Source: Nitrospirota bacterium
GTDB lineage: Bacteria; Nitrospirota; Nitrospiria; 2-01-FULL-66-17
DNA length: 58,520 bases
Direction of reading: 5' to 3'
Assembly: GCA_040757335.1 (NCBI GenBank)
Contig: JBFLXB010000023.1
Coordinates: 1 to 58,520 of the forward strand
Part shown: piece by piece, positions 1 to 58,520 of the stretch
Layout of the letters: every line of letters begins with the position of its first letter
How positions within the stretch are numbered: the stretch's first letter is position 1
Position numbers and translations under genes: made by a program
The notes under the pieces: generated by a model
What the model saw: only the letters and a program-made list of their open reading frames with translations
What the model was told of the DNA's origin: nothing
Database searches by the model: none

Positions 1-13
1 CCGCGCTCGCGAG

Positions 14-47
14 CGTCGGGCTGGGGTAGGTAGCCCCCCGCCCGACG
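14..47. terminator. GC-rich hairpin near the window edge
   Basis: An 8-bp perfect stem (CGTCGGGC with GCCCGACG) is extended by an inner GGGG/CCCC pairing. It lies about 180 bp past the end of the minus-strand kinase/phosphatase gene. No T-run follows in either direction, so a terminator role is only plausible. The remaining sequence between it and the kinase gene shows no convincing gene. Confidence 0.3.
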
Positions 48-229
48 CCGGGAGCCTCCTCAAGATCCCCCGAGAGGACCGAGGAACCGCCCCACGCGAG
101 CGGCGCGTCATCGTCACGTCAATGCAGGAGCAGTGCCATCACCACGGGCACGAAAATCACGCGGCCACGGCGAAAACACCCCGAAGAAGCGACAGAAATG
201 TGGCGGAGGCCGCAGAAATGTCCGGGCGG

Positions 230-1924
230 TCAGCGCGAGAGCAGCGCGGCAAGCAGGGCCAGCGCGAGCAGAGACGCGGTGATCTGCCAAAAGAGCAGCG
301 GGTTTCGCTCATACAATGAGCGCGGGCGGCGCTTGGAGACCGGGCCTTGGGCCAACCCCTGTTCGAGCTCAAAGGCGAGTTCCATGGCGTCCTGATGGCG
401 GTCATCGGCGGTCGCGGCGGTGGCCCGCAGCAGGAGCGCATCAAGCCACGCCGGCAAATCCGGACGAAGCTGCGCGGGGCTGGCGCGACGATGGAACCGC
501 GGCCGCGAAAACGCTTCGATCTCTCCGTAGGGGTACCGTCCGGTGAACAGCCGGTGCAGCGTGACCCCGAGTGCGTACACGTCGGAACGTTCATCCCCCG
601 CAAAGCCGTCCAACAGCTCGGGCGCCATGTAACTGGGGGTACCGGGAATGACGTCGGATTCCGATGCAGGAACGCCGGGGAGGCGCGCCGCCCCGAGGTC
701 AAACAGCTTGACTCCCCCGCCTTCGCACACCATGACGTTGTCGGGCTTGACGTCGCGGTGGATGATCTGCCGACGGTTGAGCGCATACACGGCTTTGGCC
801 AATTCGACCCCGATGCGGACCCCTTCTTCAACGGTCATCGGCCCGGCAGCCAGTCGCTGCTCGAGCGTGATCCCGCGGTAATACGGAGTCACGGAGTACA
901 ACCGAGTTTGTCGGCCCGGTGGAAGATCGATGGCGTTAGCCAGCCAGGGACTGCGTACCCGCGACGCGATCCAGCCTTCGCGGATAAACGCTCGCCTCGC
1001 CGCGGCTTCACCCGCCACGCGAGGGTGAGGAAACTTCAAGACCACTTCGCGCGGCTCAACCGTATCCACCGCCGCGAACAGGCGATTGTATCGTCCATTG
1101 GAGAGCTGCGCGGTGAGCCGAAACCCGTCCACCACGTCGCCGACCGCGGGGAGATCTCCCAACGGCCACGTCGCCATCGTCGATTCCAACTCCTCGGCCT
1201 CGATCGGCGGAACCTGTTTCACATCGACAACCAGCGCGGTAGCGTTGTCCCGTCCGCCCGCTTCGAGCGCGCGTTTGACGAGTCGCTCCGCCGCGTGCTG
1301 GGGCGAATCCGGATCAAGCAACAAGTCGGCGAGTACGCGGTCGGCCAACACGCCGTGAACCCCGTCGCTGCACAAGACAAAACGGTCGTCGGGTCTGAGG
1401 GGTTCGACGCTGTGGTCGATACGGAGGGTGTCCTCGATCCCAACGGCCCGGTACAAGACGTGGTGAAGATCGGGATGGCGCAGGGTGTGATCGATGGTCA
1501 ACCTCGCCAAGCGGCCGTCGCGCCAACGATACACCCGACTGTCGCCCACGTGGACCACGTGCGCTTCGCGGCCGCGGACGATCAACGCACTGAAGGTCGT
1601 GGCCATGTTGGCCAGGCAGGGGTCGAGGCGGCCCTGCGCAAAGACCCACCGGTTCATCGCATCCAGCGCTCGGCCCGCGGCTCGCTCCACCCCGATGGTC
1701 TCGGGCGAGCCGTAGTAGCCGTCGACAAATCCCCGCACCGTCAGTTCGGCGGCGGTCCGGCCTCCCAGCGAGCCACCCACGCCGTCCGCCACCGCGGCCA
1801 CCACCCCGCGCAGCGCGCGTTGGGTCTCGTCGCCGAGAAACACCCCGACGTAGTCTTCATTGCGCTCCCGAGCCCCGCGCTCGCTCGCGAACCCGATCTC
1901 CGTGGTCAACACGCCACCCGCCAT
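230..1924 (-). CDS. Fused PP2C phosphatase / Ser-Thr protein kinase with C-terminal membrane anchor
   Basis: 564 residues. The N-terminal PP2C-type phosphatase (about 1-238) shows the acidic metal-binding sites NED22-24, ADGVGG46-51, SDG186-188 and GRDN224-227. The kinase domain (about 268-520) has the ATP-binding Lys297, the catalytic HRD389-391, DLG409-411 in place of DFG, and APE434-436. The Gly-rich loop is degenerate. A hydrophobic helix at 545-563 probably anchors it with both domains in the cytoplasm. Such fusions are found beside nitrate transporter and nirBD genes in Pseudomonas and others, and here it follows narK on the same strand. A regulatory role in nitrogen-oxide uptake is inferred from context; the substrate is unknown. 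Confidence 0.9.
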   Translation of the reverse strand: MAGGVLTTEIGFASERGARERNEDYVGVFLGDETQRALRGVVAAVADGVGGSLGGRTAAELTVRGFVDGYYGSPETIGVERAAGRALDAMNRWVFAQGRLDPCLANMATTFSALIVRGREAHVVHVGDSRVYRWRDGRLARLTIDHTLRHPDLHHVLYRAVGIEDTLRIDHSVEPLRPDDRFVLCSDGVHGVLADRVLADLLLDPDSPQHAAERLVKRALEAGGRDNATALVVDVKQVPPIEAEELESTMATWPLGDLPAVGDVVDGFRLTAQLSNGRYNRLFAAVDTVEPREVVLKFPHPRVAGEAAARRAFIREGWIASRVRSPWLANAIDLPPGRQTRLYSVTPYYRGITLEQRLAAGPMTVEEGVRIGVELAKAVYALNRRQIIHRDVKPDNVMVCEGGGVKLFDLGAARLPGVPASESDVIPGTPSYMAPELLDGFAGDERSDVYALGVTLHRLFTGRYPYGEIEAFSRPRFHRRASPAQLRPDLPAWLDALLLRATAATADDRHQDAMELAFELEQGLAQGPVSKRRPRSLYERNPLLFWQITASLLALALLAALLSR

Positions 1925-1950
1925 GAGAACGACTCTTCTCTATCTCTCGC

Positions 1951-2071
1951 AGGCTGCTCAAAAAGGTTCAGATGCAAGGCGGAGCGAGCACCGCACCGCA
2001 GCGTACTGTGTGCGTACGTGAGGAGCGGATGCGCAGCGACAACGCCGCAGATGGACCTTTTTCAGCAGCCT
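1951..2071. repeat. Dispersed palindromic element, copy R1
   Basis: Imperfect 121-bp palindrome. The left arm begins AGGCTGCTCAAAAAGG and the right arm, read on the minus strand, begins AGGCTGCTGAAAAAGG. Shared internal marks are CAGATGCAAGGCG on the left, a central ACGTGAG, and CATCTGCGGCG on the right (minus strand). It fills the gap between the narK stop codon (one base away) and the kinase/phosphatase start. Other copies are at 26490, 30103, 35048 and 41091. Confidence 0.85.
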
Positions 2072-2072
2072 C

Positions 2073-3332
2073 TCAGACCCGCGCGCCGGATACCGCACCC
2101 CACGTCGTCCTCCAGCGAGCCTTCACCGCCACGAGCCCCACCAACCCCACCAGCGCAAAACCCGAAAAGAGCAGAAACCCCAGGGTGAAGCCTCCGGTGA
2201 GCCCGGCCGACCACCCGAGCGTCTTGGCGAGCACGAATCCGCCCACGCCCCCGGCCGCGCCGACCAACCCGGTGGTCACGCCGATTTCATGGCGAAACCG
2301 CAGGGGAACCAACTGAAAGACCGACCCATTGCCCATCCCCAACGCCATGGCCCCTACGAAAAAGACCGCCACCGATGTCCACGCGATCCCCGGCAGTGAA
2401 TCAAGCGTCCACCCCCCGCTTGCGGGGCGAGGCCCCTCGGGCATCCAGGCCACCGTCAGATACGCGCACCCCACCACTGCAAACAGCAATTGCAACGTCC
2501 GAATGCCGCCGAATCGATCCGCCAGCCAGCCGCCGGCCGGTCTGAAAATCGACCCGGCGAACACCACCAAGGCCGCCATCAGTCCGGCGGTGACGCCGGA
2601 CACATGATACCAGTGCGTGAAATACAACGGGAGGGCGCTGCTCAGGCCCACAAACCCGCCGAATGTGATGGAGTAAAATCCCATGAACCACCAGGTGTCG
2701 TTGTCCGCCAACACCGCGGCGTACCGGCGCCACGCGACCGGCGCCCGTTGATCCGGAGCGTCTTTGGCCATCCACGTATACAGAAAAAACACGATCGTCA
2801 CCGGAACCAGCAGCACCCCGAACACGGATTGCCACCCAAACCGCTCGGCCAACGACGGCACCACCAAGGCGTCAAGCACCACGCCCATGTTGCCCGCACC
2901 GGCAATCCCCATGACCAAGCCTTGGTACCGGGGCGGATACCACCGGCTGGCCTGGGGTAACGCCACGGCAAAACTCGCCCCGGCTACGCCCAAGACTACC
3001 CCCATTAATTCAACGGCAAGTTTGCTGTGCAGGCCGATCAACCACGCGTACGCCAGCCCGACCATGACGATCAGTTGGCCCAATTGACCGGTGCGCTTGG
3101 GACCAAGGTAATCGGCCAGCAGCCCGAGCGGGACTCTGAGCGCGGCGCCGCACAGAATAGGGATGGCGACGATCGAGAACTGCTCGCCAACCCCCAATTG
3201 GAGGTCGCGGGTCAGATAGAGCGACAACGGGCCCAGGACCACCCAGACCATGAAACTCAGATCAAAATATAAAAATGCCGCCACCAGCGTGGGCCAGTGA
3301 CCGGCGCGACGAAACTCCTGCAGGTTGAACAC
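2073..3332 (-). CDS. narK: NarK/NasA-type nitrate/nitrite MFS transporter
   Basis: 419 residues from a GTG start chosen because AAGGAG sits 7 nt upstream and the N-terminus then matches the family (VFNLQEFRRAGHWPTL). An in-frame start 31 codons further up gives an unlikely leader. It is a 12-helix major facilitator protein. Two nitrate-signature-like Gly/Asn motifs are visible, GIAGAGNMG and GMGNGSVFQLVPLRF. Expected role: nitrate uptake and/or nitrite exchange across the inner membrane. It follows the globin gene on the same strand and its stop abuts repeat R1. Whether it imports nitrate or exports nitrite cannot be decided from sequence. Confidence 0.93.
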   Translation of the reverse strand: MFNLQEFRRAGHWPTLVAAFLYFDLSFMVWVVLGPLSLYLTRDLQLGVGEQFSIVAIPILCGAALRVPLGLLADYLGPKRTGQLGQLIVMVGLAYAWLIGLHSKLAVELMGVVLGVAGASFAVALPQASRWYPPRYQGLVMGIAGAGNMGVVLDALVVPSLAERFGWQSVFGVLLVPVTIVFFLYTWMAKDAPDQRAPVAWRRYAAVLADNDTWWFMGFYSITFGGFVGLSSALPLYFTHWYHVSGVTAGLMAALVVFAGSIFRPAGGWLADRFGGIRTLQLLFAVVGCAYLTVAWMPEGPRPASGGWTLDSLPGIAWTSVAVFFVGAMALGMGNGSVFQLVPLRFRHEIGVTTGLVGAAGGVGGFVLAKTLGWSAGLTGGFTLGFLLFSGFALVGLVGLVAVKARWRTTWGAVSGARV

Positions 3333-3433
3333 GAGAGATCTCCTTGTCGATTTCGGCGACAAGGAGCAAGCGGGATGCCACGAGCAGTGGGCGAACCAAT
3401 ACGCAGATTCGACGCAGATCAACAAAAACGTCG

Positions 3434-3473
3434 AACATAAATGTCGCTTTACGACAGTCTAGTCGTAAGCGAC
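3434..3473 (-). promoter_or_regulatory. Candidate narK promoter overlapped by an inverted repeat
   Basis: Read on the minus strand, TAGACT (3456-3461) and TATGTT (3434-3439) are separated by 16 nt and lie about 95 nt before the narK GTG. A near-perfect inverted repeat at 3443-3473 (arms GTCGCTTTACGAC and GTCGTAAGCGAC, one bulged base, 6-nt centre) covers the -35 box. That placement looks like an operator. It matches no FNR or NsrR consensus that I recognise, and a weak terminator for the globin gene is the alternative. Confidence 0.45.
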
Positions 3474-3563
3474 GGGACTTGGATATCCCGACGCGACCGT
3501 GTACCCCCGATCAGCGCTGTTCAGCAACAAGCGCGGGCCGCTGCTCGCGAGAGTCGATCTTGA

Positions 3564-3986
3564 TTACACCGGTACCTCGGCGGCCTTGGCCGCGTCGATC
3601 ATCACGCCCGACAGCAGCGTGTAGGCCGCGACCCACGCGTCCTTCACCTGGGGGGTGAACGATTTCCCCAGCCCCAGCTCCAGTGTCCAGATCAGGGCGG
3701 CTCCCACCGTGTCGTAATGTCCCGGCGTGACGCCGTACCCCACGTGACGTTTCCCCAACTGTTGGACAGCCGGCACGATCTCGTCCAGCCTGGTGAGACC
3801 GTTAACCGCCACGCTGATCATTTGCATCAGCTTTTTCCCCTGCTCGACCATGTCGCCCTTGAAGAGCGCTTTGAGCTCGGGATCGAGCTCGAACAGGCGG
3901 CCGTAGAAGAGCGCCGCAGCCTGATCGGCGATCGGGGCGACCTGCTTGAAACTGCTCTGGACCAATGTGATCTGTTCCGGAGTCAT
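3564..3986 (-). CDS. Single-domain flavohemoglobin-type globin
   Basis: 140 residues with good spacing from AAGGA. The fold resembles Vitreoscilla-type haemoglobin: proximal His81 (GKRHVGYG), a B10-type Tyr28 (LFYGRLF) and an E7-type Gln49 (VEQGKKL). The Tyr/Gln distal pair is the one used for O2 and NO chemistry in flavohemoglobins. The FAD/NAD reductase domain is missing, so an external reductase would be needed for NO dioxygenation. Its position between nitrogen-oxide genes supports a role in NO or nitrite-derived stress; oxygen binding is also possible. Confidence 0.88.
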   Translation of the reverse strand: MTPEQITLVQSSFKQVAPIADQAAALFYGRLFELDPELKALFKGDMVEQGKKLMQMISVAVNGLTRLDEIVPAVQQLGKRHVGYGVTPGHYDTVGAALIWTLELGLGKSFTPQVKDAWVAAYTLLSGVMIDAAKAAEVPV

Positions 3987-4030
3987 GTCGGTTCCTTTCC
4001 TCAGGGTGAACGTCGGTGGATGGGCTTGAC

Positions 4031-4633
4031 TCAGCCGTTCAACGGAATTCGAATCACCACGCCGCCCATGACGTCACCCATCTTGAAGTCTTTTTTGGGC
4101 GAATCCGGATGGGCGTTGTGGCAGGCCACGCACACGGGCGCGACCGCGATGTCGGGGTAGACCGCCGTGAAGTACGTTCTGCCGCCCAAGTCTTCTTTGG
4201 TGTAGTAGGTCTTCCCGGTATTGTCCGCCACGTACTGCAGCCCCGTCTTTTCCGCCTGGGTCTTGGGCGCGTTTTGTTTGTTCACCGGCCACAGCGACTG
4301 AAGCGAGTAACTGAAATCCACGCCCTCGAGTTTCTGCGCGCGCTCCTTGGCCAGCTCGGACCCGAAACGAAACATCTGCGCCGGCAGGGGAACCGCCTTG
4401 TCGTCTTCGAAGTGCTCCGACGCCTTGATCACCTTTTCCTTCATGACCAGCCGGTTGACGATCTTTTGGGTGTAGACGCTGCGGTCCGAGTCCAAGACGA
4501 GGTGCAGCGCGTCCGCCATCACCTTGACCGGCACCATTTCCGCGCTGTCGGAAGCCGCGAGCGTCGCCCCTCCCGCGGTCATGAGAACCACCGCACATGC
4601 CAACCCAACCCCAGCACTCCACTTTCGTTGCAT
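4031..4633 (-). CDS. Periplasmic monoheme DUF3365 (Tll0287-like) cytochrome
   Basis: 200 residues. The start at 4633 is set by AGGAGG 8 nt upstream; longer in-frame starts lack a ribosome site. A signal peptide (about 1-27) is followed by a DUF3365/Tll0287-like domain with one c-type heme motif CVACH (168-172) near the end. This domain occurs alone or as a sensor input domain in bacteria. It lies directly downstream of the 11-heme cytochrome gene, so a role as soluble electron partner or heme-based sensor of that system is reasonable, but no function is proven for this type. Confidence 0.85.
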   Translation of the reverse strand: MQRKWSAGVGLACAVVLMTAGGATLAASDSAEMVPVKVMADALHLVLDSDRSVYTQKIVNRLVMKEKVIKASEHFEDDKAVPLPAQMFRFGSELAKERAQKLEGVDFSYSLQSLWPVNKQNAPKTQAEKTGLQYVADNTGKTYYTKEDLGGRTYFTAVYPDIAVAPVCVACHNAHPDSPKKDFKMGDVMGGVVIRIPLNG

Positions 4634-4710
4634 GGTTTTCTCCTCCTGTCGGTGACGTTGTTGTACAGCGACGGTGCGCCCCTCTTCGCTCCCGAGGTAC
4701 GTCCGTCGGT

Positions 4711-6147
4711 TCAGAAGCCGAACATCCCCGCGAGATCGTCGGCCTCGCCGTCCTGTGTCGCGCGTTTCTCTCGTTGCGCCTTGTCGTACTCCGCGGCCAT
4801 GGACATGGTTGGCACCTTGGTGCGGGGTCGTTCCGCAAAGTTGTTCGTGATCAACGCGGGGTCTGCCAGCGCGTCGATGGAAAAACCCAGGCCGTGGCAA
4901 TGCAGACACGCGGGACGGATCATCTTGGAGTTCGGGGACAAGGTGGCGCTCTGGTTATGGTCCACCACGATCCGGCTCACGAACTCGTCCACGTCCATGC
5001 GGACGCGCGGCATGTGACAGGTGGCGCAGGATACCCCTGATCCCGAAGGCGCGGTCCCGGCCAGTTCTTGTTGCCACACCCGATAGTGGGAAGACGCTTT
5101 GTACGCCAGGCTGTGCTCGTCGCGGTGGCAGCCGAGGCAAGCCTCCGCTGCGGCGCGGCGCGAATCGAACGCGTGGGCGCCGTGGCAGGCCGTACACGTG
5201 AGCGGTTTCTCGTGGGCATCGGCCACCATGGGCAGGCGCGCGGCTGCGGGCGTCATGGGAGACAGGCCGCGCTCGATCCGCATCCCGTGTTTGCCCTTCA
5301 TGAATCGTGCGACCTCAAGACCGTGGCACGCCCCGCACCCGCGCTGATCCGGGTGATCGTCCCATGCAGGGTTGGCGGCTTTCTCGCGCGTGATCACGTG
5401 GCAGGCGCTGCAGTTGACCCCGGAACGGCTGTGGGCCGTGTCGAGCCATTCACGTCTGAGGTTGAGGGCGTTATCCGGAGAGTCCGGTCCATCGGCATCC
5501 GTTAGGGACAACGCCCGCCGGGGGTAACGAGCGCGGGGATAGTCCACGATCGCATCCACCACGCTGCCGAATTCCCGAGCCGGCACCGCGGCTGCGGGGC
5601 GCGTAGCCGGCTCGTCCAGGTGCTTGACCAAGAAATCGGTGTACAGGGCTTGGTTGTCGTGAAAGTTGTGGCAGCCAGAATCTCGACACGTGCTGAACGC
5701 GAGGCCTTCGTGGCTTGGACGATCTTTGGCGACATCGCGGTGACAATGGACGCAGAAATCAGCCGGCTGGGTGAGGCCGTTCTTCGCAGTGATCTCCGGC
5801 CGATGTTCGGTGTGGCAGGTGGTGCAGTGCAGGGCATCGATTTTCCCCAGACGGTCGGCGTTGCGAGGGTCGGTGAACTTAGCCTTGGGATGGCTGTCGA
5901 ACGGCTTCTTGCGCACGTCGCCGTGGCACTCCACGCAGGCCTCCTGGAGGGACTCCACCCCACCGAACGGATTGCGATGGCACGCGCGGCAGGCCTGCGA
6001 CAATTGATGGTGGCCCGCGGTCAGTTCACCAGGCATGAACACGGTCTTGTTTTCCCCCCGCGTCAACGCGAACGCCAAACAGCCCGCAAACGCGGCCGAC
6101 GATAGCAGCCACCATCCCCAGAGCCACAGCGCCTTTCCACGGACCAT
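4711..6147 (-). CDS. Membrane-anchored undecaheme c-type cytochrome
   Basis: 478 residues with an uncleaved N-terminal helix (about 5-28) and the rest periplasmic. There are ten CxxCH motifs (at 53, 71, 108, 132, 246, 271, 318, 337, 374 and 414) plus one CX4CH (154-160), so eleven predicted hemes. They fall in an N-terminal group of five and a C-terminal group of six, separated by a heme-free stretch of about 85 residues. No CxxCK site is present, unlike NrfA, octaheme nitrite reductase or OTR, so the catalytic-heme motif of those enzymes is absent. It begins 14 nt after the NirB-like/diheme-b gene and probably takes electrons from it. Terminal reductase versus electron conduit is unresolved. 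Confidence 0.9.
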   Translation of the reverse strand: MVRGKALWLWGWWLLSSAAFAGCLAFALTRGENKTVFMPGELTAGHHQLSQACRACHRNPFGGVESLQEACVECHGDVRKKPFDSHPKAKFTDPRNADRLGKIDALHCTTCHTEHRPEITAKNGLTQPADFCVHCHRDVAKDRPSHEGLAFSTCRDSGCHNFHDNQALYTDFLVKHLDEPATRPAAAVPAREFGSVVDAIVDYPRARYPRRALSLTDADGPDSPDNALNLRREWLDTAHSRSGVNCSACHVITREKAANPAWDDHPDQRGCGACHGLEVARFMKGKHGMRIERGLSPMTPAAARLPMVADAHEKPLTCTACHGAHAFDSRRAAAEACLGCHRDEHSLAYKASSHYRVWQQELAGTAPSGSGVSCATCHMPRVRMDVDEFVSRIVVDHNQSATLSPNSKMIRPACLHCHGLGFSIDALADPALITNNFAERPRTKVPTMSMAAEYDKAQREKRATQDGEADDLAGMFGF

Positions 6148-6161
6148 CCCCGGCCGGACGA

Positions 6162-8168
6162 TCAGAAGTAGTAGGACTTGAGCACATGGAACGCCAGCAA
6201 CACCGGCACGGGCCACAACCACACCAGGTGAAGCCACACCGCGTTGGCCCGCACCCGCCGCGCCGAGTCCGGCGGCAGGCGGTGTTCCAGCCCCATGACC
6301 AGACTTGCCGCCGCGCCCGACGCCACCATGCCGACGAACGAGGCCATCAGCCACCAATTCAGGTTCGATCCCATGCGCAGGCCGGTGTGCGCGACTAAGA
6401 TCAGGGCTGCCACGCCTCCAAGGACCACGTGCCCCGTCCTCCATCGCCCGTAGCGCGTGGGGGAACCGCGGACCACGCGTTTGCGAAAACTGAAGAGCGC
6501 GAGCAGTGCCGACAGTCCCACCAGCGTGAACCCCGACGCTTGCTTGAGGACCGCGTCGCGCCAGAGTTGATCCCACGCCCAAGCCAGGTGCGTGGTCGTA
6601 CTGAAGGAAATGACCCACGGACCCACAACTCCGGCCGAGGCAACCAGGACCAACACCGCGATCACGATCAGCGTACGGAACGCGGCCGCAGGTTGAATCG
6701 CCGCCGTTCCTCCGAGCAACTCGACGAGCAAGGGCCGGCAGCTTCCGCACACGGTCGATGCACGCGTGGCGGTCGCCAACGCCTCCACGGTGGCACACCC
6801 CGCCGCCGCCGCGGCGCTCAGGGCCCCGCGCGTGACACCCGTGCACGTGCACACCACCATCCGCGACGGCCATTGGCCCACGCACCGGCCCGTTCCGGAA
6901 CACCAAACCTCGCCGCGCCGCCGGAAGCGCGCCAGCTGCCAGGGCCACACCCGTCGCTTCAACATCACGAGTTCCTGGATCCGGGCCAATCCGGCGGCCT
7001 GTCCCAAAACGATGGCGCCGACCGCGCGTCCCCGATCCAGCACGAGCTTGCAGTACACCCCTGATTCCGGACGTGCGTAGGTGATGCACCGCAGCGACGG
7101 CGAGAGATCCATCTCGTTGACCGCGCCGATACTGAACAACGGTCGATCGATCACTTTGAGCCTGGTCGCCGCAATCGAACCGTTGTAGCGCGATGCGCCC
7201 CCGAGGATGCAGTGGGCCGCCACCGCGCTCTGTTCCAGGCCGGGTGCCACGAGACCGTAGGTCCGTCCGCGGTGTTCGGCGCACTCGCCCACCGCGTAGA
7301 TCCTGGGGTCGGTGGTTTGCATGCGATCGTTGACCCGGATGCCTCGCCCGATGCTCAAGCCGTGCGCGGCCGCAAGATCCACGTTGGGGATGATGCCGAC
7401 CGCCACGACCAGCGTGTCGCATTCGACGGTCCGCCCGCTCGCAAGCCGGACCGCGGTCACGCGATCGTTCCCAAGGATCTCCTTCACCCCGTCCGCAAGC
7501 ACGACCGAAATCCCTAACGAGACCACGTGCCGTCGCAATATTTCACCGGCTTCATCGTCGAGCTGCTGCCACATCAAACGCGCGTTGTGCTCGATGACCG
7601 TGACCTGGGTGTGATCGCGCTGCATGGCGCGGGCCACTTCCAGCCCGAGCAGTCCTCCGCCCAACACCACGGTGTGTCGGCTCCGGACGCGCCGGGCGAG
7701 CAAGGCCTGCGCGTTGCTCAGGTTGCGAAAGGTATAGACTCCGAGGCGATCAATGCCGGGAATGGCCGGAATCCTGGGTCGGGATCCGACCGCCAGTACC
7801 AGGTTGGAGTACGGCTGCACCTCCCCGGTCGAGTCCGTCACCGTGCACGCGTCTCTGTCTATGGCCACGACTTCGCAGGAATGGCGCTGGACCACGTGAT
7901 GGTCGTCGGGGACCACGAGCTGGTTGATCAGCGCGGTGTAACCGACCTCGCCAGCCAACAATGCCGAGAGCTTGACCCGATCGTAGGGTTGCCACGGCTC
8001 GTTGCCGTACAGCACCACCGGATGCCGGGGATCGCGCGTGAGGAGCTCCCGCGCCGTGCTAATCCCCACCGGTCCCATCCCCACGATCACCGTCGGGAGG
8101 GGACCGATTGCCGGAACCTCGGCCGTCTCTGTTGCGCTGGGCGCGCGTTTAGCTGTGGCGAATACCAT
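6162..8168 (-). CDS. NirB-like NAD(P)H flavoprotein with BFD [2Fe-2S] domain fused to a diheme-b-like membrane domain
   Basis: 668 residues. The FAD-binding motif VGMGPVG (29-35) and NAD(P)-binding motif LGGGLLGLEVA (169-179) are followed by a BFD-type [2Fe-2S] domain with Cys440, 442, 474 and 477. This is the N-terminal half of NirB or the NasB layout. The siroheme nitrite reductase part is absent. Instead there are five predicted helices (about 499-519, 543-561, 578-596, 605-626, 643-662). Helices 3 and 5 each carry His-x13-His (580/594 and 647/661), the spacing of transmembrane diheme b cytochromes. Electron flow from NAD(P)H through FAD, Fe-S and two b hemes to the periplasmic undecaheme protein is inferred. 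The start lacks a strong ribosome site. Confidence 0.88.
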   Translation of the reverse strand: MVFATAKRAPSATETAEVPAIGPLPTVIVGMGPVGISTARELLTRDPRHPVVLYGNEPWQPYDRVKLSALLAGEVGYTALINQLVVPDDHHVVQRHSCEVVAIDRDACTVTDSTGEVQPYSNLVLAVGSRPRIPAIPGIDRLGVYTFRNLSNAQALLARRVRSRHTVVLGGGLLGLEVARAMQRDHTQVTVIEHNARLMWQQLDDEAGEILRRHVVSLGISVVLADGVKEILGNDRVTAVRLASGRTVECDTLVVAVGIIPNVDLAAAHGLSIGRGIRVNDRMQTTDPRIYAVGECAEHRGRTYGLVAPGLEQSAVAAHCILGGASRYNGSIAATRLKVIDRPLFSIGAVNEMDLSPSLRCITYARPESGVYCKLVLDRGRAVGAIVLGQAAGLARIQELVMLKRRVWPWQLARFRRRGEVWCSGTGRCVGQWPSRMVVCTCTGVTRGALSAAAAAGCATVEALATATRASTVCGSCRPLLVELLGGTAAIQPAAAFRTLIVIAVLVLVASAGVVGPWVISFSTTTHLAWAWDQLWRDAVLKQASGFTLVGLSALLALFSFRKRVVRGSPTRYGRWRTGHVVLGGVAALILVAHTGLRMGSNLNWWLMASFVGMVASGAAASLVMGLEHRLPPDSARRVRANAVWLHLVWLWPVPVLLAFHVLKSYYF

Positions 8169-8504
8169 GAACGACGTCGACTCAACCCAGTGCAATGACG
8201 AGTGGTCGGGCGGCCTCAAGCGTGGGAAGGCCCGTTGGAGAAACCAGGCCCCATCACTCCCGCCCCTGCACCCACAGCTACGCAAGCGCAATGCCAGACA
8301 GCGCGACCTCGAAAATCGCGGCGCGCGGCCTGAGATCACGACGGCTCGGACAGAAGTGTTGGAACCAGCGACACGAGTGTTGTTGCACGGTCGATGTGTG
8401 AACAAGGAGTAGGCAATGACGCGGACGCGTCCACCAGCCCGCGGAAGACACGCGTGGTCTCAGGTACGGGCCGCACGGGAGCGCGCGGTCCACAGACAAT
8501 GCCT
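8169..8504. other. 336-bp gap between nrtC and the NirB-like gene
   Basis: No convincing gene, promoter or hairpin was identified. The minus-strand frame of the NirB-like gene stays open across most of it but reads as unlikely, Arg/Ser/Cys-rich protein. A 30-codon plus-strand frame at 8416 has AGGAG before its ATG but no protein-like character. Confidence 0.5.
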
Positions 8505-9386
8505 TTAGACGGTTACAACCTTGGTAGGCTCGTTGGCGTACGGGCGACCGTGAGGTTTGGTGGACTTTTCGTCCGCAGGCCTCTCGTGGATTTTGGCATA
8601 GAGAAAGTGCAGAACAGCGTGCCGAAAGCGGTTGTACTGCGGGCTATTGGCCAGTGCGACCCGGTCCCGCGGTCTCGGAAGATCAACGGTCAATACCTCC
8701 CCGATCGTGGCGGAGGGCCCATTGGTCATCATCACGATTCGATCGGACAACAACACCGCTTCGTCCACATCGTGGGTGATCATGATCACGGTATTGCCCA
8801 ATTTCGAGTGGATCTCCATCAACGAGTCCTGTAACTGGGCCCTGGTCAGAGCGTCCAGAGCGCCAAAGGGCTCGTCCATCAGCAAGATGGCCGGCTCCAT
8901 CGCCAGCGCGCGCGCGATCCCGACTCGCTGCTTCATTCCCCCGGAGATCTGATCCGGGCGCTTGTCCAGCGCGTGTTCCATGTGGACCAGTTGAAGATTA
9001 TGGACGATCCAATCCCGCATCTCCGCTTTGGTCTTTTTGCCCTTGAACACGCGCTTGACCGCCAGTTCGACATTTTGGTACGCGGTGAGCCAGGGGAGGA
9101 GCGAATGGTTTTGAAACACGACCGCGCGCTCCGGTCCGGGCTCCGTGATTTCCTTTCCGTCGAGTATGGCTCCGCCTTCGGTGGCGCGATAGAGGCCCGC
9201 GACAATGTTCAAGACCGTCGACTTACCGCAGCCGGAATGGCCGATCAGCGAGATGAACTCACCCCGGTTGATCTTCAGATTGATGTTGTCCAGAGCTCTG
9301 AAAGAACCCGCCGGAGCGGGGAAATCCATGGACAGTCCCGTCAATTCGAGCTGGGGCATCGACAACACGTTCACCTCCGGATTCAA
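8505..9386 (-). CDS. nrtC: Nitrate ABC transporter ATPase
   Basis: 293 residues from the longest start. A GGAGG within codons 3-5 suggests translation may begin a few codons later (GTG7 or TTG8). ABC ATPase features are all present: Walker A GHSGCGKST, Q-loop VFQNHSLLPW, signature SGGMKQR, Walker B ILLMDEP and the H-loop ITHDVDEA. It is a single-domain protein like NrtD/NasD, without the NrtA-like C-terminal domain of cyanobacterial NrtC. It is the last gene of the porin-nrtA-nrtB-nrtC run and powers uptake of nitrate and/or nitrite. Confidence 0.92.
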   Translation of the reverse strand: MNPEVNVLSMPQLELTGLSMDFPAPAGSFRALDNINLKINRGEFISLIGHSGCGKSTVLNIVAGLYRATEGGAILDGKEITEPGPERAVVFQNHSLLPWLTAYQNVELAVKRVFKGKKTKAEMRDWIVHNLQLVHMEHALDKRPDQISGGMKQRVGIARALAMEPAILLMDEPFGALDALTRAQLQDSLMEIHSKLGNTVIMITHDVDEAVLLSDRIVMMTNGPSATIGEVLTVDLPRPRDRVALANSPQYNRFRHAVLHFLYAKIHERPADEKSTKPHGRPYANEPTKVVTV

Positions 9387-9395
9387 CGACTTTGA

Positions 9396-10448
9396 CTAGC
9401 GCAGCACGGCCGACTTGTCCCACGAGACCAGTTTCTGCAGCGTGAGCATGGAGCGATCCAAGACAAAGCCGATCGACCCGATAACGAGCACCGCCACCAT
9501 GATGCGGCCCAGCGAATTGGAGCTGCCGTTCTGGAATTCGTCCCAGACGAATTTCCCGAGGCCTGGATTCTGGGCCAACATTTCTGCGGCAATGAGCACC
9601 ATCCACGCGGTCCCCAGGCTGAGGCGCAGCCCCGTGAACACCATGGGAATCGCGGACGGCAGCACGATCCTTCGCACGTGCGTCAACCAACTGAGGCGGA
9701 GCACTTTGCTGACATTGTTGAGATCGTTGCTCACGCTCACCACGCCCACGGCGGTGTTGATCAGGGTCGGCCACAGACTGCACAGCAACACGGTGAACAT
9801 GGAGTTCAGGAACGATTTGGCAAACATCGGCTCCTGACTCACGTACACCGCGCTCACCACCATCGTCACCAGCGGGAGCCACGCGAGCGGTGATACGGGC
9901 TTGAAGACTTGGATCAGCGGATTCACCGCCGCGTACACCCCGGAACTGAGCCCGATCAAAATCCCGAACGGTATGGCGATCACCGACGCCAGCAAGAACC
10001 CCGTCATCGCGGTGTAGAGGCTGGTCCAGATCTGATCGAAAAAGGTGTCTTTCCCCGTGTACTCTCGCCGCTTGATCTCGGCGTTCGCGTCCTCGGCCAA
10101 CAGGGCTTGGTTGCGTTCCTCTTGGCGCTCATAGAACGCCGCTGCTTTGGCACGCTCCTGATTGTGTTCATCCACGAGGTTTCGCGCCTGGGACCAGACC
10201 TCTACCGGACCGGGAAACTTCCCGAGAGACGTATCGATTCGTGGAGCAGCCATCTGCCACAAAATCAGGAACACCGACACTCCGACGAGTGGGACGATCA
10301 GGCCCTTTAGAACGGCAGCCGACCGTAGAAGCAACGCAGGACCCTTTATTCCCCTAGACCCGTCGTCTTGATTGCGCGTCAAGAGAAAACTCATCACTTT
10401 CATGGCCATGCTGGGATCTTTGTGAACGAGTGCTTGGTGACTGGACAC
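9396..10448 (-). CDS. nrtB: Nitrate ABC transporter permease
   Basis: 350 residues from a GTG with GGAG 7 nt upstream, 13 nt after nrtA. It is a BPD-type inner-membrane permease. The first helix (about 46-66) is followed by a charged coiled-coil-like segment (ERAKAAAFYERQEERNQALL) before the transport core. The EAA-type cytoplasmic loop that docks the ATPase lies near VSKVLRLSWLTHVRRIVLPSA. It pairs with NrtA and NrtC in nitrate/nitrite uptake. Confidence 0.92.
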   Translation of the reverse strand: MSSHQALVHKDPSMAMKVMSFLLTRNQDDGSRGIKGPALLLRSAAVLKGLIVPLVGVSVFLILWQMAAPRIDTSLGKFPGPVEVWSQARNLVDEHNQERAKAAAFYERQEERNQALLAEDANAEIKRREYTGKDTFFDQIWTSLYTAMTGFLLASVIAIPFGILIGLSSGVYAAVNPLIQVFKPVSPLAWLPLVTMVVSAVYVSQEPMFAKSFLNSMFTVLLCSLWPTLINTAVGVVSVSNDLNNVSKVLRLSWLTHVRRIVLPSAIPMVFTGLRLSLGTAWMVLIAAEMLAQNPGLGKFVWDEFQNGSSNSLGRIMVAVLVIGSIGFVLDRSMLTLQKLVSWDKSAVLR

Positions 10449-10461
10449 GTCGCGGCTCCGC

Positions 10462-11862
10462 TTAAAGCTTGGTCTTCCCCTTCAACCCGATTTTGAATTG
10501 TTCCAGGTAGTGGTTGGGCTTCCTCCCGTCAAACGCGACCCCGTCGATGAATTCGGTTTGGGGCGGACGGAACCCGGTCTCTTTGTCGAACGCTGGAAAC
10601 TCACTCGCCGACATCTTGCCTTCGGCGATCAGCGCCTCGGCCGCCTGACGATAAATGTCCGTCCGGTACACCTTTTTCGCCACATCGAGGTACCAACTAT
10701 CCGGCTTGTACTCGGAAATCTGGCCCCACCGTCGCATCTGGGTCAGATACCAAACCGCGTCGGAGTAATAGGGGTATGTGGCGTGGTAGCGGAAGAACAC
10801 GTTGAAGTCGGGTACGGGACGTTTGTCCCCTTTCTCGTACTCAAACGTCCCGGTCATGGAATTCGCGATGACCTCCGCATCCGCTCCCACGTATTGGGGT
10901 TTGGAGATGATTTTTACCGCCTCCATACGATTGGCGTTGTTCTTCTCGTCGAGCCATTTGCCGGCTCGAATGAGCGCCTTGACGATCCGGGTGGTGGTAT
11001 TGGGATACTTTTTGGCGAAATCCTCGTGAAGACCGAACACTTTTTCCGGATTGTCTTTCCAGATCTCATAGTCGGTGATCACGGGCACGCCGATCCCCTT
11101 GAACACCGCTTGTTGGTTCCAGGGTTCGCCCACGCAGTACCCGTAGATCGTGCCCGCCTCCATGGTGGCGGGCATCTGGGGCGGCGGCGTCACCGAGATG
11201 AAGACGTCGGCGTCGATGGTGCCGTTGATGTCCCCCTTGTGCGGAGCGTAATAACCCGGATGGAGCCCCCCCGCAGCCAGCCAATACCGCATCTCGTAGT
11301 TGTGGGTGGACACCGGGAACACCACCCCCATCTTGAAGGGCTTTCCGGCCTCTTTGTACTTTTGCACCACGGGTTTGAGGTAGTCGGCCTTGATGGGATG
11401 CACCGGCTTGCCGTCCTTCATCGGCAACGACTTCTTCATCTCTTTCCACACGTCGTTCGACACCGTGATCCCGTTGCCGTTCAGGTCCATGCTGAACGGC
11501 GTCACGATGGGAGCCTTGGTGCCGAATCCGATATACGCGGCCAAGGGTTGGCCCGCCAGCATGTGCGCCCCGTCGAGTTGACCGTCGATGACCCCGTCGA
11601 GCAGCACCTTCCAGTTGGCCTGCGCCTCGAGCTTCACGTAGAGGCCTTCGTCCTCGAAATACCCCTTTTCGTACGCGATCGCCAGGGGCACCATATCGGT
11701 GAGCTTGATGAACCCAAACGTCAGGTCTTCCTTCTCCGGCTTGCCGAGTTCCGCAGACGCCGGCGCGCCTGCGCTCCCGCCCACGACAGCAGCGCAGACC
11801 ATCGCAGCGACGAACATCACCTTCCACCACCTCAGATCCACACCCTTGTCTCCTTGATGCAT
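10462..11862 (-). CDS. nrtA: Periplasmic nitrate-binding protein
   Basis: 466 residues of the NrtA/SsuA-like solute-binding family. The signal peptide (about 1-37) ends at a normal ASA cleavage site with no lipobox Cys, so this copy looks soluble, unlike lipoprotein NrtA of cyanobacteria. Family-typical stretches include [30 protein letters not shown] and [13 protein letters not shown]. It captures nitrate or nitrite and delivers it to NrtB. It lies 45 nt after the porin gene and 13 nt before nrtB. A G-rich tract upstream can serve as ribosome site. Confidence 0.94.
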
Positions 11863-11907
11863 GTTTCAATTCCCCCCAATGCAGTAGGTAGATAGATCTC
11901 CTGATCG

Positions 11908-13272
11908 CTAGAAACTCGCTCCAACCTGCAAATAGAACCAGTCCGATGCGTCGGTTGCGGTGGGAAAGTTCACGTCGACATAGTCTCCCGGCATAAACCG
12001 TCCGTATCCGCCTTCGATGCGAACCTTCTCCTTGACCATCATGTAAACCACGAGGTCGATTTCCTGTCCCAGATCCGATTCGGCGTTGTTGGCCGGGGTG
12101 GTGCGAAAGACCGCGCCCGACGCTGCGTACCAGTTGTCGCCTTCCTCGGCGAGTGAGAACTTGTGGTAGTCCAGACTCACCCCGGTGGTCGCGCTCGGCT
12201 TGGCGCTCAACGACAACCGCAGGTCCTGCATGTTGCGCCATCCCACGTAGTCCATGACGCCGTAGAACGGGTGGTTGGTGGGAAAGAGGTTCTCGAAGGT
12301 CTCGAATTTTTCGTCGCTGCTATCGCTGTCGCCAGAAGCCCGGTCGTATTCGACGCCGATGCGGGGCTTCATCGCGACCGGCGCGGTGTAGCCGGCTTTC
12401 AGCACGAAGGCGTGCGCCGAGATGTCGCTCTCCGGCGTCGTGCCTCTGGCGTCCATGCTCCCTGTCTGGTACGCGGCCTCGCCCGTGTAGTCGATCGCCT
12501 CGTTCGCCGCCTTGCCGTCCGCCCGCAACCCCACGGTCACGCGGTTCTGTCCGCGAGCGGCCGGAGAGGTGATCGGGGATAACAAGGCGGTACCCGCGGC
12601 ATTCAATTCATTGGCGTTTCCCCCGTCCAACAGGTACATCACATAGGGTTCCACGGTCACGGGGGCGGTTTTGATGCTGCCGTAAACTCCGTAGAACGTC
12701 TGTTGCTCCCGATTCGACGGAGCAAAGGCGGGACTGCTGCCGGTGTTCGTACCATATACTTTCGGAGAGGCCGCCCAGAAATCTACCCGAACCGGGGCCG
12801 CCACATAGGTCACGCGAAGTCCATCAAAGCTTCGCCCGACATTGTTCCAGCCGAAATGCCCCACCAAGCGATGCTCGCCGAACGCCAGCTCCTGCCGGCC
12901 CAGGATCAGGCTGGTAGGGCCCACGTTCTTGATGCTCACGTAACCCTGGTGCAGATCCAGGAGGTTGTCGTTGGACACGGTCGAGACCTCGCCCCCAAAA
13001 ATACGAGCGTCCTGGATCTGGATGAACGCAGCGACATCCGGCGTTATCTCGTAGTTCAGGTGAAGACGGATTCTCGAGGCGATGTAACTCAACGTATCGT
13101 TGGCGTCCTTGTTGAAATCCGCGTTGTCGCGAAACTCGTAGCGTTCCCGGACCTCGCCGCCAATCGTGACGGCCTGGACGTCAAGCGCGCCGTATGCGCG
13201 CGGCGCCTCGGTCCCGAGAACCGCAAGTGCGGTTAACGCGGCTGAGGCGAGATTTCGCACTGCTCTTCGCAT
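11908..13272 (-). CDS. Outer-membrane porin, alginate-export family
   Basis: 454 residues. The start at 13272 has AAGGAGGG 8 nt upstream; a longer in-frame start adds a leader with no signal. A signal peptide ending AYG precedes a beta-barrel of alternating hydrophobic strands that finishes in Phe, the usual outer-membrane C-terminal residue. The sequence resembles the alginate_exp (PF13372) family, which is widely used for barrels unrelated to alginate. It is the first gene of the nrtABC run, so the likely job is letting nitrate/nitrite cross the outer membrane; this is context inference. Confidence 0.85.
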   Translation of the reverse strand: MRRAVRNLASAALTALAVLGTEAPRAYGALDVQAVTIGGEVRERYEFRDNADFNKDANDTLSYIASRIRLHLNYEITPDVAAFIQIQDARIFGGEVSTVSNDNLLDLHQGYVSIKNVGPTSLILGRQELAFGEHRLVGHFGWNNVGRSFDGLRVTYVAAPVRVDFWAASPKVYGTNTGSSPAFAPSNREQQTFYGVYGSIKTAPVTVEPYVMYLLDGGNANELNAAGTALLSPITSPAARGQNRVTVGLRADGKAANEAIDYTGEAAYQTGSMDARGTTPESDISAHAFVLKAGYTAPVAMKPRIGVEYDRASGDSDSSDEKFETFENLFPTNHPFYGVMDYVGWRNMQDLRLSLSAKPSATTGVSLDYHKFSLAEEGDNWYAASGAVFRTTPANNAESDLGQEIDLVVYMMVKEKVRIEGGYGRFMPGDYVDVNFPTATDASDWFYLQVGASF

Positions 13273-13376
13273 CGTGTTTCCCTCCTTCGGGTTCAAGTGG
13301 ACATCGCTCTCGTCCGTACACATATCGTTTCGTTCCGCCAAACACCGGTTTGAATAGCTTCCGGTCGCGTAACCCG

Positions 13377-14195
13377 CTACGACGCCTTGGCCAAGGAGAC
13401 ATCGGTTCCCGTGGCCCGGGGCAGCAGGTCAGCCAACGGGCGAGCATACTGGTCCAACAATTCGTACGTCCGGCGGTAGCGCTCGATCTCTCCGGGCGCG
13501 CGGGTTTTTTTCCCGTAATAGAGCCCGAGCAGCGGCGTGCGGGCGATCAGAACCTTGTCGTCGAACAGCACGAAGTTGGTAACCATCTCCACACCTTCTC
13601 GTCCCGAGAAAGCCACGTCTTCGTGCAAGACGACGCGCACCGCGATGCCGTCGTCCTGTTGGTGCCGAATGGTTCTGAGCACGTCGGAATCTTCCAGGTC
13701 TCCCCGGCGCAATACGAAAATCCTCGCGATGGCCACACCGCGATCGCGCGTCCGCACCTGGTCCTCGTAGTACTTGCGCTTTTGCACCTTGCCGAGCCAA
13801 TCCGTGACGTCGACCGAATTCACGGCGCGGATCTCCCGGGTGCATCGTCCCAGGCACTGGCTGGCTTCAAAGTAGTACTCGCCCTCGGTCAGTGGAATCG
13901 CGCCGTCCCCCAGTAACACGAGCACTTGATGGGTCGTGTCGAGGACGGATCGGCTCTTGACGATGGCCTCGGGATCTTCGACGCGGTCCAACGCCGACTC
14001 GATTCGGTGCGCACGCATCACCGCTTCGAGAGTCCGAGTCTCCGCGGCGCGCAGCCGGTCGAGAATTAGATGCACGGCCAACGTCAGGAGCACGCCGACG
14101 CCGAAGAGGACGTAGGCTTCGCGCTCGAGACTGAGCACGAAGTGAAACAGCAGCGCCAATCCGGCCGCGACCAGGAACTCGATGAGTGTCCGCAT
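13377..14195 (-). CDS. Unrecognised protein with two N-terminal membrane helices
   Basis: 272 residues; the start has GGAG just upstream. Two hydrophobic helices (about 2-20 and 26-45) are followed by a short charged helix and a soluble domain of about 200 residues. The soluble part holds a Cys pair in SQCLGRCTREI and an alternating segment near VLFDDKVLIARTPLLGLYYG. I do not recognise the family. It is 104 nt upstream of the porin gene and about 190 nt after cheB on the same strand, so it could belong to either block or be a membrane-bound sensor. Confidence 0.7.
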   Translation of the reverse strand: MRTLIEFLVAAGLALLFHFVLSLEREAYVLFGVGVLLTLAVHLILDRLRAAETRTLEAVMRAHRIESALDRVEDPEAIVKSRSVLDTTHQVLVLLGDGAIPLTEGEYYFEASQCLGRCTREIRAVNSVDVTDWLGKVQKRKYYEDQVRTRDRGVAIARIFVLRRGDLEDSDVLRTIRHQQDDGIAVRVVLHEDVAFSGREGVEMVTNFVLFDDKVLIARTPLLGLYYGKKTRAPGEIERYRRTYELLDQYARPLADLLPRATGTDVSLAKAS

Positions 14196-14388
14196 CTCCT
14201 CTCCGTTGTTTTCGAATGGGAAGAGCAAACGATGTGCCTGAAGAATCCCGCGTCAGGCGGTCAGGCCAGGACCGCAACAACAGATTCGTCGAACAGAAGT
14301 GTCGGTGGCGAACAAATCGGTACGGAGCGGGTTGTGGTGCGGAGGAATACAGCGAAGAGCGATGGTTGGTTCGGGGACGAGCCTCTTG

Positions 14389-15519
14389 CTAAGCGGTCTG
14401 CCTGGTCCTGCCCAACGCCGCTCTGCGGAGCACCGCGGCGGCAATCGCTCCCAGCGGCAGTACCTCGTCCACCACGCCGCGAGCAATGGCTTCCGCCGGC
14501 ATCCCGAACACCACCGACGTGGCCTCGTCCTGGGCGATGGTTGCGGCTCCCGCTCGTTTGAGTTCCACCATGCCTTGCGCGCCGTCGTCGCCCATTCCGG
14601 TCATGATGACGCCCACCGCGTTGGGCCCGGCCACCTGCGCCACCGACCGAAACAGCACGTCCACGCTGGGCCGATGCCGCGCCACGAGCGGCCCGCCCGT
14701 CACCTGGACCGCGTAGGAATCACCGCAGGCGACGAGCACGAGGTGTCGATTACCCGGCGCGATGAGGGCTCGCCCCGGAGTGACCCGATCCCCGTGTTGG
14801 GCTTCCCGCACTTCGATCCGGCACGACCGATCCAGGCGATCCGCCAACGCTCTGGTAAAGCGCTCGGGCATGTGCTGGACGATGACGAGGCCCGGCGAAT
14901 CGGCCGGAAGCGCCTGGAGGAGCTCTCTGAGCGCGTCGGTCCCGCCGGTGGACGCGCCCACGGCCACGACCGGGTCCGTGATGGAGGCCGGGCGGGGGCC
15001 GCCGGCCGCGGGGATCACCGCATCCGCGCTCAACTTCGGTGGAACGCGCCGCCCCGCGCCGATCGGCGCGCCCACGCGAGCCAGCGCGGCCGCGCGCACC
15101 GCATCGACGAAGAGCACCGCCGATTCCTCGAAGAACTCGCGAAGCCCCAGTTTGGGTTTCGTGACGATCTCCACCGCGCCCTCTTCCATCGCGAGCACCG
15201 CAGCCTCGGTGCCGGCTCCGGTGAAGCTCGAACAGATCACGACCGGAATCGGGTCTTCGGTCATGATCTTATGGAGAAAGGTCAATCCGTCCATGCGCGG
15301 CATTTCCAGGTCCAGGACGATCACGTCCGGACGGACGCGAGCCATCTGGTCCATCGCGACGAAGGGATCCGCCGCCGCGGTCACGGCCACTCCGCGCTCG
15401 CGCGACAAGATCGCGGTGATGAGTTGACGGACCACGGCGGAGTCGTCCACGACCAGCACCCGCAGCGGCCGCCCTTCAGCCGCAGGGTTTCGAGACGCCG
15501 GCCGGCCGCGTGCGACCAC
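14389..15519 (-). CDS. cheB: Chemotaxis response regulator / protein-glutamate methylesterase CheB
   Basis: 376 residues from a GTG that overlaps the cheR stop (TAGTG), with GGAGG at the end of cheR as ribosome site. The receiver domain (about 19-140) has VVDDSAVVRQ and phosphoacceptor Asp70 in VIVLDLEMPRMDG. The C-terminal methylesterase domain shows the catalytic Ser in GASTGGT, the His in QHMPERF and the Asp in MTGMGDDGAQGM. It removes methyl groups from, or deamidates, the receptor under CheA control. It is the last gene of the operon. Confidence 0.95.
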   Translation of the reverse strand: MVARGRPASRNPAAEGRPLRVLVVDDSAVVRQLITAILSRERGVAVTAAADPFVAMDQMARVRPDVIVLDLEMPRMDGLTFLHKIMTEDPIPVVICSSFTGAGTEAAVLAMEEGAVEIVTKPKLGLREFFEESAVLFVDAVRAAALARVGAPIGAGRRVPPKLSADAVIPAAGGPRPASITDPVVAVGASTGGTDALRELLQALPADSPGLVIVQHMPERFTRALADRLDRSCRIEVREAQHGDRVTPGRALIAPGNRHLVLVACGDSYAVQVTGGPLVARHRPSVDVLFRSVAQVAGPNAVGVIMTGMGDDGAQGMVELKRAGAATIAQDEATSVVFGMPAEAIARGVVDEVLPLGAIAAAVLRRAALGRTRQTA

Positions 15520-16415
15520 TACGCCGCCTCCAGGGTCTCGGCATCCGCCCGCACGTAGACGGTCGGCCCCACGGCCCGCAGTCGGTCGGTGAGCCCGGTG
15601 GCGCTTTCGACCTGGCCCAGAATCAGGTACCCGCCGGGCGCCAGATACCCCATCAAGCGATCCACCACCCGCGCCTTGGCCCCGGCGTCGAAGTAGATCA
15701 GCACATTTCGGCAGAAGATCACGTCGAACGGCCCGCCCACGGGATACACCTCGTTGTTGAGATTCACGCGAGCGAACCGCAGCAGCGCGCGGATCGACGG
15801 TGCGGCCTTCATCCGACCTCGCTGACCGGCGACCCCTTTGAGCATGTACGCCTTCAGAAACTTCTCGGGGATCTCGTGTTTCTGGTCCAGCGACCACACG
15901 CCCACGCGCGCCGCTTCCAAGGCCCGCACGGACAAGTCGGTGGCCAAAATCTCCACGTCCCATCCCGCCGCGGCCGGGAACCGGTCCTCCGCCACCATCG
16001 CCAACGAGTAGACCTCTTGGCCCGTGGCGCACGCCGCACTCCACATTCGAATGGTCCGCGAGCGCAGGCCCGCCGCAGCCATGCGGTCCCAGCGTGGGAA
16101 GACCACGTCCCGCAGGAACTCGAAGTGTTGCGGTTCGCGAAAAAAATGCGTTTCGTTGGTGGAGACCGCGTCGAACAGACTGATCTCCTCGGCTTTATCC
16201 CCCTGGACGAGGCGCCGGAAGTACTCGCCGTAGCTTGACAGTTCGAGATCACGCAGGCGTCTGGCGAGGCGCGCGGCGAGCAACTCCTTCTTGGCGGGAC
16301 CAAGTTGGATTCCCGAATGCTCGTAGATGTAGGTGCGAAATCGTTCGTACTCCAAGTCGGTCATCGGCGGAATGGCCGGATCCGGCCCGACCGATGCGGA
16401 GGAGGGATCGGACAT
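15519..16415 (-). CDS. cheR: Chemotaxis protein methyltransferase CheR
   Basis: 298 residues whose ATG overlaps the cheW stop (TGATG). The N-terminal all-helical CheR domain is followed by a SAM-binding domain: NETHFFREPQHFEFL, SAACATGQEVYSLAM (usually SAGCSTGEE), ILATDLS and FDVIFCRNVLIYFD. It methylates glutamates on the receptor. No C-terminal TPR or other extension is present, and the receptor gene in this operon ends without a CheR-binding pentapeptide. Confidence 0.95.
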   Translation of the reverse strand: MSDPSSASVGPDPAIPPMTDLEYERFRTYIYEHSGIQLGPAKKELLAARLARRLRDLELSSYGEYFRRLVQGDKAEEISLFDAVSTNETHFFREPQHFEFLRDVVFPRWDRMAAAGLRSRTIRMWSAACATGQEVYSLAMVAEDRFPAAAGWDVEILATDLSVRALEAARVGVWSLDQKHEIPEKFLKAYMLKGVAGQRGRMKAAPSIRALLRFARVNLNNEVYPVGGPFDVIFCRNVLIYFDAGAKARVVDRLMGYLAPGGYLILGQVESATGLTDRLRAVGPTVYVRADAETLEAA

Positions 16416-16885
16416 CAGACGCCCGCGGGCGTCGACAACACGCGGTCGATATCCAAGATCAGCACGAACCGTGCGCCGATCTTGCCCAACCCCTTGAGCA
16501 AATCGCCTCGGATCGGCGTCCCGAATTCAGGCGGTGGTTCCACGTCGCCGGGAGCCAACACCTTCACCTCGCTGACGGAGTCCGCCATGATGCCGGCAAC
16601 GGTGTGGTCGCCGTTCACCAAGGCCTCGACGACCACCACGCAGGTCCGATTCGTGATCGCGCCGCTCGGCACCCCCAACTTGACCGCGAGGTCGATCACC
16701 GGGACCACGCTGCCGCGCAGATTGATCACGCCTCGCACCCAGGCCGGCATGGTCGGCACCGTAGTCAGCGTGGGATCGTACCTGATGATCTCCCTGACCT
16801 TCAGGATGCTGACCGCGTACTCCTCCCCCGCCAGCGTGAAGGTCAGATACTGTGCCGTCTCGGCCGCTGCTTGTTCCGTGTCCAC
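16415..16885 (-). CDS. cheW: Chemotaxis coupling protein CheW
   Basis: 156 residues from GTG. It is a CheW-like SH3-type fold with the usual YLTFTLAGEEYAVSILKVREI start and the VRGVINLRGSVVPVIDL core. It links the methyl-accepting protein to CheA. It overlaps cheR by one base and follows the receptor gene by 33 nt. Confidence 0.95.
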   Translation of the reverse strand: MDTEQAAAETAQYLTFTLAGEEYAVSILKVREIIRYDPTLTTVPTMPAWVRGVINLRGSVVPVIDLAVKLGVPSGAITNRTCVVVVEALVNGDHTVAGIMADSVSEVKVLAPGDVEPPPEFGTPIRGDLLKGLGKIGARFVLILDIDRVLSTPAGV

Positions 16886-16918
16886 GCCCTGTCTGCCTAT
16901 AGCCTCATGGACGGTCTG

Positions 16919-18562
16919 CTAGAAGCGCTCGAAATCGGGGTCCGTGTCAGCTGGTACAAGGGCCAAATTGCCGCGCGCGGCGGCTCTGGGCGTACGGTGA
17001 TCGGCCTGCCCGACCCGATCCGGACCACGCGGGGTCTCACCGGTTCTGCGCTCCGGAGGAACGTCGCCCGCTCTCCCGTCGCGGAAGAACGCCACCAGGC
17101 GCTGAAGCGCCTCGGCTTGCGAGGTCATCTCGTCGGCGGTCGAGGCCAGTTCCTCGGCCGCGGAGGCATTGCGCTGAGTCACCTTTTCGACCTGCGTCAT
17201 CGCGCGGCTGATCTGCGCCACCCCCGCGGACTGCTCCTGCGAGGCCGACGCGACCTCCTGGACCAGCGTGGCGGTTCGACGGATGGCGGGAACCAGTTCG
17301 GCGAGCAACTGGCCCGCTCGCTCAGCGACCTTGACGCTGGATCCCGCGAGCGCGCCGATCTCTTTGGCCGCCTCTTGGCTCCGCTCCGCGAGCTTACGCA
17401 CCTCCGTCGCCACCACCGCGAACCCCTTGCCGTGCTCGCCCGCGCGCGCCGCCTCGATCGCGGCGTTCAGCGCAAGCAGGTTGGTCTGGTAGGCGATCTC
17501 CTCGACGATGGAGATCTTCTCCGCGATCGCCTTCATCGCCTCGACGGTCTCCCGCACCACGCGTCCGCTCTCGTCGGCGTCCCCCGCTCCCTTTACGGCC
17601 ATCTGCTCCATCTGACGGCTGTTCTCCGCGTTCTGGGTCACCGACGCGCTCATCTGCTCCAAACTCGACGTCACTTCCTCCACCGACGCCGCCTGCTCGC
17701 TGGTGCCCTGCGACAGCGTCTGCGAAGAGGCCGCCACCTGCGAGGCGGCGGTAGACAACGCACTCGCGCCCGACCGGACCTGCCCGATGACGTGGGTCAA
17801 TCGCGCGACCATCCGTCGAATCGCGTGAGCCATCTGACCGACCTCGTCGGCGGACGACACGGTGATCCGCTGACTGAGGTTTCCCTCGGCCAGGCCGTTG
17901 GCCGCCACCGTCGCCTCCGTGATCCCGCGCGCGATGCTGCGGGAGAACCACCACGCCAAACTGAACCCAACCGCGAGAGACAGCACAACGAGGCCCGACA
18001 GCACGATGGTGGCCTTTCCCACCACCCCGCTCAGGGCCCGTTGTTCCTCCCCCGCGCGTTGGATCTGGAGGATCATCAACCGATCGAGCGCCTGAACCGC
18101 GCGCCGATCCAGTGGGCCCAATCGCTCGGTCCGCCACTTCGCCGCGTCAACGGTCCGGCCGGCGCGGGCCAGCTCGAACCAGTGCGGCCGGGCCTGGAAA
18201 TACGCGGACAACACGTTGTCCCACTCCTTGAGCGCCTCCTGCTCGTCGCGCGAACGGGCCCCGGCCGCGTACGCCGTCACGGCAATCTGGGTCTGGTCCT
18301 GCCATCGGGCTTCATCGGACGCGATTTTAGCGCGAGCATCTTCGCTCGAGACCACGAACTGCGGCAGCGCGTAGCGGAGTTCCCACAGGCCGCGTTCGAC
18401 TTGCGCCAGGGTCACCGACGCCGCGACCCGATCGGTGTACAGCTCGTTGAACGCCGACCACAACCTCGCCGTGTCGCGCCATCCCGTGAGCCCCACCACG
18501 CCGAGCAGGAAGAGCACGGTCCCAAAACCCAGGAAGAGTTTCCCGCCGATCCCGATTCTCAT
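16919..18562 (-). CDS. Methyl-accepting chemotaxis protein
   Basis: 547 residues from the ATG at 18562, chosen because GGGGAGG lies just upstream; an ATG six codons earlier has no ribosome site. Layout: helix 1 (about 4-24), a four-helix-bundle-like periplasmic region to about 180, helix 2, a HAMP domain, then the cytoplasmic coiled-coil with the conserved hairpin tip [28 protein letters not shown]. It is the only receptor in the operon and probably senses through the periplasmic bundle; the ligand is unknown. No CheR-docking pentapeptide is visible at the C-terminus. Confidence 0.93.
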
Positions 18563-18611
18563 CACCCCGTTCCTCCCCATGCCCGGCGACCGCCTGGGCG
18601 TCGCGGCCGCT

Positions 18612-20330
18612 TCACGCTGCCGCCGACGGCAACGCGGTGTGCACGCATCTCAGCACGCTCGGCACATCCACGATCAGCGCCACGCGACCGCTCCCCAGGA
18701 TGGTCGCACCCGAAATCCCACGCGCCCCGCGACACAGCCCGCCGAGCGGCTTGATCACGGCTTGTCGCTCGCCGTAGAGCGCGTCGACGACGAATCCCGC
18801 GCGGCTTCCCTGGTCCCGTACCACCACCAGGCTTTCACGCCGCGGCGGCGGACCCGTTCGGCCGAAGAACTCGCGCAGCCGAAGGTACGGCAAGGCTTCG
18901 CCGCGCAGATCGATTACGCCGAACGCCTCGCCGCGACCGCGCGCGTCGGACGGCAATTCGAGACATTCGGCCACCGCTCCGAGGGGAATGACGAACGTGT
19001 CGTCCGCCACGCCGACCGCAAACCCCTCGATCATCGCGAGCGTGAGCGGGAGACGAATCGTAATTCGCGTTCCCGCGTCCCTGCGACTCTCTACCGACAC
19101 GGACCCACGCAGCGCGTCCACGTTCTTCCGCACCACGTCCATGCCCACGCCGCGGCCCGACAACTCCGTGACGGCTTCGGACGTGGAGAACCCGGGTTCA
19201 AAGATCAAGCGAAGCGTTTCCTGATCGGAACCGGTTTGGTGATCCGCAATCAGTCCCTTGGCTCTTGCCACTTTGAGAATCTTGCCGCGGTCGAGCCCCG
19301 CTCCATCATCCTCCATTTGAACCATCAGGTGGCCGGCCTGATGAAACGCGCGCAGGGTCACCCGGCCCTCGGCGTCTTTCCCCTTGCGGGTGCGAACCGT
19401 GGGCGGCTCGATCCCGTGGTCGAGGGCGTTTCGAATCATGTGGGTGATGGGGTCCCTGAGGGACTCGATAATGGTGGTGTCCACTTCTGCGTCCTCGCCT
19501 TCGATCACCAACCGTACCGACTTGCCGAGGGACTGACTGATGTCGCGCACCGTGCGATGAAATTGTCGGAACAGCGGCCCCACCGGCACCATGCGCACCT
19601 TGAGAATTACCTCTTGGAGGTCGCTGAAGAGCCGCTCCACCTGTCGGTGGCCTTCGAGCACTTCGTCGCCGAATACGGTTGCGGATCCCTGCAGCGATTG
19701 GCGCAGGCGTCCTTGGGCGATCGCGATCTCACCGGTGAGATCGAGGAGGCGGTCGAGCTTTCCGATATCGACCCGCAGGGTCCGGCTCCGTCTCAATCCC
19801 TGGTGCGCATCGTCCGGTACGCCCTCGACCGGCCGTGAGCGGCCCGCGTCCGGCTCCGGAGTCTGACCCTCCGCAAGCGCCTGCCGGGAGACGGCGTGCT
19901 GCGCGGATGCGTCGCGAAACCGGCCCAGAAGATCACCGTGGGCGAGGTCCAAATCGTCGCGACCGGTCGGCGCGATCAAGACCATCCGGCGAAGCGCGTC
20001 CACGCCGCGAAGGAGCAGCGAAACCAAGTCGGCGGTCACGGGAAGCGTCCGGCTGCGAAATCGCTGGAGCACGTCCTCCATCGCGTGGGCGAACTCGGAC
20101 ACCTTGGGAAAGTCGAGCGTCGAAGCGTTCCCCTTCAGCGTGTGAGCGCACCGGAAGATGGTCTGAATGAGGTCCTCATCGCCCGGGCGGCCTTCCAGTG
20201 CGACCAGCGCCTCTTCCATCTCGGTGAGGCGTTCGTCCGACTCGACTAAAAAGGTTTGAAGCACCGCCTTGCGGAGTTCGGCGTCTGGTCCGTCGGACGG
20301 CAAATCGGAAGATCGCGCGGGCTCAGCCAT
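18612..20330 (-). CDS. cheA: Chemotaxis histidine kinase CheA
   Basis: 572 residues. The HPt domain carries phosphorylatable His63 ([10 protein letters not shown]). The dimerisation segment starts near [18 protein letters not shown]. The ATPase domain has the N-box [10 protein letters not shown] and G-boxes DDGAGLD and [10 protein letters not shown] CheW-like regulatory domain closes the protein. No separate P2 domain of normal size is obvious. It is the first gene of the cheA-mcp-cheW-cheR-cheB operon. The only phosphate acceptor seen locally is CheB; a CheY must be elsewhere or the output is unusual. Confidence 0.95.
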
Positions 20331-20733
20331 CCCGTTTCGCTCAGCGGATGGCGGCTGAACAAGCCGCCCTCGACGGTGGGTGGTCCATCACCATGGGATT
20401 CGGAACATCGTGAAGATAGCACACGACCGGATCGCGTCAACACGCGGGAAAACGCGTCGGGGGAAGCCCTGGACAGGGTTTCCCCCGATCATCACCGAAC
20501 CCGCTTGCATGGACCGGCTCGCTCCATCGAGCCGTCCCAGATCCGAGCGTGTCCTCCGTTCCGCGCGTTAGGCCTCCTTCTCCGCGACGACGGAAGGACC
20601 TCCATCATCGCCTGCACTGGAGGAGTCGAGACCTCGTCGGCTTATCCCCGACTGTTGGGTTCGGTGGCTTCGGCTTCCTGCTTGAACACCAGGTGCATCC
20701 GCGGATACGCCGCTGCGTCGGGGGTCTCGGACG
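20331..20733. other. 403-bp gap between glnK and cheA
   Basis: No gene was recognised on either strand. A minus-strand stretch after glnK can be read as short protein-like sequence without a start and is treated as chance. The only clear element is the hairpin at 20459-20486. Confidence 0.5.
20459..20486 (-). terminator. Hairpin after glnK
   Basis: Stem GGGGGAAGCCCTG with CAGGGTTTCCCCC (one G-T pair) closes over a tiny loop. On the minus strand it is followed within about 10 nt by TTTT. It lies between amtB-glnK and the cheA operon and probably ends the former. Confidence 0.55.
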
Positions 20734-22419
<1,686 letters not shown>

Positions 22420-22479
22420 GAGGAGTCTCCTCGTCAAGAGTTCCGCGTTCGACAATTTTGTCAGTGACCGTGGCCCGGT

Positions 22480-22508
22480 ATACTGTCACAACACGAGGGC
22501 GGGGTCAA
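22480..22508 (-). promoter_or_regulatory. Candidate promoter for amtB-glnK
   Basis: On the minus strand TTGACC (22503-22508) is spaced 17 nt from CAGTAT (22480-22485), about 60 nt before the amtB ATG. The -10 match is weak. I saw no sigma-54 type TGGCAC/TTGC pair in this leader, although sigma-54 control is common for amtB. Confidence 0.35.
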
Positions 22509-22608
22509 CAGGCATGCGACAACGGGTGCGGAAAGTGGCGCGAAGGGGTGGGCCGGAACCCGGCGAGGAGCGGATCGAGGGAGCCGGGGGCCCTTCCGGG
22601 AGGAGATG

Positions 22609-23538
22609 CTATAGCGGGAGCGGGCTTCGGCTGGTGCCCGGTTCGGGATTGGGCGCCAACTCCAGCGCGTCCACCCGTTCCCATGTCGGCCCGGCTTCGT
22701 CCCGTTGTCGGTCGGCGGCAAGGGTGTCGAACGCGCGGGTCAACAGCGTGGCGGCATCGCCCCACCGCCGGGGGGCGTTCAGCATCACCAACAGCACGTC
22801 ACCCTGCTCACGCACGACGCGCGCGATGAGACAGCGCCCCGCGCCCCGAGTGAACCCCGTTTTCACGCCCACCATGCCTTCGAACGTGGCCATCAACCGG
22901 TTGGTCGTCCGAAACGGATAGACTCGTCGGCCGTCAACGGTCACCAGCTTCCCTCCGCGCAGCTTGACCGCTTCGGCAAACGCCGGACGTTCCTGTGCAG
23001 CGGCGGCGAGCCGCGCAAGATCCTGCGCCGAGGAGTGATGCCCCGGCGCGTCAAATCCGCAGGCGTTGGCGAAATGCGTCTCGGTCAACGCCAACGCCTC
23101 CGCGTAGCGATTCATCTTGTTCACGAACGCGGTCTCCGTTCCCCCGATGGCTTCGGCCACGGCCCGGCACGCGTCGTTCGCGGAGGTGACCAACATCGTC
23201 TGAATGAGATCTCCCAGTCGGAACCGCTGCCCGGCCCGCAGCCGCAGCCGATGACCCGTGGCGCGGGCCGCGTGGCGGCTGATCGTCACCTCGGCGTCGG
23301 GGTCCCCTTCGTCGATCGCGATCACCGCAGTCATCACCTTGGTCAGGCTCGCCGGCGCCAACCGAGCGGTCGAGTTGGATTCGTACAGGACCCTGCGCTG
23401 TTCGAGGTCCACGAGCAAGAGACCCTTCGCGCGGACTTTGGGCCACACCGCAGGCTCCTCGGCCCATCCCGCCGCGGCCGATCCCCACAGCATGGCCGCG
23501 CCGACCACCGCCGTCCACCCGACACCCGGTTGCTTCAA
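22609..23538 (-). CDS. D-alanyl-D-alanine carboxypeptidase (peptidase S11)
   Basis: 309 residues from a TTG preceded by GGGGGT. A signal peptide ending at GWAEE is followed by the penicillin-binding fold with SLTK (nucleophile Ser and Lys), SAN and KTG motifs, in order and well spaced. It trims the terminal D-Ala from peptidoglycan stem peptides in the periplasm. The C-terminal domain and membrane-anchoring helix of PBP5 are absent, so it resembles the shorter DacF/PBP7-like members. Confidence 0.92.
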   Translation of the reverse strand: MKQPGVGWTAVVGAAMLWGSAAAGWAEEPAVWPKVRAKGLLLVDLEQRRVLYESNSTARLAPASLTKVMTAVIAIDEGDPDAEVTISRHAARATGHRLRLRAGQRFRLGDLIQTMLVTSANDACRAVAEAIGGTETAFVNKMNRYAEALALTETHFANACGFDAPGHHSSAQDLARLAAAAQERPAFAEAVKLRGGKLVTVDGRRVYPFRTTNRLMATFEGMVGVKTGFTRGAGRCLIARVVREQGDVLLVMLNAPRRWGDAATLLTRAFDTLAADRQRDEAGPTWERVDALELAPNPEPGTSRSPLPL

Positions 23539-23595
23539 CCTTCACCCCCAGCCGCCGATAATTGGGCGAAACTATAATGGAAGGCGTTCGGATCG

Positions 23596-24360
23596 TCAAC
23601 GTGTGGTGGTCCACGGGGGAGGAAACCGTTTCGACCGAATCAGTCCCAGCTTGGCTGCGCGATACGTCAGCGCGGTCACCAAGCACCCGACGCCGTACAC
23701 CACGCTGCGCCGGAAATTGATCGACGAGGATTCGGCCGTGTATTTGGTGGGGCAACTCACCTCCCCGATGGCGTGTCCGCCCCACAAGATCTGCGCGAGC
23801 ATTTGGTTGTCGAACACGAAATCATTCGAGTTGTCCTCCATCGGCAACGCTCTGAGCAGCGCCGCGGAAAACGCGCGATAACCCGTGTGGTACTCCGACA
23901 ATTTCGCCCCCAACAAGAGATTCTGGAACAGCGTCAGCACGCGGTTCGAGAGGTATTTCCACGCCGGCATCCCGCCTTTCAGCGCATACCCGCCCAGAAT
24001 TCGCGATCCCAACACGCAAGGATACAGGCCGTTGGCGATCATGGAGACCATCGCGGGGATCAGATGGGGCGTGTACTGATAGTCGGGATGGACCATCACC
24101 ACGATGTCGGCCCCCGCGTCCAGGGCCAGCCGGTAACACGTCTTTTGGTTGGCGCCGTACCCGAGGTTGCGCGGGTGGCGATGGACCGTCACCCGATCCA
24201 GGGTTCGGGCCACCGCCACGGTGTCGTCGCGGCTGGCGTCATCCACCAGAATGATCCGGTCCACGATGCCTTGCTCCATGACCTCACGATAGGTGTCCTC
24301 GAGCGTGCGCGCCGCGTTATATGCGGGCATCACCACCACCACGTACCGAGACTTGTACAC
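23596..24360 (-). CDS. Family 2 glycosyltransferase (polyprenyl-phosphate sugar transferase-like)
   Basis: 254 residues from GTG, starting 3 nt after the arginine dihydrolase gene. The GT-A fold shows VVVVMPAYNAARTL, the acidic LVDDASRDDT and a VMVHPDYQY motif in the place of DxD. It resembles dolichol/polyprenyl-phosphate mannosyl- or glucosyltransferases that act at the membrane. Acceptor and sugar are unknown. It sits in a run OCD-dihydrolase-GT2-carboxypeptidase. Confidence 0.85.
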   Translation of the reverse strand: MYKSRYVVVVMPAYNAARTLEDTYREVMEQGIVDRIILVDDASRDDTVAVARTLDRVTVHRHPRNLGYGANQKTCYRLALDAGADIVVMVHPDYQYTPHLIPAMVSMIANGLYPCVLGSRILGGYALKGGMPAWKYLSNRVLTLFQNLLLGAKLSEYHTGYRAFSAALLRALPMEDNSNDFVFDNQMLAQILWGGHAIGEVSCPTKYTAESSSINFRRSVVYGVGCLVTALTYRAAKLGLIRSKRFPPPWTTTR

Positions 24361-24363
24361 CCG

Positions 24364-25167
24364 TTACTCCACCCACAGCACGAGGCACTTGGCGCTGCCG
24401 CCGGCCTTGTGAAACTCGGAAAGATCCACGGGCCGTGGCGTCCACCCCGCCGCGCGCAACGACGCTTCCAGCGCCGCACACCCCGATTGCAGCACCACCT
24501 CGCGGCCCGCCACGATCGCGTTGCACCCGAAGCGCAACGCGTCGGCCTCGTCCACCGCAATGGCCTCGGGCACGAATTGGGCGATGACCCGCTGCCCGTA
24601 CTCGTCGAACGCCGGCGGATAATACAACGCGCGCCGCTCGTCCAGCGGGCAGAAACAGGTGTCCAGGTGGTAGAAGCGCGGATCGATCAACTCGAGCGAC
24701 AGTACCCGGCACCCGAGGATCGCGGCCACCGCCTGGTGGGACGTGACGTCGGAGCGGAGCCGGTACCCGGCGAACAACGTGTCGCCCAGCCAGAGGGCAT
24801 CACCCTCGCCTTCAAAACAGGTCTGCTCCGGCAGCGTGTCGATCGCGTACCCGCGGGTTCGAAACCAGGCCTCGTAGGTGGGCTGCTCTCGCTGACGTTC
24901 GGGATGCAGGAAACGGCTGGCGATGAACCGGCGGTGCGCCACCATGCCCGCGTTCGCCGTGAACACCAAGTCGGGCAACCCCTTAACCGGCTCCAACAGG
25001 TCCACGTGGACGCCCAACCCGGCGGTCAGCAGATCGTACAGCGCGCGCCACTGTGCCCGAGCGCGGTCGGGGTCGGCCGGCCGGCGCACGTCCATCCACG
25101 GGTTGATTTCGTACTCGATGCCGTAGTAGTCGGGAGGGCACATCAGCAGGGAGCGCCCGTGCGTCAT
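24364..25167 (-). CDS. argZ: Arginine dihydrolase (ArgZ/AgrE N-domain type, guanidine-modifying enzyme fold)
   Basis: 267 residues; the ATG overlaps the stop of the upstream gene (ATGA). It belongs to the DDAH/amidinotransferase superfamily with candidate substrate residues near FTANAG (70-74), EGEGD (119-123), catalytic His167 (YHLDTCF) and nucleophile Cys261 six residues from the end (GGSAKCLVLW). This length and Cys position match the arginine dihydrolase domain of cyanobacterial ArgZ/AgrE, which turns arginine into ornithine, CO2 and two ammonia. Adjacency to the ornithine cyclodeaminase gene supports that. A dimethylargininase is the alternative. Confidence 0.82.
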   Translation of the reverse strand: MTHGRSLLMCPPDYYGIEYEINPWMDVRRPADPDRARAQWRALYDLLTAGLGVHVDLLEPVKGLPDLVFTANAGMVAHRRFIASRFLHPERQREQPTYEAWFRTRGYAIDTLPEQTCFEGEGDALWLGDTLFAGYRLRSDVTSHQAVAAILGCRVLSLELIDPRFYHLDTCFCPLDERRALYYPPAFDEYGQRVIAQFVPEAIAVDEADALRFGCNAIVAGREVVLQSGCAALEASLRAAGWTPRPVDLSEFHKAGGSAKCLVLWVE

Positions 25168-26405
25168 CCCGCGTTGGCGCTCGTTGATGACGGCTCGGAC
25201 AGGGCCTCGACCAGCGTGCGCAGGAACGGCTCCACGTCCGTGACCAAGCCCATGGCTTGAAAACTCCCGCGGTCGGCCAATTTGGTCACCACCGCCGGGT
25301 TGATGTCGACGCAGATGACCTTGACCGACGCCGGCAGAATGTTGCCGGTGGCGATCGAGTGCAGGGTGGTCGCGATCAGGATCGCCACGCTCACGCCGCG
25401 GATCTTCTCGCGCATCGCATCCTGCGCCCGCACCGCATCGGTGATGACGTCGGGCAGCGGCCCGTCGTCTCGAATCGATCCGGCCAACACGTAGTCCACG
25501 CCGCGGGTCACGCACGCGTGCATAATCCCGCGGGAGAGCAGCCCGCGTTCAACCGCCTGCCGGATGCCCCCGGCCCGGCGTATCGCATTGATCGCGCGCA
25601 GGTGGTGTTCGTGACCCTCTTTGACCGGCACGCCCGCGTCCAAAGACATGCCCAGCGACGTGCCGAAGAGCGCCTGCTCGATGTCGTGCGCGGCCAACGC
25701 GTTGCCCGCAAAGAGCACCTGCACATACCCCGCCTTGATCAAGCGCTCCAGGTGTCCTCCCGACCCGGTGTGGATCACCGCCGGTCCCGCCACCACCAAC
25801 ACCTTCTGGCCCGCGGAACGGGCGGTCTTGATGTGCCGGGCCATTTCGCGGATGACCACGGCTTTGGGCTTTTCGGATGACACGCTGCTGGCCATGAACT
25901 CAAACACGTTGCGTTCGGGGGAGCGGTCGATCGGCGCGACCTTGACCCCGGCGTGGCCCACCACCACGAGGTCGTCGCGCCGCACCCGGTGCATGGGAAG
26001 GGTGAAGGCCCGCCCGGACGCAGGGTCAAACCCGATCCCGCAGTCCATCTCCGGGTGCTCGACCGGGATCCACGCGCCCTGGCGCCGGATCCAGGTGTCG
26101 AAGTGCGTGGTGCAGTAGAACCCGTCCGGAAACGCGCCGTCGCAGTCCGCCCGAACCAGGAGCGCGTCTTCCCCGTGGACCGGGATCGCGCCGTGTTGGC
26201 CGATGCGACCCAGGATCGCGTCGAGTTGCTCCGCGTCGGACGCGCTCACGCGGATCACGGCTCGGCTGGTGTCCTGTCGGGTGTGCCCGACCGCGAGTTC
26301 CATGATCTCAAAGCTCCCGCCAAGAGTCATGATTTCGTCAAGGACTTTGGGAAGCAGCAGCGAATCGATGATGTGGCCGCGGAGCTCGACGGTTTCGGAC
26401 GGCAT
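25164..26405 (-). CDS. Ornithine cyclodeaminase of the LOR/SDH (TIGR00300) family
   Basis: 413 residues, matching the C-terminal half of cyanobacterial AgrE/ArgZ. Recognisable blocks are TVELRGHIIDSLLLPKVLDEI, the NAD-binding VLVVAGPAVIHTG and the end KVICVDINPAVVTKLADRGS. In AgrE this domain converts ornithine to proline plus ammonia. Here it is a separate gene translated just before the dihydrolase, so the pair could make proline and three ammonia from arginine. The gene order is the reverse of the domain order in AgrE. Older annotations call it lysine-oxoglutarate reductase/saccharopine dehydrogenase bifunctional. Confidence 0.85.
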   Translation of the reverse strand: MPSETVELRGHIIDSLLLPKVLDEIMTLGGSFEIMELAVGHTRQDTSRAVIRVSASDAEQLDAILGRIGQHGAIPVHGEDALLVRADCDGAFPDGFYCTTHFDTWIRRQGAWIPVEHPEMDCGIGFDPASGRAFTLPMHRVRRDDLVVVGHAGVKVAPIDRSPERNVFEFMASSVSSEKPKAVVIREMARHIKTARSAGQKVLVVAGPAVIHTGSGGHLERLIKAGYVQVLFAGNALAAHDIEQALFGTSLGMSLDAGVPVKEGHEHHLRAINAIRRAGGIRQAVERGLLSRGIMHACVTRGVDYVLAGSIRDDGPLPDVITDAVRAQDAMREKIRGVSVAILIATTLHSIATGNILPASVKVICVDINPAVVTKLADRGSFQAMGLVTDVEPFLRTLVEALSEPSSTSANAG

Positions 26406-26489
26406 CGGTGCCTTTTAGAATGAGAAAGCCGAGCGGACTTTTGCGAAGCGTTTCAATCCCCGCACCAGCCTGACAGGTTCGGACTGACC

Positions 26490-26627
26490 GAGCCTGTTCA
26501 GGAGCGGTCAGATGCAAGGCGCCGCGAGCACCGCAGTCGTAGGGGCGTATTGCTATACGCCCCTACAAAGACGTGAGCAGCGGAAGCGCAGCGGCAACGC
26601 CGCAGATGGCCGCTCATGGACAGGCTC
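26490..26627. repeat. Dispersed palindromic element, copy R2
   Basis: 138 bp with terminal inverted repeats GAGCCTGT / ACAGGCTC. Arms carry the family marks CAGATGCAAGGCG and, on the minus strand, CATCTGCGGCG. The centre holds a perfect nested hairpin (26539-26566, arms GTAGGGGCGTAT and ATACGCCCCTAC, loop TGCT) also found in R4. It begins directly after the thioredoxin-like gene stop codon, on the minus strand. Confidence 0.88.
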
Positions 26628-26978
26628 CTACCCGATCAAATGCTCTCTGATGGCGTTCGCGAGGGCGTCGACAGACAGCGGTTCGGACGCCGAGAACACC
26701 AGCTTTCCCCGTTTGTACAAATGCGTGGTCGGGTAGCTCTCGAACTCGTAGCGTTTTTTGATCTCGCGAGAGCCCGGCACGTGCATCAGGGCTCTCCCGA
26801 ACTTGACCTTTGGCGAGAACGATCGAACCGTCGCCTGGATGGCGGGCTCGTATTCCTCACAGCCGTGGCAGTTGGCGATTTTGAAAAACACGGCCGCGGC
26901 GGGCGCTTCGTGGAATTCTTCGAAGTTCTCGTCGCTGACCCGCGGCAGTTCGATCGCTTCGGGCTGTGAGCCGTCCAT
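26628..26978 (-). CDS. Thioredoxin-fold protein with CHGC active site
   Basis: 116 residues from the ATG at 26978. A TTG near the peroxiredoxin stop would add 23 residues but lies before a hairpin terminator. The thioredoxin fold is clear: AVFFKIANCHGCEEYEPA with a CxxC-type CHGC site, then the cis-Pro loop SYPTTHLYKRGKLV. There is no signal peptide, so it is cytoplasmic. It is next to a peroxiredoxin and may reduce it. The stop TAG is immediately followed by repeat R2. Confidence 0.8.
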   Translation of the reverse strand: MDGSQPEAIELPRVSDENFEEFHEAPAAAVFFKIANCHGCEEYEPAIQATVRSFSPKVKFGRALMHVPGSREIKKRYEFESYPTTHLYKRGKLVFSASEPLSVDALANAIREHLIG

Positions 26979-27002
26979 GGGCGGAGAAGGGCGCCGAAAA
27001 CC

Positions 27003-27030
27003 GTCGGGGCGCACCAGCGTGCGCCCCGAC
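27003..27030 (-). terminator. Terminator after the peroxiredoxin gene
   Basis: Perfect 11-bp stem GTCGGGGCGCA / TGCGCCCCGAC with a 6-nt loop, followed on the minus strand by GGTTTTC. It starts about 20 nt past the peroxiredoxin stop and argues for a separate start of the thioredoxin-like gene. Confidence 0.65.
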
Positions 27031-27051
27031 GCGTGTTCGGATCGCAAGTGG

Positions 27052-27513
27052 TTACTTCAAGGTCTTGATGGCGTTCAGAATCTCCTGATCATCGCGCGGC
27101 GTCAGGATTTCTTGCACCTTCACGAACCGCACGACCCCGTTCTTGTCGATCACTACGGTGGCGCGCTTCGTGATGTATTTGTCTTCTAAGTACATGCCGT
27201 ACTTTTTCGCGACGTTGCCGCCCATGTCGGAGAGCAAGCGGTGTTTGAGTCCCAGGGAGTCCGCCCACGCTTTGTGGGAGTAGACGCTGTCGATGCTGAC
27301 GCCCAGCACCTCCGTGTCGGCCGACGAAAACTTCGGGAAGTCGTCGGTCAAACACTTGTTCTCCTTGGTGCAGACCGGGCTCCAATCGAGCGGATAGAAC
27401 GCCAGCACCACGTTCTTCTTGCCCTTGAAGTCGCCTAGTTTCACTTCCTTCTGATCCTGATCTTTCAGCGCGAAGTCCGGAGCCGTCGCCCCCACTTGAA
27501 TTTCCGCTGCCAT
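27052..27513 (-). CDS. Peroxiredoxin (AhpC/TSA family)
   Basis: 153 residues; the start has GAGGAGG 7 nt upstream. The peroxidatic Cys lies in [12 protein letters not shown] (usually PxxxT/SxxC), with supporting [15 protein letters not shown] and [15 protein letters not shown]. It reduces hydrogen peroxide or organic peroxides in the cytoplasm using a thiol donor. The adjacent thioredoxin-fold protein is a possible donor. No obvious second resolving Cys at the C-terminus is present. Confidence 0.94.
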
Positions 27514-27595
27514 GGCCGTTCCTCCTCGTGTGTCTGTCAGATCGCGCAACCGTGCGGAAGAACCCGCACCGCGCACCGGAAGAAAAGAGTCACCC

Positions 27596-27624
27596 TTCTA
27601 ACACGGCGATTTTGGCGTTGTCAA
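27596..27624 (-). promoter_or_regulatory. Candidate peroxiredoxin promoter
   Basis: On the minus strand a consensus TTGACA (27619-27624) is followed 17 nt later by TTAGAA (27596-27601), about 80 nt before the ATG. The -10 box is weak. Confidence 0.4.
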
Positions 27625-27766
27625 GCCGCGTCGCGGAGCGCCGAAAACCGGGTCGAGCATCGACCGCCAGTCCATATGCTCCTGGAATGGAGGCAGACGG
27701 CGCATTCTTTACTTTCGATTCCCGCGTTGTTACCATCCCGTGATGTTGCTCATGGGAGATTCGAGT

Positions 27767-28405
27767 ATGCAGAGACGGCTGGTGGGCATCATGATGGCTT
27801 CGGCACTGCTGATGATGGGAAGCCTGGTCGCGGGGCATACCCAGGCCGCCGAAGCGCCCAAGACCGCGGCCACCCCGCAGAAGCCGGACGGCAAACCCGG
27901 TCGCGCCGTCGAGACGCTGGGCAACGAGCACGTCGCGTCGCCCAGCACACCGCACGTCCCGTACAACACCGCCCCGCCGACGTCCGGACCGCACCTCCAG
28001 TGGGTCGCCAAGTGGGGCGTGCACAAAGCCCCCATCGTGAGAGAACTCCAGGTCCACAATCTGGAGGACGGTGGCGTGATCGTGCAGTACAAGTGCGATC
28101 AACCTTGCCCCGACCTCGTGGCCAAACTGGAAGCCCTGGCCGCCCGGTACCGCGACAAAGCCGAGGCGGATCGCGCGTCCATGCCGCGGCCCGCGACTCC
28201 TGATCGCCCGCTCCGCAGTAAATACGACCATTTGATCGTAGCGCCGTACCCCGACATGCAGCACCAGATCGCGTTGACCGCGTGGGGCCGGATCGACTCC
28301 TTTGACGGATACGACGAGGACCGGATCGTCCGGTTCATCGAAGCCTTTATCGGAATCGACCACCACCCCGCGCACGAAAAGGCTCCCGCAGCACAGAAAC
28401 CGTGA
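27767..28405 (+). CDS. Secreted DUF3105 protein
   Basis: 212 residues from the ATG at 27767, which has GGGAG 7 nt upstream. A signal peptide (about 1-29, ending QAAEA) is followed by a DUF3105-like core: PHVPYNTAPPTSGPHLQW, then HNLEDGGVIVQYKC and YDHLIVAPYPDM. The family function is unknown. One Cys pair (KCDQPC) could form a disulfide. Its TGA overlaps the lnt start (GTGA), so the two are translationally coupled. Confidence 0.82.
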   Translation: MQRRLVGIMMASALLMMGSLVAGHTQAAEAPKTAATPQKPDGKPGRAVETLGNEHVASPSTPHVPYNTAPPTSGPHLQWVAKWGVHKAPIVRELQVHNLEDGGVIVQYKCDQPCPDLVAKLEALAARYRDKAEADRASMPRPATPDRPLRSKYDHLIVAPYPDMQHQIALTAWGRIDSFDGYDEDRIVRFIEAFIGIDHHPAHEKAPAAQKP

Positions 28406-30027
28406 CGGCCGCGTTATCGTGGCGGCAGATCGCGGCCGCGGCGAGTTCCGGTCTCCTGCTCACCCTCAGTTTTCCCCGCCCGCAACTCGCGCTCGCCGCG
28501 TGGTTCGCGCTGGTGCCGCTGCTGTTGGCGATCGCGACGGCCTCGCGCCGCGGCGCCTTCCTCCTCGGGTGGATCGCGGGAGCCACGTTCTTCACCGGGT
28601 CGTTGCGGTGGCTCGTCTACACCATGGTGCACTACGGCCACCTGCCGGAATGGCTCGGTTACCCCCTGCTGCTGTTGTTGGCCGCCTATCTCGCGGTCTA
28701 CGTGGGGCTGTTTGCGTTGACCGCGCTGATTCTGGCGAACCAACGGACGTGGATACGTTTGGTCGCGCTCCCCGCGGCGTGGACCGCGGTCGAACTGACG
28801 CGCACGTACCTGTTCACGGGACTCCCGTGGGGCGCGCTCGGCTACTCGCAGGCCGGCACCCTGCCGGTGATCCAGATCGCGGAGTTCACCGGGGTGTACG
28901 GCGTCTCGTACCTGATTGTGTTCGTCAACACCGCGCTGGCCGTGGCGCTGGCAGCGATGCGTCCCACCGGGGAGATGCCGATGCCGATCCCGGTGGCGTC
29001 GTTTGTCCCCATGCAGGGCCCGCCCGTGTCTCTGCGCGGGGTAGCCGGACCGCTGGGCCTCGCCGTGCTGGCGCTTCTGGCCGTGCTGGTATACGGTCAC
29101 TGGCGCCTCGATCAGATTGCCGGGGCCATGGCGGAAACCACCCCCGTCACCGTCGCCGTGGTGCAGGGCAACATCGATCAGGACCGCAAGTGGGACCCGG
29201 CGTTTCGGCGAGAGACGATCGACCGGTACCAGGCCCTCACCCGCGAACAGGCGGATCAGCCGCTGGACTTGATCGTGTGGCCCGAGGCCGCGATGCCGTT
29301 CTTCTTCGAGCGGGATGTCGCGCACCGGGAGGAGTTGATCGAATTCGTGGTCAGAGAAGGCACGCCATTGCTCTTCGGCAGCCCGGCGGTCGAGTCAGCG
29401 GTCGGCGAACAGCCGCGGCTGTACAACAGCGCGTACGTGGTCACCGCGAACGGTGGGATTGCGGGCCGCTACGACAAGCTGCATCTGGTGCCCTTCGGCG
29501 AGTACGTGCCGCTCGAACGCCTGCTGTTTTTTGTGAACAAGATGGTCGACGGCATCGGAGAGTTCGTCCCCGGAGAGAACGCCACCGTGTTTAGGCTCGA
29601 CCGATTCCGGCTCGGCGTGATGATCTGTTTCGAGGTCGTGTTCCCGGAATTGACGCGGGCCGCGGTCCGGAACGGAGCCACGCTGATGGCCGCCATCACC
29701 AACGATGCCTGGTTCGGCCGCTCCGCCGCCCCCTACCAGCACCTCGACATGGTGGTGTTCCGCGCGGTCGAGAACCGGGTCCCCTTTGCGCGCGCCGCCA
29801 ACACCGGCATCTCCGGGTTCATCGACGCGACCGGACGTCTGGTCACCACGAGCGACCTATTCGTGCCGGCCACCCGCGTCGCCACGCTCGTCCCCAGGAT
29901 GGAGAAGACCTGGTACACGCGTTACGGTGACCTGTTCGCGTGGTTCTGCGCCGTGTTCGTGCTGGCGGTGTTGGCACGCGCGGCCCGCGAAGCTCGACGT
30001 GAGGCTTGTAGGGGCAAACCCTCGTGA
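28402..30027 (+). CDS. lnt: Apolipoprotein N-acyltransferase
   Basis: 541 residues from GTG. About seven N-terminal helices (to about 232) precede a nitrilase-fold domain. The catalytic triad is Glu295 (VWPEAAMPFF), Lys359 (RYDKLHLVPFGEYVP) and Cys409 (MICFEVVFPE). It adds the third acyl chain to lipoproteins in the inner membrane, the step before Lol sorting. The lolCD genes lie downstream in the same direction after prfB and lysS. Confidence 0.96.
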   Translation: MTAALSWRQIAAAASSGLLLTLSFPRPQLALAAWFALVPLLLAIATASRRGAFLLGWIAGATFFTGSLRWLVYTMVHYGHLPEWLGYPLLLLLAAYLAVYVGLFALTALILANQRTWIRLVALPAAWTAVELTRTYLFTGLPWGALGYSQAGTLPVIQIAEFTGVYGVSYLIVFVNTALAVALAAMRPTGEMPMPIPVASFVPMQGPPVSLRGVAGPLGLAVLALLAVLVYGHWRLDQIAGAMAETTPVTVAVVQGNIDQDRKWDPAFRRETIDRYQALTREQADQPLDLIVWPEAAMPFFFERDVAHREELIEFVVREGTPLLFGSPAVESAVGEQPRLYNSAYVVTANGGIAGRYDKLHLVPFGEYVPLERLLFFVNKMVDGIGEFVPGENATVFRLDRFRLGVMICFEVVFPELTRAAVRNGATLMAAITNDAWFGRSAAPYQHLDMVVFRAVENRVPFARAANTGISGFIDATGRLVTTSDLFVPATRVATLVPRMEKTWYTRYGDLFAWFCAVFVLAVLARAAREARREACRGKPS

Positions 30028-30102
30028 CGAGCGGCCGTGAGCCGTGATAGTATCGTCCACGCTATCGATGTCTAACACATACGGAAGAGTCGAACAACCC
30101 GA

Positions 30103-30284
30103 CAGGCTGCTCAAAAAGTTCCGGCTGCAAGGCCGCAGGGAGGAGGAAACCGGAGCGTACTGGGTCGTACGTGAGGATTTCCGACGGACCGAGAATCTGC
30201 ACTGCGCCGTAGGCGCAGCATGGAATCGTCCGTCTCTCTGCAGATGGCGAAGCAACGCTGCAGACGGACTTTTTCAGCAGCCTG
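30103..30284. repeat. Dispersed palindromic element, copy R3
   Basis: 182 bp bounded by CAGGCTGC and GCAGCCTG. The ends resemble R1 (CTCAAAAAG / CTTTTTCAG) and the centre has CGTACGTGAGG. The right end is 2 nt from the AAGGAGGAG ribosome site of prfB, so the element forms the prfB leader. The 75 bp between it and lnt show no gene. Confidence 0.8.
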
Positions 30285-30299
30285 CCAAGGAGGAGTGCC

Positions 30300-31416
30300 G
30301 TGATTCTCGAAGATTATCAGAGCCGATTTGAATCATTGCGCCAACGCATGATCACCCTGCGGGGGTATCTTTGACCACGCTCGCCTGACATCCCGCCTCG
30401 ACGAGCTCGAGCGCCTCGCCTCCACCCCGGATTTCTGGAACGACCAGCGTAAGGCCAAAACCCTCACGCAGGAAAAGGCCCGTCTGCAAAGAGAACTTGA
30501 CCAGTGGGGCTCCGCAGAGCGCTTGGCCGAAGACGTGACCGCGGCGATCGAGCTGTCCCGCGGCGGAGACGACTCGTTGCTCGGGGAACTCGCCTCGCAA
30601 CTCGACACCCTGGAACGTTCGATCTCCCAGCTCGAACAGGAAAAACTGCTCTCCGGAGAGAAGGACATCAACTCCGCGTTCGTGACGATTCACCCGGGCG
30701 CGGGCGGCACCGAGTCGCAAGACTGGGCCCAGATGCTGATGCGCATGTACATGCGCTGGGCCGAGCGCGCCGGCTACGGCGTGGAAATGATCGACCTGCA
30801 ACCCGGCGACGAAGCCGGCATTAAAGACGCGACCTTCATGGTGAAGGGCGAGTACGCCTACGGCCGCCTGCGGGCCGAGGCCGGCGTGCACCGGTTGGTG
30901 CGCATCTCGCCGTTCGACGCGAACAAACGGCGGCATACGTCGTTTGCGTCCGTGTTCGTGTACCCCGAAATCGAGGACGACATCGACATCGTGATCGACG
31001 AAAAGGACCTGCGCATCGACACCTACCGTGCCTCCAGCGCCGGCGGGCAGCACGTGAACAAGACTTCGTCGGCCGTCCGAATCACGCACCTGCCCACTGG
31101 CATCGTCACCCAGTGCCAGAACGAACGCTCGCAGCACCAGAACAAGGAAGTCGCGATGCGCGTGCTGCGCGCCGAGTTGTACGAGATGGAGCAGCGCAAG
31201 AAGGACGAAGAAGTCGCCAAACTCGCCGGCGAAAAGAAAGACATCGCCTGGGGCAGCCAGATCCGCTCCTACGTGTTCCAGCCCTACCAAATGGTCAAAG
31301 ACCACCGCACCGGCAAAGAAGTCGGCAACGTCTCCGCGGTGATGGACGGCGAAATCGACGAGTTCATCGAGGCGTACCTTATGCAGCAGGCCGCTGGCGC
31401 GGCCGCAAAGCGGTAA
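30300..31416 (+). CDS. prfB: Peptide chain release factor 2, made by programmed +1 frameshift
   Basis: Two reading frames joined: 30300-30371 (24 codons from GTG) and 30373-31416 (347 codons), 371 residues in all. The GTG has AAGGAGGAG just upstream. The GGQ motif in SAGGQHVNKTSSAVR triggers peptide release, and the SPF tripeptide in VRISPFDANKR reads UGA/UAA stops. The in-frame UGA at 30372 must be bypassed for full-length product, the classical RF2 autoregulation. Calling only the second frame would lose the start of the protein. Confidence 0.96.
30361..30375 (+). other. RF2 programmed frameshift site
   Basis: The string GGGGGTATCTTTGAC combines an internal Shine-Dalgarno-like GGGGG, the slippery CTT codon and the UGA stop followed by C. 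This is the canonical site except for one base 5' of the G-run. Slippage by one nucleotide from CTT (30369-30371) skips T30372 and continues at GAC. Confidence 0.95.
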
Positions 31417-31460
31417 GCTGCTGCTATTCACGCCGTCGGGCAGTAGATTCGTGGTTGGAG

Positions 31461-31492
31461 TTATACGCAGTTTGGTTCCAACCTGCGTATAA
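31461..31492. terminator. Hairpin between prfB and lysS
   Basis: Perfect 10-bp stem TTATACGCAG / CTGCGTATAA with a small inner GGTT/AACC pairing. It is 45 nt after prfB and 84 nt before lysS. No T-run follows, so it may be a weak terminator or a structured lysS leader. Confidence 0.4.
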
Positions 31493-31575
31493 GTCCCCGA
31501 AAGTCCATCTCGAAAGTATGCAACGCCGTTGCTTGCTAATCCCCCCATTCTTGCCCTATAGTGCCCCCGCTGCAT

Positions 31576-33057
<1,482 letters not shown>

Positions 33058-33089
33058 GGCTCGTCCATGAATCCCAACCCGCTACCCGC

Positions 33090-34340
33090 GTGAGCTACCA
33101 AGTCTTGATTGCCCTGCGCTACCTGCGCGCCAAGCGGCGCCAGCGAACCGTGTCTCTCAACACGTTCATCTCGATCGCCGGGGTCACGCTCGGGGTTGCG
33201 GCGCTGATCGCCACCCTCGCGGTGATGAGCGGGTTCGAGGAGAACCTGCGCGAGAAAATCCTCGGCACCAACGCCCACGTCGTGATCGTCGACCGCGCGC
33301 AGCGCCCCATCAAAGGCTACGAGGAACTGGTCAAAACCGTGTCGAAACTCCCCCACGTGGTCGCAGCCGCGCCGTTCATCTTCAATCAAGTCCTGCTCAC
33401 TGCCGAATCGAACGTCTCCGGCGTGGTCCTGCGCGGCATCGACCCCGCCACCGAGGGATCGGTCACAGACTTGGAGCGCAATTTGATCGACGGCCGCCTC
33501 GCTGACCTGACGACCGCGTTTCCCCCGCCCGAGGACAAGCCGGAGCTCTCGCCCCGGTTCGGCATCATCATCGGCAAGGAACTCGCGCTGCGTTTGGGCG
33601 TGTTTATGGGCGACACCCTCAACGTGGTGTCGCCGCAGGGCACCATGGGACCGTTCGGCATGGTCCCGAAGCTGCGGCCCTACCAGGTGGTGGGCATCTT
33701 CGACTCCGGCATGTACGACTACGACTCGTCGTTCGCGTATATTTCGATCGAGCAGGCCCAGGACTTTTTCCAGATGGGTGCCGCGGTCAACGGCATCGAG
33801 GTCAAGGTCGACGAGATCTTCCGGGCCGAACAGGTGGCGGTCGCCGCCGAATCCGCGCTAGGTGGGCAGTACTGGGTGCGCGACTGGCGCGAGATGAACC
33901 GCAACCTGTTCTCAGCCTTGAAGCTCGAAAAGATCATCATGTTCATTATTTTGATTTTGATCATCCTGGTCGCCGCGTTCAACATCATCGGCACGCTCAC
34001 CATGATCGTGATCGAGAAGTCGCGCGAGATCGCGATCCTCAAAGCCATGGGCGCCACCCGGCGGGCGGTTATGGGCATTTTCATGCTGGACGGCCTCATC
34101 ATCGGCGGGGTGGGCGTGGTGATCGGCATCCCGTTGGGTTACCTGGTTTGCTGGGCGATCGAAACGTTCTACACGCTGCCCGCCGACGTCTACTACATCA
34201 GCCACATTCCGGTCCGGATCTACCCCTTCGACGTCGCGTTGGTCGCGGGCTCAGCCCTACTGATCACGTTTCTGGCCACGGTCTACCCCTCGTGGCAAGC
34301 GGGGCGCCTCGCGCCCGTCGAGGCTCTGCGGTATGAATGA
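33090..34340 (+). CDS. lolC: Lipoprotein-releasing ABC transporter permease LolC/LolE
   Basis: 416 residues from GTG. The first helix (about 20-45) follows the typical ALRYLRAKRRQRTVSLNTFISIAGVTLGVAAL start. A large periplasmic domain (about 50-265) and three more helices follow, the last ones carrying EIAILKAMGATRRAVMGIFMLDG. With LolD it extracts mature lipoproteins from the inner membrane for transfer to LolA. Only one permease gene is present, so a LolC/E homodimer or LolF-like system is likely. It overlaps lolD by 8 bp. Confidence 0.93.
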   Translation: MSYQVLIALRYLRAKRRQRTVSLNTFISIAGVTLGVAALIATLAVMSGFEENLREKILGTNAHVVIVDRAQRPIKGYEELVKTVSKLPHVVAAAPFIFNQVLLTAESNVSGVVLRGIDPATEGSVTDLERNLIDGRLADLTTAFPPPEDKPELSPRFGIIIGKELALRLGVFMGDTLNVVSPQGTMGPFGMVPKLRPYQVVGIFDSGMYDYDSSFAYISIEQAQDFFQMGAAVNGIEVKVDEIFRAEQVAVAAESALGGQYWVRDWREMNRNLFSALKLEKIIMFIILILIILVAAFNIIGTLTMIVIEKSREIAILKAMGATRRAVMGIFMLDGLIIGGVGVVIGIPLGYLVCWAIETFYTLPADVYYISHIPVRIYPFDVALVAGSALLITFLATVYPSWQAGRLAPVEALRYE

Positions 34341-35007
34341 GTCGATCATTCAGACCGAGGATCTTCACAAGTCGTTTGCGATCGGGCGCGACACCATCGA
34401 CGTGCTTCGCGGCATCAACCTGACCATTGCACGCGGCGAAATCGTGGGGTTGATCGGCGCATCCGGCGCGGGCAAGAGCACCCTCCTGCACCTGCTGGGG
34501 GGATTGGACCGCCCCACCACCGGCACCATCACCGTGGACGGCGTGCGGGTGGACCGACTGCGCGAGGCGGAGATCGAGCCGTTTCGCAACCGCACGGTGG
34601 GCTTTGTCTTCCAGTTTCACCACCTGCTGCCCGAATTCACGGCGCTGGAGAACGTGATGATGCCGGGACTGATCCGAGGGCTGAATCACGCCGAGATACG
34701 CGAACGCGCGCGACACATCTTGGACAACGTGGGACTCGGCGCCAGACTGGCGCATCGGCCGGGCGAACTCTCAGGCGGAGAGCAGCAGCGGGTGGCGATC
34801 GCGCGCGCGCTCGTGCTGGAACCGCCGGTCGTGCTCGCCGACGAACCCACCGGCAACCTGGACACCCACACCGGCGAAGAGGTGATCGCGGTGCTCAAAC
34901 GCCAGCATCAAGCCCGCGGCACGACCTTCCTGATCGTCACGCACAACGAAAAGCTCGCCCTGGAAGCAGATCGAGTGATCAGGATGGTCGATGGAAGGAT
35001 TGAATAG
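34333..35007 (+). CDS. lolD: Lipoprotein-releasing ABC ATPase LolD
   Basis: 224 residues, normal for LolD. Walker [11 protein letters not shown]-loop [12 protein letters not shown], signature [15 protein letters not shown], Walker [13 protein letters not shown] and the H-loop IVTHNEK are intact. It drives lipoprotein release with the permease encoded just upstream. A 9-bp stem hairpin follows the stop. Confidence 0.95.
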
Positions 35008-35024
35008 ACGGTCTGCTTCGGAAC

Positions 35025-35049
35025 CCGCCGTCTAGCCCTCAGACGGCGG
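35025..35049 (+). terminator. Hairpin after lolD
   Basis: Perfect 9-bp stem CCGCCGTCT / AGACGGCGG with a 7-nt loop, starting 18 nt after the lolD stop and touching the left end of repeat R4. No U-tract follows. Confidence 0.5.
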
Positions 35050-35247
35050 AGCCTGTTCAGGAGCGGTCAGATGCAAGGCGCCGCGAGAACCGGACCTGTA
35101 GGGGCGTATTGCAATACGCCCCTACCACGACGTGAGGACCGGAAAGCGCTTCGCGCGGCTCTCTCGCGCTGGCAATGACCACTTCCGCTCGCTTGGCGAA
35201 GCAAGCGCAGCGGCAACACCGCAGATGGCCGGTCATGGACAGGCTCC
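35048..35247. repeat. Dispersed palindromic element, copy R4
   Basis: 200 bp, the longest copy, bounded by GGAGCCTGT / ACAGGCTCC. It contains a perfect 28-bp nested palindrome at 35098-35125 (arms GTAGGGGCGTATTG and CAATACGCCCCTAC), nearly the same as in R2. An extra segment of about 55 bp separates the nested hairpin from the right arm. It lies between convergent lolD and the outer-membrane protein gene and directly abuts the latter's stop codon. Confidence 0.88.
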
Positions 35248-36312
35248 TCAGAAGCCCAGCGTGAGTTGCGCGACATACCGCCGATCCACCCGCTGCCCCG
35301 CAAACGTCCCCACCTCCTCGGCATACGTCGCCGCCGCCAGGGTCAGAATCCACAAATCAAGCGTGACGCCGGCCGTGTAATACCCTTGGTTCACGCCCGC
35401 CTGGATTGCCAGGATCTTGGGAAAACGCGCCTCGGCACCCAAATGAACTCGCTTGTAGAGGTCGTCATCCTCGGTGATCTCCTTGGTGAGGTCGTGGACC
35501 TCCAGAACCAAGGTGTTGGATAGCAGCCACAAATCGGGATGGAGTCCAACGCCCATGTGGAGCTGCTGCGGAATAACGCCCAGGGCTTCGAAATCCAAGT
35601 CGCCGAGGTTTTGCACCATGAGTGCGACGGACGGTCGCAACAGGACCGGGAAATTCACCTTCGTTCCGATGTCGAACGCGACATCGGTGGCTTTGGTCCG
35701 ATCCGCAAACGGGTCGAAGTCCACCACAATATCCGCGGCCTGGAATATCTTCTTCACGCCCTCGCGTCGCACGTATTTTCCGGTCGCCCCAACCTGCAGC
35801 GCGCCCTTCCAGAAGCCATACGCCACGCCCACGAGGCCGGCCGCGTCGACCTTGGCGTCGGTCACCACCTCCGGGTTCGCGGGATTCCGGACCTCCAGAT
35901 CCAAGACCGCGTCTCCGAGCACCCCGAAGGCGAAGTTGCGCATGTAAAAATTGGGGAAGAGCGCAACCTGCGCATGTTGGTGTTCGCCCACGTGTTGATT
36001 CAGGAAATCCGCCACCGCCGTCTCGTCGGTGCCCTCCAAGTCCTGGATATCCGAGGCCAGACCGAGACTGTTTTCCGACACGGACACATACGGGTTCAGG
36101 ATCGCGGCGCCGGCGCGCTCCACGTCGTTCAAGCCCGCCGGGTTATACAGCAGCGCGTTCTCGTCGTCGGACAGGGTGATAAACGCGCCCCCCATTCCGA
36201 GCGGACGCACTCCGCGAAACAAAGTGGGGTACTCCGCGGCCAAAGCCGGCCTACATGTTCCCCAAACGAGGGCCACCCCCACGATCGCCATCCATATCCG
36301 ACGTTGCATCAT
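35248..36312 (-). CDS. Outer-membrane beta-barrel protein (TraF/PorV-like)
   Basis: 354 residues with GAGGAG before two adjacent ATGs. A signal peptide ending LAAEY precedes RGVRPLGMGGAFITLSDDENALLYNPAGL, a motif of the FadL/PorV/TraF-like barrel superfamily in which a barrel and plug begin with GMGGA and YNPAG. The protein ends in Phe. Cargo and partner are unknown. It follows the lipoprotein gene by 24 nt, so the two form an operon. Confidence 0.82.
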   Translation of the reverse strand: MMQRRIWMAIVGVALVWGTCRPALAAEYPTLFRGVRPLGMGGAFITLSDDENALLYNPAGLNDVERAGAAILNPYVSVSENSLGLASDIQDLEGTDETAVADFLNQHVGEHQHAQVALFPNFYMRNFAFGVLGDAVLDLEVRNPANPEVVTDAKVDAAGLVGVAYGFWKGALQVGATGKYVRREGVKKIFQAADIVVDFDPFADRTKATDVAFDIGTKVNFPVLLRPSVALMVQNLGDLDFEALGVIPQQLHMGVGLHPDLWLLSNTLVLEVHDLTKEITEDDDLYKRVHLGAEARFPKILAIQAGVNQGYYTAGVTLDLWILTLAAATYAEEVGTFAGQRVDRRYVAQLTLGF

Positions 36313-36336
36313 CGGGCTCCTCTCCCTACCGCCTAG

Positions 36337-37104
36337 CTATGGAAGTGCCAAGAACGCTTGGAGCTCAACGTCCGACACGTCACTGTCGTTGTTCCCGTCG
36401 AGTTGAGTCTTAATCTCGGCGAGGTCGCTCGTTAAGTCCTCGTTCGACAACCCCACCCCTGCGAGTCCTTGGACGACAAGGTCGAGGTCATCAGAAATCT
36501 GGCTGACTGTCCCGTTTGCACTCTGGGCGCTCTGCACCTCAGTCAAGGTGGGGACGGTATTCGGTCTCCCGTTGGGTTTGAAACCGTTTGTGAGCTCAAC
36601 ACCGGCCGTCACCACAATGTCCGCCATGGCGGAAATGGCCATTTGGAGATACTGGTTAGGCGTCGGATTCGAAAGGTTGGCCAAGATCTCCACCGCCGCG
36701 TGCAAATCGGCAACGTCACCAGCGCTCGGTGACGGCATCAAGATGGAAAAACTGGAAAAGCTGTTGGTCGCCCCAATGGTCGTGTTCACCGAGTTCTCGA
36801 TCAAATCAAACACGTTAAGACCCGCACGACCGGAGTACGCGGATGCGAGGAGGCTGGCGGTCTCCGCGTCACAGGTAACAGCGGAAGGGTTCGTTCCACA
36901 CAGACCTTGCAAGATGGCGATGGCTTCGGTGTAATTCCCGTTGTCGATGGCGATCTTCGCCGACTCGATCTTGGCTTCGGCCGTATTGCCGTCGGCAAGG
37001 CTTTCGAACAGATTCTGGTCGCCGCACGCACCCAACGCCCCGGCAAGCAGTCCCACCCAGAAGGCGCTCACCACACGACGCGTGGAACGATTGGTCTTGG
37101 TCAT
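36337..37104 (-). CDS. Lipoprotein of unknown function
   Basis: 255 residues; the start has GAAGGAGA close upstream and a longer in-frame start is rejected. The lipobox LGAC gives a lipid-anchored Cys after about 24 residues. The helical mature part has a TPR-like opening (AKIAIDNGNYTEAIAILQGL) and ends with a D-x-N-x-D segment (DGNNDSDVSDVELQAF) resembling a calcium-binding dockerin/EF loop. I do not recognise the family. It is cotranscribed with the outer-membrane barrel and may be its periplasmic partner. Confidence 0.75.
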   Translation of the reverse strand: MTKTNRSTRRVVSAFWVGLLAGALGACGDQNLFESLADGNTAEAKIESAKIAIDNGNYTEAIAILQGLCGTNPSAVTCDAETASLLASAYSGRAGLNVFDLIENSVNTTIGATNSFSSFSILMPSPSAGDVADLHAAVEILANLSNPTPNQYLQMAISAMADIVVTAGVELTNGFKPNGRPNTVPTLTEVQSAQSANGTVSQISDDLDLVVQGLAGVGLSNEDLTSDLAEIKTQLDGNNDSDVSDVELQAFLALP

Positions 37105-37156
37105 CGCCTCTCCTTCACGCAGTCCACGCTCCGGACCGTGGTTGAACATGGGCTCC

Positions 37157-37184
37157 ACTATATCGGAGCACCAGGCCTTGTCAA
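37157..37184 (-). promoter_or_regulatory. Strong promoter for the lipoprotein/barrel operon
   Basis: On the minus strand TTGACA (37179-37184) and TATAGT (37157-37162) are spaced 16 nt, about 50 nt before the lipoprotein ATG. This is the best sigma-70 match seen in the window. Confidence 0.7.
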
Positions 37185-37229
37185 TTCCGGCTGATGGTGG
37201 TTGGAAGGGCACCCATGGGGGTCGCCCCA

Positions 37230-37580
37230 TTACGGTGAACGCGGTTCGGTGGGTGCTTCGGTGCTGATCTGGATCGCACGGAACACGTCGGTCCCGCGAA
37301 TGTTTTCGAAGAACTCGGCCTGCACTTTGATCCGTTTTCCCTTGTTGAGGCCGGGGTGCAGCCCGATCAGCGCGATGCTCTGGCCCGACGTGAAGCCCAC
37401 CGCGGTGACCGACAACATTTCTTTCTCATACGGCAATTCGGTGTGGATGATGTTGTCGATCTCACCGGACACCGTGACCTTGGTGCCTTTCTTCATGTTC
37501 GCGATTCCAGACCCGCCGCAGGCAAGCGGCAGCGCGACGAGGATAAGCACCAGCGTTTTTCGAAGCGGTTGAAGCGTCAT
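37230..37580 (-). CDS. Small lipoprotein coupled to trpA
   Basis: 116 residues; its ATG overlaps the trpA stop (ATGA). The lipobox LPLACGG puts the acylated Cys near residue 21. The mature part (about 95 residues) is beta-rich with KGTKVTVSGEIDNIIHT and GKRIKVQAEFFENI, suggestive of a small OB-like barrel. No family is recognised. A tryptophan-pathway role seems unlikely for a lipoprotein, so it probably just shares the transcript. Confidence 0.75.
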   Translation of the reverse strand: MTLQPLRKTLVLILVALPLACGGSGIANMKKGTKVTVSGEIDNIIHTELPYEKEMLSVTAVGFTSGQSIALIGLHPGLNKGKRIKVQAEFFENIRGTDVFRAIQISTEAPTEPRSP

Positions 37581-38428
37581 TCCGATCCCCCTGCCGATCC
37601 CCCTGCGACGGACACCTGCGACGGCGAAAGCGCGGCCTTCAGTGACGCCAGGTACGTCATCAACTCCTCACGACGGCGACGCGCGTCGGGTTGCGCTTGG
37701 AGCCGCTTGATCAGGGCGGACGCCACGATCACGCCGTCGGCCACTCCCGCGATCCGCCCCGCTTCCTCGGGCGTGGACACGCCGAATCCCACCGCCACCG
37801 GCAGATCGGTCGCGCGCCTGATCCTGGCCACCCCTTGCTCCACCTGGTCCAGCGCAGGCAGCTTGGCGCCGGTGATCCCGGTAAGCGACACATAGTATAA
37901 GAATCCTCCGCCCCGCTGTGCAATGAATTTGATGCGGGCCGACGGCGTGGTGGGCGCGATCAGATAGATCAGGTGCAATCCGTCCGCCCGGGTGGCCGAC
38001 TCGAGCGCCCCAGCTTCTTCCGGCGGCAGATCGGGCACGATCAAGCCGTCAACACCCGCTGCTGCCGCGTCGCGGGCCAACCGCTCGTCGCCGTACTGGA
38101 ACACCAGATTGTAGTAGGTCATGAACAACAGCGGGATCTGGACCGTCGCGCGCAGGCGACGAACCAGCGTGATCGCGTCCGCCAACCGCACCTTCTGGGT
38201 CAGGGCCCGTTCCGCGGACCGCTGGAGCACGGGGCCGTCCGCCAGCGGATCTGAAAATGGGATGCCGATCTCCAGCAGATCGGCACCGGCCGAGACGGCC
38301 GCGCGCGCCCACTCCTCGGTTGTGGTGAGGTCAGGGTCGCCCAGCATCACGTACGGAATCAGCGCCTTCTCGCCGCGTTCACGCAGTCGGGCGAAGGTCC
38401 GGTCGATGCGGTTGTCGGAGCGGGTCAC
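37577..38428 (-). CDS. trpA: Tryptophan synthase alpha subunit
   Basis: 283 residues from a GTG overlapping the trpB stop (GTGA). The catalytic Glu lies in [19 protein letters not shown] and the catalytic Asp in [15 protein letters not shown]. It cleaves indole-3-glycerol phosphate to indole and glyceraldehyde 3-phosphate and feeds indole to TrpB through the tunnel. It is the last enzyme gene of the trp operon. Confidence 0.96.
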
Positions 38429-39660
38429 AACGCGATCCCCCTGATCTGCGCCACGTGCTGCACGTCTTTGTCTCCTCGCCCCGACAGGTTGACGATTACA
38501 ATATCCCGTTTCCCCATACGAGGCGCCAGGACTGCGAGGTGCGCAATCGCGTGCGCGGACTCCAACGCGGGGATGATCCCCTCGGTGCGGCCCAAGCGAT
38601 CGAATGCCTCGAGCGCCTCTTTGTCGGTCACGGACGCGTATTCGATCCGGCCCAGGTCGCGATACCACGCGTGCTCCGGTCCCACCGCGGAATAGTCCAA
38701 CCCGGCGGACACGGAGTGGGTGGTCTGAATCTGCCCATCGTCGTCCTGGAGCAGCACGGTCTTGGTGCCTTGGAACACCCCGATGCGTCCGCCGGCGAAT
38801 CGCGCCGCGTGCTGGCCCGTGGACACGCCCAGGCCGGCCGCCTCCACCCCGATCATCCGCACGCGGCGATCACGCAGGAACGCGGAAAACAGGCCGATGG
38901 CATTGCTCCCCCCTCCCACGCACGCCACCAAGAGATCCGGCACCCGGCCCTCCTGGCGCACGATCTGCCGCCTGGCTTCACGCCCGATGACCGCCTGAAA
39001 ATCCCGCACCATCATCGGATACGGGTGGGGGCCCAACACCGAACCCAAGATGTAGTGCGTGGTTCGCACGTTGGTGGTCCAGTCGCGCAGGGCTTCGTTG
39101 ATCGCGTCCTTGAGCGTGCGGCTTCCGGCGTCCACCGGAACGACGTTGGCGCCCAACAGCCGCATACGGAACACGTTGAGCGATTGGCGCGCCATGTCTT
39201 CGGTGCCCATGTACACGTCGCAGGACAAGCCCAGCAACGCCGCGGCCGTGGCCGTGGCCACGCCGTGCTGGCCCGCGCCGGTCTCGGCAATGACACGGCG
39301 TTTGCCCATGCGTTTGGCGAGCAGCGCCTGGCCGATCGTGTTGTTGATCTTGTGCGCGCCGGTGTGGCAGAGGTCCTCGCGTTTGAGATAGATCCTGGCC
39401 CTGCCCAGCGTCTTGCTCAGCCGCTCGGCAAAATACAACGGCGTGGGCCGCCCCACGAACTCGGCGAGCAGGCCGTCCAGCTCCGCGCGAAACCGTCGGT
39501 CCGTTCTGGCCTTCGCGTACTCGCGCACCAGTTCATCCAACGCCGGAATCAGCGTCTCGGGCACGAACCGGCCGCCGTACGCGCCGAAGTGGCCCGCCGC
39601 GTCGGGGACGCGTGAACTACGTCCCTTTGGCAGCTTGGATAAACGCGCGGATTTTCCCAT
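38425..39660 (-). CDS. trpB: Tryptophan synthase beta subunit
   Basis: 411 residues. The PLP-binding Lys is in [18 protein letters not shown], the phosphate-binding loop is GGGSNAIG and the catalytic Glu is in ETGAGQHG. It joins indole and serine to give tryptophan. The start overlaps the end of trpF by 44 bp; no later start of normal type exists before the conserved region, so the overlap is accepted. Confidence 0.96.
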
Positions 39661-40234
39661 GGTCCTTGGTGCCCTTTACCGACCCTTCGACCCCGCTGGA
39701 CACGTCCACGGCAAACGGCTGGACGCGGCGGACCGCCTCGGCCACGTTGTCCGGCGTGAGTCCTCCCGCCAAGATGATCCGGCCGTACGCCTTCGCCGGC
39801 ACGGCCAGGTCCCAGTCGAACCGCTGTCCCGTGCCGCCGTACTCGCCCTCGCAATACGCGTCCAGCACAAAGGCCCGGACGCGGTACTCGGCCATCCGAT
39901 TGAGGCTGGCGCCGTCCTGAACGCGAATGGCCTTGATGGCGCGCTGACGGAATGCCTCGCAATACTCCGGCGTCTCGTCGCCCTGGAATTGGAATGCATC
40001 CACCCCGCAGCGCTCGGCCATCACCCGCACCCAGTGCGTGGGCTGGTTCACGAAGAGACCCACCGTGGTCACGAACGGCGGGAGCTGCTTGATGATCTCC
40101 TGCGCCTGCTCCACGGAGATGCACCGGGGACTCTCCTTGTACAACACGAACCCCACCGCGTCGGCCCCGGCCTCCACCGCGGCCATGGCGTCTTCCAGCG
40201 TGGTCAAGCCGCAGATCTTTACCCGCACCGTCAT
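39617..40234 (-). CDS. trpF: Phosphoribosylanthranilate isomerase
   Basis: 205 residues; the ATG overlaps the trpC stop (ATGA). The TIM-barrel start [12 protein letters not shown] contains the catalytic Cys. [19 protein letters not shown] near the end binds phosphate and the catalytic Asp lies in [15 protein letters not shown]. It converts PRA to CdRP, the substrate for TrpC. Confidence 0.96.
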
Positions 40235-41058
40235 CGCCGTTCCGCCATCCTCCCGGCGGCCGTCCGGGACGGCGAGGAATCGCCCATGAGTTCGCGGACC
40301 TTGTCTTCGATGAGCGGCGCCCGCATGAAGGTCTCTCCGATCAACACGGCGTCGATTTCCAGCGCCGTGAGCCGCTCAACGTCCTTCCGGCCCAGAATAC
40401 CGCTTTCGCTCACCACGATCCGATCATCGGGCACATGGCGCAGCACCCGCTCCGTCGTGGCCAGATCGGTGTCGAACGTCGCGAGATCGCGGTTATTGAT
40501 CCCGATCAGCGCGGCCGTCTCCACCACCTGCTCCAACTCGGCCTCGTTGTGCACCTCCACCAGCGCCGCCAGCCCCACCTCCCGCGCGAGCTGCGCGTAC
40601 TCGCGGAGTTGGCCCGGTTCCAACGCCGCCGCGATCAGGAGCACCGCGTCGGCGCCCAGCGCGCGCGCCTCGTAGACCTGAAACTCGTCGATGACGAAAT
40701 CTTTTTCCAGGATCGGCAGCAACACGGCCTCGCGCACCAACGCCAGATAGGCGAGATCGCCCTGAAAAAACCGGCGGTCGGTCAGCACCGACAGCGCGTG
40801 AGCCCCAGCGGTCGCGTAGGTTTTCGCGATCCGCACCGGATCGAAATCGTCCCGGATCAATCCCTTGGACGGCGACGCCTTTTTGATCTCCGCGATCAGC
40901 CGAAGCGCCGAGCCCTCCGGACGCGCGAGCGCGGTTTCGAATCCCCGCGCGGGCTCCAGGTCCGCGATCCGGGCCTTCAGGGCCGCCAGCCGGATCGCCC
41001 CCTTGCGGGCCGCCACCTCGCTGCGCTTGGAACGAAGAATTTCAGAAAGGAACGACAT
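40231..41058 (-). CDS. trpC: Indole-3-glycerol phosphate synthase
   Basis: 275 residues from the ATG at 41058, which gives the usual MSFLSEILRSKRSEVAAR start. The family signature LIAEIKKASPSKGLIRDDFDP and the LIGINNRDLATF and VSESGI motifs are intact. It closes the indole ring from CdRP. It is separated from trpD by repeat R5, so an insertion lies inside the operon. Confidence 0.96.
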   Translation of the reverse strand: MSFLSEILRSKRSEVAARKGAIRLAALKARIADLEPARGFETALARPEGSALRLIAEIKKASPSKGLIRDDFDPVRIAKTYATAGAHALSVLTDRRFFQGDLAYLALVREAVLLPILEKDFVIDEFQVYEARALGADAVLLIAAALEPGQLREYAQLAREVGLAALVEVHNEAELEQVVETAALIGINNRDLATFDTDLATTERVLRHVPDDRIVVSESGILGRKDVERLTALEIDAVLIGETFMRAPLIEDKVRELMGDSSPSRTAAGRMAERR

Positions 41059-41090
41059 TCCGGAACCGTGTACGAGCACACCCAAATCGC

Positions 41091-41239
41091 GGCCTGTTCA
41101 GGAAGGCGTCAGATGCAAGGCGCCGCGAGAACCGGACGGAGTACCGCCAATGAGCCCTTACGTGAGAACGCGGTTTGGGCGTGGCGAAGCAACCGGAAGC
41201 GCAGCGGCAACGCAGCAGATGACCCTTCATGGACAGGCC
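41091..41239. repeat. Dispersed palindromic element, copy R5, inside the trp operon
   Basis: 149 bp bounded by GGCCTGT / ACAGGCC, with CAGATGCAAGGCG on the left and a central ACGTGAG. The right arm reads into the end of trpD: the last codons and the TGA of trpD (41227-41229) lie within the element. The left end is 32 bp before the trpC ATG. Confidence 0.87.
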
Positions 41240-42246
41240 GATTTGGTCCGTTGTTTGAGGCGTTCCAGCTTTTCCATCGCCGCGCCCGTGTCGATGGATT
41301 TGGCCGCCAGGACGACCCCTTCCGCAAAGTCCTTGGCCTTGCCGCAGGCCACCAGCGGGGGCGCCGCGTTGAGCAGGACGATGTCGCGCCTCGGTCCGGG
41401 AGCGCCTCCCAGAATAGCGAGCAGAATTTTCGCGTTGTCTTCCGGCCCTCCGCCCGCGATCGCCTTCAGCGGCGCCAGCGACATGCCGAGGTCGCGAGGA
41501 TCAAGGTGGTAGCAACTGATCCGTCCTTCTTTCCCTTCGCAAAACCGGGTGGGCGCGGAAATCGAAATCTCATCGAGTCCGTCTTCCCCGTGGACCACGA
41601 AACAGTGTCGCGCTCCGAGTCTGATCAGCACTTGCGCCATCAGATCAGCCAGCGGGTCGGCGTAGACGCCCAAGATCTGGATGGACGCCCCCGCAGGGTT
41701 GGTCAACGGCCCCAAAATATTGAACATGGTGCGAATGCCGATCTCTTGGCGCGGGGCCACGGCGTGTTTCATCGCGCCGTGAAACAACGGCGCGAACAGA
41801 AACCCGATTCCGATTTGATTCACGCAGTCCTCCACCGCCGGCGGCGGGAGGTCGATGTTCACGCCCAGCGCGCGCAACACATCCGCGCTGCCGCTTTTGG
41901 AGGATGCGGCCCGATTGCCGTGTTTGGCCACGGTAACCCCCGCCCCCGCCACCACGAACGCGGTGGTGGTCGAGATGTTGAAGGTGCCTTTGCGGTCGCC
42001 GCCGGTCCCGCAGGTGTCTACGACCAGGGGATCGTCCACGCGGATCCTGATCGCCTTCTCCCGCATCACCCGCACCGCGCCCACCACCTCGTCGACCGTC
42101 TCGCCCTTCATGCGCAGCGCGGTCAGATAGGCCGCGATCTGGGCCGGCGTGGCGCCGCCCTCCATGATTTCCCGCATCACGTCTTCGGATTCGGCCTCCG
42201 TGAGGGAAGTCCCGTCCGCGACCTTGGCAATGGCCTCTTTGATCAC
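41227..42246 (-). CDS. trpD: Anthranilate phosphoribosyltransferase
   Basis: 339 residues from a GTG overlapping the trpG stop (GTGA). The PRPP/anthranilate motifs [38 protein letters not shown] and [11 protein letters not shown] are present. It attaches the phosphoribosyl group to anthranilate. The final residues (ACP) and the stop codon come from repeat R5, so the original C-terminus was probably replaced when the element arrived. The conserved core is unaffected. Confidence 0.95.
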
Positions 42247-42812
42247 ACCCGCAACCTCAGAAAGTTCCTGAGCAGGTCCTTCCCCACGCGCGTCAGGATC
42301 GACTCGGGGTGGAACTGAACCCCCTCCACCGCAAACTCGCGATGCCGCAGCCCCATGATCTCCCCCTCCTTGGTCTCGGCGCTCACTTCCAGACACGCCG
42401 GCAACGTCTCGCGTTTGACGATCAACGAGTGGTACCGCGTGGCTTCGAAGGGATTGGCGAGCCCCGCGTAGATGGTCTTGCCGTCGTGGTGGATCATCGA
42501 GGTCTTGCCGTGCATCAACCGGTCCGCGCGGATCACGTCCCCTCCAAACGCCGCCCCGATGGACTGATGCCCCAGACACACGCCCAGGATCGGAATCTTG
42601 CCCGCGAAGCGCCTGATCAAATCGACCGAAATCCCCGCTTCGTTGGGCGTACACGGCCCCGGCGAAATGACGATCCGCGCCGGCCGCTTGGCCGCGATCT
42701 CGTCGAGCGTGAGCGCGTCGTTGCGGTGAACCTCGATCGTCTCGCCCAGTTCACCCAGGTATTGCACCAGGTTATACGTGAACGAATCGTAGTTGTCGAT
42801 TACTAACAGCAT
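42243..42812 (-). CDS. trpG: Anthranilate synthase glutamine amidotransferase subunit
   Basis: 189 residues. It is a class I amidotransferase with nucleophile Cys in [12 protein letters not shown] and the His-x-Glu pair in [10 protein letters not shown]. It supplies ammonia from glutamine to TrpE. The bases before the ATG are a tandem GGTTCAAG-type repeat with no good ribosome site. In some bacteria TrpG (PabA) also serves folate synthesis. Confidence 0.95.
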
Positions 42813-42874
42813 GGTTCAAGGGTTCAAGGGTTCAAGGGTTCAATTGAACAATCTGAACGCTTGAACCCTTGAAC
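42813..42874. repeat. Tandem 8-bp repeat with inverted partner between trpE and trpG
   Basis: GGTTCAAG occurs three times in tandem from 42813, followed by a fourth GGTTCAA, then the inverted CTTGAACCCTTGAAC (42860-42874). Fifteen-base arms can pair perfectly, in more than one register. The structure ends at the trpG ATG and would cover its ribosome-binding region in the transcript. Confidence 0.8.
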
Positions 42875-42879
42875 ATTCT

Positions 42880-44358
42880 TTATTCCAGTCCCCTCTCCGC
42901 CATTTCAATCGCCGCGAGCATGGCTTTCGCCTTGTTCACGGTCTCCTCGTACTCGGCATCGGGATTCGAGTCCGCCACGATGCCCGCGCCGGCCTGAATG
43001 TACGCGAGCCCTTGATCCAACACGATCGTCCGGATGGCGATACACGTGTCGAGATTCCCGGAAAAGCTGATGTAGCCGATCGCGCCCCCGTACAACCCGC
43101 GGCCCGTGGGCTCCAGTTCGTCGATGATCTCCATCGCGCGGATTTTGGGCGCGCCCGAAAGCGTGCCGGCAGGAAAACACGCGCGCAACACGTCATACGG
43201 CGTCTTGCCCGGGGCTAAGTCCCCGCGCACGTGCGACACCAGGTGCATTACGTGCGAGTATCGTTCGACCACCATGAAGTCATCGACGCGTACGCTGCCC
43301 GTCTTGACCACCCGCCCCACGTCGTTTCGGCCCAGATCGACCAACATCAGGTGCTCCGCCCGCTCCTTCTCGTCCGCGGCCAGGTCGCGAGCCAGGAGCG
43401 CGTCCTCGTCTTGGTCGCGACCCCGCCGGCGCGTGCCCGCGATCGGCCGAACCCCCACCACGCCCTCTTCGCAGCGAACCAACACCTCCGGCGATGACCC
43501 CACGACTGCCAGCGAACCCAACCGCAGCAGGTACATGTACGGCGACGGATTGATCACGCGCAACGCGCGATACAAATCCACAGGACTGGACGTCACCGGC
43601 GCGTGGAAGCGTTGCGACAACACGACCTGAAACACGTCCCCCGCCGCGATGTATTCCTTGGCGCGCCGCACCATGCCCACGAACTCGGGTTTGGTGACGT
43701 TCGACGCCAACGGCGGCGCCGTCCCTTGCCTCGCGGCCGGGAGCGGGGACGGCAGAGGCCGCCGCAGCGCGGCGATCAACGCGTCGATCTTCGCCACCGA
43801 CTCGTCGTAGACCTCGCGAAGCGGACGCCCCGTGACATGGGCATTGGACACCACCTTGATCCGCTGCGCCACGCGGTCGAAGATCACCAGGGTGTCCGTG
43901 ATCAACAAGCACAGGTCCGGCAGCCCGAGCGTGGGTTTCGGCCGCATGGCCAGCCCTTCGAACCCTCGCGGCGCCACGTCGTAGCCGATGTATCCCACTG
44001 CGCCGCCGAAAAACCGCGGTAACCCAGGCACCGCCACCGGCGTATAGTCCGCCATCACTTTTTCGACCGCCCGGAGCGGATCAGCGGTCTCGATCACTTC
44101 GAGGCGTTCCCCCCGTCGGATTTCGACGCGCGACCCCCGCGCCTCCACAATCACCGTGGGCCGGCTGCCCAAGAACGAATACCGCGCCCACTGCTCGCCT
44201 CCCTCGACGCTTTCCAAGAGATACGAGTAGCGGCCGTCGTCGATCTTGAGGAAGGCGGAGACCGGCGTCTCGAGATCCGCCAGGATCTCCTTGTAGATCG
44301 GGATCAAATTGCCGCGACGGGCCGTTGCGGTGAATTCTTCAAAGGGGGGATGATACAC
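42880..44358 (-). CDS. trpE: Anthranilate synthase component I
   Basis: 492 residues from GTG; the N-terminus VYHPPFEEF fits the family. The feedback site for tryptophan is kept (YSYLLESVEGGEQWARYSFLG, an LLES motif). Chorismate-binding signatures include PIAGTRRRGRDQDED, LMLVDLGRNDVGRV and FPAGTLSGAPKIRAMEIIDELEP. It makes anthranilate from chorismate with ammonia from TrpG. It is the first gene of trpEGDCFBA and is probably allosterically inhibited by tryptophan. Confidence 0.96.
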   Translation of the reverse strand: MYHPPFEEFTATARRGNLIPIYKEILADLETPVSAFLKIDDGRYSYLLESVEGGEQWARYSFLGSRPTVIVEARGSRVEIRRGERLEVIETADPLRAVEKVMADYTPVAVPGLPRFFGGAVGYIGYDVAPRGFEGLAMRPKPTLGLPDLCLLITDTLVIFDRVAQRIKVVSNAHVTGRPLREVYDESVAKIDALIAALRRPLPSPLPAARQGTAPPLASNVTKPEFVGMVRRAKEYIAAGDVFQVVLSQRFHAPVTSSPVDLYRALRVINPSPYMYLLRLGSLAVVGSSPEVLVRCEEGVVGVRPIAGTRRRGRDQDEDALLARDLAADEKERAEHLMLVDLGRNDVGRVVKTGSVRVDDFMVVERYSHVMHLVSHVRGDLAPGKTPYDVLRACFPAGTLSGAPKIRAMEIIDELEPTGRGLYGGAIGYISFSGNLDTCIAIRTIVLDQGLAYIQAGAGIVADSNPDAEYEETVNKAKAMLAAIEMAERGLE

Positions 44359-44392
44359 GTTGTGACACGCCTATTCGCGGCTGGGAACAGCA

Positions 44393-44446
44393 CGTTAACA
44401 CGCCGCGGAAAGGCTTGTCAACCCATCGGCGGTATACCGCCGATGG
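44393..44446 (-). promoter_or_regulatory. trpE promoter with an adjoining perfect 24-bp palindrome
   Basis: On the minus strand TTGACA (44416-44421) and TTAACG (44393-44398) are spaced 17 nt, about 35 nt before the trpE GTG. Immediately upstream lies a perfect 24-bp palindrome (44423-44446; arm CCATCGGCGGTA). It may be an operator for the trp operon or the terminator of the small gene just upstream. The short leader has no room for a Trp-codon leader peptide. Confidence 0.6.
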
Positions 44447-44464
44447 ACGGGACCCGTGGGACCT

Positions 44465-44665
44465 TCAGGACTCCCGGCGCTGAACGACGCGTTCGAGGTC
44501 GCGTTTGAAGCGAAGCTTGCGGAGAGTTTCTTTGAGCGAATCCACGACCGCGTCGTTGAGCTCGCCCTGAGACAGCGTGGCCGCGAGCTCGTTGTAGAGC
44601 GATCTTGGCACCACCACCCGCATCTGGGTGGCCGAACCTCCGTTCACGTCAATGTGTTCACACAT
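44465..44665 (-). CDS. Small ribbon-helix-helix-like protein
   Basis: 66 residues; the ATG at 44665 has GGGAGG 6 nt upstream, better than the longer start. The segment TQMRVVVPRSLYNELAATL followed by two predicted helices (ELNDAVVDSLKETLRKL) resembles a CopG/Arc-type ribbon-helix-helix DNA-binding protein or antitoxin. No toxin partner is next to it. It is divergent from the SIR2 gene and upstream of trpE, whose control region holds a perfect palindrome, so a regulatory link is possible but unproven. Confidence 0.65.
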   Translation of the reverse strand: MCEHIDVNGGSATQMRVVVPRSLYNELAATLSQGELNDAVVDSLKETLRKLRFKRDLERVVQRRES

Positions 44666-44742
44666 ACCTGCCCTCCCGGCGTTCGGTGGCGCATTGCGTG
44701 GTTGATCCGCCAACCTAATTGACCGAAGGGTGCAAAAAGATA

Positions 44743-44771
44743 TTCCCAGTCGAGCGCGTTCCCTTTATAAT
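44743..44771 (+). promoter_or_regulatory. Candidate promoter for the SIR2 gene
   Basis: A consensus TATAAT (44766-44771) is preceded at 17 nt by TTCCCA (44743-44748). This places the transcript start near 44778 and supports translation from the GTG at 44851 rather than from the TTG at 44719. Confidence 0.55.
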
Positions 44772-44850
44772 AAATTTCTGTAAAGAGCGAAAAGAGCAAG
44801 AAGAGTCGATCGACTTTAGCCAGGGAATCGGCACCAGGGAATCGTCTCAC

Positions 44851-45591
44851 GTGGACTCGGCGATCGACAACCTTCGGAATTTACTGGGAAGAGCGTCCCT
44901 CGTTACGGCGTTGACCGGAGCCGGAATTTCGGCGGAAAGCGGCATTCCTACTTTCCGGGGTCCGGAAGGGCTGTGGAATAACTATCGCGCCGAGGACCTC
45001 GCCACGCCAGAAGCCTTCTCGCGCGACCCCGAGCTGGTGTGGCGCTGGTACGATTGGCGACGCGGTATCGTGGCTCGTGCCAGACCCAACGCGGCCCATT
45101 TGGGGTTGGTCGCACTGGAGCGCCGCCAGCGCGTCACGGTCATCACCCAAAACGTGGACGGGCTCCACGGCCTGGCCGGCAGCCGCGAGCTCATCGAGGT
45201 ACACGGAAACATCTGGAAAGTGCGCTGCACGAACTGCGCGCTGATCGCCGCCAACACCGAGGTCCCGCTGGCCGTGATCCCGCCGCGCTGCGGGCGGTGC
45301 GGAGCTCTGGTGCGGCCGCACATCGTGTGGTTCGGCGAGGCGGTCGATCCGTATGATTTTCAGCGCAGCGTGGAGATGAGCCGCAGCGCCGACGTGTTTC
45401 TGGTGATCGGGACTTCCGGACTGGTCCAACCCGCCGCCTCGTTGGCTCAGGTGGCCAAATCCGCGGGTGCGACCGTGGTGGAAATCAACCCCGACTCTAC
45501 CCCCACCACGTCGCTCGCGGATCTGGTCTTCCCCGAGCGAGCGACGCGCGTGTTCGAAGCCCTGGGGCTCAGCCCTAACCCCTCGTCATAG
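44851..45591 (+). CDS. cobB: NAD-dependent protein deacylase, SIR2/CobB class III
   Basis: 246 residues from the GTG at 44851, normal sirtuin length. Motifs are GAGISAESGIPTFRG (NAD site), TQNVDGLH, catalytic His118 in EVHGN and four zinc Cys (126, 129, 147, 150). The YxxR pair (Tyr67, Arg70 in YDWR) is the SIRT5/CobB mark for removing succinyl and malonyl groups as well as acetyl. It acts on cytoplasmic lysine acyl groups. An upstream in-frame TTG would add 44 residues but precedes the promoter. Confidence 0.92.
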   Translation: MDSAIDNLRNLLGRASLVTALTGAGISAESGIPTFRGPEGLWNNYRAEDLATPEAFSRDPELVWRWYDWRRGIVARARPNAAHLGLVALERRQRVTVITQNVDGLHGLAGSRELIEVHGNIWKVRCTNCALIAANTEVPLAVIPPRCGRCGALVRPHIVWFGEAVDPYDFQRSVEMSRSADVFLVIGTSGLVQPAASLAQVAKSAGATVVEINPDSTPTTSLADLVFPERATRVFEALGLSPNPSS

Positions 45592-45648
45592 CAGGAGAGT
45601 CAATAGCAGGAGAGTCTCTTGACAGCGCGAGGCAAATTCCAGTACGTT
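45588..45648 (+). promoter_or_regulatory. Direct repeat and candidate gltB promoter
   Basis: Two exact 14-bp copies of ATAGCAGGAGAGTC (45588-45601 and 45603-45616) overlap the cobB stop. Immediately after them comes TTGACA (45619-45624) with TACGTT (45643-45648) at 18-nt spacing. The in-frame TTG inside this -35 box is not a plausible start for gltB. Confidence 0.45.
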
Positions 45649-45693
45649 TTTAAGACCCTCCGGGTGGTTCGTCCAGCCGCAGGCAGGCTTCCA

Positions 45694-51736
<6,043 letters not shown>

Positions 51737-51749
51737 GTTCTCCATCACA

Positions 51750-51794
51750 AAATCCCCCTATCCCCCCTTTGTCGAAGGGGGGATAGGGGGATTT
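51750..51794 (+). terminator. 20-bp stem hairpin after gltBD
   Basis: Perfect inverted repeat with two 20-base arms, C-rich on the left and G-rich on the right (cores CCCCCTATCCCCCC and GGGGGGATAGGGGG), and a 5-nt loop TGTCG. It starts 13 nt after gltD. C-tract/G-tract hairpins of this type also occur as dispersed repeats in many genomes. No T-run follows except GATTT within the stem. Confidence 0.75.
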
Positions 51795-51857
51795 GCCCCT
51801 TGACGCAACGTGGACCGATACGAAATGATGGCACGCGGATCTTGAGGAGCGCTACCC

Positions 51858-52193
51858 ATGCAGTCCACGACGATGACATCCAAGTTTCAGATCACGATCC
51901 CCAAGTCCGTGAGGGAAAAACTTGGGGTAAAACCTGGACAGCGGTTCTACGTGCTCACGCTCGGGCACACCATTCGCTTGGTCCCCCGGGTCCCGCTGAA
52001 GTCGCTCAAGGGGATTGCGAAAGGCATCGATTCCCGTAACATCAGGGAAACGGACTGGTCGGAACTCGTCGTCGAGTTCAGGAAGCTCCGAGAAGAAATC
52101 GGACGCGCTGCAGGAACGTTCATTACCCGAGAACTCATCAATGAAGGACGACGCGACTGGAACCAAGCACCGCCCAAGTCATGGCGTCGCTGA
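51858..52193 (+). CDS. AbrB/MazE-type DNA-binding protein
   Basis: 111 residues with GAGGAG upstream. The N-terminal swapped-hairpin domain is clear (TTMTSKFQITIPKSVREKLGVKPGQRFYV, then RLVPRVPLKSLKGIAKGI). AbrB-type antitoxins usually end soon after this point. Here about 50 more helical, charged residues follow. No PIN or MazF-type toxin gene adjoins, so it may be a solitary regulator or an orphan antitoxin. Its 3' end overlaps the next gene by 53 bp. Confidence 0.8.
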   Translation: MQSTTMTSKFQITIPKSVREKLGVKPGQRFYVLTLGHTIRLVPRVPLKSLKGIAKGIDSRNIRETDWSELVVEFRKLREEIGRAAGTFITRELINEGRRDWNQAPPKSWRR

Positions 52194-52566
52194 AACAGCG
52201 CTCGTGGTGGTTTACGGCCGACAAGGATGTCCGATGTGCTCCGACGCGAAACAGTGGTTGACCGAACGCAAATTCGCGTTCACCTTCCGCGAGATCTTTC
52301 AAAAGCCTCTGTCGCGAGACGAACTGGTGGCGCTCGCAGCCAAAACATCCGCTGGAATTCACGACCTGTACGCTGCCAAAGGCGCCCTCAAGGTGGGGCT
52401 ACCCGAGGACGGACGCATGTTGACAGCGGAACAGATCTTCATCGTCCAACTTCGCAACCCGGACCTGATCCGCTATCCCCTGTTCGAGCTCAACGACCGA
52501 CTGCTCTTTGGGTTTCATCAGGCCACGCGCGATGCGCTGATGGTCCATGCGGGAGAACCGAGATGA
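52141..52566 (+). CDS. ArsC/Spx-like glutaredoxin-fold protein
   Basis: 141 residues from the ATG at 52141. The glutaredoxin-like fold shows [19 protein letters not shown] with CPMC (30-33) instead of the single Cys of ArsC, then [20 protein letters not shown] as in the ArsC family (PF03960). It is a cytoplasmic thiol oxidoreductase or arsenate-reductase relative. It is translationally coupled to msrB (ATGA). Confidence 0.78.
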
Positions 52567-52958
52567 CCGAGAAGATCGAGAAATCCGACGCGGAATGGAA
52601 AGCCCAACTCACGCCCGAGCAATATCATGTCACCCGCAAAAAGGGCACGGAGCGGGCGTTCACCGGCGAGTACCACGACTCCAAAGAACCCGGCACGTAC
52701 ACGTGCGTGTGCTGCGGCAACCCCCTGTTCAGCTCCGACACCAAGTTCGACTCGGGTACCGGCTGGCCCAGCTTCTATCAACCCATGTCCCCCGAGGCCA
52801 TCAGCACCGAAGACGACTCCAGCTTCTTCATGCGCCGCACCGAAGTGCTTTGCAGCCGCTGCGACGCCCACCTGGGCCACGTCTTCCCCGACGGACCCAA
52901 GCCCACGGGCCTGCGGTACTGCATCAATTCGGCGGCGCTGAAGAAGACCAAACCCTAA
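52563..52958 (+). CDS. msrB: Peptide-methionine (R)-S-oxide reductase
   Basis: 131 residues. The zinc site is formed by CVCC and CSRC pairs. The substrate region [10 protein letters not shown] and catalytic Cys in [11 protein letters not shown] are typical. There is no signal peptide, so it repairs methionine-R-sulfoxide in the cytoplasm. It probably forms an oxidative-stress pair with the upstream thiol oxidoreductase. Confidence 0.95.
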
Positions 52959-53032
52959 CTTCAAAAAAAAACGGCGTTGATTCGGCACCGAAGACATGGC
53001 TACTGGGTACGGCGTGATTAGCGACAACGGCG

Positions 53033-53404
53033 ATGCCTGATCGCGAGCCAACGGCATTCTTCTGTAAGATGACGGCTCTTCCGCCAGCGAGCAGAAAGCG
53101 GCACATGGCCGTTACCAAGGAAGTATTTAGCGCCGCCGAGGCAATCCGAGAACTGGCAAACGGTTATGCGTTTCAGCTTCCCAACCAGAAGGGACTCCTG
53201 ATGACGACCGCCGAATTCATCCAGAACGAGAAGCTGTGTTGCCCGTTCTTTTCGTTTGGAGTCCACGTCGAGTCAGGTGGCGGCCCAATCTGGCTCCAGA
53301 TGACGGGCCCCGATGGCGTGAAGCCGTTCATCCAGGCAGAGATCGGCGGGGCACTTCCGGAAGCCGTGGCAAAAGCCGCCGATTTCCACGCAGCGCGTAC
53401 CTGA
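53033..53404 (+). CDS. Small conserved protein with CCPF motif
   Basis: 123 residues. The early Cys (FFCKMTAL), the RKRHM segment, the [11 protein letters not shown] stretch and [32 protein letters not shown] resemble a family of short uncharacterised proteins often seen near metal-resistance genes. The paired Cys could bind metal. The first ATG is kept because the N-terminal Cys is part of the family pattern as I remember it. Function unknown. Confidence 0.65.
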
Positions 53405-53405
53405 C

Positions 53406-53738
53406 GTGTTTATCGCCAAGACCCTCGGACTGTTTGTTGTGACCGCCGTTGCGGAGATCGTGGGCTGCTATCTACCGTATCTCTGGCTCAAGAAGGGCGC
53501 TTCAGTGTGGTTGCTTCTGCCCGCTGCCGGCAGCCTCGCGCTGTTCGCCTGGCTACTGTCGTTGCATCCGACGGCAGCCGGCCGTGTGTACGCCGCATAC
53601 GGTGGTGTGTACGTTGCGGTGGCTGTGTTCTGGCTCTGGGTCATCGACTCCGAACGTCCCACCGCGTGGGATATGGTCGGAGTCGCGATCTGCCTCGTCG
53701 GTATGGCCGTTATCATGCTCGGTCCAAGCCATGCGTGA
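53406..53738 (+). CDS. YnfA/UPF0060 family membrane protein
   Basis: 110 residues from GTG, the family length. Four helices and the family motifs [28 protein letters not shown] and RPTAWDMVG are all present. It is a small inner-membrane protein related to drug/metabolite transporters; its substrate is unknown. It starts one base after the previous stop. Confidence 0.92.
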
Positions 53739-54363
53739 CAACGGTCAGCGGACACGCGCTGACACGGCTCCGCCGCCATCGACACATATGGTGATCCGCG
53801 AGGCCACCGAGGACGACGTCCCCCAGTTGGCTGCGTTGTATGCGGGCTCCGTCAAAGCGCTCGCACCGTCGGCGTACTCTGGTGAACAAGTCAACGCGTG
53901 GGCGAGTTTCGCCGAGAATTTCGAGGCCTTCCGGCGCTTCGTGCTCGAGCCACAAACAATCGTGATGGAAGATGACTCGGGAATTCTCGGCTTTTGCGGC
54001 GTGGATGCAACCGGCCACGTCGCTTCACTGTACGTACGGGCCGACCGCGCAAGACAGGGCATCGGCACGAGACTGCTTCAAGTCGCACTTGACCACGCGG
54101 GCGCTTTGGGCGTACACACTTTTCATGCCGAGGCCAGTGAACTCAGCCTCCCTGTGTTCCAGCGGTTCGGTTTCGTTGTGCGCGGCATTGAAAAAGGAGC
54201 TTGCGGCGGAGCTGAATTTGAGCGGTATCTGGTAAGGAAAGGAAGCCCTACGCCCTACAAAGCGATGGAGCCGTTGCTGGGTTGCGCGAAGGGAGGACCG
54301 AAACGCCTATCCGAACGAACCGGCAAACGCTTCTCCCGATCTCTCCGATCACGGCGAAAATGA
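53731..54363 (+). CDS. GNAT-family N-acetyltransferase
   Basis: 210 residues from an ATG overlapping the YnfA stop; an alternative ATG at 53788 starts exactly at the GNAT fold ([17 protein letters not shown]). The acetyl-CoA loop is [18 protein letters not shown], followed by [16 protein letters not shown]. After the fold ends near residue 170 there is a basic tail of about 38 residues that looks like readthrough into non-family sequence. The acceptor is unknown. Confidence 0.85.
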
Positions 54364-54950
54364 CGTACACCCGTACGATCGGGGTCACACGTACGATCAG
54401 GGTCAGGCTTGACTTGTTGACTTTGGTGCAATCGTCGAAGGGTTCAACTCTTAGAATATCCTCCCGACTTCCCGCCAGAACTCCGGAGTTAAGCGCAATC
54501 ATCGTGCTGATCGTCACGCTTGGCCTCGGTACGTCACTGGGCTGTACCCGCCAGGCTCAGGTCGCGGCACGTGGTGCGCAGGTCATGCCCTTCGACCTGG
54601 AGCAAACGATCCACGTCTTTCAGCGGCTCAATGACGGTGGGCGACAGACGGTCACGGTGAAGGATCCGGCGAATACTCAACAGATCGCCCTCATCCAATC
54701 CCACCTTCAACACGAAGCGGACCAGTTTCGCCGCGGCGATTTCTCGGATCCGGCATACATTCACGGCGAGGAGATGCCGGGGTTGGCAGAGCTACGGACC
54801 GGTTTCTCGGAGATCGAGATTCGCTTTACGGCGCTGCCGAACGGCGGGGAGATTCGATACACCGCGGCGAATCCGGACCTCGTCACGGCGCTGCATCGGT
54901 GGTTTCGGGCGCAGGTGTCGGAGCATGGCCGGCACGCCGTGGATCATTAG
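54360..54950 (+). CDS. Putative lipoprotein of unknown function
   Basis: About 196 residues from an ATG overlapping the GNAT stop (ATGA), or about 148 from a GTG at 54504. A hydrophobic stretch ends in a lipobox-like TSLGC. The rest resembles a conserved family I know only from proteins misnamed aspartate carbamoyltransferase (VMPFDLEQTIHVFQRLNDGG, DFSDPAYIHGEEMPGL). It has no carbamoyltransferase motifs. The first 45 residues contain a duplicated TRTIxV hexapeptide from an 18-bp tandem repeat and may not be translated. Confidence 0.65.
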   Translation: MTYTRTIGVTRTIRVRLDLLTLVQSSKGSTLRISSRLPARTPELSAIIVLIVTLGLGTSLGCTRQAQVAARGAQVMPFDLEQTIHVFQRLNDGGRQTVTVKDPANTQQIALIQSHLQHEADQFRRGDFSDPAYIHGEEMPGLAELRTGFSEIEIRFTALPNGGEIRYTAANPDLVTALHRWFRAQVSEHGRHAVDH

Positions 54951-54953
54951 GCA

Positions 54954-55003
54954 TTGACACGCGCTCTCGCTCCGGAGTACTGTAGTTTCGAAATATCGAA
55001 ACT
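54954..55003 (+). promoter_or_regulatory. Promoter and inverted-repeat operator of the arsR-type gene
   Basis: TTGACA (54954-54959) and TACTGT (54978-54983) at 18-nt spacing are followed at once by a perfect inverted repeat, AGTTTCGA / TCGAAACT with a 4-nt AT-rich centre (54984-55003). It covers the expected transcription start. This is the normal layout for autorepression by an ArsR-family protein encoded 45 nt downstream. Confidence 0.75.
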
Positions 55004-55047
55004 AACTGGTTGCTGGCGTTAACATCTCACGCCGAAGATGGGTCCCC

Positions 55048-55389
55048 ATGGCAAACCGCCGCGAAGGCGATGAGCAGGTGTACGGGCTTCACGCCGACAT
55101 CTGCTCGACACTGGCCAATCCCAAGCGGCTGAAAATTATCAACACGCTCCGGGAGAAGGAGCTCTCTGCGACGGAGCTACTGGCCGTGCTGAAGGTCCCA
55201 AAGGCCAACCTCTCCCAACACATGACCGTGCTTCGCCAGAAAGGCGTCGTGGCCGCCCGGCGTCAAGGCAACACCGTGTTCTACCGACTTACGCGCCCCA
55301 AGATCTTGCAGGCTTTTGACCTCATGCGCGAGTTGCTCTTCGAGGTCCTTGATGACCGCCAACGGTTGTTGAAGCAACGCAGGGGTTGA
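55048..55389 (+). CDS. ArsR-family transcriptional regulator
   Basis: 113 residues. The winged helix-turn-helix is clear: LANPKRLKIINTLREKELSATELLAVLKVPKANLSQHMTVLRQKGVVAARRQGNTVFYRLT. The classical CxC metal site of ArsR/SmtB alpha-3 is absent and the only Cys is Cys19 (DICSTLANP), so sensing may be redox, sulfur or a non-metal ligand. It probably represses its own operon through the adjacent palindrome. Confidence 0.93.
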   Translation: MANRREGDEQVYGLHADICSTLANPKRLKIINTLREKELSATELLAVLKVPKANLSQHMTVLRQKGVVAARRQGNTVFYRLTRPKILQAFDLMRELLFEVLDDRQRLLKQRRG

Positions 55390-55397
55390 TTCGCATC

Positions 55398-56216
55398 ATG
55401 TCTCACGAGCCTCTGATTCGGTTGGCGAGTTTCTTTGGCATTTTCGCCCTCATGGCGGTGTGGGAGTTGATGGCGCCGCGGCGGCCTCTGACAGCCGCCC
55501 GGATGAAGCGCTGGCCGACCAATCTTTCGATCGTGCTCCTCAACACGCTCACGGCGCACCTGCTCTTTTCAACCACGGCCGTGGGCGCGGCGGTCCTGGC
55601 CGCGCAGAACCAATGGGGGGTATTGAACCTCGTCGAGTGGCCCGCCGGGCTCAGGGTCCTCGCCGCCCTGGTGGCCATGGATTTCGCGCTGTACCTGCAG
55701 CACGTGGTGTTTCACGCGGTGCCGATCTTGTGGCGGCTCCACATGATGCACCACGCCGATCTGGATGTGGATGTTACCACCGGCGCGCGCTTTCACCCGA
55801 TCGAAATCGTTCTTTCCATGGTGATCAAACTGGCGGCCATCGCCCTGATCGGCGCGCCGCCAATGGCGGTACTGACTTTCGAGGTGGTGCTCAACGCCAC
55901 GTCGATGTTCAACCACAGCAACGTCCGAATGCCCAGGAGACTCGACCGGGCGCTGCGATGGATCGTGGTGACGCCCGACATGCACCGGATCCACCATTCC
56001 GTGCTCCGGGACGAAACCAACAGCAATTTCGGATTCAGCTTGCCCTGGTGGGATCGCTTGCTCGGTACCTATCGGCCGGATCCCGCCAAATCTCAAGTCG
56101 ACATGCCCTTGGGGCTTGAGCAGTTTCGGAATCCCCGCGAACTCACGCTTGTCGGGTCGCTGGTGCTTCCGTTCCGAGGCGGAACCGGCGCCTACCCGCT
56201 CGGCGGGCGTCGATAA
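55398..56216 (+). CDS. Sterol desaturase / fatty acid hydroxylase family membrane protein
   Basis: 272 residues from the ATG at 55398; an overlapping TTG 12 nt earlier is an alternative. Four or more helices and the di-iron histidine motifs LQHVVFH, HMMHH and HRIHH are in order. It is an integral-membrane di-iron oxygenase, probably hydroxylating or desaturating a lipid; the substrate is unknown. It starts just after the ArsR-type gene and should share its control. Confidence 0.9.
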   Translation: MSHEPLIRLASFFGIFALMAVWELMAPRRPLTAARMKRWPTNLSIVLLNTLTAHLLFSTTAVGAAVLAAQNQWGVLNLVEWPAGLRVLAALVAMDFALYLQHVVFHAVPILWRLHMMHHADLDVDVTTGARFHPIEIVLSMVIKLAAIALIGAPPMAVLTFEVVLNATSMFNHSNVRMPRRLDRALRWIVVTPDMHRIHHSVLRDETNSNFGFSLPWWDRLLGTYRPDPAKSQVDMPLGLEQFRNPRELTLVGSLVLPFRGGTGAYPLGGRR

Positions 56217-56247
56217 CAGGAGGGAGGAGGAGGGCGCGGGCGATCCC

Positions 56248-56808
56248 ATGGACTTTGATCAGCTCGCATCTCGCTACGACGCATGGTACCGCACGGCGTT
56301 GGGGTCGCTTGCGCTTGCACTCGAATCCGAAGCGATCCTGCACCTCGCTCAGATCGCGCCTAAGGAACGCGTGATTGATCTTGGTTGTGGGACCGGGATC
56401 TATACGATCGAATTGAGCCGGCGCGGCGCGTGGGTGGTAGGAGTCGACCCCGCGCTCGACATGCTGGCGGTCGCGCGCGAAAAGCTCCGGCGCGACGGAC
56501 TACCAGCACGTCTCGTGTGTGGGTCCGCCGAGGCGCTTCCGGTCCGTACCGGGACGTTCGACCTGACGGTTGCGGTCACGTCCCTGTGCTTCGTGCAAAA
56601 CCCCGATCACGCCGTCCGAGAAGCCGAGCGGGCCCTGCAACCGAACGGGCGTCTCGTGATCGGCGAGTTGAACCGCTCCAGTCTCTGGGCGTTCTGGCGT
56701 AGACTCAAAGGAATGTTTAGAGATACCGAGTCGTGGGGGGCTCGTGCGCGCTCGGGCTGGGCCGCCTTCATCGCGATGAGCGCCGCGAAAAAGAGACCCG
56801 TAGAGTGA
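56248..56808 (+). CDS. SAM-dependent methyltransferase, shortened
   Basis: 186 residues. It is a class I methyltransferase with MDFDQLASRYDAWY, motif I VIDLGCGTGIYT, GVDPALDMLAVAREK and FDLTVAVTSLCFVQNP. Relatives run to about 230 residues. Here the sequence jumps from LWAFWRRLKGMFRDT to an end-like WAAFIAMSAAKK, which suggests an in-frame internal deletion of roughly 40 residues. It may still bind SAM but activity is doubtful. A purine-rich AGGAGGGAGGAGG tract lies upstream. Confidence 0.78.
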   Translation: MDFDQLASRYDAWYRTALGSLALALESEAILHLAQIAPKERVIDLGCGTGIYTIELSRRGAWVVGVDPALDMLAVAREKLRRDGLPARLVCGSAEALPVRTGTFDLTVAVTSLCFVQNPDHAVREAERALQPNGRLVIGELNRSSLWAFWRRLKGMFRDTESWGARARSGWAAFIAMSAAKKRPVE

Positions 56809-56844
56809 TGCTGATCAGCTTTCACAGATTATCGGAGGATTGCC

Positions 56845-57210
56845 ATGGAAATCGGACCGACCAAAGTCATCGTCAAGAACAACGGCCTCTATGAGGCGAC
56901 CACGGGCAAGTTGATCAAGGATGGGCTCGTGACGCGGAAAGAAATAGAGGACTATGCGGCGCACCACTATATCGCCTTGCCGGTCGTTGACCGCGCCGGG
57001 CGCGCCTGGGCGTTCGACGGAAAGCCGGTCTATTGTCTCCACGGCGCGCACTACGAAACATTGGACCAGGACCTCCCCCATGCCCGACCCTGCCCTGATT
57101 GCGGCGGCATGGCCCTCCCCATGAATGAAGTCACGATGGAACGCGACTGCGTGCGCTGCACCCAGTGCGGCCACGAGTTCGAGCCGCGCCTTGAGATGAT
57201 GGAAAGCTGA
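56845..57210 (+). CDS. Small protein with C-terminal zinc ribbon
   Basis: 121 residues with GGAGG 7 nt upstream. The N-terminal half has no known fold. The C-terminal half has Cys83/86 (CPDC) and Cys102/105/108 (CVRCTQC), a zinc-ribbon or rubredoxin-like metal site. Function and family are not recognised. Confidence 0.7.
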   Translation: MEIGPTKVIVKNNGLYEATTGKLIKDGLVTRKEIEDYAAHHYIALPVVDRAGRAWAFDGKPVYCLHGAHYETLDQDLPHARPCPDCGGMALPMNEVTMERDCVRCTQCGHEFEPRLEMMES

Positions 57211-57270
57211 GCGAATCCGAGCGGACCTTGCCCGTTGGATCAAGGAAAGCGACCTTTAAAGGAGATCACG

Positions 57271-57501
57271 ATGGATCGCGGGATCATGGGCTGGGACATG
57301 GGTATCGGGATGGTCTTTTACCTCGCCTTCTGGATTCTCGTCATCGCGGGGATCGTCTTGCTCGTGGTCTGGGTGGGGCAGAAGGCATTGGGAACAGGGA
57401 GCAGACCGGAGGAATCAGCGATCGAGATCCTCAAGAAACGGTATGTGCGTGGAGAGATCTCGAAAGCGGAGTACGAGGAGAAGAAGCGCGATCTGGGGTA
57501 G
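57271..57501 (+). CDS. Small membrane protein with SHOCT domain
   Basis: 76 residues with AAAGGAG 6 nt upstream. One helix (about 12-36) is followed by a short C-terminal SHOCT motif, AIEILKKRYVRGEISKAEYEEKKRDL. Such proteins are common small membrane proteins of unknown role, possibly oligomerisation modules. Confidence 0.88.
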   Translation: MDRGIMGWDMGIGMVFYLAFWILVIAGIVLLVVWVGQKALGTGSRPEESAIEILKKRYVRGEISKAEYEEKKRDLG

Positions 57502-57708
57502 CGACCGGCAATTGATCCTATGACCACCCACCGATACGCAGATCAAGACACTCCTCCAGCCGGCCCGCTCGCCACCCCAAAGCCTTGGAGTCTGGTAGCG
57601 GATGCGTACACGGCTGCGATCATCTGCGCATCGCGCTTGGTGACGGGCCGATGACTCCGACGTCGCGCACCTGGGCATGGGCGTGAAGTAGGCTGCGACC
57701 GATCCCCT

Positions 57709-58398
57709 ATGCCTTGGTGCGATAAGCTTCGACAGTTGTCTCCCAGGTCAGAATTCGTGATCGTCATTGGTTCGACCTTTGGGGTCAACTTCGCGCTCTT
57801 CCTCGTGGGCCTCGCGCGGCAGGGCATCCAGCCTCGTATCGAGTTCGACGATGCTCGCTTGCTCTGGCTCCTCGGGTACGAAGTCGTGATCGGAACGCTC
57901 CTCGGGGTGTTTCTGTACGTTCGGGGCTGGCGGCGCGCGGACTTGAATCTGCGGATCACCCGCCGGACGTTCGGCATGGCCGGCTTTCTCTTTGCCGGGT
58001 TCTATCTCTACGGGCTGGTGATGGGCCTGGCAGCCAATGCATTCGGGGTGGCGGACCTCTTCACCCAGATCTCGTTCCAGGGTTCGATCAGCCTGCCGGT
58101 GATGTTCCTGGTGTCGATCATCAATCCAATCTTCGAAGAGACACTGACCGTCGCGTACGTGATGAAGGTCCTCAGCCCCCAGGGCGCGGCCTCCGCCGTC
58201 GGAACCAGCGCATTGCTCCGGCTCATCGCGCACGCGTACCAAGGCCCGCTGGCCACGGTGGTGGTCTTTCCGCTGGGTATCGCGTTCGCGATCGTGTATT
58301 GGCGCACGCGCGAGCTCTGGCCGCTGGTCTTGACACACGGCTTGATCGACCTGGTCGGTTTGCTGAGCATCCGCGCCGCGGGCGGAGTTGCGTCCTAG
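57709..58398 (+). CDS. CPBP-family intramembrane metalloprotease
   Basis: 229 residues. About six helices with the glutamate pair in NPIFEETLTVAYV, RLIAHAYQGP and LTHGLIDL, the three conserved CPBP/Abi (CAAX-like) motifs. It should cleave or modify a membrane protein; the target is unknown. The 207 bp upstream show no gene. The stop codon is followed directly by a repeat-like end. Confidence 0.88.
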   Translation: MPWCDKLRQLSPRSEFVIVIGSTFGVNFALFLVGLARQGIQPRIEFDDARLLWLLGYEVVIGTLLGVFLYVRGWRRADLNLRITRRTFGMAGFLFAGFYLYGLVMGLAANAFGVADLFTQISFQGSISLPVMFLVSIINPIFEETLTVAYVMKVLSPQGAASAVGTSALLRLIAHAYQGPLATVVVFPLGIAFAIVYWRTRELWPLVLTHGLIDLVGLLSIRAAGGVAS

Positions 58399-58420
58399 CA
58401 GGGTGCTGAAAAAATGACTT
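58399..58420. repeat. Possible degenerate end of the palindromic element (R6)
   Basis: CAGGGTGCTGAAAAAATGAC directly follows the CPBP stop codon and resembles the stop-adjacent arm of R1/R3 (AGGCTGCTGAAAAAGG). Similarity fades after about 16 bases and the window ends soon after, so membership is uncertain. Confidence 0.4.
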
Positions 58421-58520
58421 GTCGAACCATCAATCCATCCCGGAAGAATCCCACGGGCCGTAGGCACCGGGGACTGGCCGTTGGGTTGGTCGGCGGACAG
58501 CGCCCGTGTCGCCTGCTCCG

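Follow-up and report, generated by a model that had tools for sequence, protein, structure and literature searches.

Flavocytochromes b of the NOX/FRE type combine an NAD(P)H flavin domain with two stacked b hemes, which are held by paired His residues on two helices and carry electrons outward. In Bradyrhizobium japonicum, the narK-bjgb-flp-nasC cluster is controlled by NasS-NasT and combines nitrate assimilation with NO detoxification; its products include a haemoglobin and an NAD(P)H flavoprotein (PMC4724949). DUF4405 proteins were shown to bind heme b and were modelled with four central His residues (PMC11334425), and a redox role has been suggested for stand-alone sCache_heme proteins (PMC12889525). 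We analysed a stretch of 58,520 nucleotides (the window) from a Nitrospirota bacterium, in which a NirB-type reductase module is fused to a membrane domain; all features described below are on the minus strand. The literature that we searched contained no description of this architecture, in agreement with an earlier sequence-only reading of the window that knew of no described enzyme of this kind.

The fusion gene (6162..8168) is a single open frame encoding 668 aa from its ATG. Its product consists of a NirB-type FAD/NADH domain (Pyr_redox_2, residues 26-303, 7260..8093), a Rubredoxin_C-like domain (residues 334-401, 6966..7169), a BFD [2Fe-2S] domain (Fer2_BFD, residues 438-485, 6714..6857) and a five-helix membrane domain, the first three being assigned by Pfam. 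NIR_SIR (PF01077) gave no Pfam match in the fusion. The nearest NCBIfam model was NirB TIGR02374, which aligned with residues 27-490 at 354.5 bits, short of its cut-off of 578.35 bits. The FAD and BFD motifs are intact and follow the NirB order of FAD/NAD(P)H domain then BFD, and the BFD Cys residues (C440, C442, C474 and C477) are invariant across 26 aligned fusions, the alignment from which all invariance counts were taken. The fusion therefore corresponds to NirB in its FAD/NAD(P)H, Rubredoxin_C and BFD domains, but NIR_SIR/NIR_SIR_ferr is missing and a membrane cytochrome takes its place. Structure models were built from the window, L007 and L008 proteins. Confidence in the fusion model was low (52), and its Foldseek matches, with putidaredoxin reductase/BphA4 as the nearest folds, reflect the FAD domain only. 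A frameshift or other assembly artefact, which the sequence-only reading had named as a possible source of the fusion, was ruled out because the same fusion was read from independent genomes and the cassette groups with its own genome by tetranucleotide composition. The same composition makes a contaminant contig unlikely.

The membrane domain (residues 495-668, 6165..6686) is weakly DUF4405-, b561- and ferric-reductase-like. In the low-confidence model its five helices comprise residues 496-511, 534-565, 570-595, 602-626 and 633-667, with the N-terminus inside. The two His-x13-His pairs lie exactly where the sequence-only reading had placed them, at 580/594 and 647/661, and all four His residues with their x13 spacing are invariant in 26 of 26 aligned fusions. 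In the 26 homologues positive charge occurs in loops 562-579 and 625-645 and not in the other loops, from which we infer that helices 3 and 5 run in the same direction, as had been claimed earlier. The positive loops also suggest that the FAD side of the fusion lies in the cytoplasm. H580 in helix 3 (codon 6429..6431) and H647 in helix 5 (6228..6230) would then lie near the cytoplasm and H594 in helix 3 (6387..6389) and H661 in helix 5 (6186..6188) near the periplasm, where the four residues are predicted to act as ligands of an inner and an outer heme b, respectively.

Profile searches with this domain returned little. Pfam gave no match with the membrane part of the window's protein alone, and a PDB profile search with the membrane domain gave zero matches. 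DUF4405 was matched weakly by 14 of 25 membrane domains (best 1.3e-4; the window's own domain is not among them), and Ferric_reduct was matched weakly by only four of the 25. An NAD(P)H flavin domain and the proposed pair of stacked b hemes, with paired His on two helices, are shared with NOX/FRE-type proteins, although the reductase of the fusion is of the Pyr_redox/BFD type rather than FNR. Four conserved membrane His are likewise found in the DUF4405/MsrQ/PepSY-like di-heme cytochromes (PMC11334425). However, those proteins have six helices, as compared to five in the fusion by the low-confidence model and loop charge, and the fusion differs further in carrying an NADH/BFD module and in having a multiheme rather than a flavinylated partner.

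A search of other genomes, which the sequence-only reading had suggested, identified the fusion in 30 genomes, consisting of 27 Pseudomonadota, the window's own genome and two more of the same phylum. The module was present in about 7% (26/369) of the sampled genomes of one class. Within the window's phylum, single-sequence searches returned only the window itself and one spurious match inside a cinA-like gene (L006), which was rejected as a homologue, while a 25-sequence profile recovered the two true homologues. As the window's copy nests inside a Pseudomonadota clade, the module was probably acquired by transfer. The gene encoding an undecaheme cytochrome is next after the fusion on the same strand in 26/26 loci tested, the order fusion-undecaheme-Tll0287 is fixed on one strand, and no complete locus had lost the undecaheme or any of the four membrane His. 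In one variant (L060), BFD and the same membrane domain are kept while an FAD/NAD reductase of the FNR type stands in place of Pyr_redox, indicating that NAD(P)H reductases of two unrelated kinds pair with the membrane domain.

In classical NrfA, the catalytic heme has an open distal site and a CXXCK motif. The undecaheme c-type cytochrome of the window (4711..6147, 478 aa) has an N-terminal membrane anchor or signal, and its gene begins 14 nt past the fusion stop codon. Its eleven hemes, noted in the sequence-only reading, correspond to ten CXXCH motifs and one CX4CH, a set found in 29/29 complete undecaheme proteins. No CXXCK heme was found in the protein, and the Cytochrom_C552 (PF02335) score of the window's copy was below the cut-off (19.8 versus 24.1 bits). 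Eleven invariant non-motif His residues are candidate distal ligands for the eleven hemes, with five for five in the N-terminal part and six for six in the C-terminal part; as the AlphaFold model from three sequences had a pLDDT of 37, this bis-His ligation is a count rather than a geometry. On the basis of the His count, the lack of CXXCK and the sub-cut-off score, the undecaheme is probably a wire, although a catalytic heme of a kind that does not need CXXCK may still be among the eleven. These results also bear on the possibility that the module reduces nitrite to ammonia in the periplasm at the expense of NADH, with the undecaheme as its catalytic subunit. The C-terminal part of the undecaheme does give weak alignments, of 34.7 bits at best, to octaheme nitrite reductase and NrfA in the surroundings of one or two hemes, the resemblance lying around its last two hemes, and Cytochrom_C552 was matched, below or near the cut-off, in 15/27 members. 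However, the undecaheme differs from both enzymes in its eleven hemes as well as in its motif content and Pfam score, and nitrite reduction in the periplasm, which had been offered as an example of its function, is unsupported so far.

The distribution of siroheme NirB also argues against this alternative. The window's genome encodes a 991-aa siroheme NirB beside nasA on contig C48, a different contig from that of the module, and NIR_SIR matches in this genome occur only on C48 and C10. Siroheme NirB is present in 23 of the 28 genomes tested (22/27 Pseudomonadota with the module plus the window's genome), as counted with classical NirB as the query, from which the window genome's own NirB is divergent; nasA is present in 25/28. 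One genome (G601) has nasA and the module with no NIR_SIR or Cytochrom_C552 match, which would favour nitrite reduction by the module, but its assembly is scaffolded, with gaps of 100 N close to each of the two loci, and its lack of NirB is therefore weak evidence. Considering both sides, we regard a nitrite reductase as unlikely. The earlier proposal that the module replaces siroheme nitrite reductase was not borne out, as the module sits beside the ordinary nitrite reductase in most genomes and not in its stead. The related statement that it occupies the place of nirBD fits the local context of NarK, kinase/phosphatase and Nrt genes but not the siroheme NirB on C48.

A third gene is as constant as those for the fusion and the undecaheme, and was absent from the sequence-only reading. 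It encodes a stand-alone 200-aa Tll0287-like (sCache_heme) monoheme protein (4031..4633; PF11845, 3e-19, 70.3 bits against a cut-off of 24.1), and its CXXCH is invariant in 26. The PF11845 match and the invariant CXXCH are shared with Tll0287 and stand-alone sCache_heme proteins (PMC12889525), whereas the axial Cys of Tll0287 is missing from the module protein, in which the invariant M87 may be the sixth ligand. In 10/26 loci, a gene for a small c-type cytochrome comes after the Tll0287-like one. A single-domain haemoglobin of 140 aa (3564..3986) is also encoded in the window, and the frequent globin near the module had likewise escaped the earlier reading; in 17/26 loci, a globin is encoded downstream of the Tll0287-like gene at a distance of ≤2 kb.

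The remaining neighbours in the window include genes for nitrate transport. A NarK-family nitrate/nitrite MFS transporter (2073..3425) and a fused PP2C phosphatase/Ser-Thr kinase (230..1924, assigned by reading the sequence) lie on one side, and the L007 genome has the same kinase gene beside its narK and nirB. On the other side are the nitrate ABC transporter ATPase NrtD/C (8505..9386; TIGR01184, above cut-off), an NrtB-type permease (9396..10448), an NrtA-type substrate-binding protein (10462..11862; PF13379), an Alginate_exp-type outer-membrane porin (11908..13341), which several genomes also carry close to the module, and a 283-aa membrane protein without a Pfam match (13377..14228). A similar protein, judged by eye to be homologous, sits between porin and fusion in two genomes of the same phylum. 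Rfam gave no match in positions 1-16000. A NasT-like ANTAR gene was found ≤2.5 kb upstream in 10/23 loci and NrtA near the module in 10 loci; no NasT-like gene was seen in the window, and in L054, L057 and others the stretch that was read showed no nitrogen genes.

Clustering of narK, a single-domain haemoglobin and an NAD(P)H flavoprotein, found in the window and in L007, resembles the B. japonicum narK-bjgb-flp-nasC system, as do the nearby ABC nitrate transporter and the NasT-like gene of 10/23 loci. However, Flp is described as a cytoplasmic-type oxidoreductase, and nothing like the membrane heme domain, the undecaheme or the sCache_heme protein is reported for that system (PMC4724949). 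The module may best be read as its electron-exporting counterpart. As a role of Flp in the reduction of Bjgb has been proposed for B. japonicum (PMC4724949) and a globin adjoins the module in most loci, the fusion could instead be mainly the reductase of this globin, equivalent to Flp, with the membrane and undecaheme parts only an anchor or a redox sensor. This explanation is quite unlikely, since about one in three loci lacks the globin while the undecaheme and the four His persist in all complete ones.

Energetically, cytochrome c lies downhill of NADH, and the membrane potential favours the outward movement of electrons. Both considerations, together with the small cytochrome c of some loci, are consistent with an overflow valve that would pass excess NAD(P)H electrons via a soluble cytochrome c to a terminal oxidase, maintaining redox balance when respiration is perturbed by nitrate or nitrite. 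However, most loci are without the small cytochrome, and a valve leaves the tie to nasA, NasT and globin unexplained, such that we consider it improbable. Inward flow, in which electrons from a lithotrophic donor would reach the cytoplasm via the undecaheme and b hemes for NAD+ reduction or direct supply of Nas/NirB, is less probable still. Multiheme-to-b-heme chains can run either way, and in one variant (L059) the cytochrome b domain is fused to GPP34 without an NAD(P)H domain, with the undecaheme and Tll0287 kept, indicating that NADH is not always the donor. However, electrons would have to be driven uphill, against the membrane potential, to reduce NAD+, the loci showed no porin-cytochrome genes for electron uptake, and the tie to nitrate genes would again be unexplained.

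Taking together the domains, ligands, topology signal, fixed gene order and co-occurrence that these sequences display, our preferred reading, to which we assign a probability of about 45%, is that the module is an NADH-driven, outward flavocytochrome-b conduit acting in the context of nitrate assimilation and NO defence and most likely serving the handling of reactive nitrogen oxides in the periplasm. The fusion would be an inner-membrane NADH dehydrogenase in which electrons pass from NADH via FAD to the [2Fe-2S] cluster of BFD, then to the inner heme b (H580/H647) and the outer heme b (H594/H661). The 11-heme periplasmic wire would deliver them to the Tll0287-like monoheme protein, sometimes with the small cytochrome c. 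The outward direction is what we infer for this chain; more speculatively, it would provide reducing power against nitrogen oxides in the periplasm, where NO, nitrite or hydroxylamine may be the final acceptor. The module would act in addition to cytoplasmic NirB, not instead of it, and the globin would handle NO in the cytoplasm. Thus, of the NAD(P)H-to-periplasm conduit proposed in the sequence-only reading, the membrane conduit is supported by the invariant His and Cys residues, the undecaheme next in 26/26 loci and the topology, while replacement of nitrite reductase is not.

A more far-reaching version, which we consider doubtful, is that the fusion, with its front end of the NirB type and its di-heme-b domain, represents a new class of NADH-driven transmembrane exporter. 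It would feed the undecaheme and sCache_heme proteins, and these would jointly reduce nitrite, NO or hydroxylamine outside the cytoplasm, giving nitrate assimilation a second branch. If the conduit is real, it would constitute a direct, quinone-independent NADH route to periplasmic multiheme cytochromes, and one tied to nitrate assimilation, a process whose known enzymes are considered cytoplasmic. The module is a defined, testable gene set, and it suggests a possible use for stand-alone sCache_heme proteins, which have no known redox partners.

The fusion gene of the module (window 8168-6162, minus strand) encodes a 668-aa product with Pfam matches to Pyr_redox_2 (residues 26-303), Rubredoxin_C (residues 334-401) and Fer2_BFD (residues 438-485). 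Residues 27-490 also matched NirB (TIGR02374) at 354.5 bits, under the family cut-off. The sequence-only reading had placed His residues at 580, 594, 647 and 661 and an 11-heme gene 14 nt beyond the fusion. Translation confirmed these exact positions, and the undecaheme gene (6147-4711, minus strand; ten CXXCH and one CX4CH motif) does begin 14 nt past the fusion stop codon. Absent from that account were two neighbours, a gene for a 200-aa Tll0287-like monoheme protein (4633-4031, minus strand), which is the third gene of the module, and the next gene, encoding a single-domain globin (3986-3564, minus strand).

A search for the fusion in other genomes had been proposed from the sequence alone. 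A genome-collection scan identified this trio of genes in two MAGs, one betaproteobacterial and from groundwater (L007), the other from Pseudomonadales (L008). A membrane-domain profile search then detected the complete fusion in 26 of the 369 genomes from L007's class and in two further genomes of the window's phylum, for a total of 30 genomes counting that of L008 and the window's own. In each of the 26 loci tested the three genes share a strand, with 145-211 nt between the fusion stop and the first heme codon; loci L064 (scaffold gap) and L076 (contig end) do not contain a complete undecaheme gene. In an alignment of 26 fusions the four membrane His, the four BFD Cys and the FAD/NAD glycines were invariant, and each His pair was always 13 residues apart. 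The 10 + 1 heme motifs occur in all 27 aligned undecaheme proteins and in both from the window's phylum.

Two loops of the membrane domain, 562-579 and 625-645, are positive (mean K+R of 5.7 and 3.9; n = 26 homologues), and the remaining loops are not. As this pattern and the five-helix model indicate an N-in, C-out topology, helices 3 and 5 are parallel, as originally proposed. H580 and H647 would face the cytoplasm and H594 and H661 the periplasm, as expected of two stacked b hemes. The domain weakly matched DUF4405 in 14 of 25 members; matches to b561 and ferric reductase were weaker still. Heme b binding has been demonstrated for DUF4405, with a model containing four central His (PMC11334425).

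Two variants differ in the front end. The L060 protein (L060:7733-10324, 863 aa) keeps the membrane domain and BFD, with an FNR-type FAD/NAD reductase and two cNMP-binding domains; no undecaheme gene was found within the 20 kb read. At L059 (8986-10236), GPP34 (Golgi phosphoprotein 3-like) replaces the NADH/BFD part of the fusion upstream of retained undecaheme and Tll0287-like genes, and the four His of the di-heme-b domain are kept, as read by eye. The same genome carries a normal fusion (L058). From these variants we conclude that the membrane domain is a module that receives electrons from different types of front end.

Invariant non-motif His residues of the 27 undecaheme proteins number five in the five-heme part (46, 86, 115, 146 and 163) and six in the six-heme part (239, 287, 325, 345, 354 and 397); H176 is nearly invariant. 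This count is consistent with eleven bis-His-ligated hemes and a function in electron transfer. It is possible that one heme has an open site, and the protein does resemble octaheme nitrite reductase and NrfA around its last two hemes; however, the window protein scores under the Cytochrom_C552 cut-off, and no CXXCK motif was found in the undecaheme proteins.

The proposal that the module replaces siroheme nitrite reductase was not supported. Alongside nitrate reductase, contig C48 of the window's genome encodes a DmsBC-like protein, MobA and a siroheme NirB-type protein of 991 aa (L013:6204-9179). The siroheme half of this last protein carries the NIR_SIR and NIR_SIR_ferr modules twice each, as in NirA, whereas classical NirB has a single set. 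Of the 27 module-carrying Pseudomonadota genomes, 22 encode classical siroheme NirB; in that of L007 its gene lies about 13 kb away from the module, within one nrt-narK-kinase-nirBD-nasA cluster. Three of the others encode a siroheme protein with two modules, perhaps NirA or CysI, and one has shorter NIR_SIR frames. Genome G601 (L064, L082) has nasA and the module with no NIR_SIR or Cytochrom_C552 match, an uncertain absence on a gapped scaffold. As nitrate reductase is also found in 25 of 28 genomes with the module, the module accompanies the normal pathway. Contig C10 of the window's genome encodes an 811-aa sulfite reductase-like protein (L014:8328-10763) in which an additional C-terminal stretch is similar to a TusA-like domain.

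The window undecaheme nests in a Pseudomonadota clade (support 100/100 and 98/94), apart from the two same-phylum sequences, while the contig composition agrees with its own genome; horizontal acquisition of the module is therefore likely. The module is nearly missing from the sample of the window's phylum, which suggests a host outside Pseudomonadota. A literature search, with subscription papers and preprints mostly outside its scope, found no published account of the fusion or three-gene module. Elsewhere in the window, two adjacent overlapping, apparently separate genes (24364-26405) resemble the amidinotransferase/dihydrolase and LOR/SDH halves of cyanobacterial AgrE/ArgZ.

Upstream of the module, 10 of 23 loci carry a NasT-like ANTAR regulator. 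A globin gene lies downstream in 17 of 26 loci, 10 of 26 have a small cytochrome c gene, and NrtA is encoded nearby in 10. A 283-aa membrane protein without a Pfam match is encoded at window 13377-14228, and a similar one lies between a porin and the fusion in L102 and L103, from the same phylum. Nitrate assimilation and NO detoxification are combined in B. japonicum, under NasS-NasT control, by a haemoglobin and an NAD(P)H flavoprotein whose genes accompany those of NarK and NasC (PMC4724949). Redox roles have been suggested for stand-alone sCache_heme proteins, whereas signalling-fused ones behave like NO sensors (PMC12889525). We assign a probability of roughly 0.8 to the conduit architecture; a nitrogen-oxide purpose is a tentative proposal, somewhat short of even odds. 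On this reading, the most likely one, the module would export NADH electrons to the periplasmic side for handling nitrogen oxides, working beside the cytoplasmic globin and NirB.
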